This document shows, one piece after another, positions 1-64,000 of a DNA stretch of 64,000 bases. Each line of letters opens with the position of its first letter. The stretch's first letter is position 1. The translations under genes were made by a program, and so were the position numbers. Source of the stretch: Owenia fusiformis. Its lineage: Eukaryota > Annelida > Polychaeta > Sabellida > Oweniidae. The DNA lies in contig CAIIXF020000006.1 in the NCBI GenBank assembly GCA_903813345.2, forward strand, positions 868,001-932,000. The letters run 5' to 3'. The notes below the pieces were generated by a model. It was not told the origin of the DNA and ran no database searches. It saw nothing but the letters and a program-made list of their open reading frames with translations.

Positions 1-1240
1 AATAATTTTCCTCTATTCAGTGGATTTTCTTCCTCATTTGAAAACATACATCCTCATATTAAATTTTGATGAAGAATCAATAAAATATTTATGACTTTCA
101 AACAATGTCAATGACTGAAATAAATATACAGTAAAGCCTGTATATCTTAACACCTTTCAGATTTAGGAAATCACAATTTCTGTCCAGGCATGCTCTCAGT
201 GAAATCATCAAAAAATGTTCAAAAATACAATTTTCTAAAACTGGTATTTCTATCTTAGCCATTATTTGAGTCATTTTTTGGATTGCTTTCATGTATATTA
301 TCATTATATGTCATATCTGTTCATTGTTCTAAAATAGTATTGTCAGATGAACTGACTGGCTTATTGGGAAAATCTTAAGAAAGATAGTATTCCTAATTGA
401 CAATTTTGAGTGATTTTGTGTCGGAGCATGTCTCCAAGGAAAATGAGATATCTCTTAATTTCCAATTTGTTGATGCTTAATGCAAGCATAGCAATCTTTT
501 CTCTATATTGAACTATCTATCTATACATGAAAACTCATGAAGATTCCATTGAGAGAGTTATTCCAAAATTAGTAGGTGGCATTTTTGTGTCACCCTGTAC
601 AATTATATTTTCAGCAGCCATTTTGAAGCAATGTGTAGATTTCCAAGTAAAAAGTATTATTTCACAAGACTTGAAACATTGCACATAAAGATGCACTCAT
701 CTGTCTACGTCATGCATGGTTCAGCCCTGAGTCATCTGTGGGTTAAAGCAGAGAAAAGCAGCCCATGGACAATTCTTTCTTGAGGTTTTGCAATATCTGG
801 TGGAGGAATTGTGAGCACATATGTTCCTGAGATCCAAAAGAAAAAGTCACAACAATTCAATTCAGGGGAACTTCCATTGGCACTTAGCCCTTGCACTGAT
901 TTTTGCAATATCTAAAACTTGGTCCAGAGCCGATTTTGACCCACTGTGCAAATGGAAGGATTTCTCACCCAACCATTACCACATGTGAGTGAGTGACATA
1001 TCATTGCAAAGAGGAGAGACGTGGCTTTATGGTACATTGAATGAAATTGATGTGGTCATCACTAGTTTTGTGATTTTACAAGATAACTACTTGTTGCGTT
1101 TTTTTGATACGCCCTGTATGTGACAAATTGCACTTTACAGTTTATAGTTGCATTTATACATGTAGATGGCACTAGACATTTTATGTTTCAATTCACATAA
1201 ATAGCTGGCACATAAATGTGAAGCTTCCTCTTGCTTGCAG
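1..1240. other. noncoding upstream flank of LRR gene copy A
   Basis: AT-rich sequence with stops in all frames and no recognisable domain. I see no RNA gene. It is repeated at 11909-13148. Confidence 0.5.
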
Positions 1241-1294
1241 TCATGCAATAGTAACCATCAACATTTTTACTCTCCTCTACAATCGCTCATAATG
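1241..1294 (+). other. candidate 5' exon of LRR receptor, copy A (ends in ATG)
   Basis: A good 3' splice site (pyrimidine-rich, ending ttgcttgcag at 1240) and a consensus donor (gtaagt at 1295) bound 54 nt. The last three bases are ATG, so the exon would end in phase 0. Spliced to the phase-0 acceptor at 6805/6806 it gives M-NVLLKTLVMFLMYQVTI followed by the LRR domain. That N-terminus has signal-peptide character: one lysine, then a hydrophobic core. The exon is inferred only from splice signals and phase. Transcript evidence would be needed to decide between it and the exon at 1725-1872. Confidence 0.35.
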
Positions 1295-1676
1295 GTAAGT
1301 CATCCACTCTTTATTTTACTTTTGTAAAATTTATTATTCCACAGTTAGCATGATATTCATAGGATAACATGTCAAAATAAATACAGTATTTTTGTAATCA
1401 GTGGTAAGATATAATATTTTTGACAAATTTTCACTTAACCATAGCATACAGTTTTTAAGCCATGACGTATGCTATTTTAGCATTCAAGTGTTTTCACTTA
1501 GTTAATTGTCAAGTGTAAAATAATCAAGTCCTCTTATTGCAAATTAGATTTTATTTCAAATAAATATGCCAATGCCATATTGTATTGTACATGCCATTTT
1601 TATATGCCAGTTTCATATTGTCATATTGTACCCTATTATTATTGCCCTGGCAATGCCATTTTATACTGCACTGTAT

Positions 1677-1705
1677 GATGTTATGTTATGTTATGTTATG
1701 TTATT
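1677..1705. repeat. (TTATG)n microsatellite
   Basis: Short run of about five TTATG pentamers; also present in copy B at 13585-13613. Confidence 0.8.
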
Positions 1706-1724
1706 GTATTGTATTGTTTTTTAG

Positions 1725-1872
1725 CCTCTTTGGTTCTGTTCTAATGCGAATAAATTGACGACACCCACCACATCTCCTAGTCGTTGTTTAAAGTTGGTGC
1801 CACAAGAACCAGGAAACAAAGCAATTCATTGGTGAAAGAGCAAACATAAAAATGGCATTTGACAAGATAGGG
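1725..1872 (+). other. candidate alternative first coding exon (MAFDKIG), copy A
   Basis: An acceptor (gttttttag, ending 1724) and a donor (gtatgt at 1873) bound this stretch. ATG at 1852 gives M-A-F-D-K-I-G and ends in phase 0, so it could splice in frame to the same acceptor (6806) as the 1241-1294 exon. Upstream of the ATG the segment has in-frame stops and would be 5' UTR. It may instead be part of an old transposon leader. No transcript evidence is available from sequence alone. Confidence 0.3.
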
Positions 1873-3377
1873 GTATGTATACCATATCAAACAATATCTT
1901 CACTACCTAATACTCTGAATCAAGTTATCCTTTTGCAAACTAAACAAGGCATTACCATGACAAAATATCACCACCTGCAAATGGTTACAAAAGTGTGACA
2001 TTTGTTACAGATGAAGTCAAACCTGAAATGTAACGTTTTTTGTGTTATATTACAAAACTCTTGGAGGCACATGGCGTAAATATTGTGAATAACTGGTAGA
2101 AATTTGAAAAGATTTGATGAAAATTTAAAAAAGTTAGCAATAGTTTAATATTTTGTCTCACAAACTCACTAATGTGACTTTTTCGATTAAATTACGTCAT
2201 ATCTATGACGTCAATTTATGGTAAAAAGTCAAACTCACGATTTTGGGAGTTGTTCTATTCAATCCTTTCCTTTTACCATATTTACGAAACTCTTTGAATT
2301 TTCTCCATTTGGTCAAAGTATACATAGATCGTACCTCTGACTGTTTGGTATGATAATAATGAAAAATAAAAAAGATATGATTGGTAAAAGACAATGCTCC
2401 ATTTTTCTTTACAGAGGGAAGATGGTTTTGAAAAAAATCGACTGAACAGTGCTTTTTATATTCACCCAGGTGCTTCACTGAAATGCTTTACTTAAAGCAT
2501 TGATTAAATATTTAGACATTTAAGACTTTCAATCAAATTGAATTAAAAACTAATACAAAATTAATTGGAATAAATTAGCCAATTTTTTGTAAGCAATATG
2601 ATGAAAGTTAAAGTTGAGAACTGCCAACTTAAATTTAAAAATTAGTAACAATATTCTTCCTGGATTAACTGATCTATCTTTTTATGGAATAACATATACG
2701 TAAATCACATTACTATCCCTGTAGTTCACTGAACACAGCTATCTAAAGCCAGCTGAGGAACCGTTAACATAGACAATTTTAGGTAGCGATAATCTCTCAG
2801 TTCCAGCAAGTGCAGAAGGATAACAAATTACATGTGCCGTATTCTCTGTAATTAGCACCCAGGGCGGTTAGAAAATTGAAATACATCATTCAGACAATTT
2901 TAATAAGCGTCCATGTATGAAAGAAATCAGAAATCCAGAGGAATTTCATGTATGGCAATTTTTCTTGCCAAGAATGCCTTATTTTCAACATATTTTTATA
3001 ATAGTACAATAACGTCATTTTGAAAGGCAATATAGTGAAATATTGGACCGAAGACCAGGACGGAAACATCAAGAAAATCTTATACACTGAACGATATCTA
3101 ATTTCCCAGCGAAAATTGCAAGTCGTTAAATGCATTCTTGACTGCCTATATTGACTGCCACTATGACGTCACATATTGCTCAGGTTGATATAGTAAAATG
3201 TATGCCTTCTAAACTAGCACTAAAACCCCTAAAACTGGCGTGGCAAGGTGGTAATAATAATGATATGTATTGTTATTGGAGAGAATATGGTAAAGATCGC
3301 TTCGACAATATTGACAGTGATTGAAGACCAATTTATTTGCGGCACACCTACTTTGTCATTATCGCCGATACTTTCAG
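1873..3377. other. intron-like spacer with two interspersed repeats, copy A
   Basis: No gene is seen here. Bases about 1938-1980 (aacaaggcattaccatgac and following) resemble 63105-63160. Bases about 2850-3340 resemble 55820-56090 in the same orientation; the shared core is aatttcatgtatgg(g/c)aattt followed by ttcttgccaa. Both are therefore dispersed repeats. The 99-bp array starts where the second repeat ends. Confidence 0.6.
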
Positions 3378-6300
3378 AATGTGTTATTGAAGACTCTTGT
3401 GATGTTCATCATGTACCAAGTGGCCATCCAATGGAAAAAGGTGTACTATTGCATGGTATTATATTGATACTTTCAGAATATGTTATTGAAGACTCTTGTG
3501 ATGTTCATCATGTACCAAGTAACCATCCAATGGAAAAGGTGTACTATTGCATGGTATTATATTGATACTTTCAGAATATGTTATTGAAGACTCTTGTGAT
3601 GCTCATCGTGTTCCAAGTGACCATCCAATGGAAAAAGGTGTACTATTGCATGGTATTATATTGATACTTTCAGAATGTGTTATTGAAGACTCTTGTGATG
3701 CTCATCGTGTTCCAAGTGACCATCCAATGGAAAAAGGTGTACTATTGCATGGTATTATATTGATACTTTCAGAATGTGTTATTGAAGACTCTTGTGATGT
3801 TCATCATGTACCAAGTGACCATCCAATGGAAAAAGGTGTACTATTGCATGGTATTATATTGATACTTTCAGAATGTGTGATTGAAGACTCTTGTGATGTT
3901 CATCATGTACCCAGTGACCATCCAATGGAAAAAGGTGTACTATTGCATGATATTATATTGATACTTTCAGAATGTGTTATTGAAGACTCTTGTGATGTTC
4001 ATCATGTACCAAGTGGCCATCGAATGGAAAAAGGTGTACTATTGCATGGTATTATATTGATACTTTCAGAATGTGTTATTGAAGACTCTTGTGATGTTCA
4101 TCATGTACCCAGTGACCATCCAATGGAAAAAGGTGTACTATTGCATGGTATTATATTGATACTTTCAGAATGTGTTATTGAAGACTCTTGTGATGTTCAT
4201 CATGTACCAAGTGACCATCCAATGGAAAAAGGTGTACTTTTGCATGTTATTATACTGATACTTTCAGAATATGTTATTGAAGCCTCGTACCAAGTAACCA
4301 TCCAATGGAAAAAGGTGTACTATTGTATGGTATTATATTGATACTTTCAGAATGTGTTATTGAAGACTCTTGTGATGTTCATCATGTACCAAGTGGCCAT
4401 CCAATGGAAAAAGGTGTACTATTGCATGGTATTATATTGATACTTTCAGAATGTGTTACTGAAGACTCTTGTGATGTTCATCATGTACCAAGTGACCATC
4501 CAATGGAAAAAGGTGTACTATTGCATGGTATTATATTGATACTTTCAGAATGTGTTACTGAAGACTCTTGTCATGCTCATCGTGTTCCAAGTGACCATCC
4601 AATGGAAAAAGGTGTACTATTGCATGGTATTATATTGATACTTTCAGAATGTGTTATTGAAGACTCTTGTGATGCTCATCGTGTTCCAAGTGACCATCCA
4701 ATGGAAAAAGGTGTACTATTGTATGGTATTATATTGATACTTTCAGAATGTGTTATTGAAGACTCTTGTGATGTTCATCATGTACCAAGTGACCATCCAA
4801 TGGAAAAAGGTGTACTATTGCATGTTATTATATTGATACTTTCAGAATGTGTTATTGAAGACTCTTGTGATGCTCATCGTGTTCCAAGTGACCATCCAAT
4901 GGAAAAAGGTGTACTATTGCATGGTATTATATTGATACTTTCAGAATGTGTTATTGAAGACTCTTGTGATGCTCATCGTGTTCCAAGTGACCATCCAATG
5001 GAAAAAGGTGTACTATTGCATGGTATTATATTGATACTTTCAGAATGTGTTATTGAAGACTCTTGTGATGCTCATCGTGTTCCAAGTGACCATCCAATGG
5101 AAAAAGGTGTACTATTGTATGGTATTATATTGATACTTTCAGAATGTGTTATTGAAGACTCTTGTGATGTTCATCATGTACCAAGTGACCATCCAATGGA
5201 AAAAGGTGTACTATTGCATGGTATTATATTGATACTTTCAGAATGTGTTACTGAAGACTCTTGTGATGTTCATCATGTACCAAGTGACCATCCAATGGAA
5301 AAAGGTGTACTATTGCATGGTATTATATTGATACTTTCAGAATGTGTTATTGAAGACTCTTGTGATGCTCATCGTGTTCCAAGTGACCATCCAATGGAAA
5401 AAGGTGTACTATTATATGGTATTATATTGATACTTTCAGAATGTGTTATTGAAGACTCTTGTGATGTTCATCATGTACCAAGTGACCATCGAATGGAAAA
5501 AGGTGTACTATTGTATGGTATTATATTGATACTTTCAGAATGTGTTATTGAAGACTCTTGTGATGTTCATCATGTACCCAGTGACCATCCAATGGAAAAA
5601 GGTGTACTTTTGCATGGTATTATATTGATACTTTCAGAATATGTTATTGAAGACTCTTGTGATGTTCATCATGTACCAAGTAACCATCCAATGGAAAAGG
5701 TGTACTATTGCATGGTATTATATTGATACTTTCAGAATATGTTATTGAAGACTCTTGTGATGTTCATCATGTACCAAGTGACCATCCAATGGAAAAGGTG
5801 TACTATTGCATGTTATTATACTGATACTTTCAGAATATGTTATTGAAGCCTCGTACCAAGTAACCATCCAATGGAAAAGGTGTACTATTGTATGGTATTA
5901 TATTGATACTTTCAGAATGTGTTATTGAAGACTCTTCTGATGTTCATCATGTACCAAGTGGCCATCCAATGGAAAAAGGTGTACTATTGTATGGTATTAT
6001 ATTGATACTTTCAGAATGTGTTATTGAAGACTCTTGTGATGTTCATCATGTACCCAGTGACCATCCAATGGAAAAAGGTGTACTATTGCATGGTATTCTA
6101 TTGATACTTTCAGAATGTGTTATTGAAGACTCTTGTGATGCTCATCGTGTTCCAAGTGACCATCCAATGGAAAAAGGTGTACTATTGCATGGTATTATAT
6201 TGATACTTTCAGAATGTGTTATTGAAGACTCTTGTGATGCTCATCGTGTTCCAAGTGACCATCCAATGGGAAAAGGTGTACTATTGCATGGTATTATATT

Positions 6301-6805
6301 GATACTTTCAGAATGTGTTATTGAAGACTCTTGTAATGCTCATCGTGTTCCAAGTGACCATCCAATGGAAAAGGTGTACTATTGTATGGTATTATATTGA
6401 TACTTTCAGAATGTGTTATTGAAGACTCTTGTGATGTTCCTCATGTACCCAGTGACCATCCAATGGAAAAAGGTGTACTATTGTATGGTATTATATTGAT
6501 ACTTTCAGAATGTGTTATTGAAGACTCTTGTGATGCTCATCATGTACCAAGTGACCATCCAATGGAAAAAGGTGTACTATTGCATGGTATTATATTGATA
6601 CTTTCAGAATGTGTTATTGAAGACTCTTGTGATGTTCCTCATGTACCCAGTGACCATCCAATGGAAAAAGGTGTACTATTGTATGGTATTATATTGATAC
6701 TTTCAGAATGTGTTATTGAAGACTCTTGTGATGCTCATCATGTACCAAGTGACCATCCAATGGAAAAAGGTGTACTATTGCATGGTATTATATTGATACT
6801 TTCAG
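3378..6805 (+). repeat. 99-bp minisatellite abutting LRR exon, copy A
   Basis: About 35 units of 99 bp, counting two units shortened by 16 bp near 4280 and 5845. Several units also lack one A (gaaaagg for gaaaaagg). Each unit is 36 bp beginning gtgtactattg and ending gatactttcag, then 63 bp beginning aatgtg or aatatg and ending aatggaaaaag. The 63-bp part begins after an AG and ends before a GT, so every unit looks like a mini-exon flanked by splice signals. The last, partial unit runs directly into the LRR coding exon. Because 99 is a multiple of three, one frame stays open for long stretches. The 1-bp deletions break it, so I do not call those frames protein. Confidence 0.95.
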
Positions 6806-8674
6806 AATGTGTTATTGAAGACTCTTGTGATGTTCCTCATGTACCAAGTGACCATCCAATCCCCTGATGTCACATTCCTGGATATGAGAAGGAAGGGACT
6901 GACAGAACTAACAGAAGGCACGTTCAAGGAATATCCTAATCTAAAAATACTTCATTTGGACTACAATGCCATCAGTGTAATTGAAACTGGTGCTTTCTCT
7001 GGTTTAGATTCATTAGAAGAATTAAGTATGGGACATAATAAACTGACAATACTACCAGATGATGCATTCAGTAACTTGCTATCACTGAGATATATTAGAT
7101 TAGATAACAATGCAATTACAATATTACCAGATGGAATATTCAATAACTTGACATCACTGCAAACACTTTACCTGCATGACAATGATATAGCAATATTGCC
7201 AGATGGCATATTCAGTAACTTGACATCATTGCAAAGACTTTACCTGCATAACAATGACATAGCAATATTACCAGATGACATATTCAGTAATTTGACATCA
7301 TTGACATTTCTTAACCTTGGGATCAATGCCATTACTATGTTACCAGACGGGATATTCAGTAAGTTAACATCACTGCAAACACTTTACCTTTATAGCAATG
7401 ACATAACAATATTACCCGATGACATATTCAGTAACCTGATATCACTGACAAGACTTGACCTTGATTTTAATAACATTATAATGTTACCAAATGGGACATT
7501 CAGTAAGTTAACATCACTGAAAACCCTTTACCTGAATGGCAATGACATAGCAATCTTACCAGATGGCATATTCAGTGACCTGATATCTCTGAAAAATCTA
7601 AGATTAGAATATAATAACATAGCAATATTACCAGATGGGGTATTCAGTAAGTTGACATCACTGACATATCTTAACCTTCAGAGCAATGCCATAGCAATAC
7701 TACCAGATGGGATATTCAGTAATTTGACATCATTATTATATCTTAATTTAAGAAATAATCAACTTCAAGATGTACCGTATGATGTATGTAAGCACATACC
7801 AATGCTGACAAATCTATATTTGAGTGGAAACAACATAACCACAATACCACCTGAACATATAAATGATATCACTGCAATAAGGGCTAGTTATGTCTGTTTA
7901 AATATAAGATCTTTGGCTAATTCAACAACAATAGCAACAACCTATAAAACACAGTCTTCAACACAGAAAATAGAACAACAATCTACCTTGACATCAGAAC
8001 CATCTACCCTAATAACAGAATCGTCTACCCTAACATCGGAACCATCCTCCTTAATATCAGAACCATCTTCCCTAACATCAGAACCATCTACCCTAACAAC
8101 AGAATCATCTACCCTAACATCAGAACCATCTACTCTAACATCAGAACCATCTACCCTAACATTAGAATCATCTACCCTAACATCAGAACCATCTACTCTA
8201 ACATCAGAACCATCTACCCTAACAACAGAATTGTCTACCTTAATATCAGAACCATCTACCCTAACAACAGAATCGTCTACCCTAACAACAGAATCATCAG
8301 ACAAAGACAACCCCTCTTCTGGCCAACCAACAGATGATTCCACAGTCATTGGCTTAGCAAGTGGAATATCAGTTTTAGCTTTCTTAGTTATCATTCTAGT
8401 TTTGGTAATTGTATGTAAAAGAAAAACTCATAAACCAAAACACAACAGCTCAACAAGTGAAGTAAATACTCAAGAAGATGATACTTATGAAGAAATTCAT
8501 GATGTTCCAAAGGGCACACAACAATTAACAGTCACAAATGATGACAGACAAAACGTGTATGAGCATATCAATGATGACATACCACAAGACCCACATAACT
8601 ATACATCATTGACTGGATTACAGGCCATGACTAATGACACTGAAACAGACCAGGCATATGTGAATGTAGCTTGA
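6806..8674 (+). CDS. LRR transmembrane receptor, large terminal exon, copy A
   Basis: Likely a type I cell-surface receptor. The frame is open from the splice acceptor at 6805/6806 (phase 0). It starts with a hydrophobic stretch (NVLLKTLVMFLMYQVTI), then about 14 LRR units of roughly 24 residues with the consensus TSLxxLxLxxNxIxxLPDGIFSNL. Next come a short cap with few cysteines and a Ser/Thr-rich stalk of fifteen 7-residue repeats (STLTSEP type). A membrane helix follows (8345-8418, GLASGISVLAFLVIILVLVI), then KRK and a cytoplasmic tail of about 85 residues. The tail has four tyrosine motifs: YEEI, YEHI, YTSL and YVNV. YEEI is the preferred Src-family SH2 ligand and YxN motifs bind Grb2 (family knowledge), so signalling is plausible. 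The first exon is not certain. The ligand is unknown; an innate-immune or adhesion role is an inference. Confidence 0.8.
   Translation, partial: NVLLKTLVMFLMYQVTIQSPDVTFLDMRRKGLTELTEGTFKEYPNLKILHLDYNAISVIETGAFSGLDSLEELSMGHNKLTILPDDAFSNLLSLRYIRLDNNAITILPDGIFNNLTSLQTLYLHDNDIAILPDGIFSNLTSLQRLYLHNNDIAILPDDIFSNLTSLTFLNLGINAITMLPDGIFSKLTSLQTLYLYSNDITILPDDIFSNLISLTRLDLDFNNIIMLPNGTFSKLTSLKTLYLNGNDIAILPDGIFSDLISLKNLRLEYNNIAILPDGVFSKLTSLTYLNLQSNAIAILPDGIFSNLTSLLYLNLRNNQLQDVPYDVCKHIPMLTNLYLSGNNITTIPPEHINDITAIRASYVCLNIRSLANSTTIATTYKTQSSTQKIEQQSTLTSEPSTLITESSTLTSEPSSLISEPSSLTSEPSTLTTESSTLTSEPSTLTSEPSTLTLESSTLTSEPSTLTSEPSTLTTELSTLISEPSTLTTESSTLTTESSDKDNPSSGQPTDDSTVIGLASGISVLAFLVIILVLVIVCKRKTHKPKHNSSTSEVNTQEDDTYEEIHDVPKGTQQLTVTNDDRQNVYEHINDDIPQDPHNYTSLTGLQAMTNDTETDQAYVNVA
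7982..8296 (+). repeat. 21-bp coding minisatellite (Ser/Thr stalk), copy A
   Basis: Fifteen in-frame units of 21 bp (tctaccctaacatcagaacca type) encode S-(T/S)-L-(T/I)-(S/T/L)-E-(P/S/L). They form an extended, probably O-glycosylated stalk between the LRRs and the membrane. Substitutions keep the frame and the Ser/Thr/Glu composition. Confidence 0.9.
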
Positions 8675-9930
8675 TTGCGATTCTGATGATTATAAATATA
8701 CTAATTAAGGTGAAAAAAGAGGATATAAGTAATTTAGTGGTACTATAGGAAAAATATTGTAGCCAAATATTATCTTAGTTTTATCAAATCTTTTTCTGAT
8801 GAATGTAACATGTATTTGGCTTGTATCTCCACATGAATTGAGTACCAATGTGTCCCACCAAGTCCCTCTGAAATTATATAACTTAGGTTAGAAGGTTTTG
8901 CCGCAGCCATTTGATCCACAAGTCATCTGGGACCTCACAATCAAAATCTGATATGTTTGGGACAATAGGGCAAAGTCAAAGAGTTTCAATGGGATTTAAT
9001 GGGGCACGATTGGACTCTATGGGGCATCTAGGATTTTGCCACATTGGTGTACGTTTGGCTTAACCATGTAATAAACAGTACAGGTATGTTGTTTGCAAAG
9101 ACAAGATATTATACATATTTTTCATATTGGGCTTTGACAAATACATTTTTAATAGTTCTTATACAGTGTACATAGTTGTATTATATTATATATGCAAAGA
9201 CAATGTATTGTATGTATATTGTAAGTTTTGTTGCGTGGATATAATTAGTTTAAATCAACTGTTGTATATATACCTTTTTACTGAGCAACATGATTGTTCG
9301 ACTTTAAGATCTAAATTAAAGCTAGAATATTGATAAAACAAAATTTGGCAGAAATTCCTGTGAACAGTGACAATACAATATGTGTCATTTTAGGTCATAC
9401 ATCTCTTACATTACATGAATTTACTACAGAGTTTGGTGGTTTTGTGAAATTCTGATGGCATTTGACATTAAACATACTAATGTACATGTAGTATATATGG
9501 TTGCATGTGTGATGCATTGTTAAGCATTGAAATGTTTATGACGCAAATAGACTTAAAAAATACAGCTGTCAGCTGTAGTATTATTAAATATATAACTTTT
9601 GTTTTTCTCAATTTAAATATATCAAAAGTTTCTTCTACACTATATAAATAACTTCTGAAAAGGGGATGTGTATTGAAATGTGATAAAGTTAAAAACCACG
9701 TTTCCCATGTTATTTTCCCATAGTGAAAACTCGTGCTATCCATCGGTTTCAGCATGATTTTGGTCATCGAAAATTGATATCTTCAAAACTAGACTTTCAA
9801 TACCATTCTACTTTTGAATATGTTTTAGACCCTTTGTTGAATAATCTTTTCATGCAATAAAAATCAGAACAAGGCACAGACGTGAACAATATCATACCTA
9901 AAACACACCAGTGTGACAGTGAAGAATTTA
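8675..9930. other. 3' flank of LRR gene, copy A
   Basis: No coding signal. An AATAAA at 9070-9075 is a candidate polyadenylation signal about 400 bp after the stop codon. The rest is AT-rich without features I recognise. Confidence 0.45.
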
Positions 9931-11051
9931 GGACGGAAAATCCAAAATGGCCACCTTAAAATTTACCCAGAATGCCCAAAAACTAATCAGTTCGTAACTT
10001 TGATACGTAGAAACATCCCTGAAAATTTCAGATGAATCTTGGCTGGAAACCTGTAGACAAGTCTTGAAAGTGAAGATTTTAGGACGGAAAATCCAAAATG
10101 GCCACCTTAAAATTTACCCAGAATGCCAAAAACTAATCAGTTGTTAACTTTGATATGTAGAAACATCCCTGTAAATTTCAAATGAATCCGTCAAATGGTT
10201 TGGCTGGAAACCTGTAGACAAGTCTTGAAAGTGAAGATTTTAGGACTGAAAATCCAAAATGGCCACCTTAAATTTTACCCAGAATGCCAAAAACTAATCA
10301 GTTCTTAACTTTGATACGTAGAAACATCCCTGAAAATTTCAGATGAATCCGTCAAATGGTTTGGCTGGAAACCTGTAGACAAGTCTTGAAAGTGAAGATT
10401 TTAGGACGGAAAATCCAAAATGGCTAGTGTTGTCGCGATTAATCGATACATCGCGATATACATCGCCAAAGCTGATTCTGGCGATGCATCGATGTCTGAA
10501 ACAAAACATCGATGTTTTTAAAAAAAAAGAAATTGCTAAAAATCACCCTTATCTTATCTTATTTTGACGCAAATCGCTTACCTTTCTCATGTCTTATTTC
10601 ATTTTTCAATGTTTTCTGATATTCTTTCGCTTTAAATTGTTTTAGCTAGTCGAAATGAACCATTAATCTAAAAAAATTACTTTACTTTCATTTCACCGTT
10701 ACTAGAAGTTCCCGGATGTACCGGATGTTCGGTATTTTAGTGCATTAGCGTTCGGTATTTCAGTGCACTTTTCTCAGACTTTTTCTCGATGTACATCGCG
10801 ATGTGCATCGATGTTAACTACTGAAAATTGCAGATGCATCGATGTACGATTATGGCACATCGCGACAACACTAAAAATGGCCACCTTTAAATTTACCCAG
10901 AATGTCCAAAAACTCATCAGTTGTTAACTTTGATATGTAGAAACATCCCTGTAAATTTCAAATGAATCCGTCAAATGGTTTGGCTGGAAACCTGTAGACA
11001 AGTCTTGAAAGAGAAGATTTTAGGACGGAAAATCCAAAATGGCCACCTTAA
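9931..11051. repeat. array of about 150-bp AAAATGGCC repeats, copy A
   Basis: Four to five units carry the phrases aggacggaaaatccaaaatgg, tttacccagaatgcc, gtagaaacatccctg and ctggaaacctgtagacaag. The hAT MITE at 10425-10873 interrupts the array. The same family occurs at 24748-25140 and, reversed, inside the TIR element at 58757-60220. Confidence 0.85.
10425..10873. mobile_element. hAT-type MITE with 8-bp TSD, copy A
   Basis: Terminal inverted repeats TAGTGTTGTCGCGAT / ATCGCGACAACACTA are flanked on both sides by the direct repeat AAAATGGC (10417-10424 and 10874-10881). An 8-bp duplication is the hAT signature. Subterminal sequence is rich in ATCGATG / CATCGCGATG inverted motifs. At 449 bp it has no transposase and is non-autonomous. 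Confidence 0.92.
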
Positions 11052-11680
11052 AGGACAGGTGGCGGTAAACCCCTCTTTTAGCCCCCCTACAAAACAAGTA
11101 TATATTGACATGGAATTGAAGAGGAAGTATGACTCATTACTTAAAATGTGATTTCTGAGAGTTTTGACATTTGACCTTGACACTAGGGTGGTTTAAAGGT
11201 CAACTTTGAGAGTTGCTATTTTTGTCAAAATTTTACTGTTTCTAATCCAAGAAATGAAAGCAATTGGCTTTATATTGATTGTGACTGATAATAAGACATG
11301 TGAATGGAAATAAAAATATTTTTAATGAATTATCACGGGCAATTACCTGAAATCTTGAGAATAAATGCCGATATGGGCATTTTTAGGGGGACTAAATTTT
11401 CTTGTTTCAAAAATGAATGTACTTGTTGCCTTTTGAGACTCTAACAGTATCCTAAGCATGTTTCAAGAGTTGGGATGTGATTATTATTATTTTAAATGCC
11501 CATGGGCAATTAGGATAAAATGACTGCAATTAAATGCTCACAAGGGCACTTCAAAAATAATGGATTTTCTTCATTCAATTGCTTCTCGCCAGTTTTCCAT
11601 ATTTCCATGTTTGCCATATTCTAAATAGTTATAGGGTCACTTTTACTAAATGCCCATTGGCATTTGGCGTTTTATCTGGC
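11052..11680. other. spacer at the right end of copy A
   Basis: Nothing recognised. Short motifs such as aaatgcccatgggcaatta recur in both orientations, suggesting an old inverted-repeat element. Confidence 0.4.
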
Positions 11681-13148
11681 GGAAGATCGTTTGTGACATG
11701 TTTGTTCCTATTGTGCTTTTTAAACAACTCTCATTTGGGTGAGTCAAGCTAATAAACAATAGCAAAGTATTACTTAACTTTAAAAGGCAATGGCTAGGGT
11801 GAATATTCCTCATTTTTAAAACGTTATTCTTGTATTCTTGAATGTAATAAGTAAAGGAAGTGAAAAAAACTGTATCACATGAAATAAATAGTAGTAATTG
11901 GTTTCATTAATAATTTTCCTCTATTCAGTGGATTTTCTTCCTCATTTGAAAACATACATCCTCATATTAAATTTTGATGAAGAATCAATAAAATATTTAT
12001 GACTTTCAAACAATGTCAATGACTGAAATAAATATACAGTAAAGCCTGTATATCTTAACACCTTTCAGATTTAGGAAATCACAATTTCTGTCCAGGCATG
12101 CTCTCAGTGAAATCATCAAAAAATGTTCAAAAATACAATTTTCTAAAACTGGTATTTCTATCTTAGCCATTATTTGAGTCATTTTTTGGATTGCTTTCAT
12201 GTATATTATCATTATATGTCATATCTGTTCATTGTTCTAAAATAGTATTGTCAGATGAACTGACTGGCTTATTGGGAAAATCTTAAGAAAGATAGTATTC
12301 CTAATTGACAATTTTGAGTGATTTTGTGTCGGAGCATGTCTCCAAGGAAAATGAGATATCTCTTAATTTCCAATTTGTTGATGCTTAATGCAAGCATAGC
12401 AATCTTTTCTCTATATTGAACTATCTATCTATACATGAAAACTCATGAAGATTCCATTGAGAGAGTTATTCCAAAATTAGTAGGTGGCATTTTTGTGTCA
12501 CCCTGTACAATTATATTTTCAGCAGCCATTTTGAAGCAATGTGTAGATTTCCAAGTAAAAAGTATTATTTCACAAGACTTGAAACATTGCACATAAAGAT
12601 GCACTCATCTGTCTACGTCATGCATGGTTCAGCCCTGAGTCATCTGTGGGTTAAAGCAGAGAAAAGCAGCCCATGGACAATTCTTTCTTGAGGTTTTGCA
12701 ATATCTGGTGGAGGAATTGTGAGCACATATGTTCCTGAGATCCAAAAGAAAAAGTCACAACAATTCAATTCAGGGGAACTTCCATTGGCACTTAGCCCTT
12801 GCACTGATTTTTGCAATATCTAAAACTTGGTCCAGAGCCGATTTTGACCCACTGTGCAAATGGAAGGATTTCTCACCCAACCATTACCACATGTGAGTGA
12901 GTGACATATCATTGCAAAGAGGAGAGACGTGGCTTTATGGTACATTGAATGAAATTGATGTGGTCATCACTAGTTTTGTGATTTTACAAGATAACTACTT
13001 GTTGCGTTTTTTTGATACGCCCTGTATGTGACAAATTGCACTTTACAGTTTATAGTTGCATTTATACATGTAGATGGCACTAGACATTTTATGTTTCAAT
13101 TCACATAAATAGCTGGCACATAAATGTGAAGCTTCCTCTTGCTTGCAG

Positions 13149-13202
13149 TCATGCAATAGTAACCATCAACATTTTTACTCTCCTCTACAATCGCTCATAA
13201 TG
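13149..13202 (+). other. candidate 5' exon of LRR receptor, copy B (ends in ATG)
   Basis: Same sequence, splice signals and terminal ATG as 1241-1294, and the same reasoning applies. Confidence 0.35.
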
Positions 13203-13632
13203 GTAAGTCATCCACTCTTTATTTTACTTTTGTAAAATTTATTATTCCACAGTTAGCATGATATTCATAGGATAACATGTCAAAATAAATACAGTATTTT
13301 TGTAATCAGTGGTAAGATATAATATTTTTGACAAATTTTCACTTAACCATAGCATACAGTTTTTAAGCCATGACGTATGCTATTTTAGCATTCAAGTGTT
13401 TTCACTTAGTTAATTGTCAAGTGTAAAATAATCAAGTCCTCTTATTGCAAATTAGATTTTATTTCAAATAAATATGCCAATGCCATATTGTATTGTACAT
13501 GCCATTTTTATATGCCAGTTTCATATTGTCATATTGTACCCTATTATTATTGCCCTGGCAATGCCATTTTATACTACACTGTATGATGTTATGTTATGTT
13601 ATGTTATGTTATTGTATTGTATTGTTTTTTAG

Positions 13633-13780
13633 CCTCTTTGGTTCTGTTCTAATGCGAATAAATTGACGACACCCACCACATCTCCTAGTCGTTGTTTAAA
13701 GTTGGTGCCACAAGAACCAGGAAACAAAGCAATTCATTGGTGAAAGAGCAAACATAAAAATGGCATTTGACAAGATAGGG
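13633..13780 (+). other. candidate alternative first coding exon (MAFDKIG), copy B
   Basis: Duplicate of 1725-1872, ending in phase 0 before gtatgt. Confidence 0.3.
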
Positions 13781-15285
13781 GTATGTATACCATATCAAAC
13801 AATATCTTCACTACCTAATACTCTGAATCAAGTTATCCTTTTGCAAACTAAACAAGGCATTACCATGACAAAATATCACCACCTGCAAATGGTTACAAAA
13901 GTGTGACATTTGTTACAGATGAAGTCAAACCTGAAATGTAACGTTTTTTGTGTTATATTACAAAACTCTTGGAGGCACATGGCGTAAATATTGTGAATAA
14001 CTGGTAGAAATTTGAAAAGATTTGATGAAAATTTAAAAAAGTTAGCAATAGTTTAATATTTTGTCTCACAAACTCACTAATGTGACTTTTTCGATTAAAT
14101 TACGTCATATCTATGACGTCAATTTATGGTAAAAAGTCAAACTCACGATTTTGGGAGTTGTTCTATTCAATCCTTTCCTTTTACCATATTTACGAAACTC
14201 TTTGAATTTTCTCCATTTGGTCAAAGTATACATAGATCGTACCTCTGACTGTTTGGTATGATAATAATGAAAAATAAAAAAGATATGATTGGTAAAAGAC
14301 AATGCTCCATTTTTCTTTACAGAGGGAAGATGGTTTTGAAAAAAATCGACTGAACAGTGCTTTTTATATTCACCCAGGTGCTTCACTGAAATGCTTTACT
14401 TAAAGCATTGATTAAATATTTAGACATTTAAGACTTTCAATCAAATTGAATTAAAAACTAATACAAAATTAATTGGAATAAATTAGCCAATTTTTTGTAA
14501 GCAATATGATGAAAGTTAAAGTTGAGAACTGCCAACTTAAATTTAAAAATTAGTAACAATATTCTTCCTGGATTAACTGATCTATCTTTTTATGGAATAA
14601 CATATACGTAAATCACATTACTATCCCTGTAGTTCACTGAACACAGCTATCTAAAGCCAGCTGAGGAACCGTTAACATAGACAATTTTAGGTAGCGATAA
14701 TCTCTCAGTTCCAGCAAGTGCAGAAGGATAACAAATTACATGTGCCGTATTCTCTGTAATTAGCACCCAGGGCGGTTAGAAAATTGAAATACATCATTCA
14801 GACAATTTTAATAAGCGTCCATGTATGAAAGAAATCAGAAATCCAGAGGAATTTCATGTATGGCAATTTTTCTTGCCAAGAATGCCTTATTTTCAACATA
14901 TTTTTATAATAGTACAATAACGTCATTTTGAAAGGCAATATAGTGAAATATTGGACCGAAGACCAGGACGGAAACATCAAGAAAATCTTATACACTGAAC
15001 GATATCTAATTTCCCAGCGAAAATTGCAAGTCGTTAAATGCATTCTTGACTGCCTATATTGACTGCCACTATGACGTCACATATTGCTCAGGTTGATATA
15101 GTAAAATGTATGCCTTCTAAACTAGCACTAAAACCCCTAAAACTGGCGTGGCAAGGTGGTAATAATAATGATATGTATTGTTATTGGAGAGAATATGGTA
15201 AAGATCGCTTCGACAATATTGACAGTGATTGAAGACCAATTTATTTGCGGCACACCTACTTTGTCATTATCGCCGATACTTTCAG

Positions 15286-18200
15286 AATGTGTTATTGAAG
15301 ACTCTTGTGATGTTCATCATGTACCAAGTGGCCATCCAATGGAAAAAGGTGTACTATTGCATGGTATTATATTGATACTTTCAGAATATGTTATTGAAGA
15401 CTCTTGTGATGTTCATCATGTACCAAGTAACCATCCAATGGAAAAGGTGTACTATTGCATGGTATTATATTGATACTTTCAGAATATGTTATTGAAGACT
15501 CTTGTGATGCTCATCGTGTTCCAAGTGACCATCCAATGGAAAAAGGTGTACTATTGTATGGTATTATATTGATACTTTCAGAATGTGTTATTGAAGACTC
15601 TTGTGATGTTCATCATGTACCAAGTGGCCATCGAATGGAAAAAGGTGTACTATTGCATGGTATTATATTGATACTTTCAGAATGTGTTATTGAAGACTCT
15701 TGTGATGCTCATCGTGTTCCAAGTGACCATCCAATGGAAAAAGGTGTACTATTGCATGGTATTATATTGATACTTTCAGAATGTGTTATTGAAGACTCTT
15801 GTGATGTTCATCATGTACCAAGTGACCATCCAATGGAAAAAGGTGTACTATTGCATGGTATTATATTGATACTTTCAGAATGTGTGATTGAAGACTCTTG
15901 TGATGTTCATCATGTACCCAGTGACCATCCAATGGAAAAAGGTGTACTATTGCATGATATTATATTGATACTTTCAGAATGTGTTATTGAAGACTCTTGT
16001 GATGTTCATCATGTACCAAGTGGCCATCGAATGGAAAAAGGTGTACTATTGCATGGTATTATATTGATACTTTCAGAATGTGTTATTGAAGACTCTTGTG
16101 ATGTTCATCATGTACCCAGTGACCATCCAATGGAAAAAGGTGTACTATTGCATGGTATTATATTGATACTTTCAGAATGTGTTATTGAAGACTCTTGTGA
16201 TGTTCATCATGTACCAAGTGACCATCCAATGGAAAAAGGTGTACTTTTGCATGTTATTATACTGATACTTTCAGAATATGTTATTGAAGCCTCGTACCAA
16301 GTAACCATCCAATGGAAAAAGGTGTACTATTGTATGGTATTATATTGATACTTTCAGAATGTGTTATTGAAGACTCTTGTGATGTTCATCATGTACCAAG
16401 TGGCCATCCAATGGAAAAAGGTGTACTATTGCATGGTATTATATTGATACTTTCAGAATGTGTTACTGAAGACTCTTGTGATGTTCATCATGTACCAAGT
16501 GACCATCCAATGGAAAAAGGTGTACTATTGCATGGTATTATATTGATACTTTCAGAATGTGTTACTGAAGACTCTTGTGATGCTCATCGTGTTCCAAGTG
16601 ACCATCCAATGGAAAAAGGTGTACTATTGCATGGTATTATATTGATACTTTCAGAATGTGTTATTGAAGACTCTTGTGATGCTCATCGTGTTCCAAGTGA
16701 CCATCCAATGGAAAAAGGTGTACTATTGTATGGTATTATATTGATACTTTCAGAATGTGTTATTGAAGACTCTTGTGATGTTCATCATGTACCAAGTGAC
16801 CATCCAATGGAAAAAGGTGTACTATTGCATGTTATTATATTGATACTTTCAGAATGTGTTATTGAAGACTCTTGTGATGCTCATCGTGTTCCAAGTGACC
16901 ATCCAATGGAAAAAGGTGTACTATTGCATGGTATTATATTGATACTTTCAGAATGTGTTATTGAAGACTCTTGTGATGCTCATCGTGTTCCAAGTGACCA
17001 TCCAATGGAAAAAGGTGTACTATTGCATGGTATTATATTGATACTTTCAGAATGTGTTATTGAAGACTCTTGTGATGCTCATCGTGTTCCAAGTGACCAT
17101 CCAATGGAAAAAGGTGTACTATTGTATGGTATTATATTGATACTTTCAGAATGTGTTATTGAAGACTCTTGTGATGTTCATCATGTACCAAGTGACCATC
17201 CAATGGAAAAAGGTGTACTATTGCATGGTATTATATTGATACTTTCAGAATGTGTTACTGAAGACTCTTGTGATGTTCATCATGTACCAAGTGACCATCC
17301 AATGGAAAAAGGTGTACTATTGCATGGTATTATATTGATACTTTCAGAATGTGTTATTGAAGACTCTTGTGATGCTCATCGTGTTCCAAGTGACCATCCA
17401 ATGGAAAAAGGTGTACTATTATATGGTATTATATTGATACTTTCAGAATGTGTTATTGAAGACTCTTGTGATGTTCATCATGTACCAAGTGACCATCGAA
17501 TGGAAAAAGGTGTACTATTGTATGGTATTATATTGATACTTTCAGAATGTGTTATTGAAGACTCTTGTGATGTTCATCATGTACCCAGTGACCATCCAAT
17601 GGAAAAAGGTGTACTTTTGCATGGTATTATATTGATACTTTCAGAATATGTTATTGAAGACTCTTGTGATGTTCATCATGTACCAAGTAACCATCCAATG
17701 GAAAAGGTGTACTATTGCATGGTATTATATTGATACTTTCAGAATATGTTATTGAAGACTCTTGTGATGTTCATCATGTACCAAGTGACCATCCAATGGA
17801 AAAGGTGTACTATTGCATGTTATTATACTGATACTTTCAGAATATGTTATTGAAGCCTCGTACCAAGTAACCATCCAATGGAAAAGGTGTACTATTGTAT
17901 GGTATTATATTGATACTTTCAGAATGTGTTATTGAAGACTCTTGTGATGTTCATCATGTACCAAGTGGCCATCCAATGGAAAAAGGTGTACTATTGTATG
18001 GTATTATATTGATACTTTCAGAATGTGTTATTGAAGACTCTTGTGATGTTCATCATGTACCCAGTGACCATCCAATGGAAAAAGGTGTACTATTGCATGG
18101 TATTCTATTGATACTTTCAGAATGTGTTATTGAAGACTCTTGTGATGCTCATCGTGTTCCAAGTGACCATCCAATGGAAAAAGGTGTACTATTGCATGGT

Positions 18201-18812
18201 ATTATATTGATACTTTCAGAATGTGTTATTGAAGACTCTTGTGATGCTCATCGTGTTCCAAGTGACCATCCAATGGGAAAAGGTGTACTATTGCATGGTA
18301 TTATATTGATACTTTCAGAATGTGTTATTGAAGACTCTTGTAATGCTCATCGTGTTCCAAGTGACCATCCAATGGAAAAGGTGTACTATTGTATGGTATT
18401 ATATTGATACTTTCAGAATGTGTTATTGAAGACTCTTGTGATGTTCCTCATGTACCCAGTGACCATCCAATGGAAAAAGGTGTACTATTGTATGGTATTA
18501 TATTGATACTTTCAGAATGTGTTATTGAAGACTCTTGTGATGCTCATCATGTACCAAGTGACCATCCAATGGAAAAAGGTGTACTATTGCATGGTATTAT
18601 ATTGATACTTTCAGAATGTGTTATTGAAGACTCTTGTGATGTTCCTCATGTACCCAGTGACCATCCAATGGAAAAAGGTGTACTATTGTATGGTATTATA
18701 TTGATACTTTCAGAATGTGTTATTGAAGACTCTTGTGATGCTCATCATGTACCAAGTGACCATCCAATGGAAAAAGGTGTACTATTGCATGGTATTATAT
18801 TGATACTTTCAG
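15286..18812 (+). repeat. 99-bp minisatellite abutting LRR exon, copy B
   Basis: Same array as in copy A with one additional 99-bp unit (about 36). The extra unit lies near 15556-15655, early in the array. The few other differences include gtgatgctc versus gtcatgctc and cttgtgatg versus cttctgatg in single units. The change in unit number shows the array mutates by slippage or unequal exchange. Confidence 0.95.
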
Positions 18813-20681
18813 AATGTGTTATTGAAGACTCTTGTGATGTTCCTCATGTACCAAGTGACCATCCAATCCCCTGATGTCACATTCCTGGATATGAGAAGGA
18901 AGGGACTGACAGAACTAACAGAAGGCACGTTCAAGGAATATCCTAATCTAAAAATACTTCATTTGGACTACAATGCCATCAGTGTAATTGAAACTGGTGC
19001 TTTCTCTGGTTTAGATTCATTAGAAGAATTAAGTATGGGACATAATAAACTGACAATACTACCAGATGATGCATTCAGTAACTTGCTATCACTGAGATAT
19101 ATTAGATTAGATAACAATGCAATTACAATATTACCAGATGGAATATTCAATAACTTGACATCACTGCAAACACTTTACCTGCATGACAATGATATAGCAA
19201 TATTGCCAGATGGCATATTCAGTAACTTGACATCATTGCAAAGACTTTACCTGCATAACAATGACATAGCAATATTACCAGATGACATATTCAGTAATTT
19301 GACATCATTGACATTTCTTAACCTTGGGATCAATGCCATTACTATGTTACCAGACGGGATATTCAGTAAGTTAACATCACTGCAAACACTTTACCTTTAT
19401 AGCAATGACATAACAATATTACCCGATGACATATTCAGTAACCTGATATCACTGACAAGACTTGACCTTGATTTTAATAACATTATAATGTTACCAAATG
19501 GGACATTCAGTAAGTTAACATCACTGAAAACCCTTTACCTGAATGGCAATGACATAGCAATCTTACCAGATGGCATATTCAGTGACCTGATATCTCTGAA
19601 AAATCTAAGATTAGAATATAATAACATAGCAATATTACCAGATGGGGTATTCAGTAAGTTGACATCACTGACATATCTTAACCTTCAGAGCAATGCCATA
19701 GCAATACTACCAGATGGGATATTCAGTAATTTGACATCATTATTATATCTTAATTTAAGAAATAATCAACTTCAAGATGTACCGTATGATGTATGTAAGC
19801 ACATACCAATGCTGACAAATCTATATTTGAGTGGAAACAACATAACCACAATACCACCTGAACATATAAATGATATCACTGCAATAAGGGCTAGTTATGT
19901 CTGTTTAAATATAAGATCTTTGGCTAATTCAACAACAATAGCAACAACCTATAAAACACAGTCTTCAACACAGAAAATAGAACAACAATCTACCTTGACA
20001 TCAGAACCATCTACCCTAATAACAGAATCGTCTACCCTAACATCGGAACCATCCTCCTTAATATCAGAACCATCTTCCCTAACATCAGAACCATCTACCC
20101 TAACAACAGAATCATCTACCCTAACATCAGAACCATCTACTCTAACATCAGAACCATCTACCCTAACATTAGAATCATCTACCCTAACATCAGAACCATC
20201 TACTCTAACATCAGAACCATCTACCCTAACAACAGAATTGTCTACCTTAATATCAGAACCATCTACCCTAACAACAGAATCGTCTACCCTAACAACAGAA
20301 TCATCAGACAAAGACAACCCCTCTTCTGGCCAACCAACAGATGATTCCACAGTCATTGGCTTAGCAAGTGGAATATCAGTTTTAGCTTTCTTAGTTATCA
20401 TTCTAGTTTTGGTAATTGTATGTAAAAGAAAAACTCATAAACCAAAACACAACAGCTCAACAAGTGAAGTAAATACTCAAGAAGATGATACTTATGAAGA
20501 AATTCATGATGTTCCAAAGGGCACACAACAATTAACAGTCACAAATGATGACAGACAAAACGTGTATGAGCATATCAATGATGACATACCACAAGACCCA
20601 CATAACTATACATCATTGACTGGATTACAGGCCATGACTAATGACACTGAAACAGACCAGGCATATGTGAATGTAGCTTGA
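18813..20681 (+). CDS. LRR transmembrane receptor, large terminal exon, copy B
   Basis: The protein appears identical to that of copy A (6806-8674): hydrophobic start, about 14 LRRs, a stalk of fifteen 7-residue repeats, one membrane helix, and a tail with YEEI, YEHI, YTSL and YVNV. I saw no amino-acid difference. The copies are therefore very young, gene-converted, or two haplotypes assembled in series. The frame is open from the phase-0 acceptor at 18812/18813. As in copy A, the true N-terminus depends on which upstream exon is used. Confidence 0.8.
   Translation, partial: NVLLKTLVMFLMYQVTIQSPDVTFLDMRRKGLTELTEGTFKEYPNLKILHLDYNAISVIETGAFSGLDSLEELSMGHNKLTILPDDAFSNLLSLRYIRLDNNAITILPDGIFNNLTSLQTLYLHDNDIAILPDGIFSNLTSLQRLYLHNNDIAILPDDIFSNLTSLTFLNLGINAITMLPDGIFSKLTSLQTLYLYSNDITILPDDIFSNLISLTRLDLDFNNIIMLPNGTFSKLTSLKTLYLNGNDIAILPDGIFSDLISLKNLRLEYNNIAILPDGVFSKLTSLTYLNLQSNAIAILPDGIFSNLTSLLYLNLRNNQLQDVPYDVCKHIPMLTNLYLSGNNITTIPPEHINDITAIRASYVCLNIRSLANSTTIATTYKTQSSTQKIEQQSTLTSEPSTLITESSTLTSEPSSLISEPSSLTSEPSTLTTESSTLTSEPSTLTSEPSTLTLESSTLTSEPSTLTSEPSTLTTELSTLISEPSTLTTESSTLTTESSDKDNPSSGQPTDDSTVIGLASGISVLAFLVIILVLVIVCKRKTHKPKHNSSTSEVNTQEDDTYEEIHDVPKGTQQLTVTNDDRQNVYEHINDDIPQDPHNYTSLTGLQAMTNDTETDQAYVNVA
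19989..20303 (+). repeat. 21-bp coding minisatellite (Ser/Thr stalk), copy B
   Basis: Fifteen in-frame 21-bp units, as in copy A. Confidence 0.9.
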
Positions 20682-21937
20682 TTGCGATTCTGATGATTAT
20701 AAATATACTAATTAAGGTGAAAAAAGAGGATATAAGTAATTTAGTGGTACTATAGGAAAAATATTGTAGCCAAATATTATCTTAGTTTTATCAAATCTTT
20801 TTCTGATGAATGTAACATGTATTTGGCTTGTATCTCCACATGAATTGAGTACCAATGTGTCCCACCAAGTCCCTCTGAAATTATATAACTTAGGTTAGAA
20901 GGTTTTGCCGCAGCCATTTGATCCACAAGTCATCTGGGACCTCACAATCAAAATCTGATATGTTTGGGACAATAGGGCAAAGTCAAAGAGTTTCAATGGG
21001 ATTTAATGGGGCACGATTGGACTCTATGGGGCATCTAGGATTTTGCCACATTGGTGTACGTTTGGCTTAACCATGTAATAAACAGTACAGGTATGTTGTT
21101 TGCAAAGACAAGATATTATACATATTTTTCATATTGGGCTTTGACAAATACATTTTTAATAGTTCTTATACAGTGTACATAGTTGTATTATATTATATAT
21201 GCAAAGACAATGTATTGTATGTATATTGTAAGTTTTGTTGCGTGGATATAATTAGTTTAAATCAACTGTTGTATATATACCTTTTTACTGAGCAACATGA
21301 TTGTTCGACTTTAAGATCTAAATTAAAGCTAGAATATTGATAAAACAAAATTTGGCAGAAATTCCTGTGAACAGTGACAATACAATATGTGTCATTTTAG
21401 GTCATACATCTCTTACATTACATGAATTTACTACAGAGTTTGGTGGTTTTGTGAAATTCTGATGGCATTTGACATTAAACATACTAATGTACATGTAGTA
21501 TATATGGTTGCATGTGTGATGCATTGTTAAGCATTGAAATGTTTATGACGCAAATAGACTTAAAAAATACAGCTGTCAGCTGTAGTATTATTAAATATAT
21601 AACTTTTGTTTTTCTCAATTTAAATATATCAAAAGTTTCTTCTACACTATATAAATAACTTCTGAAAAGGGGATGTGTATTGAAATGTGATAAAGTTAAA
21701 AACCACGTTTCCCATGTTATTTTCCCATAGTGAAAACTCGTGCTATCCATCGGTTTCAGCATGATTTTGGTCATCGAAAATTGATATCTTCAAAACTAGA
21801 CTTTCAATACCATTCTACTTTTGAATATGTTTTAGACCCTTTGTTGAATAATCTTTTCATGCAATAAAAATCAGAACAAGGCACAGACGTGAACAATATC
21901 ATACCTAAAACACACCAGTGTGACAGTGAAGAATTTA
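20682..21937. other. 3' flank of LRR gene, copy B
   Basis: Copy of 8675-9930. AATAAA is at 21077-21082. No other feature seen. Confidence 0.45.
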
Positions 21938-23058
21938 GGACGGAAAATCCAAAATGGCCACCTTAAAATTTACCCAGAATGCCCAAAAACTAATCAGTTC
22001 GTAACTTTGATACGTAGAAACATCCCTGAAAATTTCAGATGAATCTTGGCTGGAAACCTGTAGACAAGTCTTGAAAGTGAAGATTTTAGGACGGAAAATC
22101 CAAAATGGCCACCTTAAAATTTACCCAGAATGCCAAAAACTAATCAGTTGTTAACTTTGATATGTAGAAACATCCCTGTAAATTTCAAATGAATCCGTCA
22201 AATGGTTTGGCTGGAAACCTGTAGACAAGTCTTGAAAGTGAAGATTTTAGGACTGAAAATCCAAAATGGCCACCTTAAATTTTACCCAGAATGCCAAAAA
22301 CTAATCAGTTCTTAACTTTGATACGTAGAAACATCCCTGAAAATTTCAGATGAATCCGTCAAATGGTTTGGCTGGAAACCTGTAGACAAGTCTTGAAAGT
22401 GAAGATTTTAGGACGGAAAATCCAAAATGGCTAGTGTTGTCGCGATTAATCGATACATCGCGATATACATCGCCAAAGCTGATTCTGGCGATGCATCGAT
22501 GTCTGAAACAAAACATCGATGTTTTTAAAAAAAAAGAAATTGCTAAAAATCACCCTTATCTTATCTTATTTTGACGCAAATCGCTTACCTTTCTCATGTC
22601 TTATTTCATTTTTCAATGTTTTCTGATATTCTTTCGCTTTAAATTGTTTTAGCTAGTCGAAATGAACCATTAATCTAAAAAAATTACTTTACTTTCATTT
22701 CACCGTTACTAGAAGTTCCCGGATGTACCGGATGTTCGGTATTTTAGTGCATTAGCGTTCGGTATTTCAGTGCACTTTTCTCAGACTTTTTCTCGATGTA
22801 CATCGCGATGTGCATCGATGTTAACTACTGAAAATTGCAGATGCATCGATGTACGATTATGGCACATCGCGACAACACTAAAAATGGCCACCTTTAAATT
22901 TACCCAGAATGTCCAAAAACTCATCAGTTGTTAACTTTGATATGTAGAAACATCCCTGTAAATTTCAAATGAATCCGTCAAATGGTTTGGCTGGAAACCT
23001 GTAGACAAGTCTTGAAAGAGAAGATTTTAGGACGGAAAATCCAAAATGGCCACCTTAA
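21938..23058. repeat. array of about 150-bp AAAATGGCC repeats, copy B
   Basis: Copy of 9931-11051, including the embedded MITE. Confidence 0.85.
22432..22880. mobile_element. hAT-type MITE with 8-bp TSD, copy B
   Basis: Same element, TIRs and AAAATGGC duplications as 10425-10873. It was therefore present before the 12-kb duplication. Confidence 0.92.
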
Positions 23059-23687
23059 AGGACAGGTGGCGGTAAACCCCTCTTTTAGCCCCCCTACAAA
23101 ACAAGTATATATTGACATGGAATTGAAGAGGAAGTATGACTCATTACTTAAAATGTGATTTCTGAGAGTTTTGACATTTGACCTTGACACTAGGGTGGTT
23201 TAAAGGTCAACTTTGAGAGTTGCTATTTTTGTCAAAATTTTACTGTTTCTAATCCAAGAAATGAAAGCAATTGGCTTTATATTGATTGTGACTGATAATA
23301 AGACATGTGAATGGAAATAAAAATATTTTTAATGAATTATCACGGGCAATTACCTGAAATCTTGAGAATAAATGCCGATATGGGCATTTTTAGGGGGACT
23401 AAATTTTCTTGTTTCAAAAATGAATGTACTTGTTGCCTTTTGAGACTCTAACAGTATCCTAAGCATGTTTCAAGAGTTGGGATGTGATTATTATTATTTT
23501 AAATGCCCATGGGCAATTAGGATAAAATGACTGCAATTAAATGCTCACAAGGGCACTTCAAAAATAATGGATTTTCTTCATTCAATTGCTTCTCGCCAGT
23601 TTTCCATATTTCCATGTTTGCCATATTCTAAATAGTTATAGGGTCACTTTTACTAAATGCCCATTGGCATTTGGCGTTTTATCTGGC

Positions 23688-24747
23688 ATTTGAAATTAAA
23701 TGTTTGAATGTACGTACACTTAATTTTAAAGTTATTTGCCAATTTTCAATTCCCATATTTGAAACACAAATAATTCAGAGAAATCCTCTTTCAATATATA
23801 TCATGAAATATGAGGCAGCATCATGTATAAATGGCATGACACTCAAAGGATTGCCTAAAATAATTATTAATTTCTAATTATTCCCTATTTAGAAAAACAC
23901 TTAGGCCATTCAAAGATTTTCTTATAATAATGTCACTAAATTCTATGTTTTCAGAAAAAACAAAATGTTCCCATGTACTCTCTTCTAGTTGTAATGTATA
24001 TAAATGACAAAGGGAATTGTGATCTTGGATTATAGTGAAATGAGTTCCAAGATTGATTAAAAACTACATGTATATAAACTTCATTAACAAGGTCATCTGA
24101 ACTCGAGAGGTGTGTTACTTGCTTTGCCACAATGTGTTATTGCATTTTCACTCTTAATATTTATAAAATCCTTCAAATAAATGAAGGTTTTGTACTTTTT
24201 AATATAAGGCTCTTCATCAGAATGCCAACACATAATTAATTTTGGATGGCCTAATCTGTGCATGCAGTTATGTAGTGTACATGTATGCCCAGGTTAGCAG
24301 CCATATTGAAAACATAAACCAGTCAGGCTTATTTTCATCACAAAAGTTAACTTTTAGTGGTGAGCCCACACTCCCACAAAAATGAAATTTGCAGAGAAGC
24401 TACTTTACAGTCTCTGCATTATACTGTTTCAATATAGTTTTTGTGGGAGTGTGGGTTGATGGTGAACTTTTCAATGAAAGGGAATGAGCACCATGCTAAA
24501 ACTTGACAACAAAGTGAACGAAAAATGACAATGTTTTCTAGATTTGCATAGGTAAACTACATACATAGCTGGATTTTGTCAATTTTCTTCTCCGAATACT
24601 TGTATGCCATGTGTTCCATATATTAAATTCTATATAATGATACGTTTTGATATTATTTTGATGGTAAACATAGTGTGTACCCTGATTCAGACAGCCTTGT
24701 GATAGGGGTACTTACTGCCAATTTTTCAAAGAAACGGAAAACTGATA
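23688..24747. other. unique spacer with a short hairpin
   Basis: First sequence to the right of the duplication. No gene is seen. A hairpin at about 24367-24460 pairs cccacactcccacaaaaa with tttttgtgggagtgtggg and is probably a tiny MITE. The rest is featureless AT-rich DNA. Confidence 0.5.
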
Positions 24748-25220
24748 CGTAGAAACATCCCTGAAAATTTCAGATGAATCCGTCAAATGGTTTGGCTGGA
24801 AACCTGTAGACAAGTCTTGAAAGTGAAGATTTTAGGATGGAAAATCCAAAATGGCCACCTTAAAATTTACCCAGAATGCCCAAAAACTAATCAGTTCTTA
24901 ACTTTGATACGTAGAAACATTCCTGAAAATTTCAGATGAATCTGTCAAATGGTTTGGCTGGAAACCTGTAGACAAGTCTTGAAAGTGACGATTTTAGGAC
25001 GGAAAATCCAAAATGGACACCTTAAAATTTACCCAGAATGCCCAAAAACTAATCAGTTCTTAACTTTGATACGTAGAAACATTCCTGAAAATTTCAGATG
25101 AATCTGTCGAATGGTTTGGCTGAAAACCTGTAGACAAGCTGAAAAGTGAGACACGGCCCGCCCGCCACCCGCCGCCCGCCCGTCAAGCTGACGACAATAT
25201 CGTACCTTTATTAGGTACGA
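24748..25220. repeat. AAAATGGCC repeats plus GC-rich tail
   Basis: About two and a half units of the family at 9931-11051. They end in a pyrimidine-rich GC tract (cccgcccgccacccgccgcc) and the short palindrome cgtacctttattaggtacg. Probably the end of a transposon. Confidence 0.75.
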
Positions 25221-26531
25221 TAAAAAGAAGATCCTCTTTTAAGCAAACAAGTTCAACATTTTGAAAAAATTGTTGACGTGAGGTCCCTATTTATAATTTT
25301 TTGAATTGTTCGAATGATATTTTTATCATCATTGGGACTTCAATTGAAAGAAAACATATTGTTTTAAAAAACCCACTGTATTTATGCCCAGAAAGTACTC
25401 ATGGTGAAAGATATGACTGTCTTAAATCAATTGCCATACTGCACATGGAACTTTATAATGAGCAGGAAATATATCAAGTTATAATAAGTATAAACTTATA
25501 TTTTTGAATGGATTTTATAGCATTTTATTCCAATGAAGATGAGCCAATCCCCTGTTTTTATGAAAATGGCACCCTTTGGTTGGCTCACCAAATATGAAGA
25601 TGGATATGGCAATTGTGTAAATGAAACATTCATGATTTGCAGAATATTTGTTAACATATTAATAACTATATTTATAACATAGTACTATATAACTTCATTT
25701 TTTTATCGCATTTTTGATATTTTATGTAAAAATAGGCTTAATTGCAAAATGAGGTTAAATTGCAAAAGTAGGTCAAATCAGAACTATATTGTGGACAGGT
25801 AAATCAGATATTAATTTTAATAAAACTGATCAGTAGTGATTTCAATGCATAAAAAGAAATAATAAATAAAACCTGGGCACTTTTCTAATTTCCTTTATTG
25901 TCCAAGGCACTAATCAGAAAGCAGAAACAATATTTGCAATATTCTTTACAATACCATTGGTATGAATACATGAAGCCATACTTTGAGGAGATCTCAAAGA
26001 CACACCGGAATAGCCTGACTATGGTAAAGTTGGATACCGTTGTCACAAATGGCGAACATAACCATCGCTTCAATTAGATTTTTTAATGAACTGTATGTTT
26101 AATAAAGCACCTAGAAACTAAATTCCTTTGGAACAGCAATCAAAGTGTCTTAATACTCATTGATTGATTTTAAATGTGGTCAATTATATACCTATGTAGG
26201 TGTCCTCCCTCAAATATTATTCTAGGGGGGTAAAAAGGCTCAGAATCCTTCGTCTACAAACTAATAGACCCAGACATATGTCAATTGATGCTTCATAAAG
26301 TAATCTTTCAGAAAAATCATGTCTAACAAGTGGCCCTCTGACTTCCCAAAATGCTTGCTGTAGACTGGACTAACTGCTATGCATGGCATGGGTTTTGGAT
26401 ATACTAGAAAGAAGAAACCACGGATTGACGGATGGCTACACTATATCGTTTGTTGGGATAATTGCACACTTTACCCTCATGAACCAAATTTTAACATGGG
26501 TACAGTACTTTGAATTAACACATAGCTATTA
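25221..26531. other. spacer without recognised gene
   Basis: I see no domain or RNA gene. A minus-strand open stretch at 25885-26073 (62 codons) lacks convincing composition or splice signals. Confidence 0.4.
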
Positions 26532-27267
26532 GCCTTGCCCAAGTCGGTCTCTTTTACTTATCTTGATTTCTATTATGACCGCCTTGTACCAATGAGAAAG
26601 CCACGTGCTTAACTGACATCATGTTTATGCCGGTAAATTTGACTAATCAACAACGGCCCTGCAGCGTTGGCTCATTATTATGCACAATCAAATCAAGTAC
26701 ACTTTTCAAGAACAAATCCTCTCGCAAATCTTGCACAATTCATCATGAAAATGCAAATATTTTATCAGATAAATATCAATCAGAGTTTAATGGATGCCAG
26801 AGCATCATTCAGATACCCAAAGGTGAGATTTCAACAAGAAACGTTGAAAACCGGGGTTGAAAACATCGCTAAAATTGACGAACAAGCTAGATCTAGGCCG
26901 TGATTCAGATCAATCACTGAATTAGATCGACGACTACATGGACTAGGTCTTTGTGCAATTTCATCGCGAATCCAGTTTTAAATCAACATTGAATTGTTTG
27001 ATTTAATTCATATTAATGACTGCTTAAATTCCAATGTACATTTAATTACATAATAAATTGAAACTCTGAAGAAATACTAGATCAGATCATTGAATTTCAA
27101 GCTGTAGACAGGTAGTTTGCCTTGTTTATGTGGGTTACCCTGAAAAACGTTTTGATTGGTCAATCAGCCTGTCACGTCGTGTCATCAGCGATGATGCATT
27201 AGATTGTACAAGGCGGTAATAATTCAAGATCAGGGCAAGTAAAAAATGCTGACTTGGGCAAGGCTAC
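26532..27267. mobile_element. 736-bp TIR element
   Basis: About 60-bp imperfect terminal inverted repeats: agccttgcccaagtc… with gaccgccttgtac on the left, and gtacaaggcgg… with gacttgggcaaggct on the right. No transposase was found, so it is a non-autonomous DNA transposon of unassigned family. No clear target duplication. Confidence 0.75.
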
Positions 27268-27416
27268 ATATAGCTAGGCATGATATATATCACATCCCAG
27301 CCAATCAGAACTCTGTAAATGATATAACCAGAACAACGGCAACGCCAAAGCGTAGCGAATCCCATCGAACAGAAATGGCTGGCATTTTTACAAACGAATA
27401 GCAAATATCATAAAAC

Positions 27417-28698
27417 ATACACACCAGAAAGGCCACCATTTTCAAAATGGTTGCTCACTAGCCAAGTTGTCATCAGAAGAAATAATATGCTTTTAAGCAG
27501 CCACCTCTAAAATTTTTGAAAAATCGCACACTTAATTGTAAAATAACACACATAAAAATGGTGGCCATTTTTCAAAATGGCCGACTACTCCCCAAAGTCT
27601 TATTAGACAATGTGCCATGCTTAAAGTATTCACATATTAAATATGAACAAAATCGCTCCACTACTTTTCGAGTTAAAAAATATGTTAAAATGGCGGCCAT
27701 TTTTCAAAACTTTTTTCAAAATGGCCGCCTTCTACCAAAAGTGTCATAGGACAGTGTGCCATGTTTATAGTATTTACATACCAAATATGAACAAAATCGC
27801 TCCACTACTTTTCGAGTTATAGTAAAATACGTGAAATGGCGGCCATTTTTCAATTTTTTTTTCAAAATGGCCGCCTTCTACCAAAAGTGTCATAGGACAG
27901 TGTGCCATGCTTATAGTATTCACATACCAAATATGAACAAAATCGCTCCACTACTTTTAGAGTTATAGTAAAATACGTTAAAATGGCGGCCATTTTTCAA
28001 AATTTTTTTCAAGTTGGCCGCCTTCTACCAAAAGTGTCATAGGACAGTGTGCCATGCTTATAGTATTCACATACCAAATATGAACAAAATCGCTCCACTA
28101 CTTTACGAGTTATGGTAAAACATGTTAAAATGGCGGCCATTTTTCAATATTTTTTTTCAAAATGGCCGCCTTCTACCCAAAGTGTCATAGGACAGTGTGC
28201 CATGCTTATAGTATTCACATACCAAATATTAACAAAATCGCTCCACTACATTTCGAGTTATAGTAAAATACGTTAAAATGGCGGCCATTTTGAAAAATGG
28301 CCGCCTTCTACCAAAAGTGTCTTTAGACAGTGTGCAATGCTTATAGTATTCACATACCAAATATGAACAAAATCGCTCCACTATTTTTTGAGTTACAGCA
28401 AAAATCGTAAAATGATGAGTAAAGGCCGCCATTTTTCAAGATGGCTGCCATGTGCTTCTTTAATATCTACATTGTAGCACTATTAATGTCCTTTATAATT
28501 TTTTTACATTTAAAACATATTGCTATTACAGTTTTACATATTGCACCTCAATTACTGTAAAATCGGCACTAAAATGGCCACCATTTTGAAATGAGCGGCC
28601 ATTTTGAAAATCGGCTTTCGAGCAGAACTTCTACCCCCATAGGGTATATGTATACAAAATATGAACAAAATCGGGCCAACGGTATTTGAGTTATTGCC
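27417..28698. repeat. 147-bp tandem repeat array (AAAATGGCGGCC)
   Basis: Five to six units spaced 146-148 bp. They share aaaatggcggccattttt, aaaatggccgccttctacc, gtgtcataggacagtgtgcc and atgaacaaaatcgctccacta. The array leads into the (CGGA)n tract, so the two probably form one mobile element. Confidence 0.88.
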
Positions 28699-28790
28699 CG
28701 GACGGACGGACGGACAGACGGACGGACGGACGGACGGACGGACGGACGGACGGACGGACGGACGGACGGACGGACGGACGGACGGACGGA
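28699..28790. repeat. (CGGA)n microsatellite
   Basis: About 23 tetramers with a single interruption. It is followed by ccctccgaacttcgttcgat, a likely short terminal hairpin. Confidence 0.97.
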
Positions 28791-29066
28791 GGCGTTCCCT
28801 ATATCCCTCCGAACTTCGTTCGATGGGATAATAAGCATTATATACTTTTGCAATGGGCGAATGGTTATTTTTAGAATCTGTGAAATTAATTTTACAATTT
28901 CAAGTTAACGGTTGAGTGAGAATCTTTAGCCTTCGTTCAAAGTCTCATACAAGACATTGTGCTTAATATTATACACAATTCAGTGAACCATGAATTTTTT
29001 TAATAGATTACATGAGAGAGGTTTAACATTGTATTTTTATTGAAATATTTATTTACTTAATCTTAC

Positions 29067-29172
29067 TTGTGTTTAGATTTTCCTGTATCAGTTCTTTGAC
29101 TTGGTCTACTACATGGCGCTCAGGACTCTCTAGTAGACTAAACAGCTCACTGGCATCAACATGGGAAGCCAT
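29067..29172 (-). CDS. candidate first coding exon of an unidentified minus-strand gene
   Basis: On the minus strand an ATG opens 35 codons, MASHVDASELFSLLESPERH then VVDQVKELIQENLNT. It ends at a consensus donor (…AACACAA|GTAAGAT) in phase 1. The acidic, amphipathic composition looks like protein and unlike the surrounding noncoding AT-rich DNA. I do not recognise the family and could not find the next exon, which would lie at lower coordinates. If real, the gene is divergently oriented to flotillin with about 2.1 kb between the start codons. Chance is a serious alternative for so short an open stretch. Confidence 0.35.
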
Positions 29173-29583
29173 GTTCTCGGGAAGTGTTATGATTTAATCA
29201 TTTATTCCTGTTTGTATTTGCACTATATCTTCTGTTCTTTTCTGGTTAAGCTGCACCTGGAGTGAAAAGCATCTCTGGTGATTTCAGTACAGGGAGTTCA
29301 TCAAGTTCATTTAGAAATCTCCAGAGATTTTGAATGCTCACTCTTCTTCCTGAATTTCTGTCAAAACTGCCATTTTGATTTCTCGCTCGAAAATGTCTTC
29401 TCAGGGACAAAAAGTCCTGATCAACACAGAAGAAGCTGATAACTTATGGACTTTTGTAAATGGAGGATGGAGATGTAGGGAACATTAGGAGATATAGAGT
29501 AAGCAGCTGATTTCAGTTTCAGTCGTCACAATCCTCTAGCCTTTGGCCGCCCAAATTAATAGATCTGCATTTCCGGTGAAAGC

Positions 29584-29646
29584 TAGTTTTGTCTTGATTA
29601 ATCGATACATCGCGATATACATTGCCAAAAGTGATTCTGGTGATCC
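29584..29646. mobile_element. decayed end of the hAT MITE family
   Basis: tagttttgtcttgattaatcg and the following acatcgcgatatacattgcc match the left end of the MITE at 10425. The right end is missing. Confidence 0.7.
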
Positions 29647-29650
29647 TTAA

Positions 29651-30760
29651 GTGGGAGACATTAATAAACATCAACCATCAAAAGTTGTCACAATGAGCTA
29701 AATTTCATGTCTCAACAGACAGTGTTAGAGAAAGATCTCTAAGAAGTTAGAGAGTGGGGAACATAAAGAATTACTATAGCTAGGAAAATTACATGCTGTT
29801 GCACATGTAATAAATTCTTACCTCAGTGTATTTAGTGCTCTATTTTCTCCGTCCTAGTAAGTCCAGATATAGTGGAATTTGTGTCCATAATGACAAATAA
29901 GAACTTAAAAATTTGAATGGGATATTCACATGTTAATGCCGACTCTTCAAATGTTGAGGTGATTTTGGAGCCCGATTACGCCGCAATGTGGATTGGCTCC
30001 AAGAATTCAACATGACATGTGCCAGCTTTCAAAATGCCGTTCCGCCATTTTGAAATCTGTCATGAGTAAATAGGTTAACTGATGTTGCATTCTGGGAGTC
30101 AATCCTCCTTGGATCACGGACGTCAAGTAAGTTTCTGGCCGAAGCTGGAGCATAGATTATAAAGAGGACTGGAAACAAGATTTCAAATCTGCCAACTAGT
30201 GTTGGCCTATTTATCACTATTGACTCAGTTGTTCTTCTAGTTTTACTTACCTTAGATGCTTAGTAATCTATTTAGTATAATATTGTTTCCAAAATTATTG
30301 TCATTTGCGATAATTAGTACTAAAAGTACTTTGAACAGGTCAGCTGCCATTTGCTTGGCTCAATCGTACCAGTCCACAAAAACAGTGAAATCATATTAAA
30401 AATACCAATAAAACTTTAAAATTGAGGCAGATGCGATACAAAGAGACTCTATTAATACAGATATATGGGTTACAGTCACCAAGATGAGCTAATCATTCTT
30501 GTTTCCAGTCCTCTTAAATAATCTATGCTCCGGCTTTCGCCAGAAACTTACTTGACGTCCATGCTGGATCACAAACATAGCAATTCATGAAAACATTCGT
30601 TCGATTTGGTAGGGATTTATCCATCATTTGCAGGTATGAAGCTTTGGATTCATTTATTGTGCTACTTAAAGTGAACGGGAATTATTTTTCTACCGCTTGG
30701 GAGAGTTTGAGACACGAAACTTAGAATTTAGCTTATTGTGACAACTTTTGATGGTTGAGG
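29651..30760. mobile_element. foldback element with nested inverted repeats
   Basis: Outer arms are 29651-29716 and 30701-30760, sharing caaccatcaaaagttgtcac. Inner arms are 30108-30180 and 30498-30573, sharing gtcaagtaagtttctg and catagatta. No coding region. Lies just upstream of flotillin exon 1. Confidence 0.7.
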
Positions 30761-31248
30761 TTATTTTTGGTCACCACTTTAAACTACAGTGAACATTGGA
30801 AGATTCAGTTCAGTGGCAAATGAGGCATATTTATAAAGAAAATTTCGAATGTGGCAATATGAAAGGTCATCTTTGGGAAATCTCCCCCCCCCCCACCACA
30901 GATATAAATCAATTCAAGATTGATAAGTTAGATCTAGCACCAGATGAGATTCACCACAACTAACCCATGTCCAGTGAGCAATTAAACAACGACCCCCACC
31001 TCCTTCCATGACATGGAAATAATACCTAAAACGATCTGGATCATACAGGACTATCCTACTTTCCAGAATAATAGATAAAGATATAGAAAAGTAAAACTTA
31101 CTTTCAAGTCAGAATAGCATGGGGCGTGTCGTGAGTCGGTGCTTGAAAGTTTTCTGACCAATCAAATTTGAGAGGAGTATTTACTCCGCAGTTTACAAAA
31201 CAAGGCAACCATATTGGATTTTCTAATATAAAATATTTCGCTGACAAA

Positions 31249-31300
31249 ATGCCTTGGGGATTCCAAACTTGCGGGCCTAATGAGGCCATGGTGGTGTCAG
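31249..31300 (+). CDS. FLOT1: flotillin exon 1
   Basis: Encodes [18 protein letters not shown], with the last glycine split after its first base (phase 1). [11 protein letters not shown] is the conserved flotillin-1 start. The N-terminus has three residues more than human. The donor is gtaag. The start is the only ATG that gives the family N-terminus. Confidence 0.95.
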
Positions 31301-34300
31301 GTAAGACCTAAGTATATATTTCTAAATTTGAGCTTAAAATCATGTAAATCAAATTTGATTTCCTTATGAATAATGTGCATCAAATTCTGTTCCCCAAAAT
31401 ATATATGAAAAACAAGTTGATTTTTGGGATTTTTCAATATATTCCTCCAAGAGTCGTCTTCTTGATATATTTATACATAATCTATAAGAATTTGATAGTT
31501 TATTAACCAATAATTAGGAAAATATGTTACTTTTGTATATACATACATTGGCATTCAGTTAAACAATATTACGTAACACTTGACTCTTTCTCATGATTCA
31601 CCCTCATTTGCAGGGTGTTGCGAAAGTGATAGCAAGCCACAGCTTATTCCTGGTGGTCGTGTTTTTGTATGGCCATATGTGCAACAGATTCAAAAGTGAG
31701 ACCCCAGTGGGATATTATAGTCGCCCATGTGCATTCTTGATTTGTAGGGTTTTTAAATGTGCTTGGCTATTAGTGGACGATATATGTCACGATATAGGGT
31801 AGAGATTTTTGGGTTTTTATTTTGTGCTACTTTTGGACTTAGAATAAAATTTAAAATGACCAGGCATCAGGGACAGATTCAAAAAAAATTAGAACAGGAC
31901 TCGATCAAAAGAGTTAACGTATAGCATAAAATGTACCCTCTTTCAAAACCAACACAAATGGCGAAAAGTAGCACTTTTCCAGAAAATTAAAAGAGTCCAG
32001 CATACAATAGATTTTCATACCTTTTTTCAAAACCAACACAAATGGCGAAAAGTAGCACTTTCCAGATGCCTTCCAGAAAATAAACAGAGTTTAGTCCAGT
32101 CTATCGATAGATTTTTATACCTTTTATCAAAACTAACACAAATGGCCAAAAGTATCACTTTTCCAGAAAATAAACAGAGTCCAGCATACGATAGATTTTC
32201 AAACCTTTTTTCAAAACCAACACAAATTGCGAAAAGTAACACTTTTCAGAAAATAAACAGAGTCCAGCATACGATAGATTTTCATACCTTTTTTCAAAAC
32301 CAACACAAATGGTGAAAAGTAGCACTTTTTCAGAAAATAAACAGAGTCCAGCATACGATAGATTTTCATACCTTTTTTCAAAACCAACACAAATGGCGAA
32401 AAGTAACACTTTTCAGAAAATAAACAGAGTCCAGCTTAGGATAGATTTTTATACCTTTTTTCAAAACCAACACAAATGGCGAAAAGTAACACTTTTCAGA
32501 AAATAAACAGAGTCCAGCATTCGATAGATTTCCATACCTTTTTTCAAAACCAACACAAATGGCAAAAAGTAGCACTTTCCAGAAAATAAACAAAGTTCAG
32601 CCTATCGATAGATTTTCATCCCTTTTTTCAAAACCAACACAAATTGCGAAAAGTAACACTTTTCAGAAAATAAACAGAGTCCAGCATACGATAGATTTTC
32701 ATACCTTTTTTCAAAACCAACACAAATGGCGAAAAGTAACACTTTTCAGAAAATAAACAGAGTCCAGCATACGATAGATTTTCATACCTTTTTTCAAAAC
32801 CAACACAAATGGTGAAAAGTAGCACTTTTTCAGAAAATAAACAGAGTCCAGCATACGATAGATTTTCATACCTTTTTTCAAAACCAACACAAATGGCGAA
32901 AAGTAACACTTTTCAGAAAATAAACAGAGTCCAGCTTAGGATAGATTTTTATACCTTTTTTCAAAACCAACACAAATGGCGAAAAGTAACACTTTTCAGA
33001 AAATAAACAGAGTCCAGCATTCGATAGATTTCCATACCTTTTTTCAAAACCAACACAAATGGCAAAAAGTAGCACTTTCCAGAAAATAAACAGAGTCCAG
33101 CATACGATAGATTTTCATACCTTTTTTCAAAACCAACACAAATGGCGAAAAGTAACACTTTTCAGAAAATAAACAGAGTCCAGCTTAGGATAGATTTTTA
33201 TACCTTTTTTCAAAACCAACACAAATGGCGAAAAGTAACACTTTTCAGAAAATAAACAGAGTCCAGCATAGGATAGATTTTCATACCTTTTTTCAAAACC
33301 AACACAAATGGCAAAAAGTAACACTTTTCAGAAAATAAACAGAGTTCTGTCTAGCGATAGATTTTCATACCTTTTTCAAAACCAACACAAATGGCCAAAA
33401 GTAACACTTTTCCAGAAAATAAACAGAGTTCAGCCCATCGATAGATTTTCATACCTTTTTTTGAAAACTAACACAAATGGCCAAAAGTATCACTTTTCCA
33501 GAAAATAAACAGAGTCCTGTCTAGCGATAGATTTTCATACCTTTTTCATAACCAACACAAATGGCCAAAAGTAACACTTTTCCAGAAATTAAACAAAGTT
33601 CAGCCTATCGATAGATTTTCATCCCTTTTTTCAAAACCAACACAAATTGCGAAAAGTAACACTTTTCAGAAAATAAACAGAGTCCAGCATACGATAGATT
33701 TTCATACCTTTTTTCAAAACCAACACAAATGGTGAAAAGTAGCACTTTTTCAGAAAATAAACAGAGTCCAGCATACGATAGACTTTCATACCTTTTTTCA
33801 AACGTAAAGGCTAGAGTACCGACAATTGTCGGTACTCTAGACTCTGATGTGGTGGCACGCTAGAGGACCGACAAATAAATTGTCGGTACGGGAGATATGC
33901 TGTGTTTACACGCTAGAGGACCGACAAATATTGATTTTCGAATTTTCTGGCGCATGCGCAATGCGCGGGGGGATATTTCAGATATCATACGGATATTTTG
34001 GGAACAAGTGCAAAACCCGGGGAGGGCATTAGCCCCGGTTACCCGGGGATTACCAAACCCAGGTCAAAAAATGGTAGCCCGGGAACAAGGAATGTTAGTA
34101 AACGTTGAAAGGCCCAATAAAAAACATGAACAAGTAAGACGTTAGAGAGCTATTAATGCAGAGTAAACGGCTATATATATTCTAAACAGATAGGATATTT
34201 CTCCTGAGCCGATCATGCGTAGAAAGGGGCGTTTGCTACCCATTAGATAGAAGAAAATAGCTAGAATGTTTTCTATTTGAAGCTTATGGTATGAGGTTCC

Positions 34301-37300
34301 ATATCCATCCGCCAAAGGGTATATAGTCCATTTAAAAACCTGTGGTATCGTTCTAAATAATTACCCATAGTTGGCTTCTAGGGTACCTAGTATGCCACTA
34401 TTTGGTGTCAAAATAAAGAGGAGTTCAACTTTCATTTTAATTACGAAAATAGCGATGTAGGTCAAAATAGTTCCGAACGTGAGCATGTTTACTACGCGTT
34501 TGCCCGTCATATCAGAATTGAGGAAGTGGTAGCAAACGCGAGTTACAATAAACGGACGCTGATATCTCAAAAAGTAACCTGACTCCCTATAATTTGATGT
34601 AGGTCAATCGAACCCCTATATGGACAGGTGCATTTTGATATATAACACTATGGGGGGTAAGCGTTTCATAGTTGGTCACGAACGCCATATGTGCAAAGTA
34701 TTGTTATGAATTTGGTGTTGGATTACGGTACTCATACCTTATAGCACAATTTTTGATGGAAGTTGCATTTGGCTCCCTTAGTTTATGGCCACGATTCCAT
34801 CTCGCATGAGAGAGCTACCAAACGCAAAGTAAACAGTGATATATTCCAAATGGGATATTTCTCTTGTGCCATGGCGTAGTAAGGGTAGAGAGCGACGGGG
34901 GCGAAAGCATCCCCTCCCCTAACTGTATATATCGACCCATTAGATAGAACAAGAAAAGAGCTTTAAAATGTTTTTTAATTGAAGTTTGTAGGACAATTTT
35001 GATGGAAGTTGAATCAATTTTTGTCGAAATAAATTATGGCTCACTACAAGTTAATGCCTGTACGATTCCATACTGGAAAAGAAGCACTATGTCCCCCTCA
35101 AAAGAAAAAAAGTAGGTCTTGCCGGGATTCGAACTCGGGACCGAATGTGTTCGAGTCGTGCTCGCTAACCACTAGACTACCAGTGATGTGGTTATTTCTA
35201 AAAGTAAAAGTAGTGGATTTATTTATGAAATTGTCGGCTCTCTAGCAAAAACACGTAGCAGCCACTTGCGTACCGACAATTGTCGGTTCTCTATCTGGCA
35301 CTACTAGTTGACGATAGAGTGCCGACGATTGTCGGTACCCCAGCAAATACCCCCGGACAGTCTCCAGTACCGACAATTGTCGGTCCTGGAGCCACTCCGT
35401 TTTTCAAAACCAACACAAATGGCCAAAAGTAACACTTTTTCCAGAAAATAAATAGAGTCCAGCCTATTGATAGATTTTCATACCCCTTTTTCAAAACCAA
35501 CACAAATGGCCAAAAGTAACACTTTTCCAGAAAATAAACAGAGACCAACCTATCGATAGATTTTTATACCTTTTTTCAAAAGGCCGTGGCTGGAGAGCCT
35601 TAAATATTACGGAGTGGCTCCAGGACCGACAATTGTCGGTACTGGAGACTGTCCAGGGGTATTTGCTGGGGTACCGACAATTGTCAGCACTCTATCGTCA
35701 CCTAATAGTGCCAGATAGAGAACAGACAATTGTCGGTACGCAAGTGGCTGCTACGTGTTTTTGCTAGAGAGCCGACAATTTCATAAATAAATCCACTACT
35801 TTTACCTATAGAAATAACTCTAGCCTTTACGTAAATATTAAGGCTCTTTAGCATTTTGGTAACCAATTTGGCTAGAGAGCCTTAAATTTTAAGGTTCTTT
35901 AGCATTTTGGCTGAAAGAGCCTTAAATTTTAAGGCTCTTTAGCATTTTGATAGCCAATTTCGCTAGAGAGCCTTAAAGGAATTCTAGGCGACAGAAATGA
36001 CAAAATATTGTTTCTGGGACAAGATCAAACGACTTTGACTATATTCTATACCCAACCTATTTTGTAATTTAACAATCAGCACAAATATACATACCATATT
36101 AGCAGATATCGGACAAATTCATAAAAAAATATTTTTTGATCGATAAAATCGCTGATTATTAAACCGGAAGTGTCTTCTCTGAGGTCCGCGAAGAAGATGA
36201 AGAAAACATATAAAGATTTCAGTCATTTCAAATTTGCCGTCGATTTGGTTTTAAATGGTTCTAAATTATCTTTGAATGCTTACTATGACTTCTATAAGTA
36301 CTGTTTTGACTTCCCCACTTCATAAAAAGAAGATTATCACCTTTTACTCGACTCATAAATTTACTTCCGGTCTACCGAGAAAAATAATAGTTTGAACCTT
36401 TTCAATCCTCAGTCAAGATTTGAAAAAAAACTTTTTGTTTATTTTCTGGAAAAGTGCTACTTTTTGCCATTTATGTTGGTTTTTAAAAAAGGAAAGAAAA
36501 TCGATATATACTGAAGGCTGGATAGTTTGAACCTTTTCAATCCTCAGTCAAGATTTGAAAAAAAACTTTTTGTTTATTTTCTGGAAAAGTGTTACTTTTC
36601 GCCATTTGTGTTGGTCTTGAAAAGGTATGAAAATCTATCGATAGGCTGAACTCTGTTAAGTGTTACTTTTGGCCATTTGTGTTGTTTTTGAAAAAAGGTA
36701 TGAAAATCTATCGTATGTTGGACTCTGTTTATTTTCTGGAAATGTGCTACTTTTGGCCATTTGTGTTGGTTTTGAAAAAAGGTATAAAAATCTATCGTAT
36801 GCTGGACTCTGTTTATTTTCTGAAAAGTGTTACTTTTCGCCATTTGTGTTGGTTTTGAAAAAAGGTATGAAAATCTGTTGTATGCTGGACTCTGTTTATT
36901 TTCTGAAAAGTGTTACTTTTCGCCATTTGTGTTGGTTTTGAAAAAAGGTATGAAAATCTATTGTATGCTGGACTCTGTTTATTTTCTGAAAAGTGTTACT
37001 TTTTGCCATTTGTGTTGGTTTTGAAAAAAGGTATGGAAATCTATCGAATGCTGGACTCTGTTTATTTTCTGAAAAGTGTTACTTTTCGCCATTTGTGTTG
37101 GTTTTGAAAAAAGGTATAAAAATCTATCCTAAGCTGGACTCTGTTTAATTTTCTGAAAAGTGTTACTTTTCGCCATTTGTGTTGGTTTTGAAAAAAGGTA
37201 TGAAAATCTATCGTATGCTGGACTCTGTTTATTTTCTGAAAAGTGTTACTTTTTGCCATTTGTGTTAGTTTTGAAAAAAGGTATGAAAATCTATCGTATG

Positions 37301-40300
37301 TTGGACTCTGTTTATTTTCTGGAAAAGTGATACTTTTGGCCATTTCTGTTGGTTTTGAAAAAAGGTATAAAAATCTATCGATAGGCTGAACTCTGTTTAT
37401 TTCCTGGAAAAGTGTTACTTTTCGCCATATGTGTTGGTTTTGAAAAAAGGTATGAAAATCTATCGTATTCTGGACTCTGTTTATTTTCTGAAAAGTGTTA
37501 CTTTTCGCCATTTGTGTTGGTTTTGAAAAAAGGTATGAAAATCTATTGTATGCTGGACTCTGTTTATTTTCTGAAAAGTGTTACTTTTCGCCATTTGTGT
37601 TGGTTTTGAAAAAGTTATGAAAATCTATCGAATGCTGGACTCTGTTTATTTTCTGAAAAAGTGCTACTTTTCGCCATTTGTGTTGGTTTTGAAAAAAGGT
37701 ATGAAAATCTATCGTATGCTGGACTCTGTTTATTTTCTGAAAAGTGTTACTTTTCGCCATTTGTGTTGGTTTTGAAAAAAGGTATGAAAATCTATCGTAT
37801 GCTGGACTCTGTTTATTTTCTGAAAAGTGTTACTTTTTGCCATTTGTGTTGGTTTTGAAAAAAGGTATGAAAATCTATCATATGCTGGACTCTGTTTATT
37901 TTCTGGAAAAGTGATACTTTTTGCCATTTGTGTTGGTTTTGAAAAAAGGTATGAAAATCTATCGATAGGCTGGACTGAACTGTATGTTTTTTAAATGCCT
38001 GGTCATTTTAAATTTTATTCTAAGTCCAAAAGTAGCACAAAATAAAAACCCAATAATCGCTACCCTATATTGTGACACTGATGTAGTGGACAGGTCAAAT
38101 ATGTTCAAGTTGAAAGTGAAAAGTGATTTTGTTAGGGTTGGGTAAAAAATTTTCAAAATGCTGAAGATAATCAAGTGTTTCCTTTTACTGTCATATCATG
38201 TTTTTAAGTTTTATATAGTTATTATAAAGGGTCTAATTCTTCCCGAGATTTTAATGTACTTCCCCCCGAAAACTGAGTGAAATTTGACCTGGCCTTCTAT
38301 TAGAAATGCATGATTCTCAGTTGTTTTTAGGTGGTTAAAGGTCTCGTCTCCCCGCTGGATTTTGTTTTGACCATCATCTTATTTATTGTATTGCTAGGTT
38401 CACTTTGTGAAAGTCTGGTACCAAGAGGTTTATTTTCCTTAACATTTACTAAACATTTGCAGAATAAGTTCTTTATTTTGTTGGGTTAAATTGTAAATGC
38501 ATTTCAACTTTAAATTCCTTTCATTTGCTATTATACATGTTAGAATATGCTCAAATTTAACTTCTCCAGGCCGACTTTTACAGATTGAAATGTATGTTGT
38601 AACATTATTTTGTTTATAATATATATTTTATCATTCATTTCAGTGTCAGCATTTTGGCTGAATGTAAACTGTCTTATATCTGGTGTAGGCTTTTTCTATT
38701 GTAGCATGGAATACAGATACGTTCATCTTTATCAATCATTTATTATTTTGGGTGAAAAAAGTGAAAAAAGTTTATCATATATTTTCTTAAATGTCTATAA
38801 GCAATAGGTATGGTAACAGTTATATACATAAGACACATTAAACAACAAGCATTATATTTATCAAATTTATATAATTATCCTGGATTGAGGTATTTAGGAA
38901 ACGTTTAATTAACTTGACAGGATGTTGCTATTCAAGTCCTCTAATGATACCTGGTGGGAGGGTGTGGGTATGGCCAGGTGTGCAACAGGTCCAGAAGTGA
39001 GTTAGCGAAAAAGCATGAATAATGACCAACTTGAATATGTTTTGTTCATTTTGTTAAGCATCGCTTCAGCATTATTGAATTGGTCTGGATGCTAGAAATA
39101 GAACATGTTTGATATACAGTACTGTTTTGTCCAGTTGATAGAAAAGTTCTGCAGCGCACTACTAATTAGGATTTGGTATTCACCAAATGGAGGGTTATGC
39201 ACTGTTTCACTTTTTACACTGGATGAAGTATGTTTGACACCTCGTTCCATAGATTCTAGGTTGCTTCTCCCTCAAAATCCTCCCTAGAAAAGAAGAATTA
39301 CAGAGATATTTATTTCAGTTGAATGCTATATGTCTAGGATAACTTATATTTCTCAAGTCCATAACGGTATTAATTTTTTTGTTATTGGTTAAGCTAGCTG
39401 GCCTGTTGGATATTGCATTTTTGTACTATGGAGTCAGTCTGCATTACATGTTTTACATTGTTATTACCATTCTGTCTATTCTGAAATCCAATATATCAGG
39501 GCAGATGACCTATTATAGATCCTGTTATATATTAGTCGTTATAATCAGTTTGTGCATTAGACAGTCTCTCTTCATATCAAAGTTTGTTTTAACTGGATCC
39601 ATTTTTTCATTTCTGTATTCCTGATTGATGTTCCTTTTATTATTTGCTAAATGTGCCTATGTTAAAACTTATTTCAAATCAAAGATGGTCGACCAACTTG
39701 TCAAGGAAAGTCTTAGAAATCTCTTAATATCTTTCACCTTTCACACATAATTGCAAATGCATACAAACAGGCACCAGCTACCAGGTCCCTTGGTTGGTAA
39801 TGTTTTATTAATTATTGTTCTACCAATGGCAGATTTCCATACACTCTTTGTGGTAAACAAAATTGGTATTCTCTTCATGAAATGAATTATGTTTTACTGA
39901 TGAACGCTATAAACTATTTACAGGTATACCGTAACTATTATTACTTAGATTAAGCATGTATGCTGTAGACTATTACCCAAGTTAATCCATTCTCTTTATG
40001 ATTATCTGAATTATTTGTTTAGCCTAATGTATTGCTTTTTTAGGTTCCTGATATTTACTTTTTGTTGTCTTTTAAATGTTTTTTTTCAGTTATTATGTTA
40101 AAAGTTAAAGAATAAGAGGAGGGACATTTTGTGTTGATTTATAGCTAGCTTGTTTTTTATTATTTTAAATGAGTTGTCTTCTTTTCAGAGATTTGGTGTT
40201 AGTATACAGTTGTACTTTTGTATAAAATGTCCCTATCTTTTCTTAAATTACGTGCGTCATTATTAAGTATCCATGTGCACTGCTACCCACCTAATTACAC

Positions 40301-43300
40301 AGACGTATCGTCGGTGTATCATGGTGGAACTTCCTCCGGGACTAGGTTTCGGTACGATTTTTTTATTTCCCGATTTACACCTACTTATAAGTCACGTTGT
40401 GGATAATAATTTGGCTCGAAGTTAAGGAAGATAGTCTAGTTTGAGAATGTGTCGATGGTTTTAGGCTTTATATGTTAACAAAGACACAATTCACGTATTT
40501 AGTCCCTCGCTTTTCTTACACTGACGAACGACCAATATCAGTGTAATATTGGCAATATTAATGCCGATCGTCAGTATAAGAAAAGCGAGGGACTAAATAC
40601 GTGAATTGTGTCTTTGTTAACATATAAAATCTAAAACCATCGACACATTCTCAAACTAGACTATCTTCCTTAACTTCGAGCCAAATTATTATCTACAACG
40701 TGACTTATACAGGGTGATCAATAAATAAGGTAAAAGTATCTGGCATTTCTTCAAATTTTACCCAATCCTTATGAAATTTGCACAGAATAATGTTCAAACA
40801 TTATTGAATTGATATATTAACTTACAGATCAAAGTGATGTGATTGGTTGAAGTTATAGTTACCATAGCAACAGAAAGCATGCAGACCCGGGGCAACTATC
40901 AAAAAACTAAATTTTCAGTCAAAACACTTTTGATAATATATTTCAAATCACAATTAAAATGGCATATCATATTATTTTTTCATACTTCATAACTGCTACT
41001 TAATGTCCTTTGTTTTTAACATATAGTTCATGTCTTCTACTCCAGTCTTTGAACACCTTTTAAACCCATTTTCCCATAGCGTGCAAATTTTCAAGACAGC
41101 TGGCTTCAAGTCATCCCATGAGAAACTCTCTCAACTCCCTCTTCAGCTTACCATGACGGTAAAATCATATGGGGACAAGTCAGGAGAGTATAGTACATGA
41201 CCTAACAGTGGGAAACCAAGTGCTTCAATGGTTTGTACCGTGAGAATAGCATTGTGAGACGGAGCATTATCCCATGTTATGTGAAACGTTTTGCAGGCCT
41301 CTTAGTCTTAGCTTCTTTCTCTTTTCTCTCATCAAATCTCTTCTGTGGGTATTGCTTTTCATCATTGACCTGTCTCATAGACTTTCTATGATCACATCAG
41401 TTTTCATTATATATTAATCTTTCCCGTGACATCAAGCATCGAATTTGCAAGACAATATGTAACATGTAAACAAAGTATTAAAGCAATTAATGCTGGCACC
41501 CACATTTATTTCTTTTCTGTTTGAAAAAGATGTGCATTTTATCATTTTTTGTTCAAATTGGACGCAATGAAATTGCCCCGGGTACCCCCGACTCCAGTTG
41601 CCATAGTAACTATAATATTAACCAATCAGATGGCAGAAGTTATATATTTATGTTTTAATTTAGAAATGTACAAGGTATATTCTGACCAAATTTCAGGATG
41701 TTTGGACCAATATTTACAAAATGCCAGATACTTTTACCTTATTTATTGATCACCCTGTAAGTAGGTGTAAATCGGGAAATAAAAAAATCTTACCGAAACC
41801 TAGTCCCGGAGGAAGTTCCGCCATGATACACCGACGATACGTCTGTGTAATTAGGTGGGTAGCAGTGATGTGCGTTAATATTATTTATTTATTCAAATGA
41901 TAAAACCAGGAAGTAAATATATGAGGTATTTTTATACACGGTAAACATCTATGAAAGAGCACTCTTAGCACTCAAGCAAAATGTTTTTATGTACAGGGTG
42001 GGCCAAAAAAAAGTTCACCCTTTTTCATTTTAATCTAATTTTCTTATTTTTGATGCAATGCCTCTAAAAATTTATATGTATATAGCTCAGACATTTCTAT
42101 ACATGTTGTTAGGATTTGAGTGAAATTTATGCAACAGTGTTGTCATGACACCTAAAATATATTTATGGTGTGTCATGAAAAAAAACCAGAAATTCAAAGA
42201 GGAGGGAAAGCCCCAGAGTTTCAAGATGACAGACATAATTACCTCTCTTGCTTACCACCTTCGTTCGTTCGAATTTTCATCGGCTAGTTATCAAATACTA
42301 CACTTCGATGGGATGTTATAATTGATATAGGCATATTCCGTATACCTTTCTTTATCTTGATGTGAAATGAGAAGCTATGATATTGGTTAACACGCCAGAA
42401 ATGAACATAATATTATTCGAAGCGTATTTCGAAAATTTTGAAACCGCCATTGATGACGTCATTTGTTTGTCGACTTTTGACCAATCAGCGACCGTGTCAT
42501 CTCAATACAGATTTACATTATAAGCATATGTCATCTTTGAACCCTGGTGTTTCTCCCCCTCTGAGAAATTCACTTCATTTACAAAATGGCGGATTTCAAA
42601 AAAAGGAGGGAAATTTGAAAAGAAGTTATCATGGTAAATATAATTTTTATGTCAGTTAATGCAAAATATTACAAAGTAGAGTGTTAATTAATAGTCAGAG
42701 TTGATGATAAACACCTCTTTAAACAATTAAGTACTTTTATAAACACCCGATACTACCATAGATGAGTTGGTCAACAAGTTACTGAAAATCCATGGTATTA
42801 TCCAATTTTCCTCATGGTATCTGCCGGCGTATCTAAATTGGGAAAAACTAGAGTAACATTTGTTCAACCTGGAGCCAAAATGAATTCTACATACTATATA
42901 GACAGAGTGCTAAAAAAGTCTTTATTAAAGGATATGAATCGCATCAATCCAAACTACATATTCCAACAAGATGGGGCTCCCTCGCACACATCTAAAGCGA
43001 CAATGGAGTTCTTGCATGCCAATGCACCTGATTTTATCCCCCCTGACTTATGGCCCCCAAATAGCCCTAATCTCAATGTTATGGATTATTTTGTGTGGGG
43101 TGAACTAGAAAAACATGTTCATAGTGTTCCCATCCATTCAGTTCAAGAACTCCAACAAAGAATAACTTTATGTTGGGAACAATTATCACAACAATCAATT
43201 AACACGGCAATAAATAAATGGCGTCATAGACTAAAACTGGTTGTGCAGGAACAAGGAGGACATATTGAACATTTACTTTAAAAACAAAACAGCCAAAGAC

Positions 43301-46300
43301 ACACCTAATGTTATATATCGACCTTGTTTAGAAATGTCTCAGTTATCTACATATCAATTTTTTAAGGGATTGCATCAAAAATAAAAAAAATGAGATTAAA
43401 ATGAAAAAGGGTGAACTTTTTTTTGGCCCACCCTGTATATATGTACTTTAAATTGTTCAATGCATATTACATACCTGTATATATTTTTCCTGGTGTTATT
43501 TTTGTTTAATTATTATCAGTAGTGAAGCATGATTCTAGTTTGCCTACACATAAAACATTTTATAGGTTGTTGTCATGGAAAACCAGAATTAGTAGCTGGT
43601 GGCAGAACTTTTGTTTGGCCTTGTATCCAACGTGTCCAAAAGTAAGAGCACACAATTGTGCTACACAGTGTGCTGAATGAAAGCAAAGTGTGCTACATAA
43701 TCCTTGTTCTAATATTTTAGTGTGACATCATAATAGTCTTGGTGCTACATTTATGTGTTACATATATTTAGTTTATTGAGAGTAGCATGCCTTATAATTT
43801 TCCAGGCTGTTGTCATTCTAAACCTGAAATGATTGCTGGGGGTAGAATTTTTGTATGGCCAGCTATACAACGTGTCCAAAAGTAAGAACACTGCACATTA
43901 TACTAGAATATGTGCTTGTTAACAATCGCCTGATATGAGAGTACACAGAAGCTTGTACTAACTTGGAGTCATGCAGCCCAGATGATGCATGTTGCTAGGG
44001 TACATGGGCATGGGGCTGGGATATGTAGGCCAAGGTTTTTCCATTCTTTATGCTCTGTCAGGAGTAATGTGCTGTTTTTTGGTGGTGTATGAACTGTATA
44101 TATCTTTTCATTATTATATCATCAAGATGTGCCATGTAAGTTAGGTGAAATTATGAATTACAGGATGTTGCTATTCAAAACCTGAGCTTGTTGCTGGTGG
44201 TAGGATTTTTGTTTGGCCTTGTATACAACAGCTTGATAAGTAAGTCCTGCACATTGTGCCATTCTAGGTGAACATTGTGCTACACAGGATGCTCAGTATG
44301 TTATACAGGGTGCTGAGTTATAGTTTTAGGTGTTGTGCTATATTTTAATCTTCACACACATAGTTCTCAGTTTTTGTTATCTCTGCTGTTGTATTTGAGA
44401 TTTTCTGTAGAAAACAGAACTCTTCAGTAATTAGGATCCTTGTTTTAGAGACCACGTGGTCCTTCTACTGATGGTCATTCTGGTGTGTTTCATCATTCCT
44501 TCACATCTTGTGTTGTAGAATCACATTTTTTGTATTTGTCTATTAAGTCACAAAGCATGGACTTTCTCTGTCTCTAGTCCATTCTCAAAAGATTGTTAGA
44601 ATTGTTTTATTTTTTTATTTTATAGTCTATTGTTAGACTTATGATTGATAAGATATATATATATATAAGATATAAGTTTGGATCATGTTTAATCATTATC
44701 GGAACAAAGAGGGTTTCTGATTTCTCTGGTTGTTGATTTGTGTTTATAAAGCTGTGTTTAATTCTTTCTTCTTTTCTTTCAGTTCTTGTATACTGCCTTT
44801 GGTACCTTTTCGTGTACTTCATTTGGTACCTTTTCGTGTACTTCCTTTGGTACCTTCTCGTGTACTTCCTTTTGTACTTTGAGTTGCATTTGGTTCCTCA
44901 AATCAAATAATGTGTTCTACCAAGAATTATCACTTATAAGTTTAACTGATGTACTTAACTTTTTCTCAACTACTCCTGTTTATGTGCCTTGTATAATCTA
45001 AATTGTCATTAATTCTTATAACTTATTGATTTAACTTCTTACTTTACTTGCAACAATTCATTCTTTATCCTGAATCTTGCTTGAATAATATGCTAGAATT
45101 GATGGATACTAACATGTAATATTTTAATGAGAAATTAATTATTCCCATTAAACCCCTCCTCCTAAACAGATGTCCAGAATCCGTACCTCTTTCTTCCCCC
45201 CCTTTTAATAATCAATTTGGAAGCACCCGATTAAACTGAATCATGTGATCTTATTATGCGCAATGACTCGCAGTGTTGCGACAGCCAATCAGATTGCGAG
45301 TTCTTAATCGGGGAAATTCTAACTGCTTATTGCAGGGGGTAAAAAGAAAGAATATATTCTGGATTTTGAAGCCCTGTGATCGAAGGTTGCATTAACCCAG
45401 TTCATATTATTAAATTAACATGTCTTATTTTCTTTACTAGAAGTATTTTTACATGTCATATATGCGGTTGTTGGTGACCAGCTACATAATATTGTCTTTA
45501 AATATAGTAACTCTCATTACCAGATGTATTGTAAGGATTTTCTTCCCTAAAATTAAATATATGACTACCTTATACTTTATTATACTTAATGTATAATGTT
45601 CTAACCTGTACTTTTACCAGAGAATCTTCTTAGATATCTTGACTTACTTGAGTAACATTATATGTAGTATTGCACCAGTTTCTATGGTCCTCCACTCGTT
45701 ATCTTGTTCAAGAAATATTATTTGGTATTAGAGGGTAGGTTGTGACCAGAGACTTGTTGCAATACTATTGTAGAGGGGACTATGGACTAACATAGCTTAA
45801 GCTTTTTGTTCTGCCCTATACAGTGAAACATGTATATAAACATCTCTTTAAGTCAGACATCGTGAATTGAAACATTTTGGTGTTTAGTTAATCTAAATTG
45901 AACATATGGACTGATTATCTCAGTTTCATTTTCTCAAAAATCTAACAACAAGAAGCTAACAACATTTAAGTCATTAAGTTATCTGTAAAATAGAAACAAA
46001 AATATCAGAATATCACACATTTCAAGGTGAGAGGTGTTTTCATACATTTATTTCACTGAACTTATACTTATATATTCATTATGTTGCATCTAGCCACTAA
46101 CCATCATACATAGTTTTCACTGGACATATTCCTTGTATTCATTCTGTTGCATCTAGCATGTTTCTCTTATACATTGTACCTGGCAGGAGTTTGTTATTCC
46201 AAGCCCAGTATTATCTATGGGGGTGGCAGCGTATGGCCTCTCCCATGTGGCATGCAGAGGGTAGATAGGTGAGGTCCCCAATATGAGAACCCCTACCCTT

Positions 46301-49300
46301 TCTTATCTAGAGACAGAATCCCCTCCAGTAAATTATATATGAGCCATTTTTGCTGACCTCAAAACATTTTACAACATTGGTCGACTCATATGAAGCATGT
46401 GACCAATTTTTGTTTTGCTTTTGACTTAAATATTTTATCAAATGTCATAGGACATTATATTATAGTAAGATGGCTTATACGTATTTACATGTTATAACAG
46501 TCCCCTCAGTATATACTTTAAATATATTTAGTTTTTCTACTTGCTTCAGCTTTTGTTTAGGCTTTGGCTCTACTTTGATTTGTTTTATCTTGCATGGCTG
46601 TCAGCTTTGCTATGCTTTTTGTCAACTTTTCTGTGCTTTTTTGTTAGCTTTGCTGTGCTTTTGTCGGATTTACTAATGCTCTTTTATACTTTGTCAGTTT
46701 TACTAAATGCGTTTTCAGTTTTGCTATGCTCTTTTGTCAGCTTAATTTTGCTCTTTTGTAAGCTCTGCTCTGCTTTTTATTATCAGTCTTGCTTTGCTCT
46801 TTTGTCAGATTTGCTGAGCCTTTTCAGATCTGCCGTGCTCTTTTGTAAGTTTTGCTTTCCTCTTTTATTAGCTTAGCTGTACTCTTTTGCCATCTTTGCT
46901 GTGCCTTCATCTGTTCATCTGTGATTCTTATATCGGGAAAAGAGGAGATAAAGATACACATCGATGATCTAGTTCCATTGATTTTGTCACATTTTTTCTG
47001 ATATTCCGACTGTGGAGGGATTGGTCATTGTATCACATCTTGGGTCGATCACTCCATTTGTTTGTTTACCTGTCTCTAATTCTTTACAGTTTGTTCATGT
47101 ATATTCATAACTGTGGTCTAGTCTTCATTGTAAGGACAACATAAATTAGTGAACATGTATTCTGAGGAACAACATGTATATTTGCATAGTTTTCAGGCTT
47201 AAAACACATAATGTTAGAATCCAGGAAATAAATACAGATTATTAGGGTATATTGTCTAGGCCCGACTTTGGAGGGATTGGTCATTGTAAAAGATCTTAAA
47301 TAAGTTACGTAGGACAGACTGGATTAGGACAAAAAACTGAGATAGGAGTCACTCGAATATAACATTAATCATATTGGCGAAGATAATGCTATTAACAGTT
47401 TTAAAGCTTCTATAGAAGCTAAGCACTTAACTTATCAGTGTTCTCCCCCAAAAAAATTTTCAACTGGGTGCAAGATTTCAAGTCTGAAAAAATCAGCACT
47501 CGCTACGCTCACAATATCTCAGTGTAGGTGCTTCACTCATTTTTCAAATCAGAAGTTGAAGTGCAGATTCCAACTGGGTGCCAACTGGGGGGCCTTTGGT
47601 TTCAAGTAGGGGGTGCCCCCGGTAAAAGTGACATGGGGAGATCACTGCTTATTCATTTAAAATTGCATGTGGAAAAATTAACACTGAGCATTCATTTTGA
47701 CTAAATTTAAAAAAATGTTATGTTTTTATTTACCATATAGTCATGAGTTTTGACATGGTTTTAAATTATTATTACTTTTTACCAATGAGCCTTTACTGTT
47801 ATATATCAGGCCTTAATTTTGTTACCTGATAATTTGTGAAACTCACTTCGAAAATGCAAGTGTAGTCAGGATTCCAAGTGATATTTCAAAATGGATGCTC
47901 TCCATTGCTCAGTAATCTGTGTTCTCACATTTGACTGCTTTCAAAATGCTTTAAAACACAAATACAGATTTTCATTTTTAGTTCATCCCACATCATTTTT
48001 TGGAGAGATTGTCACACTTCATAAACTATGCTTTAGCATGTCAATTCATATGTACAACATTATGAGTTGTACTTTGTGGTTATATATGTTGTCTATTGCT
48101 GCATGCATATATTGCCTTGTTATATTATATGTTGCATTGGTGCATACGTTGTCTTCTATATGTTGCCTGTTGCTATGGTTGTCGTAATTGTTTGCCTATA
48201 GGAATGTGTCATGGTAAACCCACCACAGTAATAGCTGGGAGAGCTTTTGTTTTCCCTTGTTGCCAGCAAGTTAATAGGTGAGATGTGTATCCATGGTTAT
48301 GGTCAGGATTTATAAACAGCAAAATGGTGTATTTGGTGTTTCTGTACATACATATATGAACAATGCAAATGTCATCATTGTAGTCCATTCTCACAATCTG
48401 AAAACCTGATAGAAATTTTTATATAATATTATAATATTGGGGCAGTAGAAAATAGGGTGTCAACCTAAAGGTCTAATACGCACCCTGTCATCATTTTCAT
48501 CGATCTTAACAGGGTTCTCTTCCTTGCCATTATGAGTTGGACTACCATCAGAGGGGGAGAAACCCCAGGGTTCAAAGATGACATACGCTTATAATGTAAA
48601 TCTGTATTGAGATGACATCGTCGCTGATTGGTTTAGCGAGGCGATCGTTGATTGGTTTAAAACCAGGTCAATTTGAAAACTTTGAAAACCAAGATGGAGG
48701 GTAAGTACTTCCGGGAAAGGAGGTGCGCGAAGGAGGAAATCGTACATCATCAATTGAATCATGGGGTTTTCCCTCTTACTACCATGGTGCTCATATGATT
48801 GTTTTGTTTTATGTACACAAACACCATCTTCTGAAAAAATACTTCAACTAAAAAATGAGTGGTGTGTACACTACATTTAGAATCAGTACTTAAACCCATA
48901 ACATAGAGAAATGTTGTGGATTTACTAACACATTCACTTCTAGATTTTCATTTCTTCCAGCTTAATATATAGATCTGCATGAATTGAGTGGTCTTGCGTT
49001 AATATTCTTTCGTAGATGTATAGATATGTTGTATATACTGTAGTTATTACTATTGTGAATATATTTGTACGTAGGAATGTGCCATTCAACTCCGACAACA
49101 ATTATTGCGGGCAGGGCTTTTATCTGGGGTTGTTGTCAACGGGTAGATAGGTGAGGTACCAACACAAGAATAAAACTCAACACCCTTCTCTCTCTCATCT
49201 TCTTGAGTCAATTTTTATAAACATCGTAAAATTCTTGATTCATTTGTCTTATTTGTCTAGTACTATTTATCATCAATTGGAAGAACAGTTGTAAAACATG

Positions 49301-52300
49301 TATCAATAACTTTATGATGTTTCTGACATTGATCCTTGATATTCATGTAAAATAGCACGTGGGAATCAAACATTTAAGCTATCCTCCCTTTCACATCCTA
49401 TAGCTGTAAAGTATCAGAAACCACCCCTTTCCCCTACACGTAACAAATCCATCAGATAGCTGAGCTGGACATCAGCTTTAATCCAGCACCTTTTTCTACA
49501 TAGAGGGAACGTAGAGTTCGCATAATCATTCATACTTTCTACTGTTTCATCTTTATGGGATCTAATTGCATTTCACACAGTTAAAATAAATATTTCTGAC
49601 TAAAAGATTCACTGATTGCATTCTTATACTCCTGACATCGCCTTTATCTCACAAATGACATTCTCTGAAAAAATTGCCATTTTATATCATGGTGAGATTA
49701 TTGCTCCAATTTATGGCATTTTGAACTGTGCAGTTGGCATATTTTATATCTTTGGCTTCATCTTAGGTTGTGGGAATGCTAAACCCAACTTGGTTCATGG
49801 AGGGACAACTTTTGTTTGGCCTTTTTGTCAACAAATTGATCGGTAATTCTTGAATATGTTCAGTTTTATTAGTATAATCCAATCAGTTGAATTGTTTATT
49901 ATGCAGTTTTTTATGTTAAGAATTGTAGAACAGTTAATATCTGTTCAATTGTTAAATTTTTAATTTGAAGGTAACTCAAGAAAGATAACAATTAGTTTTG
50001 TTTGAAAAAGTTCACTTTTATAAGACTTTAAACTTGAAATACATGCAAAGAATTCATTGTGTTTTTAGCAAAAGGGCAATTTTTTGCCATCTGATCTGTC
50101 AAATGTTGAGTCATATCTCAGTCATAATACAGAATTCATCAAATCTATTGATAGTTTGCAGCATTGCAGTTAGCGTTATAATTATCCAGACCTTTACATA
50201 CAACTCTTGGATCTGGATCAATAATAGAGCTATCTGCCACTAAAATTAACCTAACATTATAACATTATTGGGGTTCTGCTTAAGATGGATGTTGTTGATT
50301 AAATACAAGTATTCCATTTGTAGTAAGGCATAGGTTCAGAGGAAATATCAGGGTTTTCAATATGTCAGATTCTCCCATCTGTTTTCATCCATGTTAATCT
50401 TTATATGCATTATAATAACATTTCTCTGCATGCATAATTGCCTTATATTACAGTACTAGTCTACCTATTAATATAACATGCATACTTTTCTGCATATATT
50501 CCTGAGGATATCCTCACGTTTAATATAATCCCTGCTACTTTCCTTTTCTATTGGTGTTCTTTGCGTCTTTTAGTAAGTTCAAGCAAACCTTTTCTCCCCT
50601 TTTAATTAAAGTACATTTTATATTAATAATTAAGGTAAAAAGTATAGCTTGAAGATTCATGTATATGTACTGTGAAACATTTGAAATCAAGCAGTATAAG
50701 GTTTGTGCATAGATTTACTTACGTTTGGTTCTAATCTAAATTGTATTTATGGTAACCTACCCAAATAATTAGGTAAGTTGTGAAAATTGGTTTGTTTCAG
50801 AATTAATTTTTGGTATTCATAGAATTTTATCAAAATAATTTTTATTGGAAAGTAAAATGATTGCTTAAGGTTTATTTTAATAAAACTATTTGTCTTGTAA
50901 TTTTCAATAGATTGCCTAATCTGTTTTATATGTTGTTTTTATATTTACATATGTAATTTGAAATTATTTTATATTGAAATCATTTTATATGCTTTTGTGA
51001 AAATAATATAATTTTCTTAATTAAATCTATTGTATACCAAAGTTAACCCAAAGTTAACCATATATAATATCCTATTTGTAAGATAATTGGAATAAAAAGA
51101 ATAAATATCACTAAATGTATACAGTTTTTAAGACATAACAGCACATACTATACAAAATATATGATCAGCATTCCATTTCATATTGTGGTTGTATTTTTAA
51201 GGATCTCGCTGAACACAATGACATTGACCATTGAGAGCCCCCAGGTCTACACACAGATGGGTGTGGCTATTTCTGTCACAGGTATTGCACAGGTAAGTTA
51301 TTGTTGTGCATTCTGTAACCTGTATGTATTCCCCCATTGGGGGGGGGGTGTGCTCTAGGGTCTCAATGAAGGCCTTCATCACTATGAATTAGTTGAACAT
51401 AACTTGACCAAGAGATGAAGTCTTGTTTTTGCTGATAAAATATAACAATGGTGGAATTTATGTGGGTTCCTCAGAGTTAATGTTGATATCAATAGATGGG
51501 ACTGAAGTCGCATACTTTCTGAACTTTTTTTGATAAGAGTGAAAAAAAGCTGTTACTTTACTTCCAAAACAATGACAATATTTAATAATATTTGATAATA
51601 TTTTTAAAAAAGTCTTACCATTTATTTGCTGTATTGTAGCATAATACACATAGTTTTTTTTTATTTAGGTATATTTATTCAACATACACTGTGTTCTCCC
51701 TGACTGAAAAATGCGTGGCGCTCGCGCCACGCACATTGTGGCTGCGCCACGCTGATTTATTGCGCGCCACACATTTATTAACAGCGCCACGCATTAGACT
51801 TTGACAGAAAAATTTCCCAAAGTGAAAATAGAAATTGAAAAAAATCAAAGTTTTAATCACATCAAAATCTCAGCCCGTTTTGCTTGAAAACGATACAAAA
51901 TGCTCTATGTAGATAAAGAAATGTCTGTACTTACCTTTCTTGCACTAAAGAATCTTCAATTTACCTTCTATTTTGATAAAAAACAGTTTGATTTGCACAG
52001 AAATGAAACATGTTTTTTCTCAAAGGACTTACAGCCTCCGATTTTGAAGAGTACACTGAACGAAAATGAACATGTGTGCACATTTTCCCGGGAATTTCGG
52101 ACACAATAATTATAGTTGAATTATATTGAAGAAATATGTGGCCACATACTGAAAATTATTTTGTATATTGAACTTTATATTACAGGGTGGGCCAAAAAAA
52201 TTTGCAACCTTTTTAGAAGGCAAAAAAAGTATTATAACATTATGGTATTGACATGAAATTTTTTTTACAGAAACTTAAGGATAGGCATATTTTACCATTT

Positions 52301-55300
52301 AAATACTTAAGCTAATACTGACATCAAATTTTTTTGTCAGATGTTTGAATATTAATGGTAAATTGTTCATTTGTCCGAGATTTACCATTTTCCGAGAAAA
52401 TCGGACTTTCTATGATTTTATGTGATCAACAATAACACATTCATTATGTTTACTAAATCTGCTACAATCTTTGATAACTGTTTAACAAATGTCTAGTACA
52501 GGTTTATATCAGGATCTAGTCACTATGGTAATATTGTTACACTGTATTAATTTTTTATTAAACAAATGTTCTATGCATCCGCCTTTCACCTTAACAATCA
52601 CACGGAGACGAGAACTGAACTGGTCAATGGCGAGATCCAGCAGTTCTTGTGGTAGTCGTCTCCACTTATCCTGCAGAACTTCTTATAGTTGATCAATAAT
52701 TTGTGGGGTATAACCATTAACTACAATACATTGCTCCAGGTGCCCCCATGTGTGATAGTCCCAGGGGTTGGTATCTGGTGTATTGGGTGGCCATTCGACT
52801 CAGGATTAATCTTCTTCTAAAGGGACATCTTTCAAGAATGGGGGCTCTTTCAGCCCCAAGTGATTACATATTCCAGCAGGATAGCGCTCCTGACCATAGG
52901 CCAAAAGTCACTATGGAATATCTGGAGCAAAATACCCCTTGATTCATTAGTCCTGATGAATAGCCGCCTAATACACCATTTAACAAAGATTGCAGCAGAT
53001 TTAGTGAACATAACAAATGTTCTATCGATGATCACATAAAATGATAGAAAATCACATTTTCTAGGAAAATCGGTAAATCTCTGACACATGAACAATTTAC
53101 CATTAATATTCAAACATCTGACAAAAAAATTTGATGTCAGTATTAGCTTAAGTATTTAAATGGTAAAATATGCCTATCCTTAAGTTTCTGTAAAAAAAAT
53201 TTCATGTCAATACCATAATGTTATAATACTTTTTTTGCCTTCTAAAAAGGTTGCAAAATTTTTTGGCCCACCCTGTATATTATGGAAATAAATATTAAAT
53301 TGAACATTGAATTAAAACAAACCTCTGAGCATTTATATTGCAACATGGCCTATTGTCATTAAAGTAGATGATTATACAGTGCTAAATTTCATTTGTTTTG
53401 ATGTTATGTAATTACATAACATAAAAGCAAATGTTTAGCATATTTATAACAATGGCCTTCAGGACTGTCAATAGATGGCGAAAAATTCAGTAGGTTTAAT
53501 AGCATACTTTAACATGTAAAAAATGTTCCAAAAATCTCCCAAGATAAATTTTATTGGAAATATCCGAAACTTCTAATTTTGAATCTTAAAACATGTTTGT
53601 AAATAATGATGAAGGAAAATATGATATTTATTTGATATATGTAGAGAATTTGAAGTTTCAAAACAGCAATATTTACACATAAACAAATGGGCCAGTTGTG
53701 GAGAACAACCTAGTAGTTAAGTGCCATCTATACGAGTCCTGGCTCCCATTGGCTGTTGATGCAAATGATTGTGATTAAGTAACGCCGCAAAGCGGCGCCG
53801 ATTTTTTTTAAGCACGTTTTTGTAAACTTATCACCACCCTAATAATTTTGCCGCCACCCATCAATTTTTATTCAAACTTTTTCACCACTCACTTTTGAAA
53901 AATTAGGGAGAACACTGATACACATGCATGATTCTGTTAATTTTAGGTGAAAGTTCAAGGTCAGAACAAAGAAATGTTGGAACATGCATGTCAGCAGTTC
54001 TTGGGCAAATCCGAGCAGGAGATTCGTAAAATTGCCCATGAGACACTTGAGGGACACCAGCGTGCAATCATGGGAAACATGACTGTTGAGGTTGGTATCT
54101 TTTGCTAACTTTTGGCTTCTATGGTTAGCCGATAAAATAGTTTGCCTATCCATCCTTTTATTCCTGAGCTCTTCAAGATGAATACTTTCTCATAAAAAAC
54201 ACTTTATACTCAATGTTGAGACTTCAATCATTGAAAGTTAGTTCCAATGTGAAATTTTCTGTTTTATCTAAAGTTTAAGATTAGTTTTTCACAGTTGACT
54301 TTGTTCTCATTTGTTGTACATTTTCTTTTGTGCGGTGTCATTGTTAAAGCATGTTGGAAATCAGTAATGCATTTGATTGCAAATGTTCAATTTTCATAAA
54401 AGCAAACAATTCTTCTCAAATGATGATATATTTTTTAGGAAATTTACAAAGACCGTAAGAAGTTCTCCAAGGCTGTGTTTGAAGTTGCATCATCAGATCT
54501 GATTAACATGGGAATCAGCGTGGTGAGCTACACCATCAAGGACATCAGAGATGAAGAGGGCTACCTGAAGGCTTTGGGTATGGGAAGAACTGCCCAGGTG
54601 AAGCGAGATGCCAGGATTGGTGAGGCTGAGGCTAGACGAGATGCTGGTATTAAGGTAAAGATGTCTTGAGTGGTTTAGAAAATAGTAATAGACAGTAATA
54701 CTTGTCATTTCACTATACAAGCCAGAAAAATCGTAAGGGTTTTGTCAAGCTTGTAACAGAAATGCCTAATAAATAACCTCAAAGCTGAGTCTTTTTCCTA
54801 TTTGTATGCAGCCCTGTATTTTTACTATTTGCACTTCATTTTGGGCAAGTGTGCTTATATGCTCCCCTGGCCTTTGTAGGTTTGTATTTCATGCTGATCT
54901 TAAGATTTAAGTATCTACACAGCATGATATATTATCGATATATTTGAAAATTAAACTTTCTAAAATCAGATCATTCAAGATCAAATTGTTAAGTCTTAAT
55001 TCCATCCTCTAGGAAGCTATTGCTGAGGAACAGCGTATGGCAGCCAGGTATGCTAATGATATTGACATTGCCAAGGCCCAGAGGGACTTTGAGCTGAAGA
55101 AGGCCCATTATGACATGGAGGTGCAAACTAAAAAGGCAGAGTCGGACCTGGCTTATTCTCTGCAGGTAATGAAGAAATTAGATTTTCTTGGTATTGTATG
55201 TACATAAAGGTTACTCATTAGGTGAAATTGTATATGGGTTTCATTATGAAGGACATGATATCTGACTGAGAAAAGCTCATATCATCCGAAAGGGTAAAAC

Positions 55301-58300
55301 TCATTCATAGTTATAAAAAAAATGTATCCCTTGGTATCAAAATATTAGGTTTATGTGAAAAAGTAAGAATTGTGTTTGACAAGGATATTAAATGGAATTA
55401 TCAATTTTGAATTAATGTCAGGGGTAAATGAGGGAGTAATTCATGATTTGATTTAATGTGTACATAAGCATTATTTCAACCAACTACATCTGAATATTTT
55501 AGGCAGCTAAAACGAAACAGAAGATTAAGGAGGAACACATGCAAATCAAGGTTATTGAGAGGTCGCAGCAAATTCAGGTTCAGGAACAAGAAATCGTAAG
55601 ACGTGAGAGAGAATTGAATGCCCAGGTGAAGAAACCTGCTGAAGCTGAGAAATACAAACTTGAGAAACTTGCAGAGGCAAACAGGTAATTTAGTTTGGAA
55701 ATTGTGCCCCCCCCCCTTGTGGTCCTTCAGCGTGTATAAATATACTTGTATAAAGAAATTGCTTTCATTGAGGTGATTATATTAAACAACATGATGGGAT
55801 CATTGTTATTACCGGCCATATTCGCCGTAAAAAGCGCCCAGGGCGCTTTTGAAATTGAAATTCCCATTGTAACCCATTACAAAGGGCGCCCATATATGAG
55901 AGAAGTCAAAAATCCCCGGGAATTTCATGTATGGGAATTTTTCTTGCCAAAAATGCCTTATTTGCAACGAAAGTGACAGCATACTTTTACAATAATGATA
56001 TGTATCGTCATTGGAGAGAGTACAGTGAAGAGCGCTTAAATAAAGCAAGAATCTAATGTTTATTGACAGTGATTGAAGAACTCCCCAGCAGAGCCCCTCG
56101 AGGTGAAGGAATTGTTTTCCACAATTATTTTCAATATTTCCGTTATAGACTGTTAGATATCGATCTTAAGTTATACCTCATTTTTTTGATTTGATGACAG
56201 ATCATCATTTTTCATGTAAAAGTCATGTAAAAGTCGAGAAATCAAGAAAGTTCACCTTGACAATCGCTAGTTAGTAAAATGTCCAAACAAAACTCTGAAA
56301 CGTGATCTTTTCCTTCATTCATTATGGACTATTTTGAGATAATATTAGCTAAGTATGATGTGGTAGGCACCCACGATAGATATTTATCGGGAGGATGCAT
56401 CGAATTACAAAATATGTCATGTTTTCTGCATTTTAGTGTAAGCACTCTATTATCGCCCACTATATTTCTTTGGAAATTTGATTTTTTCTGATACATTTGT
56501 TAATACTTGGTCATTCCTCGATATTTCTTGATCTCTGTGAAGCAGGGTGGGCGCTTATTAGGGGTGGGCCCTTATTACGGCAATTACGGTACTTAGTCTA
56601 GTGATCTCAATCCATGGTGCTTTTAAGATTTCAGTTCTGTTTATATAACGGAGCAAAATATTGCATCAGATTATACTACCTTTGCAGCGGCTCTATGCTC
56701 TTAATATTTCTAACCAGTACATCAGGAAGAAAGTGGGAGTAGAAGAGTGGTTGAGAGTGAGGGGGGCTTGGGGTGGAACAGGGATAAGGGTGGAACAGGG
56801 AAAATGGTGAATAAAAGTGATGGGGGCAGAGAGAATTGCTGCAAAATATCACAATGTTTCTAGATTCTCTGAAAATATTTTGTTTTTATTATGTATATTT
56901 TGAGATGGATCTTGCCATGGCGTGAGAAATCATTCTATATATATATATCAATTTTACATTACATGAGCTATATATGAGTTATATGAGCCACTCTATAACA
57001 TTAGCTATATGTTACAGAAATAAGGTTATATATGAAGCAGAAGCTGAAGCACAAGCTATGCAAGTAAGCCAAGCTGATCACCTAGGAAACATTGCTGCCT
57101 TATTGCATGATTTCATACCTCCATCAAACATTCATTCATGTTACAAGCAAATGGTCTTCAAAAATCAGATTTTCCTTTAGGATTTATTGGTACAACTTGT
57201 GGATTTTTGCAATCAAAATATGGTCCATTTGAAACTGTCATTCAATTGACAAGGACAATTTTTTTTAAACAATTCTGAAATGTTGATTCTACTTTTAACC
57301 TTATATAAGGGAAAATTTGTGAACTTTTGTTTTATTTTATGCAACTGTTATTAAACAGTTCCACTTGTTCTGCTTTTTCATTTAAAAGTTATACAGTCAT
57401 TACATAACATATCATGAAAATATGCATGTTACTGACACAGGTTTTAACAAGCTAATGGAATGAGCTAGCATAAGAAGAACCCAGCAGATAAAGTGGAGTC
57501 AAAAATTCTAGGAGATTTTGATCTGATTGACGTGTCAATGCTCATTAAGGACAAAGTGTGACTTCAGAGCAATCGGTCAATTCTTGAATTAATGGAGTGC
57601 ATTTACGAGAAGCTTTGTATTCTTGTAATTATGCTGACTGTGAACTCCCTTAGTATGTTATAGCCCATCGCACTTTATCCCCCTCCTTGTGTTGGCTTTA
57701 GGCACCATTCGAAGCTAGTTTTATAGTTTGCCATATTTGGTTGTGTTTGTAGAAACCGCATTGTGTTAGAAGCCCAGGCCACTGCTGAATCCACTCAAGT
57801 AAGTACACTTCAAAAAAATATTCAACTTGTACTTACTTCAAGTCAAAAATGTTGATGTTGGTGCCTCATTATAACACTTAACGAGGCGTATAGCCTTTTT
57901 ATTTTTTCGTGAAGCCACTCAGTAAAATTACAATTTCTCTGCAACCTGATGTCCAATCAAGATCATTCAAGTATCTATGTGTTCCTGACACGTTTGGGCA
58001 TCGGAATCGGGAAGACATCATGGTGCAGAGAAATCGTAATTTTACTGAGTGGCTTCACGAAAAAATAAGCAGCACTTTAGGCCACCTTAAGGTGGGACAG
58101 CTATTTTTGTTTTGATTGATCTACCATGTGCTACCTTAATTGGAGAATCTAGAATTTGCACTGAGATGAAATAATTTTTATTTCTTAGATCTAAGAGATA
58201 GGCACCATGGCTATATAGATGTTAGCTACATGTAAATGCTTATTTGAAGCCTCCATTTCAAATGTCTTCCCATTCAATGGCCTTGTGTATAATATTTTGT

Positions 58301-60823
58301 TTTTGATTCATGTTGCATGTATCTTTTAGTTGAAACACAATATATAACACACAAAAATGATGATATACTGGTAATTCAATCCATTTTTAAGATTGTATCA
58401 AATTCATCAGAAAATGGGGATATGAATGATTAATCTCGATTTATTTCAACAAAAAATCAAATTAAATGGGACATTTTCCACCTTAATGTTTAATGCTGTT
58501 GAGTCTCATCCTAAATGTTAATCTCTAAGTGTTTTCTCACTACTAGGTGAAAGGAGAAGCTGAGGCATTTGCCATTGAGGCCAAGGCTAAGGCTGAGGCA
58601 GAACAGATGGCCAAGAAAGCAGATGCTTGGAAGGAGTACCAAGATGCTGCTATGGTTGATATGATCCTGGAAACACTACCCAAGGTACAGAAAATATTAC
58701 GCACATTTTCTATAACCTGTCGTAGATCTTTGAAAATTGTCAAATGTGGCTTTTTATGTCCCCACCACATAGTGTGGGGCCATATTGTCGGCCTAGGCGC
58801 GTCTGTCTGTCCGTCTGTTCGTCTGTCCGTACGTCCGGCAGTTTTCTCCAAAACCGCTACAGATATCACCTTCAAATTTTCAGGGATAACTTATGAGTGC
58901 ATACAGATGTGGATGAAAAAAAATTAACTCGATACCTACTTCCTGTCGGCCATTTTGAAGTCAAATGCTAAAATCCTTGTCTGCAAACTTTAAGAAAAAC
59001 TGCTTCACAGTTGCTTTTAAAACTTTAACATCTTGTTCAGCTCACTTCATTCTAGATCTGATTAGGTTTTGGACCTGCTAGCTCAGTCATGTCAGCCATT
59101 TTGAATTTCTTAAGAAAAGTTAGCGCGCGATAATACTTTGTATCATATTGAATGGTGTTTTTGAGTTTTCATACTTCAACTATTTAGTAGCTTTATAAAT
59201 AATTTCAGATGTACTTTGCTGTAAAAGCCTACTTTGTTGTTAACAGTAGTTATATGTGATAATTTTGTAAAAAGAAATCAGCAAAAACTCATAAGGACTT
59301 TTTTATTGTCGGCCATTTTGGATTTTTCGGTCCTAAAATCTTGTCTGTGAAGTCTTGTCTGCGCGTTTTCAGGTGAACCGTTTGGTGGATCAATTTCAAA
59401 TTTTCAGGGATGATTCTTAGTATAAAAATCCAGATCTCATTAGTTTTTTGGCATTCTGGGTAAATGTCAAGGTAGCCATTTTGGATTTTTCGTCCTAAAA
59501 TCTTGTCTGTAAAGTCTTGTCTACTCGTTTTCAGGTGAACTGTTTCGTAGATCAATTTCAAATTTTCAGGAATGATTCTTAGTATGAAAATCTAGAACTG
59601 ATTAGTTTTTTTGCATTCTGGGTAAATGTCAAGGCAGCCATTTTGGATTTTCCGTCTTAAAATCTTGCCTGTAAAGTCTTGTCCACGCGTTTTTAGGAGA
59701 ACGGTTTGATAGATCAATTTCAAATTTTCAGGGATGATTCTTTGTATGAAAATCTACATCTGATTACTTTTTTTGCATTCTGCGTAAATGTTAAGGCAGC
59801 CATTTTGGATTTTCTGTCCTAAAATCTTGTCTGTAAAGTCTTGTCTACCCGTTTTCAGGTGAACCGTTTGGTAGATCAATTTCATATTTTCAGGGATGAT
59901 TCTTAGTATGAAAATCTACAAACAGATTAGTTTTTTGACATTCTTGGTAAATGTCAAGGCAGCCATTTTGGATTTTCCATCCTGAAATCTTGTCTGTAAA
60001 GTCTTGTTTACATGTTTTCTGGTTAACTGTGTGACGGATCAATTTCAAATTTTCAGGGGTGGTTCTTAGTATGAAAATCTAGAACTGACTAAATTTTTGG
60101 CATTCTGGGTAAATTTTAAGGTGACCAATTTGGATTTTCCGTCCTCAAATTGTGTTGGTAAAGTCTTGTCTACTCATTTTCAGGATAACCATTTCACGGG
60201 ATCACCACTTGGTGGGGACATTTTGTACACATTTGTGTTCTTGTATTGTGTTGAGATTGAAATTGACTGAAGAACAGTTAAAACTAAGAAAGAAATCTAA
60301 AACTGCATCCTTTACAATCTGGAAAGCTAACGCAAATGTAAAGAAATTCAAAAGGAAATTACTTTACTCTTAACTACAAAAAGGTAATCTTTTGGAAATA
60401 GATCATCATGATTCTAGTTTTTAAAAAATATGTAATATCTGTTTAAGGTTGCTGCAGAGATTGCCGCCCCTCTGTCTCAGGCCAAGAAGATCACCATGGT
60501 ATCATCAGGAAAGGGAGATGTAGGAGCGGCTAAACTCACTGGTGAAGTAATGGAAGTCATGGGTCGTTTGCCTGAAGTTGTCGAAGGAATGACTGGTGTC
60601 AACATTTCAAAGGTTTTTGAAAATTTTCATATTTTTTTTTATTATATTTTATTTTTTGTAGCGTTACATTTCAGTTATTTTGAATTTATATTTGATTTAT
60701 ATCACCATCAAGAAGCGCTGCTATATAAATATAATTTACTTTAGCCAATAAGTTCAAATAGATAAATATTTAAAATGTTCAATATTTTTTCAGTCAATGA
60801 AGATGGCCCAGAGGCGTGTATAG
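31249..60823 (+). CDS. FLOT1: flotillin-1 with nine alternative exons 2 and two alternative exons 8
   Basis: Flotillin-1 scaffolds lipid microdomains at the inner leaflet and endosomes, through an N-terminal acylated SPFH/PHB domain and a C-terminal EAxA coiled coil that drives oligomerisation. CDS exons: 31249-31300; one of nine exons 2; 51202-51292; 53947-54090; 54439-54654; 55013-55165; 55503-55684; 57018-57063 or 57753-57798; 58547-58684; 60448-60612; 60794-60823. All junctions are GT-AG and in phase, giving 430 residues with a 76-nt exon 2 (human FLOT1: 427). Diagnostic strings: [104 protein letters not shown]. It matches flotillin-1 better than flotillin-2 throughout. The gene spans about 29.6 kb, mostly because of the exon 2 array. 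I recognised no promoter. Confidence 0.96.
31614..31695 (+). CDS. FLOT1: flotillin alternative exon 2.1
   Basis: Acceptor tttgcag, donor gtgag, 82 nt, phase 1 in and phase 2 out. Encodes [16 protein letters not shown] then [11 protein letters not shown], then a split Lys. It is two codons longer than most versions (ESD insert). It has tyrosine at the Cys34-equivalent position and a CC pair near the start. It lies 313 bp after exon 1 and is the version nearest the 5' end. Confidence 0.93.
33811..33840. repeat. perfect 30-bp palindrome
   Basis: CTAGAGTACCGACAA followed by its exact reverse complement. Its centre is CCGACAATTGTCGG, which recurs in the core at 35195-35815. Confidence 0.97.
35113..35189 (-). 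other. tRNA-like sequence (SINE head or tRNA pseudogene)
   Basis: Minus strand: an A box (TAGTCTAGTGG) and a B box (GAGTTCGAATCCC) lie at the normal spacing, and the T arm has 4 of 5 pairs. The acceptor and anticodon stems do not pair, so this is not a functional tRNA. It lies inside the foldback element. Confidence 0.5.
35195..35815. repeat. palindromic core of the foldback element
   Basis: Arms of about 195 bp (35195-35395 and 35620-35815) surround two 83-bp units. CCGACAATTGTCGG or a one- to two-base variant occurs at 35272, 35321, 35369, 35625, 35673 and 35722. Confidence 0.9.
35830..35990. repeat. short inverted repeats (AAGGCTCTTTAGC)
   Basis: Several copies of aaggctctttagc alternate with the near-inverse gctagagagcctt, part of the foldback interior. 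Confidence 0.75.
38084..38920. other. intron sequence before exon 2.2
   Basis: No gene or complete element seen. A possible decayed exon-2 relic near 38642-38714 is discussed under rejected items. Confidence 0.4.
38921..38996 (+). CDS. FLOT1: flotillin alternative exon 2.2
   Basis: Acceptor ttgacag, donor gtgag, 76 nt, phase 1 to 2. Encodes [14 protein letters not shown] then [11 protein letters not shown] and a split Lys. Glycine replaces the Cys34-equivalent. It is separated from exon 2.1 by a 6.3-kb foldback element. Confidence 0.93.
38997..40272. other. intron sequence after exon 2.2
   Basis: AT-rich, with no repeat or exon that I can support. Confidence 0.4.
40710..41757. mobile_element. 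mariner-like element, 1048 bp, TA target
   Basis: TIRs CAGGGTGATCAATAAATAAG / inverse, extending about 35 bp, flanked by TA on both sides. The uninterrupted target is visible in the other arm of the host MITE. Carries a transposase relic on the minus strand. Confidence 0.93.
41143..41289 (-). pseudogene. mariner transposase fragment (DD34D)
   Basis: Minus-strand reading gives [19 protein letters not shown] … [13 protein letters not shown], then a stop. WDNAPSH and YSPDLSPYD hold the second and third catalytic aspartates with 34 residues between them, the mariner DD34D spacing. The rest of the catalytic domain is broken by stops. Dead. Confidence 0.88.
42455..42580. repeat. dispersed repeat shared with 48528-48660 (inverted)
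   Basis: gaccaatcagcga … catctcaatacagatttaca … catctttgaaccctgg … ttctccccctctgag occurs here, and reversed at 48528-48660. Its insertion inside the mariner probably destroyed the 5' half. Confidence 0.8.
42814..43281 (+). pseudogene. Tc1/mariner transposase, C-terminal part
   Basis: About 155 open codons with [39 protein letters not shown] and a C-terminal helix region ending [15 protein letters not shown]. The Asp of FQQDG and the Asp of VMDYF are 37 residues apart (DD37D). The DNA-binding N-terminus and the first catalytic Asp are missing, so it is a remnant although its last half is still open. Confidence 0.85.
43566..43641 (+). CDS. FLOT1: flotillin alternative exon 2.3
   Basis: Acceptor tttatag, donor gtaag, 76 nt. 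Encodes [14 protein letters not shown] then [11 protein letters not shown] and a split Lys. It keeps the Cys34-equivalent (WPC). The acceptor lies only about 130 bp downstream of a mariner element's end. Confidence 0.95.
43806..43881 (+). CDS. FLOT1: flotillin alternative exon 2.4
   Basis: Acceptor tttccag, donor gtaag, 76 nt. Encodes [14 protein letters not shown] then [11 protein letters not shown] and a split Lys. Alanine is at the Cys34-equivalent, so this near twin of exon 2.3 differs at the acylation site. The intron between 2.3 and 2.4 is 164 bp. Confidence 0.95.
44164..44239 (+). CDS. FLOT1: flotillin alternative exon 2.5
   Basis: Acceptor attacag, donor gtaag, 76 nt. Encodes [14 protein letters not shown] then [11 protein letters not shown] and a split Lys. 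It keeps the Cys34-equivalent and is the version closest to vertebrate flotillin-1 in the GGR-FV-PCIQQ core. Confidence 0.95.
44795..44878 (+). repeat. 24-25-bp tandem repeat
   Basis: Three and a half copies of tttggtaccttttcgtgtacttc. Noncoding, intronic. Confidence 0.85.
44879..46186. other. intron sequence between exons 2.5 and 2.6
   Basis: Nothing recognised after the 24-bp repeat. I found no further exon-2 version here. Confidence 0.4.
46187..46268 (+). CDS. FLOT1: flotillin alternative exon 2.6
   Basis: Acceptor ctggcag, donor gtgag, 82 nt. Encodes [14 protein letters not shown] then [13 protein letters not shown] and a split Arg. The most divergent version: valine replaces the first Cys, GGG replaces GGR, and there are two extra residues around the PC motif. 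Intact frame and splice sites argue against a dead exon. Confidence 0.85.
46545..46910 (+). repeat. degenerate short tandem repeat (TTGCTNTGCTCTTTTGTCAG)
   Basis: About 15 irregular copies of a 20-28-bp pyrimidine-rich unit. Open frames across it come from low complexity and are not coding. Confidence 0.8.
47438..47648. mobile_element. small element with CAGTGTTCTCC-type ends
   Basis: Left end cagtgttctccccc, right end ggggagatcactg. Resembles the ends at 51685 and 53905, so it is probably a short member of the same family. Confidence 0.6.
48202..48277 (+). CDS. FLOT1: flotillin alternative exon 2.7
   Basis: Acceptor gcctatag, donor gtgag, 76 nt. Encodes [14 protein letters not shown] then [11 protein letters not shown] and a split Arg. 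It has two adjacent cysteines at and after the Cys34-equivalent. Confidence 0.93.
48528..48700. repeat. dispersed repeat shared with 42455-42580 (inverted)
   Basis: gagggggagaaaccccaggg … aaagatgacata … gtaaatctgtattgagatga … gctgattgg. Ends with aaaaccaagatggagggtaa. Intronic, between exons 2.7 and 2.8. Confidence 0.8.
49075..49150 (+). CDS. FLOT1: flotillin alternative exon 2.8
   Basis: Acceptor gtacgtag, donor gtgag, 76 nt. Encodes [14 protein letters not shown] then [11 protein letters not shown] and a split Arg. Sister of exon 2.7 (shared GMCH, PTT-IAGRAF and CC). The proline before the Cys pair is changed to glycine. Confidence 0.92.
49767..49842 (+). CDS. FLOT1: flotillin alternative exon 2.9
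   Basis: Acceptor catcttag, donor gtaat, 76 nt. Encodes [14 protein letters not shown] then [11 protein letters not shown] and a split Arg. Phe is at the Cys34-equivalent with Cys one place later, and Thr replaces the Arg of GGR. It is the version nearest exon 3, 1.36 kb away. Confidence 0.92.
49843..51201. other. intron between exon 2.9 and exon 3
   Basis: AT-rich. No exon-2 version or repeat identified. Confidence 0.4.
51202..51292 (+). CDS. FLOT1: flotillin exon 3
   Basis: The first base completes the split Lys/Arg codon from whichever exon 2 is used. Then [18 protein letters not shown] and [16 protein letters not shown]-domain core. Acceptor tttttaag, donor gtaag. Confidence 0.95.
52563..52793 (-). 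pseudogene. mariner transposase C-terminal fragment
   Basis: Minus strand: [20 protein letters not shown] … [10 protein letters not shown], stop, [16 protein letters not shown] … GGCIEHL. This is the third catalytic Asp region and the C-terminus, broken by one stop. Confidence 0.82.
52862..52940 (+). pseudogene. mariner transposase middle fragment
   Basis: Plus strand: [20 protein letters not shown] then EQNTP and a stop, the second catalytic Asp region. It lies in opposite orientation to the C-terminal fragment next to it, so the centre of the element has been inverted or assembled from two copies. Confidence 0.78.
53947..54090 (+). CDS. FLOT1: flotillin exon 4
   Basis: 48 codons, phase 0 to 0: [20 protein letters not shown] … [15 protein letters not shown]. 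Core of the SPFH domain. The donor, gttggt, is weak. Confidence 0.95.
54439..54654 (+). CDS. FLOT1: flotillin exon 5
   Basis: 72 codons, phase 0 to 0, from [20 protein letters not shown] to [16 protein letters not shown]. End of the SPFH domain and start of the coiled coil. Confidence 0.96.
55013..55165 (+). CDS. FLOT1: flotillin exon 6
   Basis: 51 codons, phase 0 to 0: [20 protein letters not shown] … [14 protein letters not shown]. Coiled-coil region. Confidence 0.96.
55503..55684 (+). CDS. FLOT1: flotillin exon 7
   Basis: 182 nt, entering in phase 0 and leaving in phase 2: [20 protein letters not shown] … [17 protein letters not shown] and a split Arg. Both exon 8 versions complete the Arg codon with an A. 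Confidence 0.96.
55805..56095 (+). repeat. dispersed repeat shared with 2850-3340
   Basis: Same orientation as in the LRR upstream region; aatttcatgtatgggaattt, ttcttgccaaaaatgcctta and cattggagagagtac are shared. Located in flotillin intron 7. Confidence 0.8.
57018..57063 (+). CDS. FLOT1: flotillin alternative exon 8a
   Basis: 46 nt, acceptor gttacag, donor gtaagc, phase 2 in and phase 0 out. Encodes (R)[15 protein letters not shown], which joins [11 protein letters not shown] of exon 9. Homologous to the EAEAEA segment of human FLOT1. Exon 8b has the same length and phases, so the two are interchangeable but cannot both be used in frame. Confidence 0.93.
57753..57798 (+). CDS. FLOT1: flotillin alternative exon 8b
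   Basis: 46 nt, acceptor tttgtag, donor gtaagt, phase 2 in and phase 0 out. Encodes (R)[15 protein letters not shown]. It aligns with 8a over its whole length (N-(K/R)-(V/I) … EA-A-A-Q) but has fewer acidic residues and more Thr/Ser. Same Arg completion and same junction to exon 9. Confidence 0.93.
57898..58068. mobile_element. hairpin MITE in flotillin intron 8
   Basis: Arms tcgtgaagccactcagtaaa + attac and the exact inverse, flanked by AT-rich ttattttt / aaaaaataa. About 170 bp, non-coding. It lies between exon 8b and exon 9. Confidence 0.88.
58547..58684 (+). CDS. FLOT1: flotillin exon 9
   Basis: 46 codons, phase 0 to 0: [20 protein letters not shown] … [13 protein letters not shown]. 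Flotillin C-terminal domain. Donor gtacag. Confidence 0.96.
58757..60220. mobile_element. TGTCCCCACCA-ended element with internal 150-bp repeats
   Basis: Ends TGTCCCCACCAC and TGGTGGGGACA. The left part has a degenerate TGTCTGTCCG run. The interior has about five to six units of a 150-170-bp repeat (ccattttggatttt, cctaaaatcttgtctg, aatttcaaattttcaggga, gcattctgggtaaat), related in reverse to 9931-11051. It occupies nearly all of flotillin intron 9. Confidence 0.85.
60448..60612 (+). CDS. FLOT1: flotillin exon 10
   Basis: 55 codons, phase 0 to 0: [20 protein letters not shown] … [12 protein letters not shown]. The donor, gttttt, is weak. Read-through would add codons into intron 10, so an alternative C-terminus is possible. 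Confidence 0.93.
60794..60823 (+). CDS. FLOT1: flotillin exon 11 (last coding exon)
   Basis: Acceptor attttttcag. Encodes SMKMAQRRV and a stop, giving a basic C-terminus as in vertebrate flotillin-1. The 3' UTR follows. Confidence 0.75.
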   Translation, partial: SMKMAQRRV

Positions 60824-63090
60824 TTTTGTCTTCATGGGGACTACAAGAACCAGGACCATTTACACATGATATACAATACAGGGGCCGCTTTCTACAAAGA
60901 ACAATCTTTCAATTACAAATATTGCAATGTATTATCATCCGAGCAGCTGAACAAATTCTAGGATTTTCATGAGACAATGCCAAAGCAAATGAAATGTATT
61001 ACCTAAAATTTTAAAGTAATCAAAAAACAGTTGATTAAATGGGAATATGCAATATTGTAAGTTTGTTGAAAAATTTCATAGTGGAAACTCAGTAAATCCA
61101 GAGACCTTGATATTTCGACAGGATTCAGTTGATATGGTTCAGTGTTTGTAATATTTGACAATGGAGAATGTGCCTTTGACTACATTCTGACCTAACTGTA
61201 TAATGTGGATTATGAATGTTGTATTGTTACGACAAACATGATTTTATACTATTTTACCTAACTTATATGTAAACCTGTGTTGTGAGATAAGATGCAGGGT
61301 GATACATAATCAAAGAAATATTTACTCTTCATAATATAAATATAGTGAGATACTTGTTGTATTCTTATAAATCCCTGTATATTCTGGAATTCAATGTTTC
61401 ACATTTGTCTTTCATTTAACCCATTAAATCCAATATTAAAAAGACACTGTTTTTGTATACAGTAGTTCCTTTCATTGCATGTAAATATACTCATATTATG
61501 TGTTTGTTCAATATTAACCAGTAAAGATACATTGATGTCAAACCAGTCGAATATTTTCTATATAATCCTGTATGTATGATATCATTAGTATATGATATAG
61601 TAAACAGTAAGTGGCGTAAACATTTCCTTCGGGAATTGTAATTTTAGTCAACCCAGTCTAGATTGTGAGTCATTACTTTCTCAGGTTAGCAAGAAGAATT
61701 GATATTAAGCACTGGAAAAGAGGTTAATGTCGTATGGGATTAGAATGTGAGATTGAATATGGAATTTTGGCTAATATGGAGTTATTTGAAAAGTCATATT
61801 CATTGAATAATTATATTTTATGAAATAGTGCAGACATCATTTGTATTTAAAGTCTTAATAAACCAACTACACATATAAGTAAAATCACGATAATAAACCT
61901 AAATAATGTATGTGAATTGTAAATACACTATTGTATATAAACATCAAACTTTTAAGTGTACCTTGCAACTGTGAAGCTGTATTTTACCATATTTTCTATT
62001 CCTACAAGAGCAGTATTATTCCAATAGCGTGATTGGTTAATAACTACATGACATACCCAAAATAAAAATTTGTGGTCTGTCATGGCTTTTTTAACCAATA
62101 TGCTTGTTTGGATCATGTGACTGCTTTCTTAGTCATCAAAGTCCCGGCGTCCGAGTGAAATTACTATATATGTACATGTACTGTCATTTGAACATTAAAT
62201 GTGTTTCACATTTCTTACTTTTTTATTTCAATGTATTTGTACTTGGTGTTAAATAGAAAGCCAATAAATGGTTTCATTATTGGCATGGCAGATCTGTCTT
62301 CAATGGATTACTACACAATAGACGCAAATATCACTAAGGAACAATCACATTTAGATTTGATATTTTTGTGAATCACATGCATTATTCTCAACTTAATCTG
62401 AGTCCATGTCTGCTATGGCATTAGTTTAAGGGTCATCATTTATCCTTACCTCATATAGACATCTGTCAATATTCTAGAGAGTAATATATGTATGTAATCT
62501 TTCATGTAGGAGAATTTATTATATTTAGCGATTTACACACCTTTCTTCTTAGATCTTGGTGTAGTTCTGTAAATAAATTAAAACTAACTTTAAATGAACT
62601 GTTTATGTTACATTTTTGTAAAAATGGGTACACGGCCACAATTCCCAAAATAATTCACTGTACCCTTAGATGCTTTGTTAAGTCTATTAGTTTGTCTGGC
62701 TGGTAGGAAAGTCTATTGGATGGACATCACAAATACTTGATGGATTCACCTGAAATGCGTAATTGCTGTAGGGTCTGAGCTCTAGGCTTTGTTTGCTTTA
62801 GTACATGAAGTACAACCATCCTTAATTCAGGCAGCCATTTTGAGGGTTAATCAATAGATTTGATAATAGATTTTTAGGATCTTTTCTACATACTTAAGAA
62901 CATATCTGCATCCAATATCCTAAAGCTCTTCAGATATTTGTTTAAGAGTTTTAAGGAAATGTAGAGCCTTTCGTAGATTGCTTCTAACTTTCTACTCTCC
63001 ATCCTTTCCAGTAACTTTGATTAAGATTGCCATTGAAATGATGTAATAATTATCCTGGACCATATAATTATATGTAGGCCTGTACATCTG
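60824..63090. other. flotillin 3' UTR and downstream flank
   Basis: No coding signal. AATAAA hexamers near 61858, 61893 and 62263 are possible polyadenylation signals, but which is used cannot be told. Confidence 0.45.
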
Positions 63091-63099
63091 AGTCTAGAC

Positions 63100-63640
63100 T
63101 ACCCTAAACAAGGCATTGACATGACAAAATGTCACCGCCTAGTTCATCACAATGTTAAGTCTTAAGTCAGATTTGAATTTCTGAGAACTTGTAGATAATT
63201 TTGGAAAAAAATGGTCAATTTGAAGCAAGTTGAAAAAAGTGTTTTTTTACCCTAAAAAGGTAATTGGTGAAATATTAAATCATATTTTAGCTACCGAGAA
63301 CTTGTAAATGATTTTGAAAAAAATTGGTCAAGTTGAAAAAGACCTTTATGACCTTGAGAAGGTCCTTGAATGTCAAATCTTTTTTGACTTTAAGAATCTC
63401 ATCGAAGAAAAAAAAATTGGTCGATTTGAAGCAAGTTGATAAAATACCTTTTTCACCTTGAAGGTCATATCTTAAGTCAGATTTAAACTTTTGATAACTT
63501 GAAGAAAACAAAATTGGTCAATTTGACCCAAACTGAAAAAAGACCTTTTTGACCATTTTTTACCTTTTTTGATCTTGAAAAGATCATTGAATGTAAAATC
63601 TTAAATATAAAGTCAGATTTGAACTTCTGAAAACTTGTAG
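63100..63640. repeat. degenerate tandem repeat of roughly 100 bp
   Basis: Phrases such as aagtcagatttgaa, gagaacttgtagat, ttggtcaatttgaagcaagt and gaccttgagaaggtc recur irregularly about four to five times. The first part (63105-63160) resembles 1938-1980. Confidence 0.7.
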
Positions 63641-64000
63641 ATGATTTGTTAAGTTATTGGAAATTTTAAGAAATTGTTACAAACGCCAACCGCTGCCCCA
63701 GAAAATGGAGACCATAGCAATACGACGCCACCATACCACAGCAATTAGAACAGACAAACGACTTTTGATGAATCACATAGTCATTTGGAAAATTCTGAGA
63801 CTGTTTTCGTTTATATGATATTCTTTTAAATTCTAGAAAAGGTGACACAATTAGAAAATAGTCTCAGTCATTGGACAGATATACCTCATGCAGAGGTTTT
63901 GGAAATGTCAGAGTTAGTTCATCTTTAAAGAATATTCTATCAATGAATTCACAAAGTTTTAAGCAGCATTCAAAAATCTGTCATCAAAAATAAGGATTCT

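Follow-up and report, generated by a model that had tools for sequence, protein, structure and literature searches.

The flotillin-1 gene of Owenia fusiformis raises the question of why nine versions of one short coding exon stand between exon 1 and exon 3. The original prediction held that these exons are interchangeable. We analysed them within the window, by which we mean the whole stretch of 64,000 nt. What we found is best explained by nine mutually exclusive versions of exon 2 (cassettes 1–9 in the table below), of which exactly one would very probably enter each productive mRNA, swapping the membrane anchor of the protein.

The gene had been assigned to flotillin-1, and this is correct. 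A 60-residue N-terminal query containing cassette 5 scored 77 bits against FLOT1 and 37 bits against FLOT2, so by this query the gene is closer to flotillin-1 than to flotillin-2. The isoform with cassette 5, which was the one scanned, has an SPFH/Band 7 domain (Band_7, E 2e-23) and a flotillin C-terminal domain (Flot, E 2e-7), both above the cut-off. We found a single flotillin-1 locus in the 498-Mb genome. A search of the genome with the Flot family gave no matches even though the gene is present, so this search was blind to the split domain. We rule out that the entire gene, or exons other than exon 2, were duplicated, since exon 1 occurs in one place and exons 4–10 occur at one flotillin-1 locus genome-wide (the 46-nt exon 8 aside).

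Table. Coding exons of flotillin-1 and the nine exon 2 cassettes, in window coordinates. Own-branch values come from codon tests of single cassettes.
Feature	Coordinates	Strand	Remarks
Exon 1, coding part	31249..31300	+	ends in phase 1; single genome match by DNA search
Cassette 1	31614..31695	+	82 nt; Tyr at Cys34 position; own-branch omega 0.06, P 0.008
Cassette 2	38921..38996	+	76 nt; Gly at Cys34 position; own-branch P 0.4
Cassette 3	43566..43641	+	76 nt; Cys34 kept; own-branch P 0.08
Cassette 4	43806..43881	+	76 nt; Ala at Cys34 position; own-branch P 0.21
Cassette 5	44164..44239	+	Cys34 kept; nearest known FLOT1, 15/25; own-branch P 0.07
Cassette 6	46187..46268	+	82 nt; most divergent; own-branch omega 0.15, P 0.0009
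Cassette 7	48202..48277	+	Cys34 kept, adjacent second Cys; own-branch P 0.32
Cassette 8	49075..49150	+	Cys34 kept, adjacent second Cys; own-branch omega 0.06, P 0.005
Cassette 9	49767..49842	+	Phe at Cys34 position, Cys adjacent; own-branch omega 1.1, neutrality not rejected
Exon 3	51202..51292	+	starts in phase 2
Exon 4	53947..54090	+	
Exon 5	54439..54654	+	
Exon 6	55013..55165	+	
Exon 7	55503..55684	+	
Exon 8	57018..57063	+	without own genome-search match; borders by eye
Exon 9	58547..58684	+	
Exon 10	60448..60612	+	
End of coding sequence, probable last exon (SMKMAQRRV, stop)	60794..60823	+	borders by eye; end of CDS, not of exon

All nine predicted exons were confirmed, each with AG before it, GT after it and no stop in the phase 1 to 2 frame. 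The Kassiopeia criteria for mutually exclusive clusters ask for homologous exons that lie next to each other, are alike in length, have conserved splice sites and keep one reading frame (PMC3923563, in the part of the text available to us). The flotillin-1 array is like such clusters on each point: its members are neighbours, homologous and of similar length (76 nt in seven, 82 nt in two), and in all nine the splice sites and the frame are conserved. By eye, the splice sites resemble those of constitutive exons and the donors look U2 type, with the donor of cassette 9 (TCG/gtaatt) having no G at +5. The common plan proposed for the encoded segment survives as a shared segment, but it is loose, with just one P, one G and one Q invariant across the nine. 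Cassette 6 departs most from the plan, cassette 9 has no second Cys, and both are without the Arg of GGR.

A profile built from the nine cassettes was run with HMMER, filters off, against the six-frame translation of the window. It recovered all nine, at 35.9–57.9 bits; apart from a fragmentary repeat match to the ninth, nothing else in the window scored above 1.6 bits. When each cassette was left out in turn, the other eight still found it, at E 5e-9 or better in eight cases (cassette 1 scored 39.0 bits) and at E 0.0034 for cassette 6. The best match of these profiles to anything other than a cassette was at most 1.9 bits within the window, and no decayed or extra copy exceeded 1.9 bits there. 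Together, the two kinds of search rule out chance similarity. A 25-residue query against the genome hit eight places, all inside the array, and missed cassette 6, which suggests that highly divergent cassettes elsewhere in the genome may escape such a search.

The reading frame favours the use of one cassette at a time. Any single cassette placed between exons 1 and 3 gives an open flotillin of 430–432 residues, so on sequence the claim of interchangeability holds. With no cassette, a stop follows after 20 codons, and with two, all 36 pairs stop after 47–80 codons, compared with 430 normally. Because zero or two cassettes give early stops, the coding logic favours exactly one per mature mRNA. 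In 60% of human clusters, too, the exons are not a multiple of three in length, and including two together breaks the frame (PMC5740500, from the portion available). Frameshift and mRNA decay would clear wrong combinations, whatever picks the cassette. Judged by intron lengths and by the look of the donors, exclusivity by a steric block (a donor less than 50 nt from the next branch point) or by U2/U12 incompatibility was not indicated, with a shortest inter-cassette intron of 164 nt and donors that look U2-like by eye.

In insect Dscam and 14-3-3 zeta, exon choice is made by competing RNA base pairing. The same could direct cassette choice in flotillin-1, as a special form of mutually exclusive splicing that is compatible with it; we consider this unlikely. 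The layout is as in those insect arrays, the downstream flank of cassette 1 pairs strongly with a site at ~38.0 kb, the upstream flank of cassette 3 does so with a site at ~42.0 kb, and the stretch between cassettes 1 and 2 contains long inverted repeats. However, in a search of 300-nt flanks for ungapped helices in this one genome, with tandem repeats masked, no site's pairing with eight or more of the nine flanks, upstream or downstream, was stronger than in shuffled controls. The best values, −12.76 upstream and −12.98 downstream, were within the range of the shuffle minima (−12.38 to −13.82 and −12.47 to −14.03, 12 shuffles each). By mean pairing score, the best sites (−19.45 and −24.45) were stronger than anything among the shuffles (lowest −17.0 and −16.1), but each traces to one flank: blastn found an inverted copy of each site next to a single cassette. 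The array had been called Dscam-like, and this is supported for its layout (tandem homologous exons of similar length and the same phase, of which one fits) but not for its mechanism, as no docking or selector signal was found in the 300-nt flanks. Seven putative splicing-factor motifs were also counted. TTCTCT was in excess (14 observed vs 5.4 expected, sd 2.1); we give this no weight because only three cassettes have the motif within 200 nt.

The part of the protein encoded by the cassettes had been predicted to be an N-terminal SPFH segment, and it aligns to FLOT1 residues 16–40 in PDB entries 9bq2 and 9l3g, which we take to be human (E 2e-21 for the 60-residue query). The alignment is gapless for seven of the nine, and identity ranges from 9 to 15 of 25 residues. 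Alignment scores place the central cassettes 3, 4 and 5 closest to known FLOT1. The flotillin-1 proteins of solved structure differ from this gene in that we met one N-terminal sequence per protein. A Cys occupies the Cys34 position in four or five of the nine cassettes, depending on alignment, since the second Cys of cassette 6 falls either there or two positions later. The available text of two studies states that SPFH1 of flotillin inserts in one membrane leaflet (PMC11260169) and that Cys34 of FLOT1 is palmitoylated (PMC11775717). As judged by alignment, the cassette is residues 16–40 of SPFH1, the membrane-inserted, palmitoylated part.

Among the seven 76-nt cassettes, exon identity is 0.61, compared with 0.24–0.34 for flanks beyond 10 nt and a background of 0.28, and similarity between cassettes stops at the splice sites. 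The copies are thus old, and the exons alone were kept. Similarity between cassettes rises with their proximity in the array (Mantel r 0.37, P 0.03), which is what tandem duplication predicts. Of 69 bases compared, 16 to 39 differ between cassettes; this divergence, together with the dissimilar introns, rules out recent duplication of the array.

The nine cassettes are jointly under purifying selection. A joint codon model gave an omega of 0.15 (2ΔlnL 60.9, P 6e-15), with the branch length of cassette 6 reaching the maximum that the fit allowed, and the tip branches together gave 0.12 against 1 (P 9e-13). Every codon test is based on one neighbour-joining tree. The proposed comparison of dN and dS gave dN < dS in 26 of 26 pairs with computable dS. 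For 10 of the 36 pairs dS was not computable; each cassette has only 24–26 codons, and divergence approaches or exceeds saturation. On its own branch, cassette 9 had an omega near 1. Tested singly, cassettes 1, 6 and 8 rejected neutrality at P < 0.01 and the other six did not fall below 0.05. The original claim of selection thus stands for the set: selection is strong jointly but weak singly, and it may keep every single cassette or only some of them.

The tests of single cassettes leave some room for a reading in which one or a few cassettes, say 3, 4 and 5, are used and the rest are ancient copies that persist by chance or in a non-coding role. Six of nine own-branch tests fail to reject neutrality, and the cassettes most like known FLOT1 are those three. 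In a simple simulation, eight copies stay open with intact splice dinucleotides by chance with probability 0.002 at 0.1 neutral changes per site per copy, which is not vanishing if the copies are young. That probability drops to ~8e-7 at 0.25 and 2e-11 at 0.5 changes, however, and the cassettes are as divergent as described above. The joint rejection of neutrality on the tip branches also speaks against limited use, as do the lack of decayed copies in the window and the fact that the cassettes rejecting neutrality singly are the divergent ones. We regard this reading as decidedly unlikely.

Some cassettes might instead be alternative first coding exons with their own promoters. The first full codon of cassettes 7 and 8 is an in-frame ATG, and an 18-kb array has room for internal promoters. 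However, all nine, these two included, keep an acceptor at the same place, and a start there would leave out GPNEA, a conserved stretch encoded by exon 1. Neither a loose motif on the + strand of the window nor a DNA search of the genome turned up another such stretch, and we judge such first exons very improbable. There is next to no chance that the array is an assembly artefact: an upstream tandem duplication of ~12 kb in the window, whose copies match at 99.8% over 8.3 kb, may represent a haplotype left unmerged, but divergence of the cassettes, set among dissimilar introns on one 40.8-Mb contig, refutes this for the array.

With nine mutually exclusive versions of exon 2 as the preferred reading, the gene can probably make nine flotillins differing only in membrane grip. 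One of nine cassettes would be joined between exons 1 and 3 in productive mRNA, and the isoforms would be identical outside SPFH1 residues 16–40. Several or all cassettes may be used in RNA, with the choice perhaps regulated by cell type or stage. The isoforms may differ in palmitoylation, given the Cys at the Cys34 position in some cassettes and other Cys patterns elsewhere, and such differences could change the membranes or microdomains to which the flotillin-1/flotillin-2 cage is sent.

Flotillin-2 has a gene of its own, on contig 12. Its exon 2 has the same borders as that of flotillin-1 and is present in a single copy; in a 9.6-kb stretch we found no second one, the best window off the known exon scoring 26 vs 159. 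In one genome, flotillin-1 would thus vary while flotillin-2 apparently does not. We tentatively propose, as possible rather than probable, that splicing acts as a nine-way switch for the lipid anchor of the cage: cells could choose or mix nine segments over the ring's 22 flotillin-1 positions, routing the scaffold to different membrane domains or lipid compositions while flotillin-2 stays constant. With nine naturally occurring forms of a 25-residue anchor, kept jointly by selection, one could ask what determines flotillin targeting and which of the cysteines are important.

The claim that no such array had been described for flotillin is uncontradicted by the open-access papers listed. Among these matches, we found no exon array in flotillin, FLOT1 or reggie, and those on tandem exon duplication name no flotillin. 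In the parts available, papers on skipped exons of cattle FLOT1 (PMC10940349), on mis-spliced human genes including FLOT1 (PMC7790816), on FLOT2 isoform switches in sepsis (PMC9205547) and on a gene cluster inside a large intron of insect Flo-2 (PMC1891103) describe no array. Compared with known clusters, this one has nine members, is predicted from sequence and lies in a gene for which we found no published cluster. If expressed, it would be a large single mutually exclusive cluster, and the variation would fall on the membrane-gripping face of a widespread scaffold rather than on a recognition surface.

Dscam varies extracellular recognition domains and has several clusters. Flotillin-1 resembles insect Dscam in having a large tandem array of interchangeable exons, but it has one cluster, which varies a membrane-anchor segment. 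Insect Dscam clusters reach 53 exons (PMC5740500, in the text available). In SNAP25, according to the accessible part of PMC2581893, exons 5a and 5b are alternatively chosen tandem duplicates that alter the surroundings of the palmitoylated cysteines on which membrane targeting depends. Flotillin-1 is similar in that alternative tandem exons would change the context of a palmitoylated Cys, but SNAP25 has two such exons rather than nine and is an unrelated protein. To our knowledge, SNAP25 forms no flotillin-like cage. Splicing also swaps the membrane anchor of KRAS 4A/4B, through two alternative C-terminal exons, whereas flotillin-1 has an array of copies of one segment.

The exon borders of flotillin-1 were set from the sequence, by matching reading frames with AG/GT sites, and are not RNA-derived. 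The isoform carrying cassette 44164 (the alternative exons 2 are called cassettes and named by their first nucleotide) is 430 aa long, with Pfam matches to Band_7 (E 2e-23) and to Flot (E 2e-7). Against flotillin structures 9bq2 and 9l3g in the PDB, the N-terminus scores 77 bits to flotillin-1 and 37 bits to flotillin-2. The window (bases 868001-932000 of a 40.8-Mb contig; 34% GC by base counts) holds the single flotillin-1 locus detected in the genome of 498 Mb and 525 contigs; flotillin-2 lies on contig 12.

Direct reading of the sequence between exons 1 and 3 confirmed the position, splice borders, openness and phase predicted for nine exons. Every one is bordered by AG and GT, is open and runs from phase 1 to phase 2; the length is 76 nt in seven and 82 nt in two (31614 and 46187). 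A nine-row profile recovered all nine cassettes and nothing else above 1.6 bits in the window. Leave-one-out profiles, built from the other eight rows, also recovered 9/9, the weakest being 46187 (E 0.0034), and no decayed or broken cassette was detected in these profile searches of the window.

We computed the products of transcripts with zero, one or two cassettes. Inclusion of one gives a protein of 430 or 432 aa for each of the nine. With no cassette a stop follows after 20 codons, and with two it follows after 47 to 80 codons in all 36 pairs. Among these combinations, full protein would therefore come only from mRNAs with one cassette; the no-cassette and two-cassette transcripts would presumably be cleared by mRNA decay. 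Intact exons, shared phase and this coding logic support, at sequence level, the reading of the array as interchangeable exons 2. All four preconditions listed for mutually exclusive exons in PMC3923563 (similar length, homology, splice sites and frame) are found in the flotillin-1 sequence. We regard the array as a putative mutually exclusive exon cluster whose expression and exclusivity are predictions.

Mean pairwise identity of the seven 76-nt exons is 0.61; in the flanks beyond 10 nt it is 0.24-0.34, against a background of 0.28. For five neighbouring or similar pairs, 200 nt of upstream and 160 nt of downstream flank were aligned locally; nine of the 10 comparisons scored no better than 100 shuffles, the exception being 43566 vs 44164 downstream (score 30; shuffle maximum 28). 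Similarity tracks proximity in the array (Mantel r 0.37, P 0.03), so nearby cassettes are somewhat more alike, as tandem exon duplication predicts.

By the NG86 method, dN was below dS in all 26 pairs with a defined dS (it was undefined in 10 of 36). On one neighbour-joining tree, a codon model gave omega 0.15 over all cassettes (2dlnL 60.9, P 6e-15) and, with separate branch classes, 0.12 for tips and 0.47 for inner branches, tips fixed at 1 being rejected (P 9e-13); these figures are rough, given several long branches and a 46187 branch at its upper bound. Neutrality on the cassette's own branch was rejected for 31614 (P 0.008), 49075 (P 0.005) and 46187 (P 0.0009), nearly so for 43566 (P 0.08) and 44164 (P 0.07), and not for 38921 (P 0.4), 43806 (P 0.21), 48202 (P 0.32) and 49767 (P 0.97; omega 1.1). 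The joint evidence for the selection expected in the original prediction is strong; singly, three of nine cassettes reject neutrality, which falls short of proving upkeep of every one.

Flotillin-2 of the same genome served as an internal control. Its exons 1-3 match those of flotillin-1 in phases (1, 2, by eye) and protein borders, and only one exon 2, with no second, was found within the 9.6 kb read. In this genome, then, the expansion is specific to flotillin-1; the exon-2 unit is probably older. In four insects, the first 16 residues of flotillin-2 are reported to be encoded by their own exon (PMC1891103).

In alignment, the cassette corresponds to FLOT1 residues 16-40. These lie within SPFH1 (residues 1-43), for which a review gives palmitoylation at Cys34 in flotillin-1 and at Cys4, Cys19 and Cys20 in flotillin-2 (PMC11775717). 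SPFH1 is described as penetrating one leaflet, its surface bearing Trp, hydrophobic residues and cysteines that may be lipidated, in a cage of 22 pairs of flotillin-1 and -2 (PMC11260169); both sources call this region poorly resolved. The invariant positions across the nine cassettes are one Pro, one Gly and one Gln; the F-V-W-P core comes close to invariance. Among the most variable sites is the Cys34 position, which reads in array order Tyr, Gly, Cys, Ala, Cys, Leu, Cys, Cys, Phe. Cys34 is thus retained in four of nine cassettes by the nine-way alignment, and in five by pairwise alignment to FLOT1, which also places the second Cys of 46187 there. Each cassette has two or three cysteines, at differing positions. 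The most direct prediction is that the cassettes differ in acylation and membrane preference.

As to how one cassette is chosen, the candidate left is regulation by trans-acting factors, backed up by frameshift and mRNA decay. TTCTCT, a PTB-like motif, is enriched in the array introns (31301-51201; 14 observed vs 5.4 expected) but not close to most cassettes; we attach no weight to it. In a search with 300-nt flanks, ungapped helices and 12 shuffles, no docking site outdid the shuffled controls in pairing with eight of nine flanks. Mean pairing scores beat shuffles at two sites, where blastn identified an inverted copy beside a single cassette each: downstream of 31614 (83 nt, 96%) and upstream of 43566 (117 nt, 90%). 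With 164 nt in the shortest intron between cassettes and donors that look U2 type by eye, neither steric block nor U2/U12 incompatibility is likely. Separately, two cassettes with ATG as first full codon (48202 and 49075) could act as alternative first exons with their own translation start.

PMC5740500 gives Dscam clusters of up to 53 exons and regards complex clusters as possible in any bilaterian. The nearest functional parallel known to us is SNAP25, whose two tandem exons 5a/5b alter the setting of palmitoylated cysteines (PMC2581893). In agreement with the original prediction, no flotillin array appeared among the matches listed for flotillin, FLOT1 and reggie in the open-access literature; ordinary alternative splicing is reported for human and cattle flotillins (PMC10940349, PMC7790816, PMC9205547). 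The kind of cluster is known, but both its gene and its target, a scaffold's membrane anchor, are unexpected.

Coordinates of the flotillin-1 gene and of other features in the window
Feature	Coordinates	Strand	Remarks
Tandem duplication, copy 1	1-11680		~12 kb
Tandem duplication, copy 2	about 11908-23690		~12 kb
33-codon repeats	about 3500-6870 and 15400-18870		directly before each leucine-rich repeat frame
Flotillin-1 gene	31249 to ~60.8 kb	+	reading frames matched with AG/GT sites
83-bp minisatellite arrays	31934-33802 and 36658-37976	opposite orientation	cassette 1-2 intron
Transposase fragment DDE_3	42766-43281		cassette 2-3 intron; E 8e-7
Cassette 48202	48202-48277	+	first full codon ATG
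Cassette 49075	49075-49150	+	first full codon ATG

The tandem copies share an 8.3-kb piece at 99.8% identity and a 6.9-kb piece at 97.3%; the duplication is either very recent or an unmerged haplotype. A 625-codon open frame lies in each copy, with leucine-rich repeats (Pfam, first copy) and a membrane span by eye. The 33-codon repeats form long open frames (GVLLHGIILILSECVIEDSCD...) and are probably a minisatellite open by happenstance. The arms of the two inverted minisatellite arrays, up to 587 nt and 94% complementary, could pair within the pre-mRNA to give a very long double-stranded RNA. A sequence at ~42.0 kb and its inverted copy, close to cassette 3 on the upstream side, are perhaps the ends of the DDE_3 element. 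Mobile elements entered the array while its exons remained intact.

What the first reader, a model, noticed from the sequence alone, without database searches (positions are those of the whole stretch)
31614..49842. Alternative exons switch the flotillin palmitoylation site on and off
Vertebrate flotillin-1 is palmitoylated at Cys34, in PCIQQ (established knowledge). The aligned residue is Cys in exons 2.3, 2.5 and 2.6 (single Cys) and in 2.7 and 2.8 (adjacent Cys pair). It is Tyr in 2.1, Gly in 2.2, Ala in 2.4, and Phe followed by Cys in 2.9. Versions 2.3 and 2.4 are close relatives that differ at just this site. Choice of exon could therefore set acylation and membrane residence, giving a splicing-coded anchor. 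An additional CC pair near the segment start also varies.
Basis: partly seen in the sequence, partly recalled or inferred. Interest (0 to 1): 0.88.

Follow-up and report, generated by a model that had tools for sequence, protein, structure and literature searches.

The report
Nine swappable flotillin-1 membrane segments
In the marine worm Owenia fusiformis, one gene for the membrane-scaffold protein flotillin-1 carries nine interchangeable versions of the short exon that touches the membrane, and they differ in how many fat-attachable cysteines they hold and where, so splicing could tune the lipid anchor, although it probably does not simply turn it on or off.

Summary
The window holds a flotillin-1 gene of the annelid Owenia fusiformis: a spliced isoform (cassette 2.8 + exon 8b) is identical to the public Owenia protein. 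Nine exon-2 cassettes lie at 31614-49842; a profile scan found no tenth. Each is 1 mod 3 in length with AG/GT borders, so 9 of 9 single inclusions keep the frame, against 0 of 1 skip, 0 of 36 doubles and 0 of 84 triples. The residue aligned with human Cys34 varies as stated, except that 2.6 is ambiguous (indel) and that 2.3 and 2.4 differ at 5 of 26 residues, not one.

The 'on/off palmitoylation switch' is only partly supported. Position 34 is the most variable residue of this exon in the homologs sampled, and Cys is a minority state (10 of 104 unique peptides). Every cassette keeps 2-3 cysteines. What changes is their placement: 2.1-2.5 keep the widely conserved Cys16-Cys17 pair; 2.6-2.9 lose one of that pair and carry Cys near 34/35. 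Lingula isoform models also swap Cys/Gly at 34. I infer splice-coded tuning of the membrane-inserted face of SPFH1. No transcript or acylation data were available. A second alternative pair (exon 8a/8b) gives 18 possible isoforms.

The parts
31249..31300 (+). flotillin-1 exon 1 ([17 protein letters not shown] + first base of Gly), holds the Cys aligned with human Cys5
   Evidence: tblastn and identity with P0001; 5' splice site gtaaga
31614..31695 (+). cassette 2.1, 82 nt, [28 protein letters not shown]: Cys16-17, Tyr at 34
38921..38996 (+). cassette 2.2, 76 nt, [26 protein letters not shown]: Cys16-17, Gly at 34
43566..43641 (+). cassette 2.3, 76 nt, [26 protein letters not shown]: Cys16-17, Cys34
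43806..43881 (+). cassette 2.4, 76 nt, [26 protein letters not shown]: Cys16-17, Ala at 34
44164..44239 (+). cassette 2.5, 76 nt, [26 protein letters not shown]: Cys16-17, Cys34
46187..46268 (+). cassette 2.6, 82 nt, [28 protein letters not shown]: Cys17 only of the pair; Cys in an indel near 34
48202..48277 (+). cassette 2.7, 76 nt, [26 protein letters not shown]: Cys17, Cys34-35
49075..49150 (+). cassette 2.8, 76 nt, [26 protein letters not shown]: Cys17, Cys34-35; the version in the public Owenia protein
   Evidence: exact match to P0001
49767..49842 (+). cassette 2.9, 76 nt, [26 protein letters not shown]: Cys16, Phe34, Cys35
51202..51292 (+). exon 3 (one version found here; alternative in Lingula and several mollusc models)
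53947..54090 (+). exon 4
54439..54654 (+). exon 5
55013..55165 (+). exon 6
55503..55684 (+). exon 7
57018..57063 (+). alternative exon 8a, 46 nt ([15 protein letters not shown])
57753..57798 (+). alternative exon 8b, 46 nt ([15 protein letters not shown]), the version in the public Owenia protein
58547..58684 (+). exon 9
60448..60612 (+). exon 10
60794..60823 (+). exon 11, end of the reading frame (SMKMAQRRV stop)

Best explanation
This is a flotillin-1 gene of Owenia fusiformis (the only one found in the assembly) with nine mutually exclusive versions of exon 2 and two of exon 8. Exon 2 encodes residues 15-40, the membrane-inserted face of the SPFH1 domain. Shown from sequence: nine intact cassettes; a reading frame that, among combinations of zero to three cassettes, stays open only with one; fewer amino-acid than silent changes between all cassette pairs; and two layouts of cysteine. 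One layout has a Cys16-Cys17 pair with position 34 free (2.1-2.5, Cys34 in 2.3 and 2.5). The other has a broken pair with Cys at or near positions 34/35 (2.6-2.9). Inferred: the cell includes one cassette per mRNA; wrong combinations are shifted out of frame and discarded; the choice sets the number and place of acylatable cysteines and the nearby aromatic and hydrophobic residues, so that flotillin cages (22 flotillin-1 chains each, as in the solved human complex) differ in how they sit in the leaflet. This is tuning of the anchor, not an on/off switch, because no cassette lacks cysteines and position 34 varies freely among animals.
For: Frame test: in frame for 9 of 9 single inclusions, 0 of 1 skip, 0 of 36 doubles, 0 of 84 triples, 12 of 126 quadruples. 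Each cassette is 76 or 82 nt with AG/GT borders. Nine hits against shuffled maxima of at most 10 bits. pN below pS in 36 of 36 cassette pairs, e.g. 2.7/2.8 pN 0.19 and pS 0.82 while both keep Cys34-Cys35 (raw proportions, no formal test). Exact match of 2.8 + 8b to the Owenia protein P0001; 18 of 18 single-by-single isoforms in frame. Lingula X1-X3 versus X4-X6 differ in exon 2 with Cys versus Gly at 34 and are identical in the core compared. Cys at 34 or 35 in 5 of 9 cassettes (2.6 counted as without) against 11 of 104 unique homolog peptides (Fisher p 0.003, not corrected for relatedness). SPFH1 is described as the part inserted in the membrane and carries the acylated residues (passages). 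22 flotillin-1 and 22 flotillin-2 chains in 9l3g.
Against: No RNA evidence that more than 2.8 is ever used. P0001 is an annotation, and the Lingula isoforms are database gene-model names. No acylation data for any invertebrate flotillin-1 were found in the passages read. In human flotillin-1 Cys5 and Cys17 are predicted sites without experimental confirmation. The link between loss of the Cys16-17 pair and gain of Cys34/35 is weak outside Owenia (3 of 12 broken versus 8 of 92 intact, Fisher p 0.11). A search for a shared docking RNA element was negative. Introns of 164 nt or more and the lack of U12-type donors give no structural reason for exclusivity. 12 of 126 quadruple inclusions also stay in frame.
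Confidence: 0.55

Rival explanations
1. The array is a real set of alternative exons, but the Cys/non-Cys difference at position 34 is drift at a tolerant site. What selection keeps is other membrane-facing or partner-facing side chains (22, 25, 29, 34, 37), and acylation is not regulated by it.
For: Position 34 has the highest entropy of the exon in homologs (2.81 bits). Residues there include G, V, I, C, T, S, A, F, W, L in 158 homologs. Only 10 of 104 unique peptides have Cys34. Every cassette keeps 2-3 Cys.
Against: Cys at 34/35 is over-represented in the array (5 of 9 versus 11 of 104; cassettes are related, so not independent). The Cys34-Cys35 pair is kept between 2.7 and 2.8 although synonymous sites are saturated. 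Lingula models also have a Cys/Gly pair of versions.
Confidence: 0.3
2. Literal first-reader switch: Cys34 is the sole acylation site, so cassettes 2.3, 2.5, 2.7, 2.8 (and 2.6) are anchored and 2.1, 2.2, 2.4, 2.9 are not.
For: Mammalian flotillin-1 is described as palmitoylated on Cys34 only, and C34A is intracellular in several cell lines (PMC7177705 passages).
Against: Lacking Cys at 34 is the common state in the homologs sampled (94 of 104). A Cys16-17 pair aligned with acylated Cys19-20 of flotillin-2 is present in 2.1-2.5. 2.9 has Cys35. Contrary localisation data and no effect on detergent solubility are reported for C34 alone. Flotillin-2 partners would still anchor the cage (inference).
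Confidence: 0.1
3. Several cassettes are dead or unproductive exons: splicing of extra cassettes feeds nonsense-mediated decay and sets the level of flotillin-1 rather than its anchor.
For: The skip, the doubles and the triples put a stop early in the mRNA. Only one cassette (2.8) is seen in a public Owenia protein.
Against: All nine keep open frames and splice sites, and pN is below pS, which dead exons would not keep.
Confidence: 0.05

Closest known systems
Flotillin-1 (reggie-2) of animals, e.g. human FLOT1 (PDB 9l3g, 9bq2)
   Same: Aligned over nearly the whole chain, 602 bits to FLOT1 against 373 to FLOT2; same SPFH1 segment; four of the cassettes have the Cys34 of human FLOT1.
   Different: Human exon 2 is single (recalled) and has Phe16-Cys17; Owenia has nine versions, five of them with a Cys16-Cys17 pair.
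Lingula anatina flotillin-1 isoform models X1-X6 (P0007-P0009, P0012, P0014, P0015)
   Same: Two exon-2 versions, one with Cys and one with Gly at position 34, identical in the core compared.
   Different: Two versions not nine; also three exon-3 versions, where the Owenia window shows one. Several mollusc models vary exon 3 alone.
KRAS4A/KRAS4B mutually exclusive last exons (PMC9882654, a preprint; passages)
   Same: Duplicated exons chosen by splicing decide whether a palmitoylated Cys is present.
   Different: Two exons at the C terminus beside a farnesylated CaaX box; here nine near the N terminus in a membrane-inserted fold.
CDC42-palm/CDC42-prenyl (PMC9868626 passages)
   Same: Alternative exons change a lipid anchor (CCIF versus CVLL).
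   Different: Changes the type of lipid at a C-terminal box; only two forms.
Large tandem arrays of mutually exclusive exons (Dscam, recalled; muscle myosin heavy chain, title and abstract start in the listing)
   Same: Tandem homologous exons in one phase, one used per mRNA.
   Different: Those change other surfaces, such as ligand or motor parts (recalled); this one changes a membrane-inserted, acylatable segment. No docking-site pairing was found here.

Membership tests
Flotillin-1 | Band_7/SPFH domain plus flotillin C-terminal domain | tested here: met
   PF01145 79.3 bits and PF15975 30.5 bits, both above cut-off, on P0001, which equals the window's 2.8 + 8b isoform. The NCBIfam model for bacterial-type FloT matched below its cut-off (392.6 of 700 bits)
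Flotillin-1 | Closer to flotillin-1 than flotillin-2; separate flotillin-2 gene in the genome | tested here: met
   602 against 373 bits; flotillin-2 on G000:C12, about 14.55 Mb
Flotillin-1 | Palmitoylation at Cys34 | not testable with these tools
   Cys34 present in 4 cassettes, absent in 4, ambiguous in 2.6; no acylation data
Mutually exclusive exon cluster | Tandem homologous exons of one phase between the same constitutive exons | tested here: met
   nine cassettes, phase 1 to phase 2, 76 or 82 nt
Mutually exclusive exon cluster | Reading frame compatible with single inclusion and broken by skipping or doubling | tested here: met
   9 of 9 singles in frame, 0 of 36 doubles, 0 of 84 triples, 0 of 1 skip; 12 of 126 quadruples are also in frame
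Mutually exclusive exon cluster | Transcripts show one exon at a time, several used | not testable with these tools
   no RNA data; one annotated protein uses 2.8
Mutually exclusive exon cluster | Known enforcing mechanism: docking/selector RNA pairing (not required for membership) | tested here: inconclusive
   no signal: best mean z -0.94 and -0.72 lie within the shuffled minima; one genome, 12 shuffles, low power
Mutually exclusive exon cluster | Known enforcing mechanism: too-short introns or U2/U12 mismatch (not required for membership) | tested here: not met
   shortest intron 164 nt; no U12-type donor at any of nine cassettes
Splice-coded lipid anchor (works like KRAS4A/4B, CDC42) | Alternative exons differ in presence or place of acylatable Cys | tested here: met
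   Cys positions by cassette
Splice-coded lipid anchor (works like KRAS4A/4B, CDC42) | Isoforms differ in acylation and localisation | not testable with these tools
   needs bench data

The most novel reading that the evidence does not exclude
Owenia flotillin-1 uses a splice-coded anchor code: nine exclusive SPFH1 segments place two or three acylatable cysteines over two sites (16/17 and 34/35), and mixed isoforms within one cage of 22 flotillin-1 chains give cells a graded, combinatorial setting of membrane grip and domain choice. Exon 8 choice adds a second axis (18 isoforms), and related lophotrochozoans use exon 3, or exons 2 and 3, in the same way.
Probability: 0.3. Interest if true: 0.82.

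Novelty: new variant of a known kind. Interest (0 to 1): 0.6.

Why it matters
I found no description of exclusive-exon diversity in flotillin-1 in the open-access library searched (listings; one paper opened in part, concerns human FLOT2 isoform switching). If the cassettes are used, a natural series of nine SPFH1 membrane segments on one unchanged scaffold makes an open question directly testable: what the membrane-inserted, acylated face of flotillin does, and which cysteine matters. It also shows that the textbook Cys34 is a minority state in the animal flotillin-1 proteins sampled, which bears on how far mammalian palmitoylation results can be carried over.

Tried and rejected
Rejected: chance or pseudo-exons (nine hits far above shuffled scores; pN below pS in 36 of 36 pairs). 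Not supported: a second flotillin-1 copy (of 13 genome matches, 10 lie in this window and 3 at the flotillin-2 locus; only best candidates are scored). Not supported: the same array in flotillin-2 (one exon-2 hit in the 19.9 kb fetched).

Led nowhere: search for a shared docking RNA element against shuffled flanks (approximate shuffles, 12 of them, and the upstream flank of 2.4 reaches 36 nt into cassette 2.3); Rfam on 31000-61500 (0 matches); region search for relatives of cassette 2.7 (only P0001); structure prediction never started, because the machine was busy at each of five requests, so no model was made.

Weak result kept as weak: association of a broken Cys16-17 pair with Cys34/35 outside Owenia (3 of 12 against 8 of 92, p 0.11).

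Limits of counts: homolog tallies rest on the 158 proteins listed by two searches (best 120 each, of 4655 and 5668 passing). Many come from related species, some are isoforms of one gene, and no vertebrate name appears in the two lists. In one search peptides identical over the 26 human columns were merged (insertions ignored), the Owenia protein was dropped and human FLOT1 added, giving 104. One search's 105 unique peptides include Owenia and not human; the table (106) includes both. In one search, 11 of 36 pairs had saturated synonymous distance under Jukes-Cantor, so no ratio is given for them; the other 25 ratios run from 0.13 to 0.78; the pN below pS statement uses raw proportions.
Full report
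What is there. The + strand of the window from 31249 to 60823 carries one complete flotillin-1 gene. Exons were located by translated search with human flotillin-1 and refined at splice sites. Between exon 1 and exon 3 lie nine versions of exon 2. A profile of the nine peptides plus human FLOT1, run on all six frames of the 64 kb, finds these nine (42.8 to 69.5 bits) and nothing else near them (next 4.6; five Markov-shuffled windows at most 10.0). The nine helped to build the profile, but they were found before it by tblastn.

Which organism. The best database match is an unnamed Owenia fusiformis protein, P0001. The window isoform made with cassette 2.8 and exon 8b is identical to it over 430 residues, so the window is Owenia fusiformis (Annelida) or indistinguishable from it here. 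In the assembly (498 Mb, 525 contigs) 10 of 13 matches to flotillin-1 lie in this window and the other 3 at a flotillin-2 gene on another contig.

Why the cassettes look mutually exclusive. Each is 76 or 82 nt, phase 1 to phase 2, hence 1 mod 3, with AG and GT borders. The frame stays open for 9 of 9 single inclusions, 0 of 1 skip, 0 of 36 doubles, 0 of 84 triples and 12 of 126 quadruples. pN is below pS for 36 of 36 cassette pairs; 11 pairs are saturated at synonymous sites and the other 25 have dN/dS from 0.13 to 0.78. For example, 2.7 and 2.8 have pN 0.19 and pS 0.82. So the cassettes look old and kept by selection, though no formal test was made. A second alternative pair, exons 8a and 8b (46 nt each, 24 of 46 bases alike), also fits only one at a time: both or neither breaks the frame (tested with 2.8), and 18 of 18 single-by-single combinations are open.

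How exclusivity is enforced is not known. The shortest intron between cassettes is 164 nt and none of the nine donors is U12-type. A scan for a common docking element in the first or last intron was within the range of shuffled controls. My working view (inference) is regulated splice-site choice, backed by frame-shift and decay of wrong joins.

What the cassette does in the protein. It codes for residues 15 to 40 in human numbering. A review places SPFH1 (residues 1-43) as the only part inserted in the cytosolic leaflet, noting low resolution there (passages of PMC11775717), and the cryo-EM paper describes Trp and many Cys on the membrane-facing surface of SPFH1, some of them palmitoylated (passages of PMC11260169). 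The gene therefore varies the membrane-inserted face while leaving most of the cage constant. The human complex in 9l3g has 22 flotillin-1 and 22 flotillin-2 chains.

The cysteines. Human Cys34 aligns with Y, G, C, A, C in 2.1-2.5, C in 2.7 and 2.8, and F in 2.9. In 2.6 the Cys lies in an indel. The pair aligned with human 16-17 is CC in 2.1-2.5, VC in 2.6, MC in 2.7 and 2.8, and CG in 2.9. Cysteines per cassette are 2, 2, 3, 2, 3, 2, 3, 3, 2. None is without. In 158 homologs, position 34 is G 64, V 28, I 14, C 13, T 11, S 11, A 8, F 4, W 3, L 2; it is the most variable site of the exon (2.81 bits over unique peptides), while Cys16, Cys17 and Cys5 are present in 146, 154 and 149. Among 104 unique peptides with Owenia removed and human included, 10 have Cys34 and 11 have Cys34 or Cys35, against 4 and 5 of the 9 cassettes (Fisher p 0.013 and 0.003). 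A broken 16-17 pair occurs in 12 of 104 against 4 of 9 (p 0.022). None of these is corrected for relatedness of species or of cassettes. So Cys near 34 is more frequent in this array than elsewhere, but it is not the typical residue of animal flotillin-1 in this sample.

A parallel. Lingula anatina flotillin-1 models X1-X3 and X4-X6 carry two exon-2 versions, PCIQQ and PGIQQ, and three exon-3 versions, with the compared core identical. Among the 158 proteins fetched, 67 pairs have at least 98.5 per cent core identity and differ in exon 2, 3 or 8: 56 in exon 3 alone, 3 in exon 2 alone, 6 in both (these 9 are Lingula), and 2 in exon 8 (between scorpion species). The 56 are 6 Lingula pairs and 50 others, of molluscs where named (Sinanodonta, Potamilus, Haliotis, Mytilus, Bradybaena); they include pairs between species and two unnamed proteins (names). 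Alternative SPFH1 exons in flotillin-1 may thus be a lophotrochozoan habit, with Owenia the extreme case among those seen here. The Lingula and mollusc forms are gene-model names and not shown to be expressed.

What is known of Cys34. Passages of PMC7177705 state that mammalian flotillin-1 is palmitoylated on Cys34, that C34A is intracellular in several lines but that contrary results exist, that mutating Cys34 alone did not alter detergent solubility, and that Cys5 and Cys17 are predicted but unconfirmed sites. Flotillin-2 is acylated on Gly2, Cys4, Cys19 and Cys20. The Cys16-17 pair of most invertebrate flotillin-1 sampled aligns with Cys19-20 of flotillin-2 (alignment). That these are acylated is my inference.

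Verdict. The array is real and striking. The finding's residue list is right except for 2.6 and for the claim that 2.3 and 2.4 differ at one site (they differ at five of 26). An on/off switch is unlikely in the strict sense; tuning of acylation and of the membrane face is the best reading, at about 0.55. Precedents for splice-coded lipid anchors exist: KRAS4A/4B (passages of PMC9882654) and CDC42 (passages of PMC9868626). I found no paper on exclusive exons in flotillin-1 (searches, of which I saw listings; passages of PMC9205547, report isoform switching of human FLOT2 in sepsis, a different matter). The library lacks most subscription journals.

Noticed in passing
57018-57063 and 57753-57798: A second alternative exon pair (8a [15 protein letters not shown], 8b [15 protein letters not shown]), both 46 nt, fit only one at a time; the public Owenia protein uses 8b.
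   Followed up: yes
about 1-11900 and 11909-23800: Near-perfect tandem duplication of about 12 kb (99-100 per cent in most 1-kb steps, at offset 11908 before about 4 kb and 12007 after), the shift being one unit of an internal 99-bp minisatellite.
   Followed up: partly
31934-33802 and 36658-37976: Two arrays of the same 83-bp minisatellite in opposite orientation, both inside the 7.2-kb intron between cassettes 2.1 and 2.2; the transcript could form a long hairpin there.
   Followed up: no
42766-43281: Partial DDE transposase frame (PF13358, 29.4 bits, cut-off 28.6; mariner-like by recall) in the intron between cassettes 2.2 and 2.3.
   Followed up: no
L009 (G000:C12:14555000-14564900), minus strand, 3571-3621 and 1725-1817: Owenia flotillin-2 shows one exon 2 and begins MGNIHTVGPNEAL: Gly2 is kept but the main palmitoylation Cys4 of human flotillin-2 is Ile; the Cys19-Cys20 pair is kept.
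   Followed up: partly
P0088, P0099, P0101, P0108, P0111 and others: Several insect flotillin-1 forms carry a Cys at human position 37 (WPTIQCVQR; 10 of 158 proteins have Cys there), so the Cys wanders along this segment across animals.
   Followed up: no
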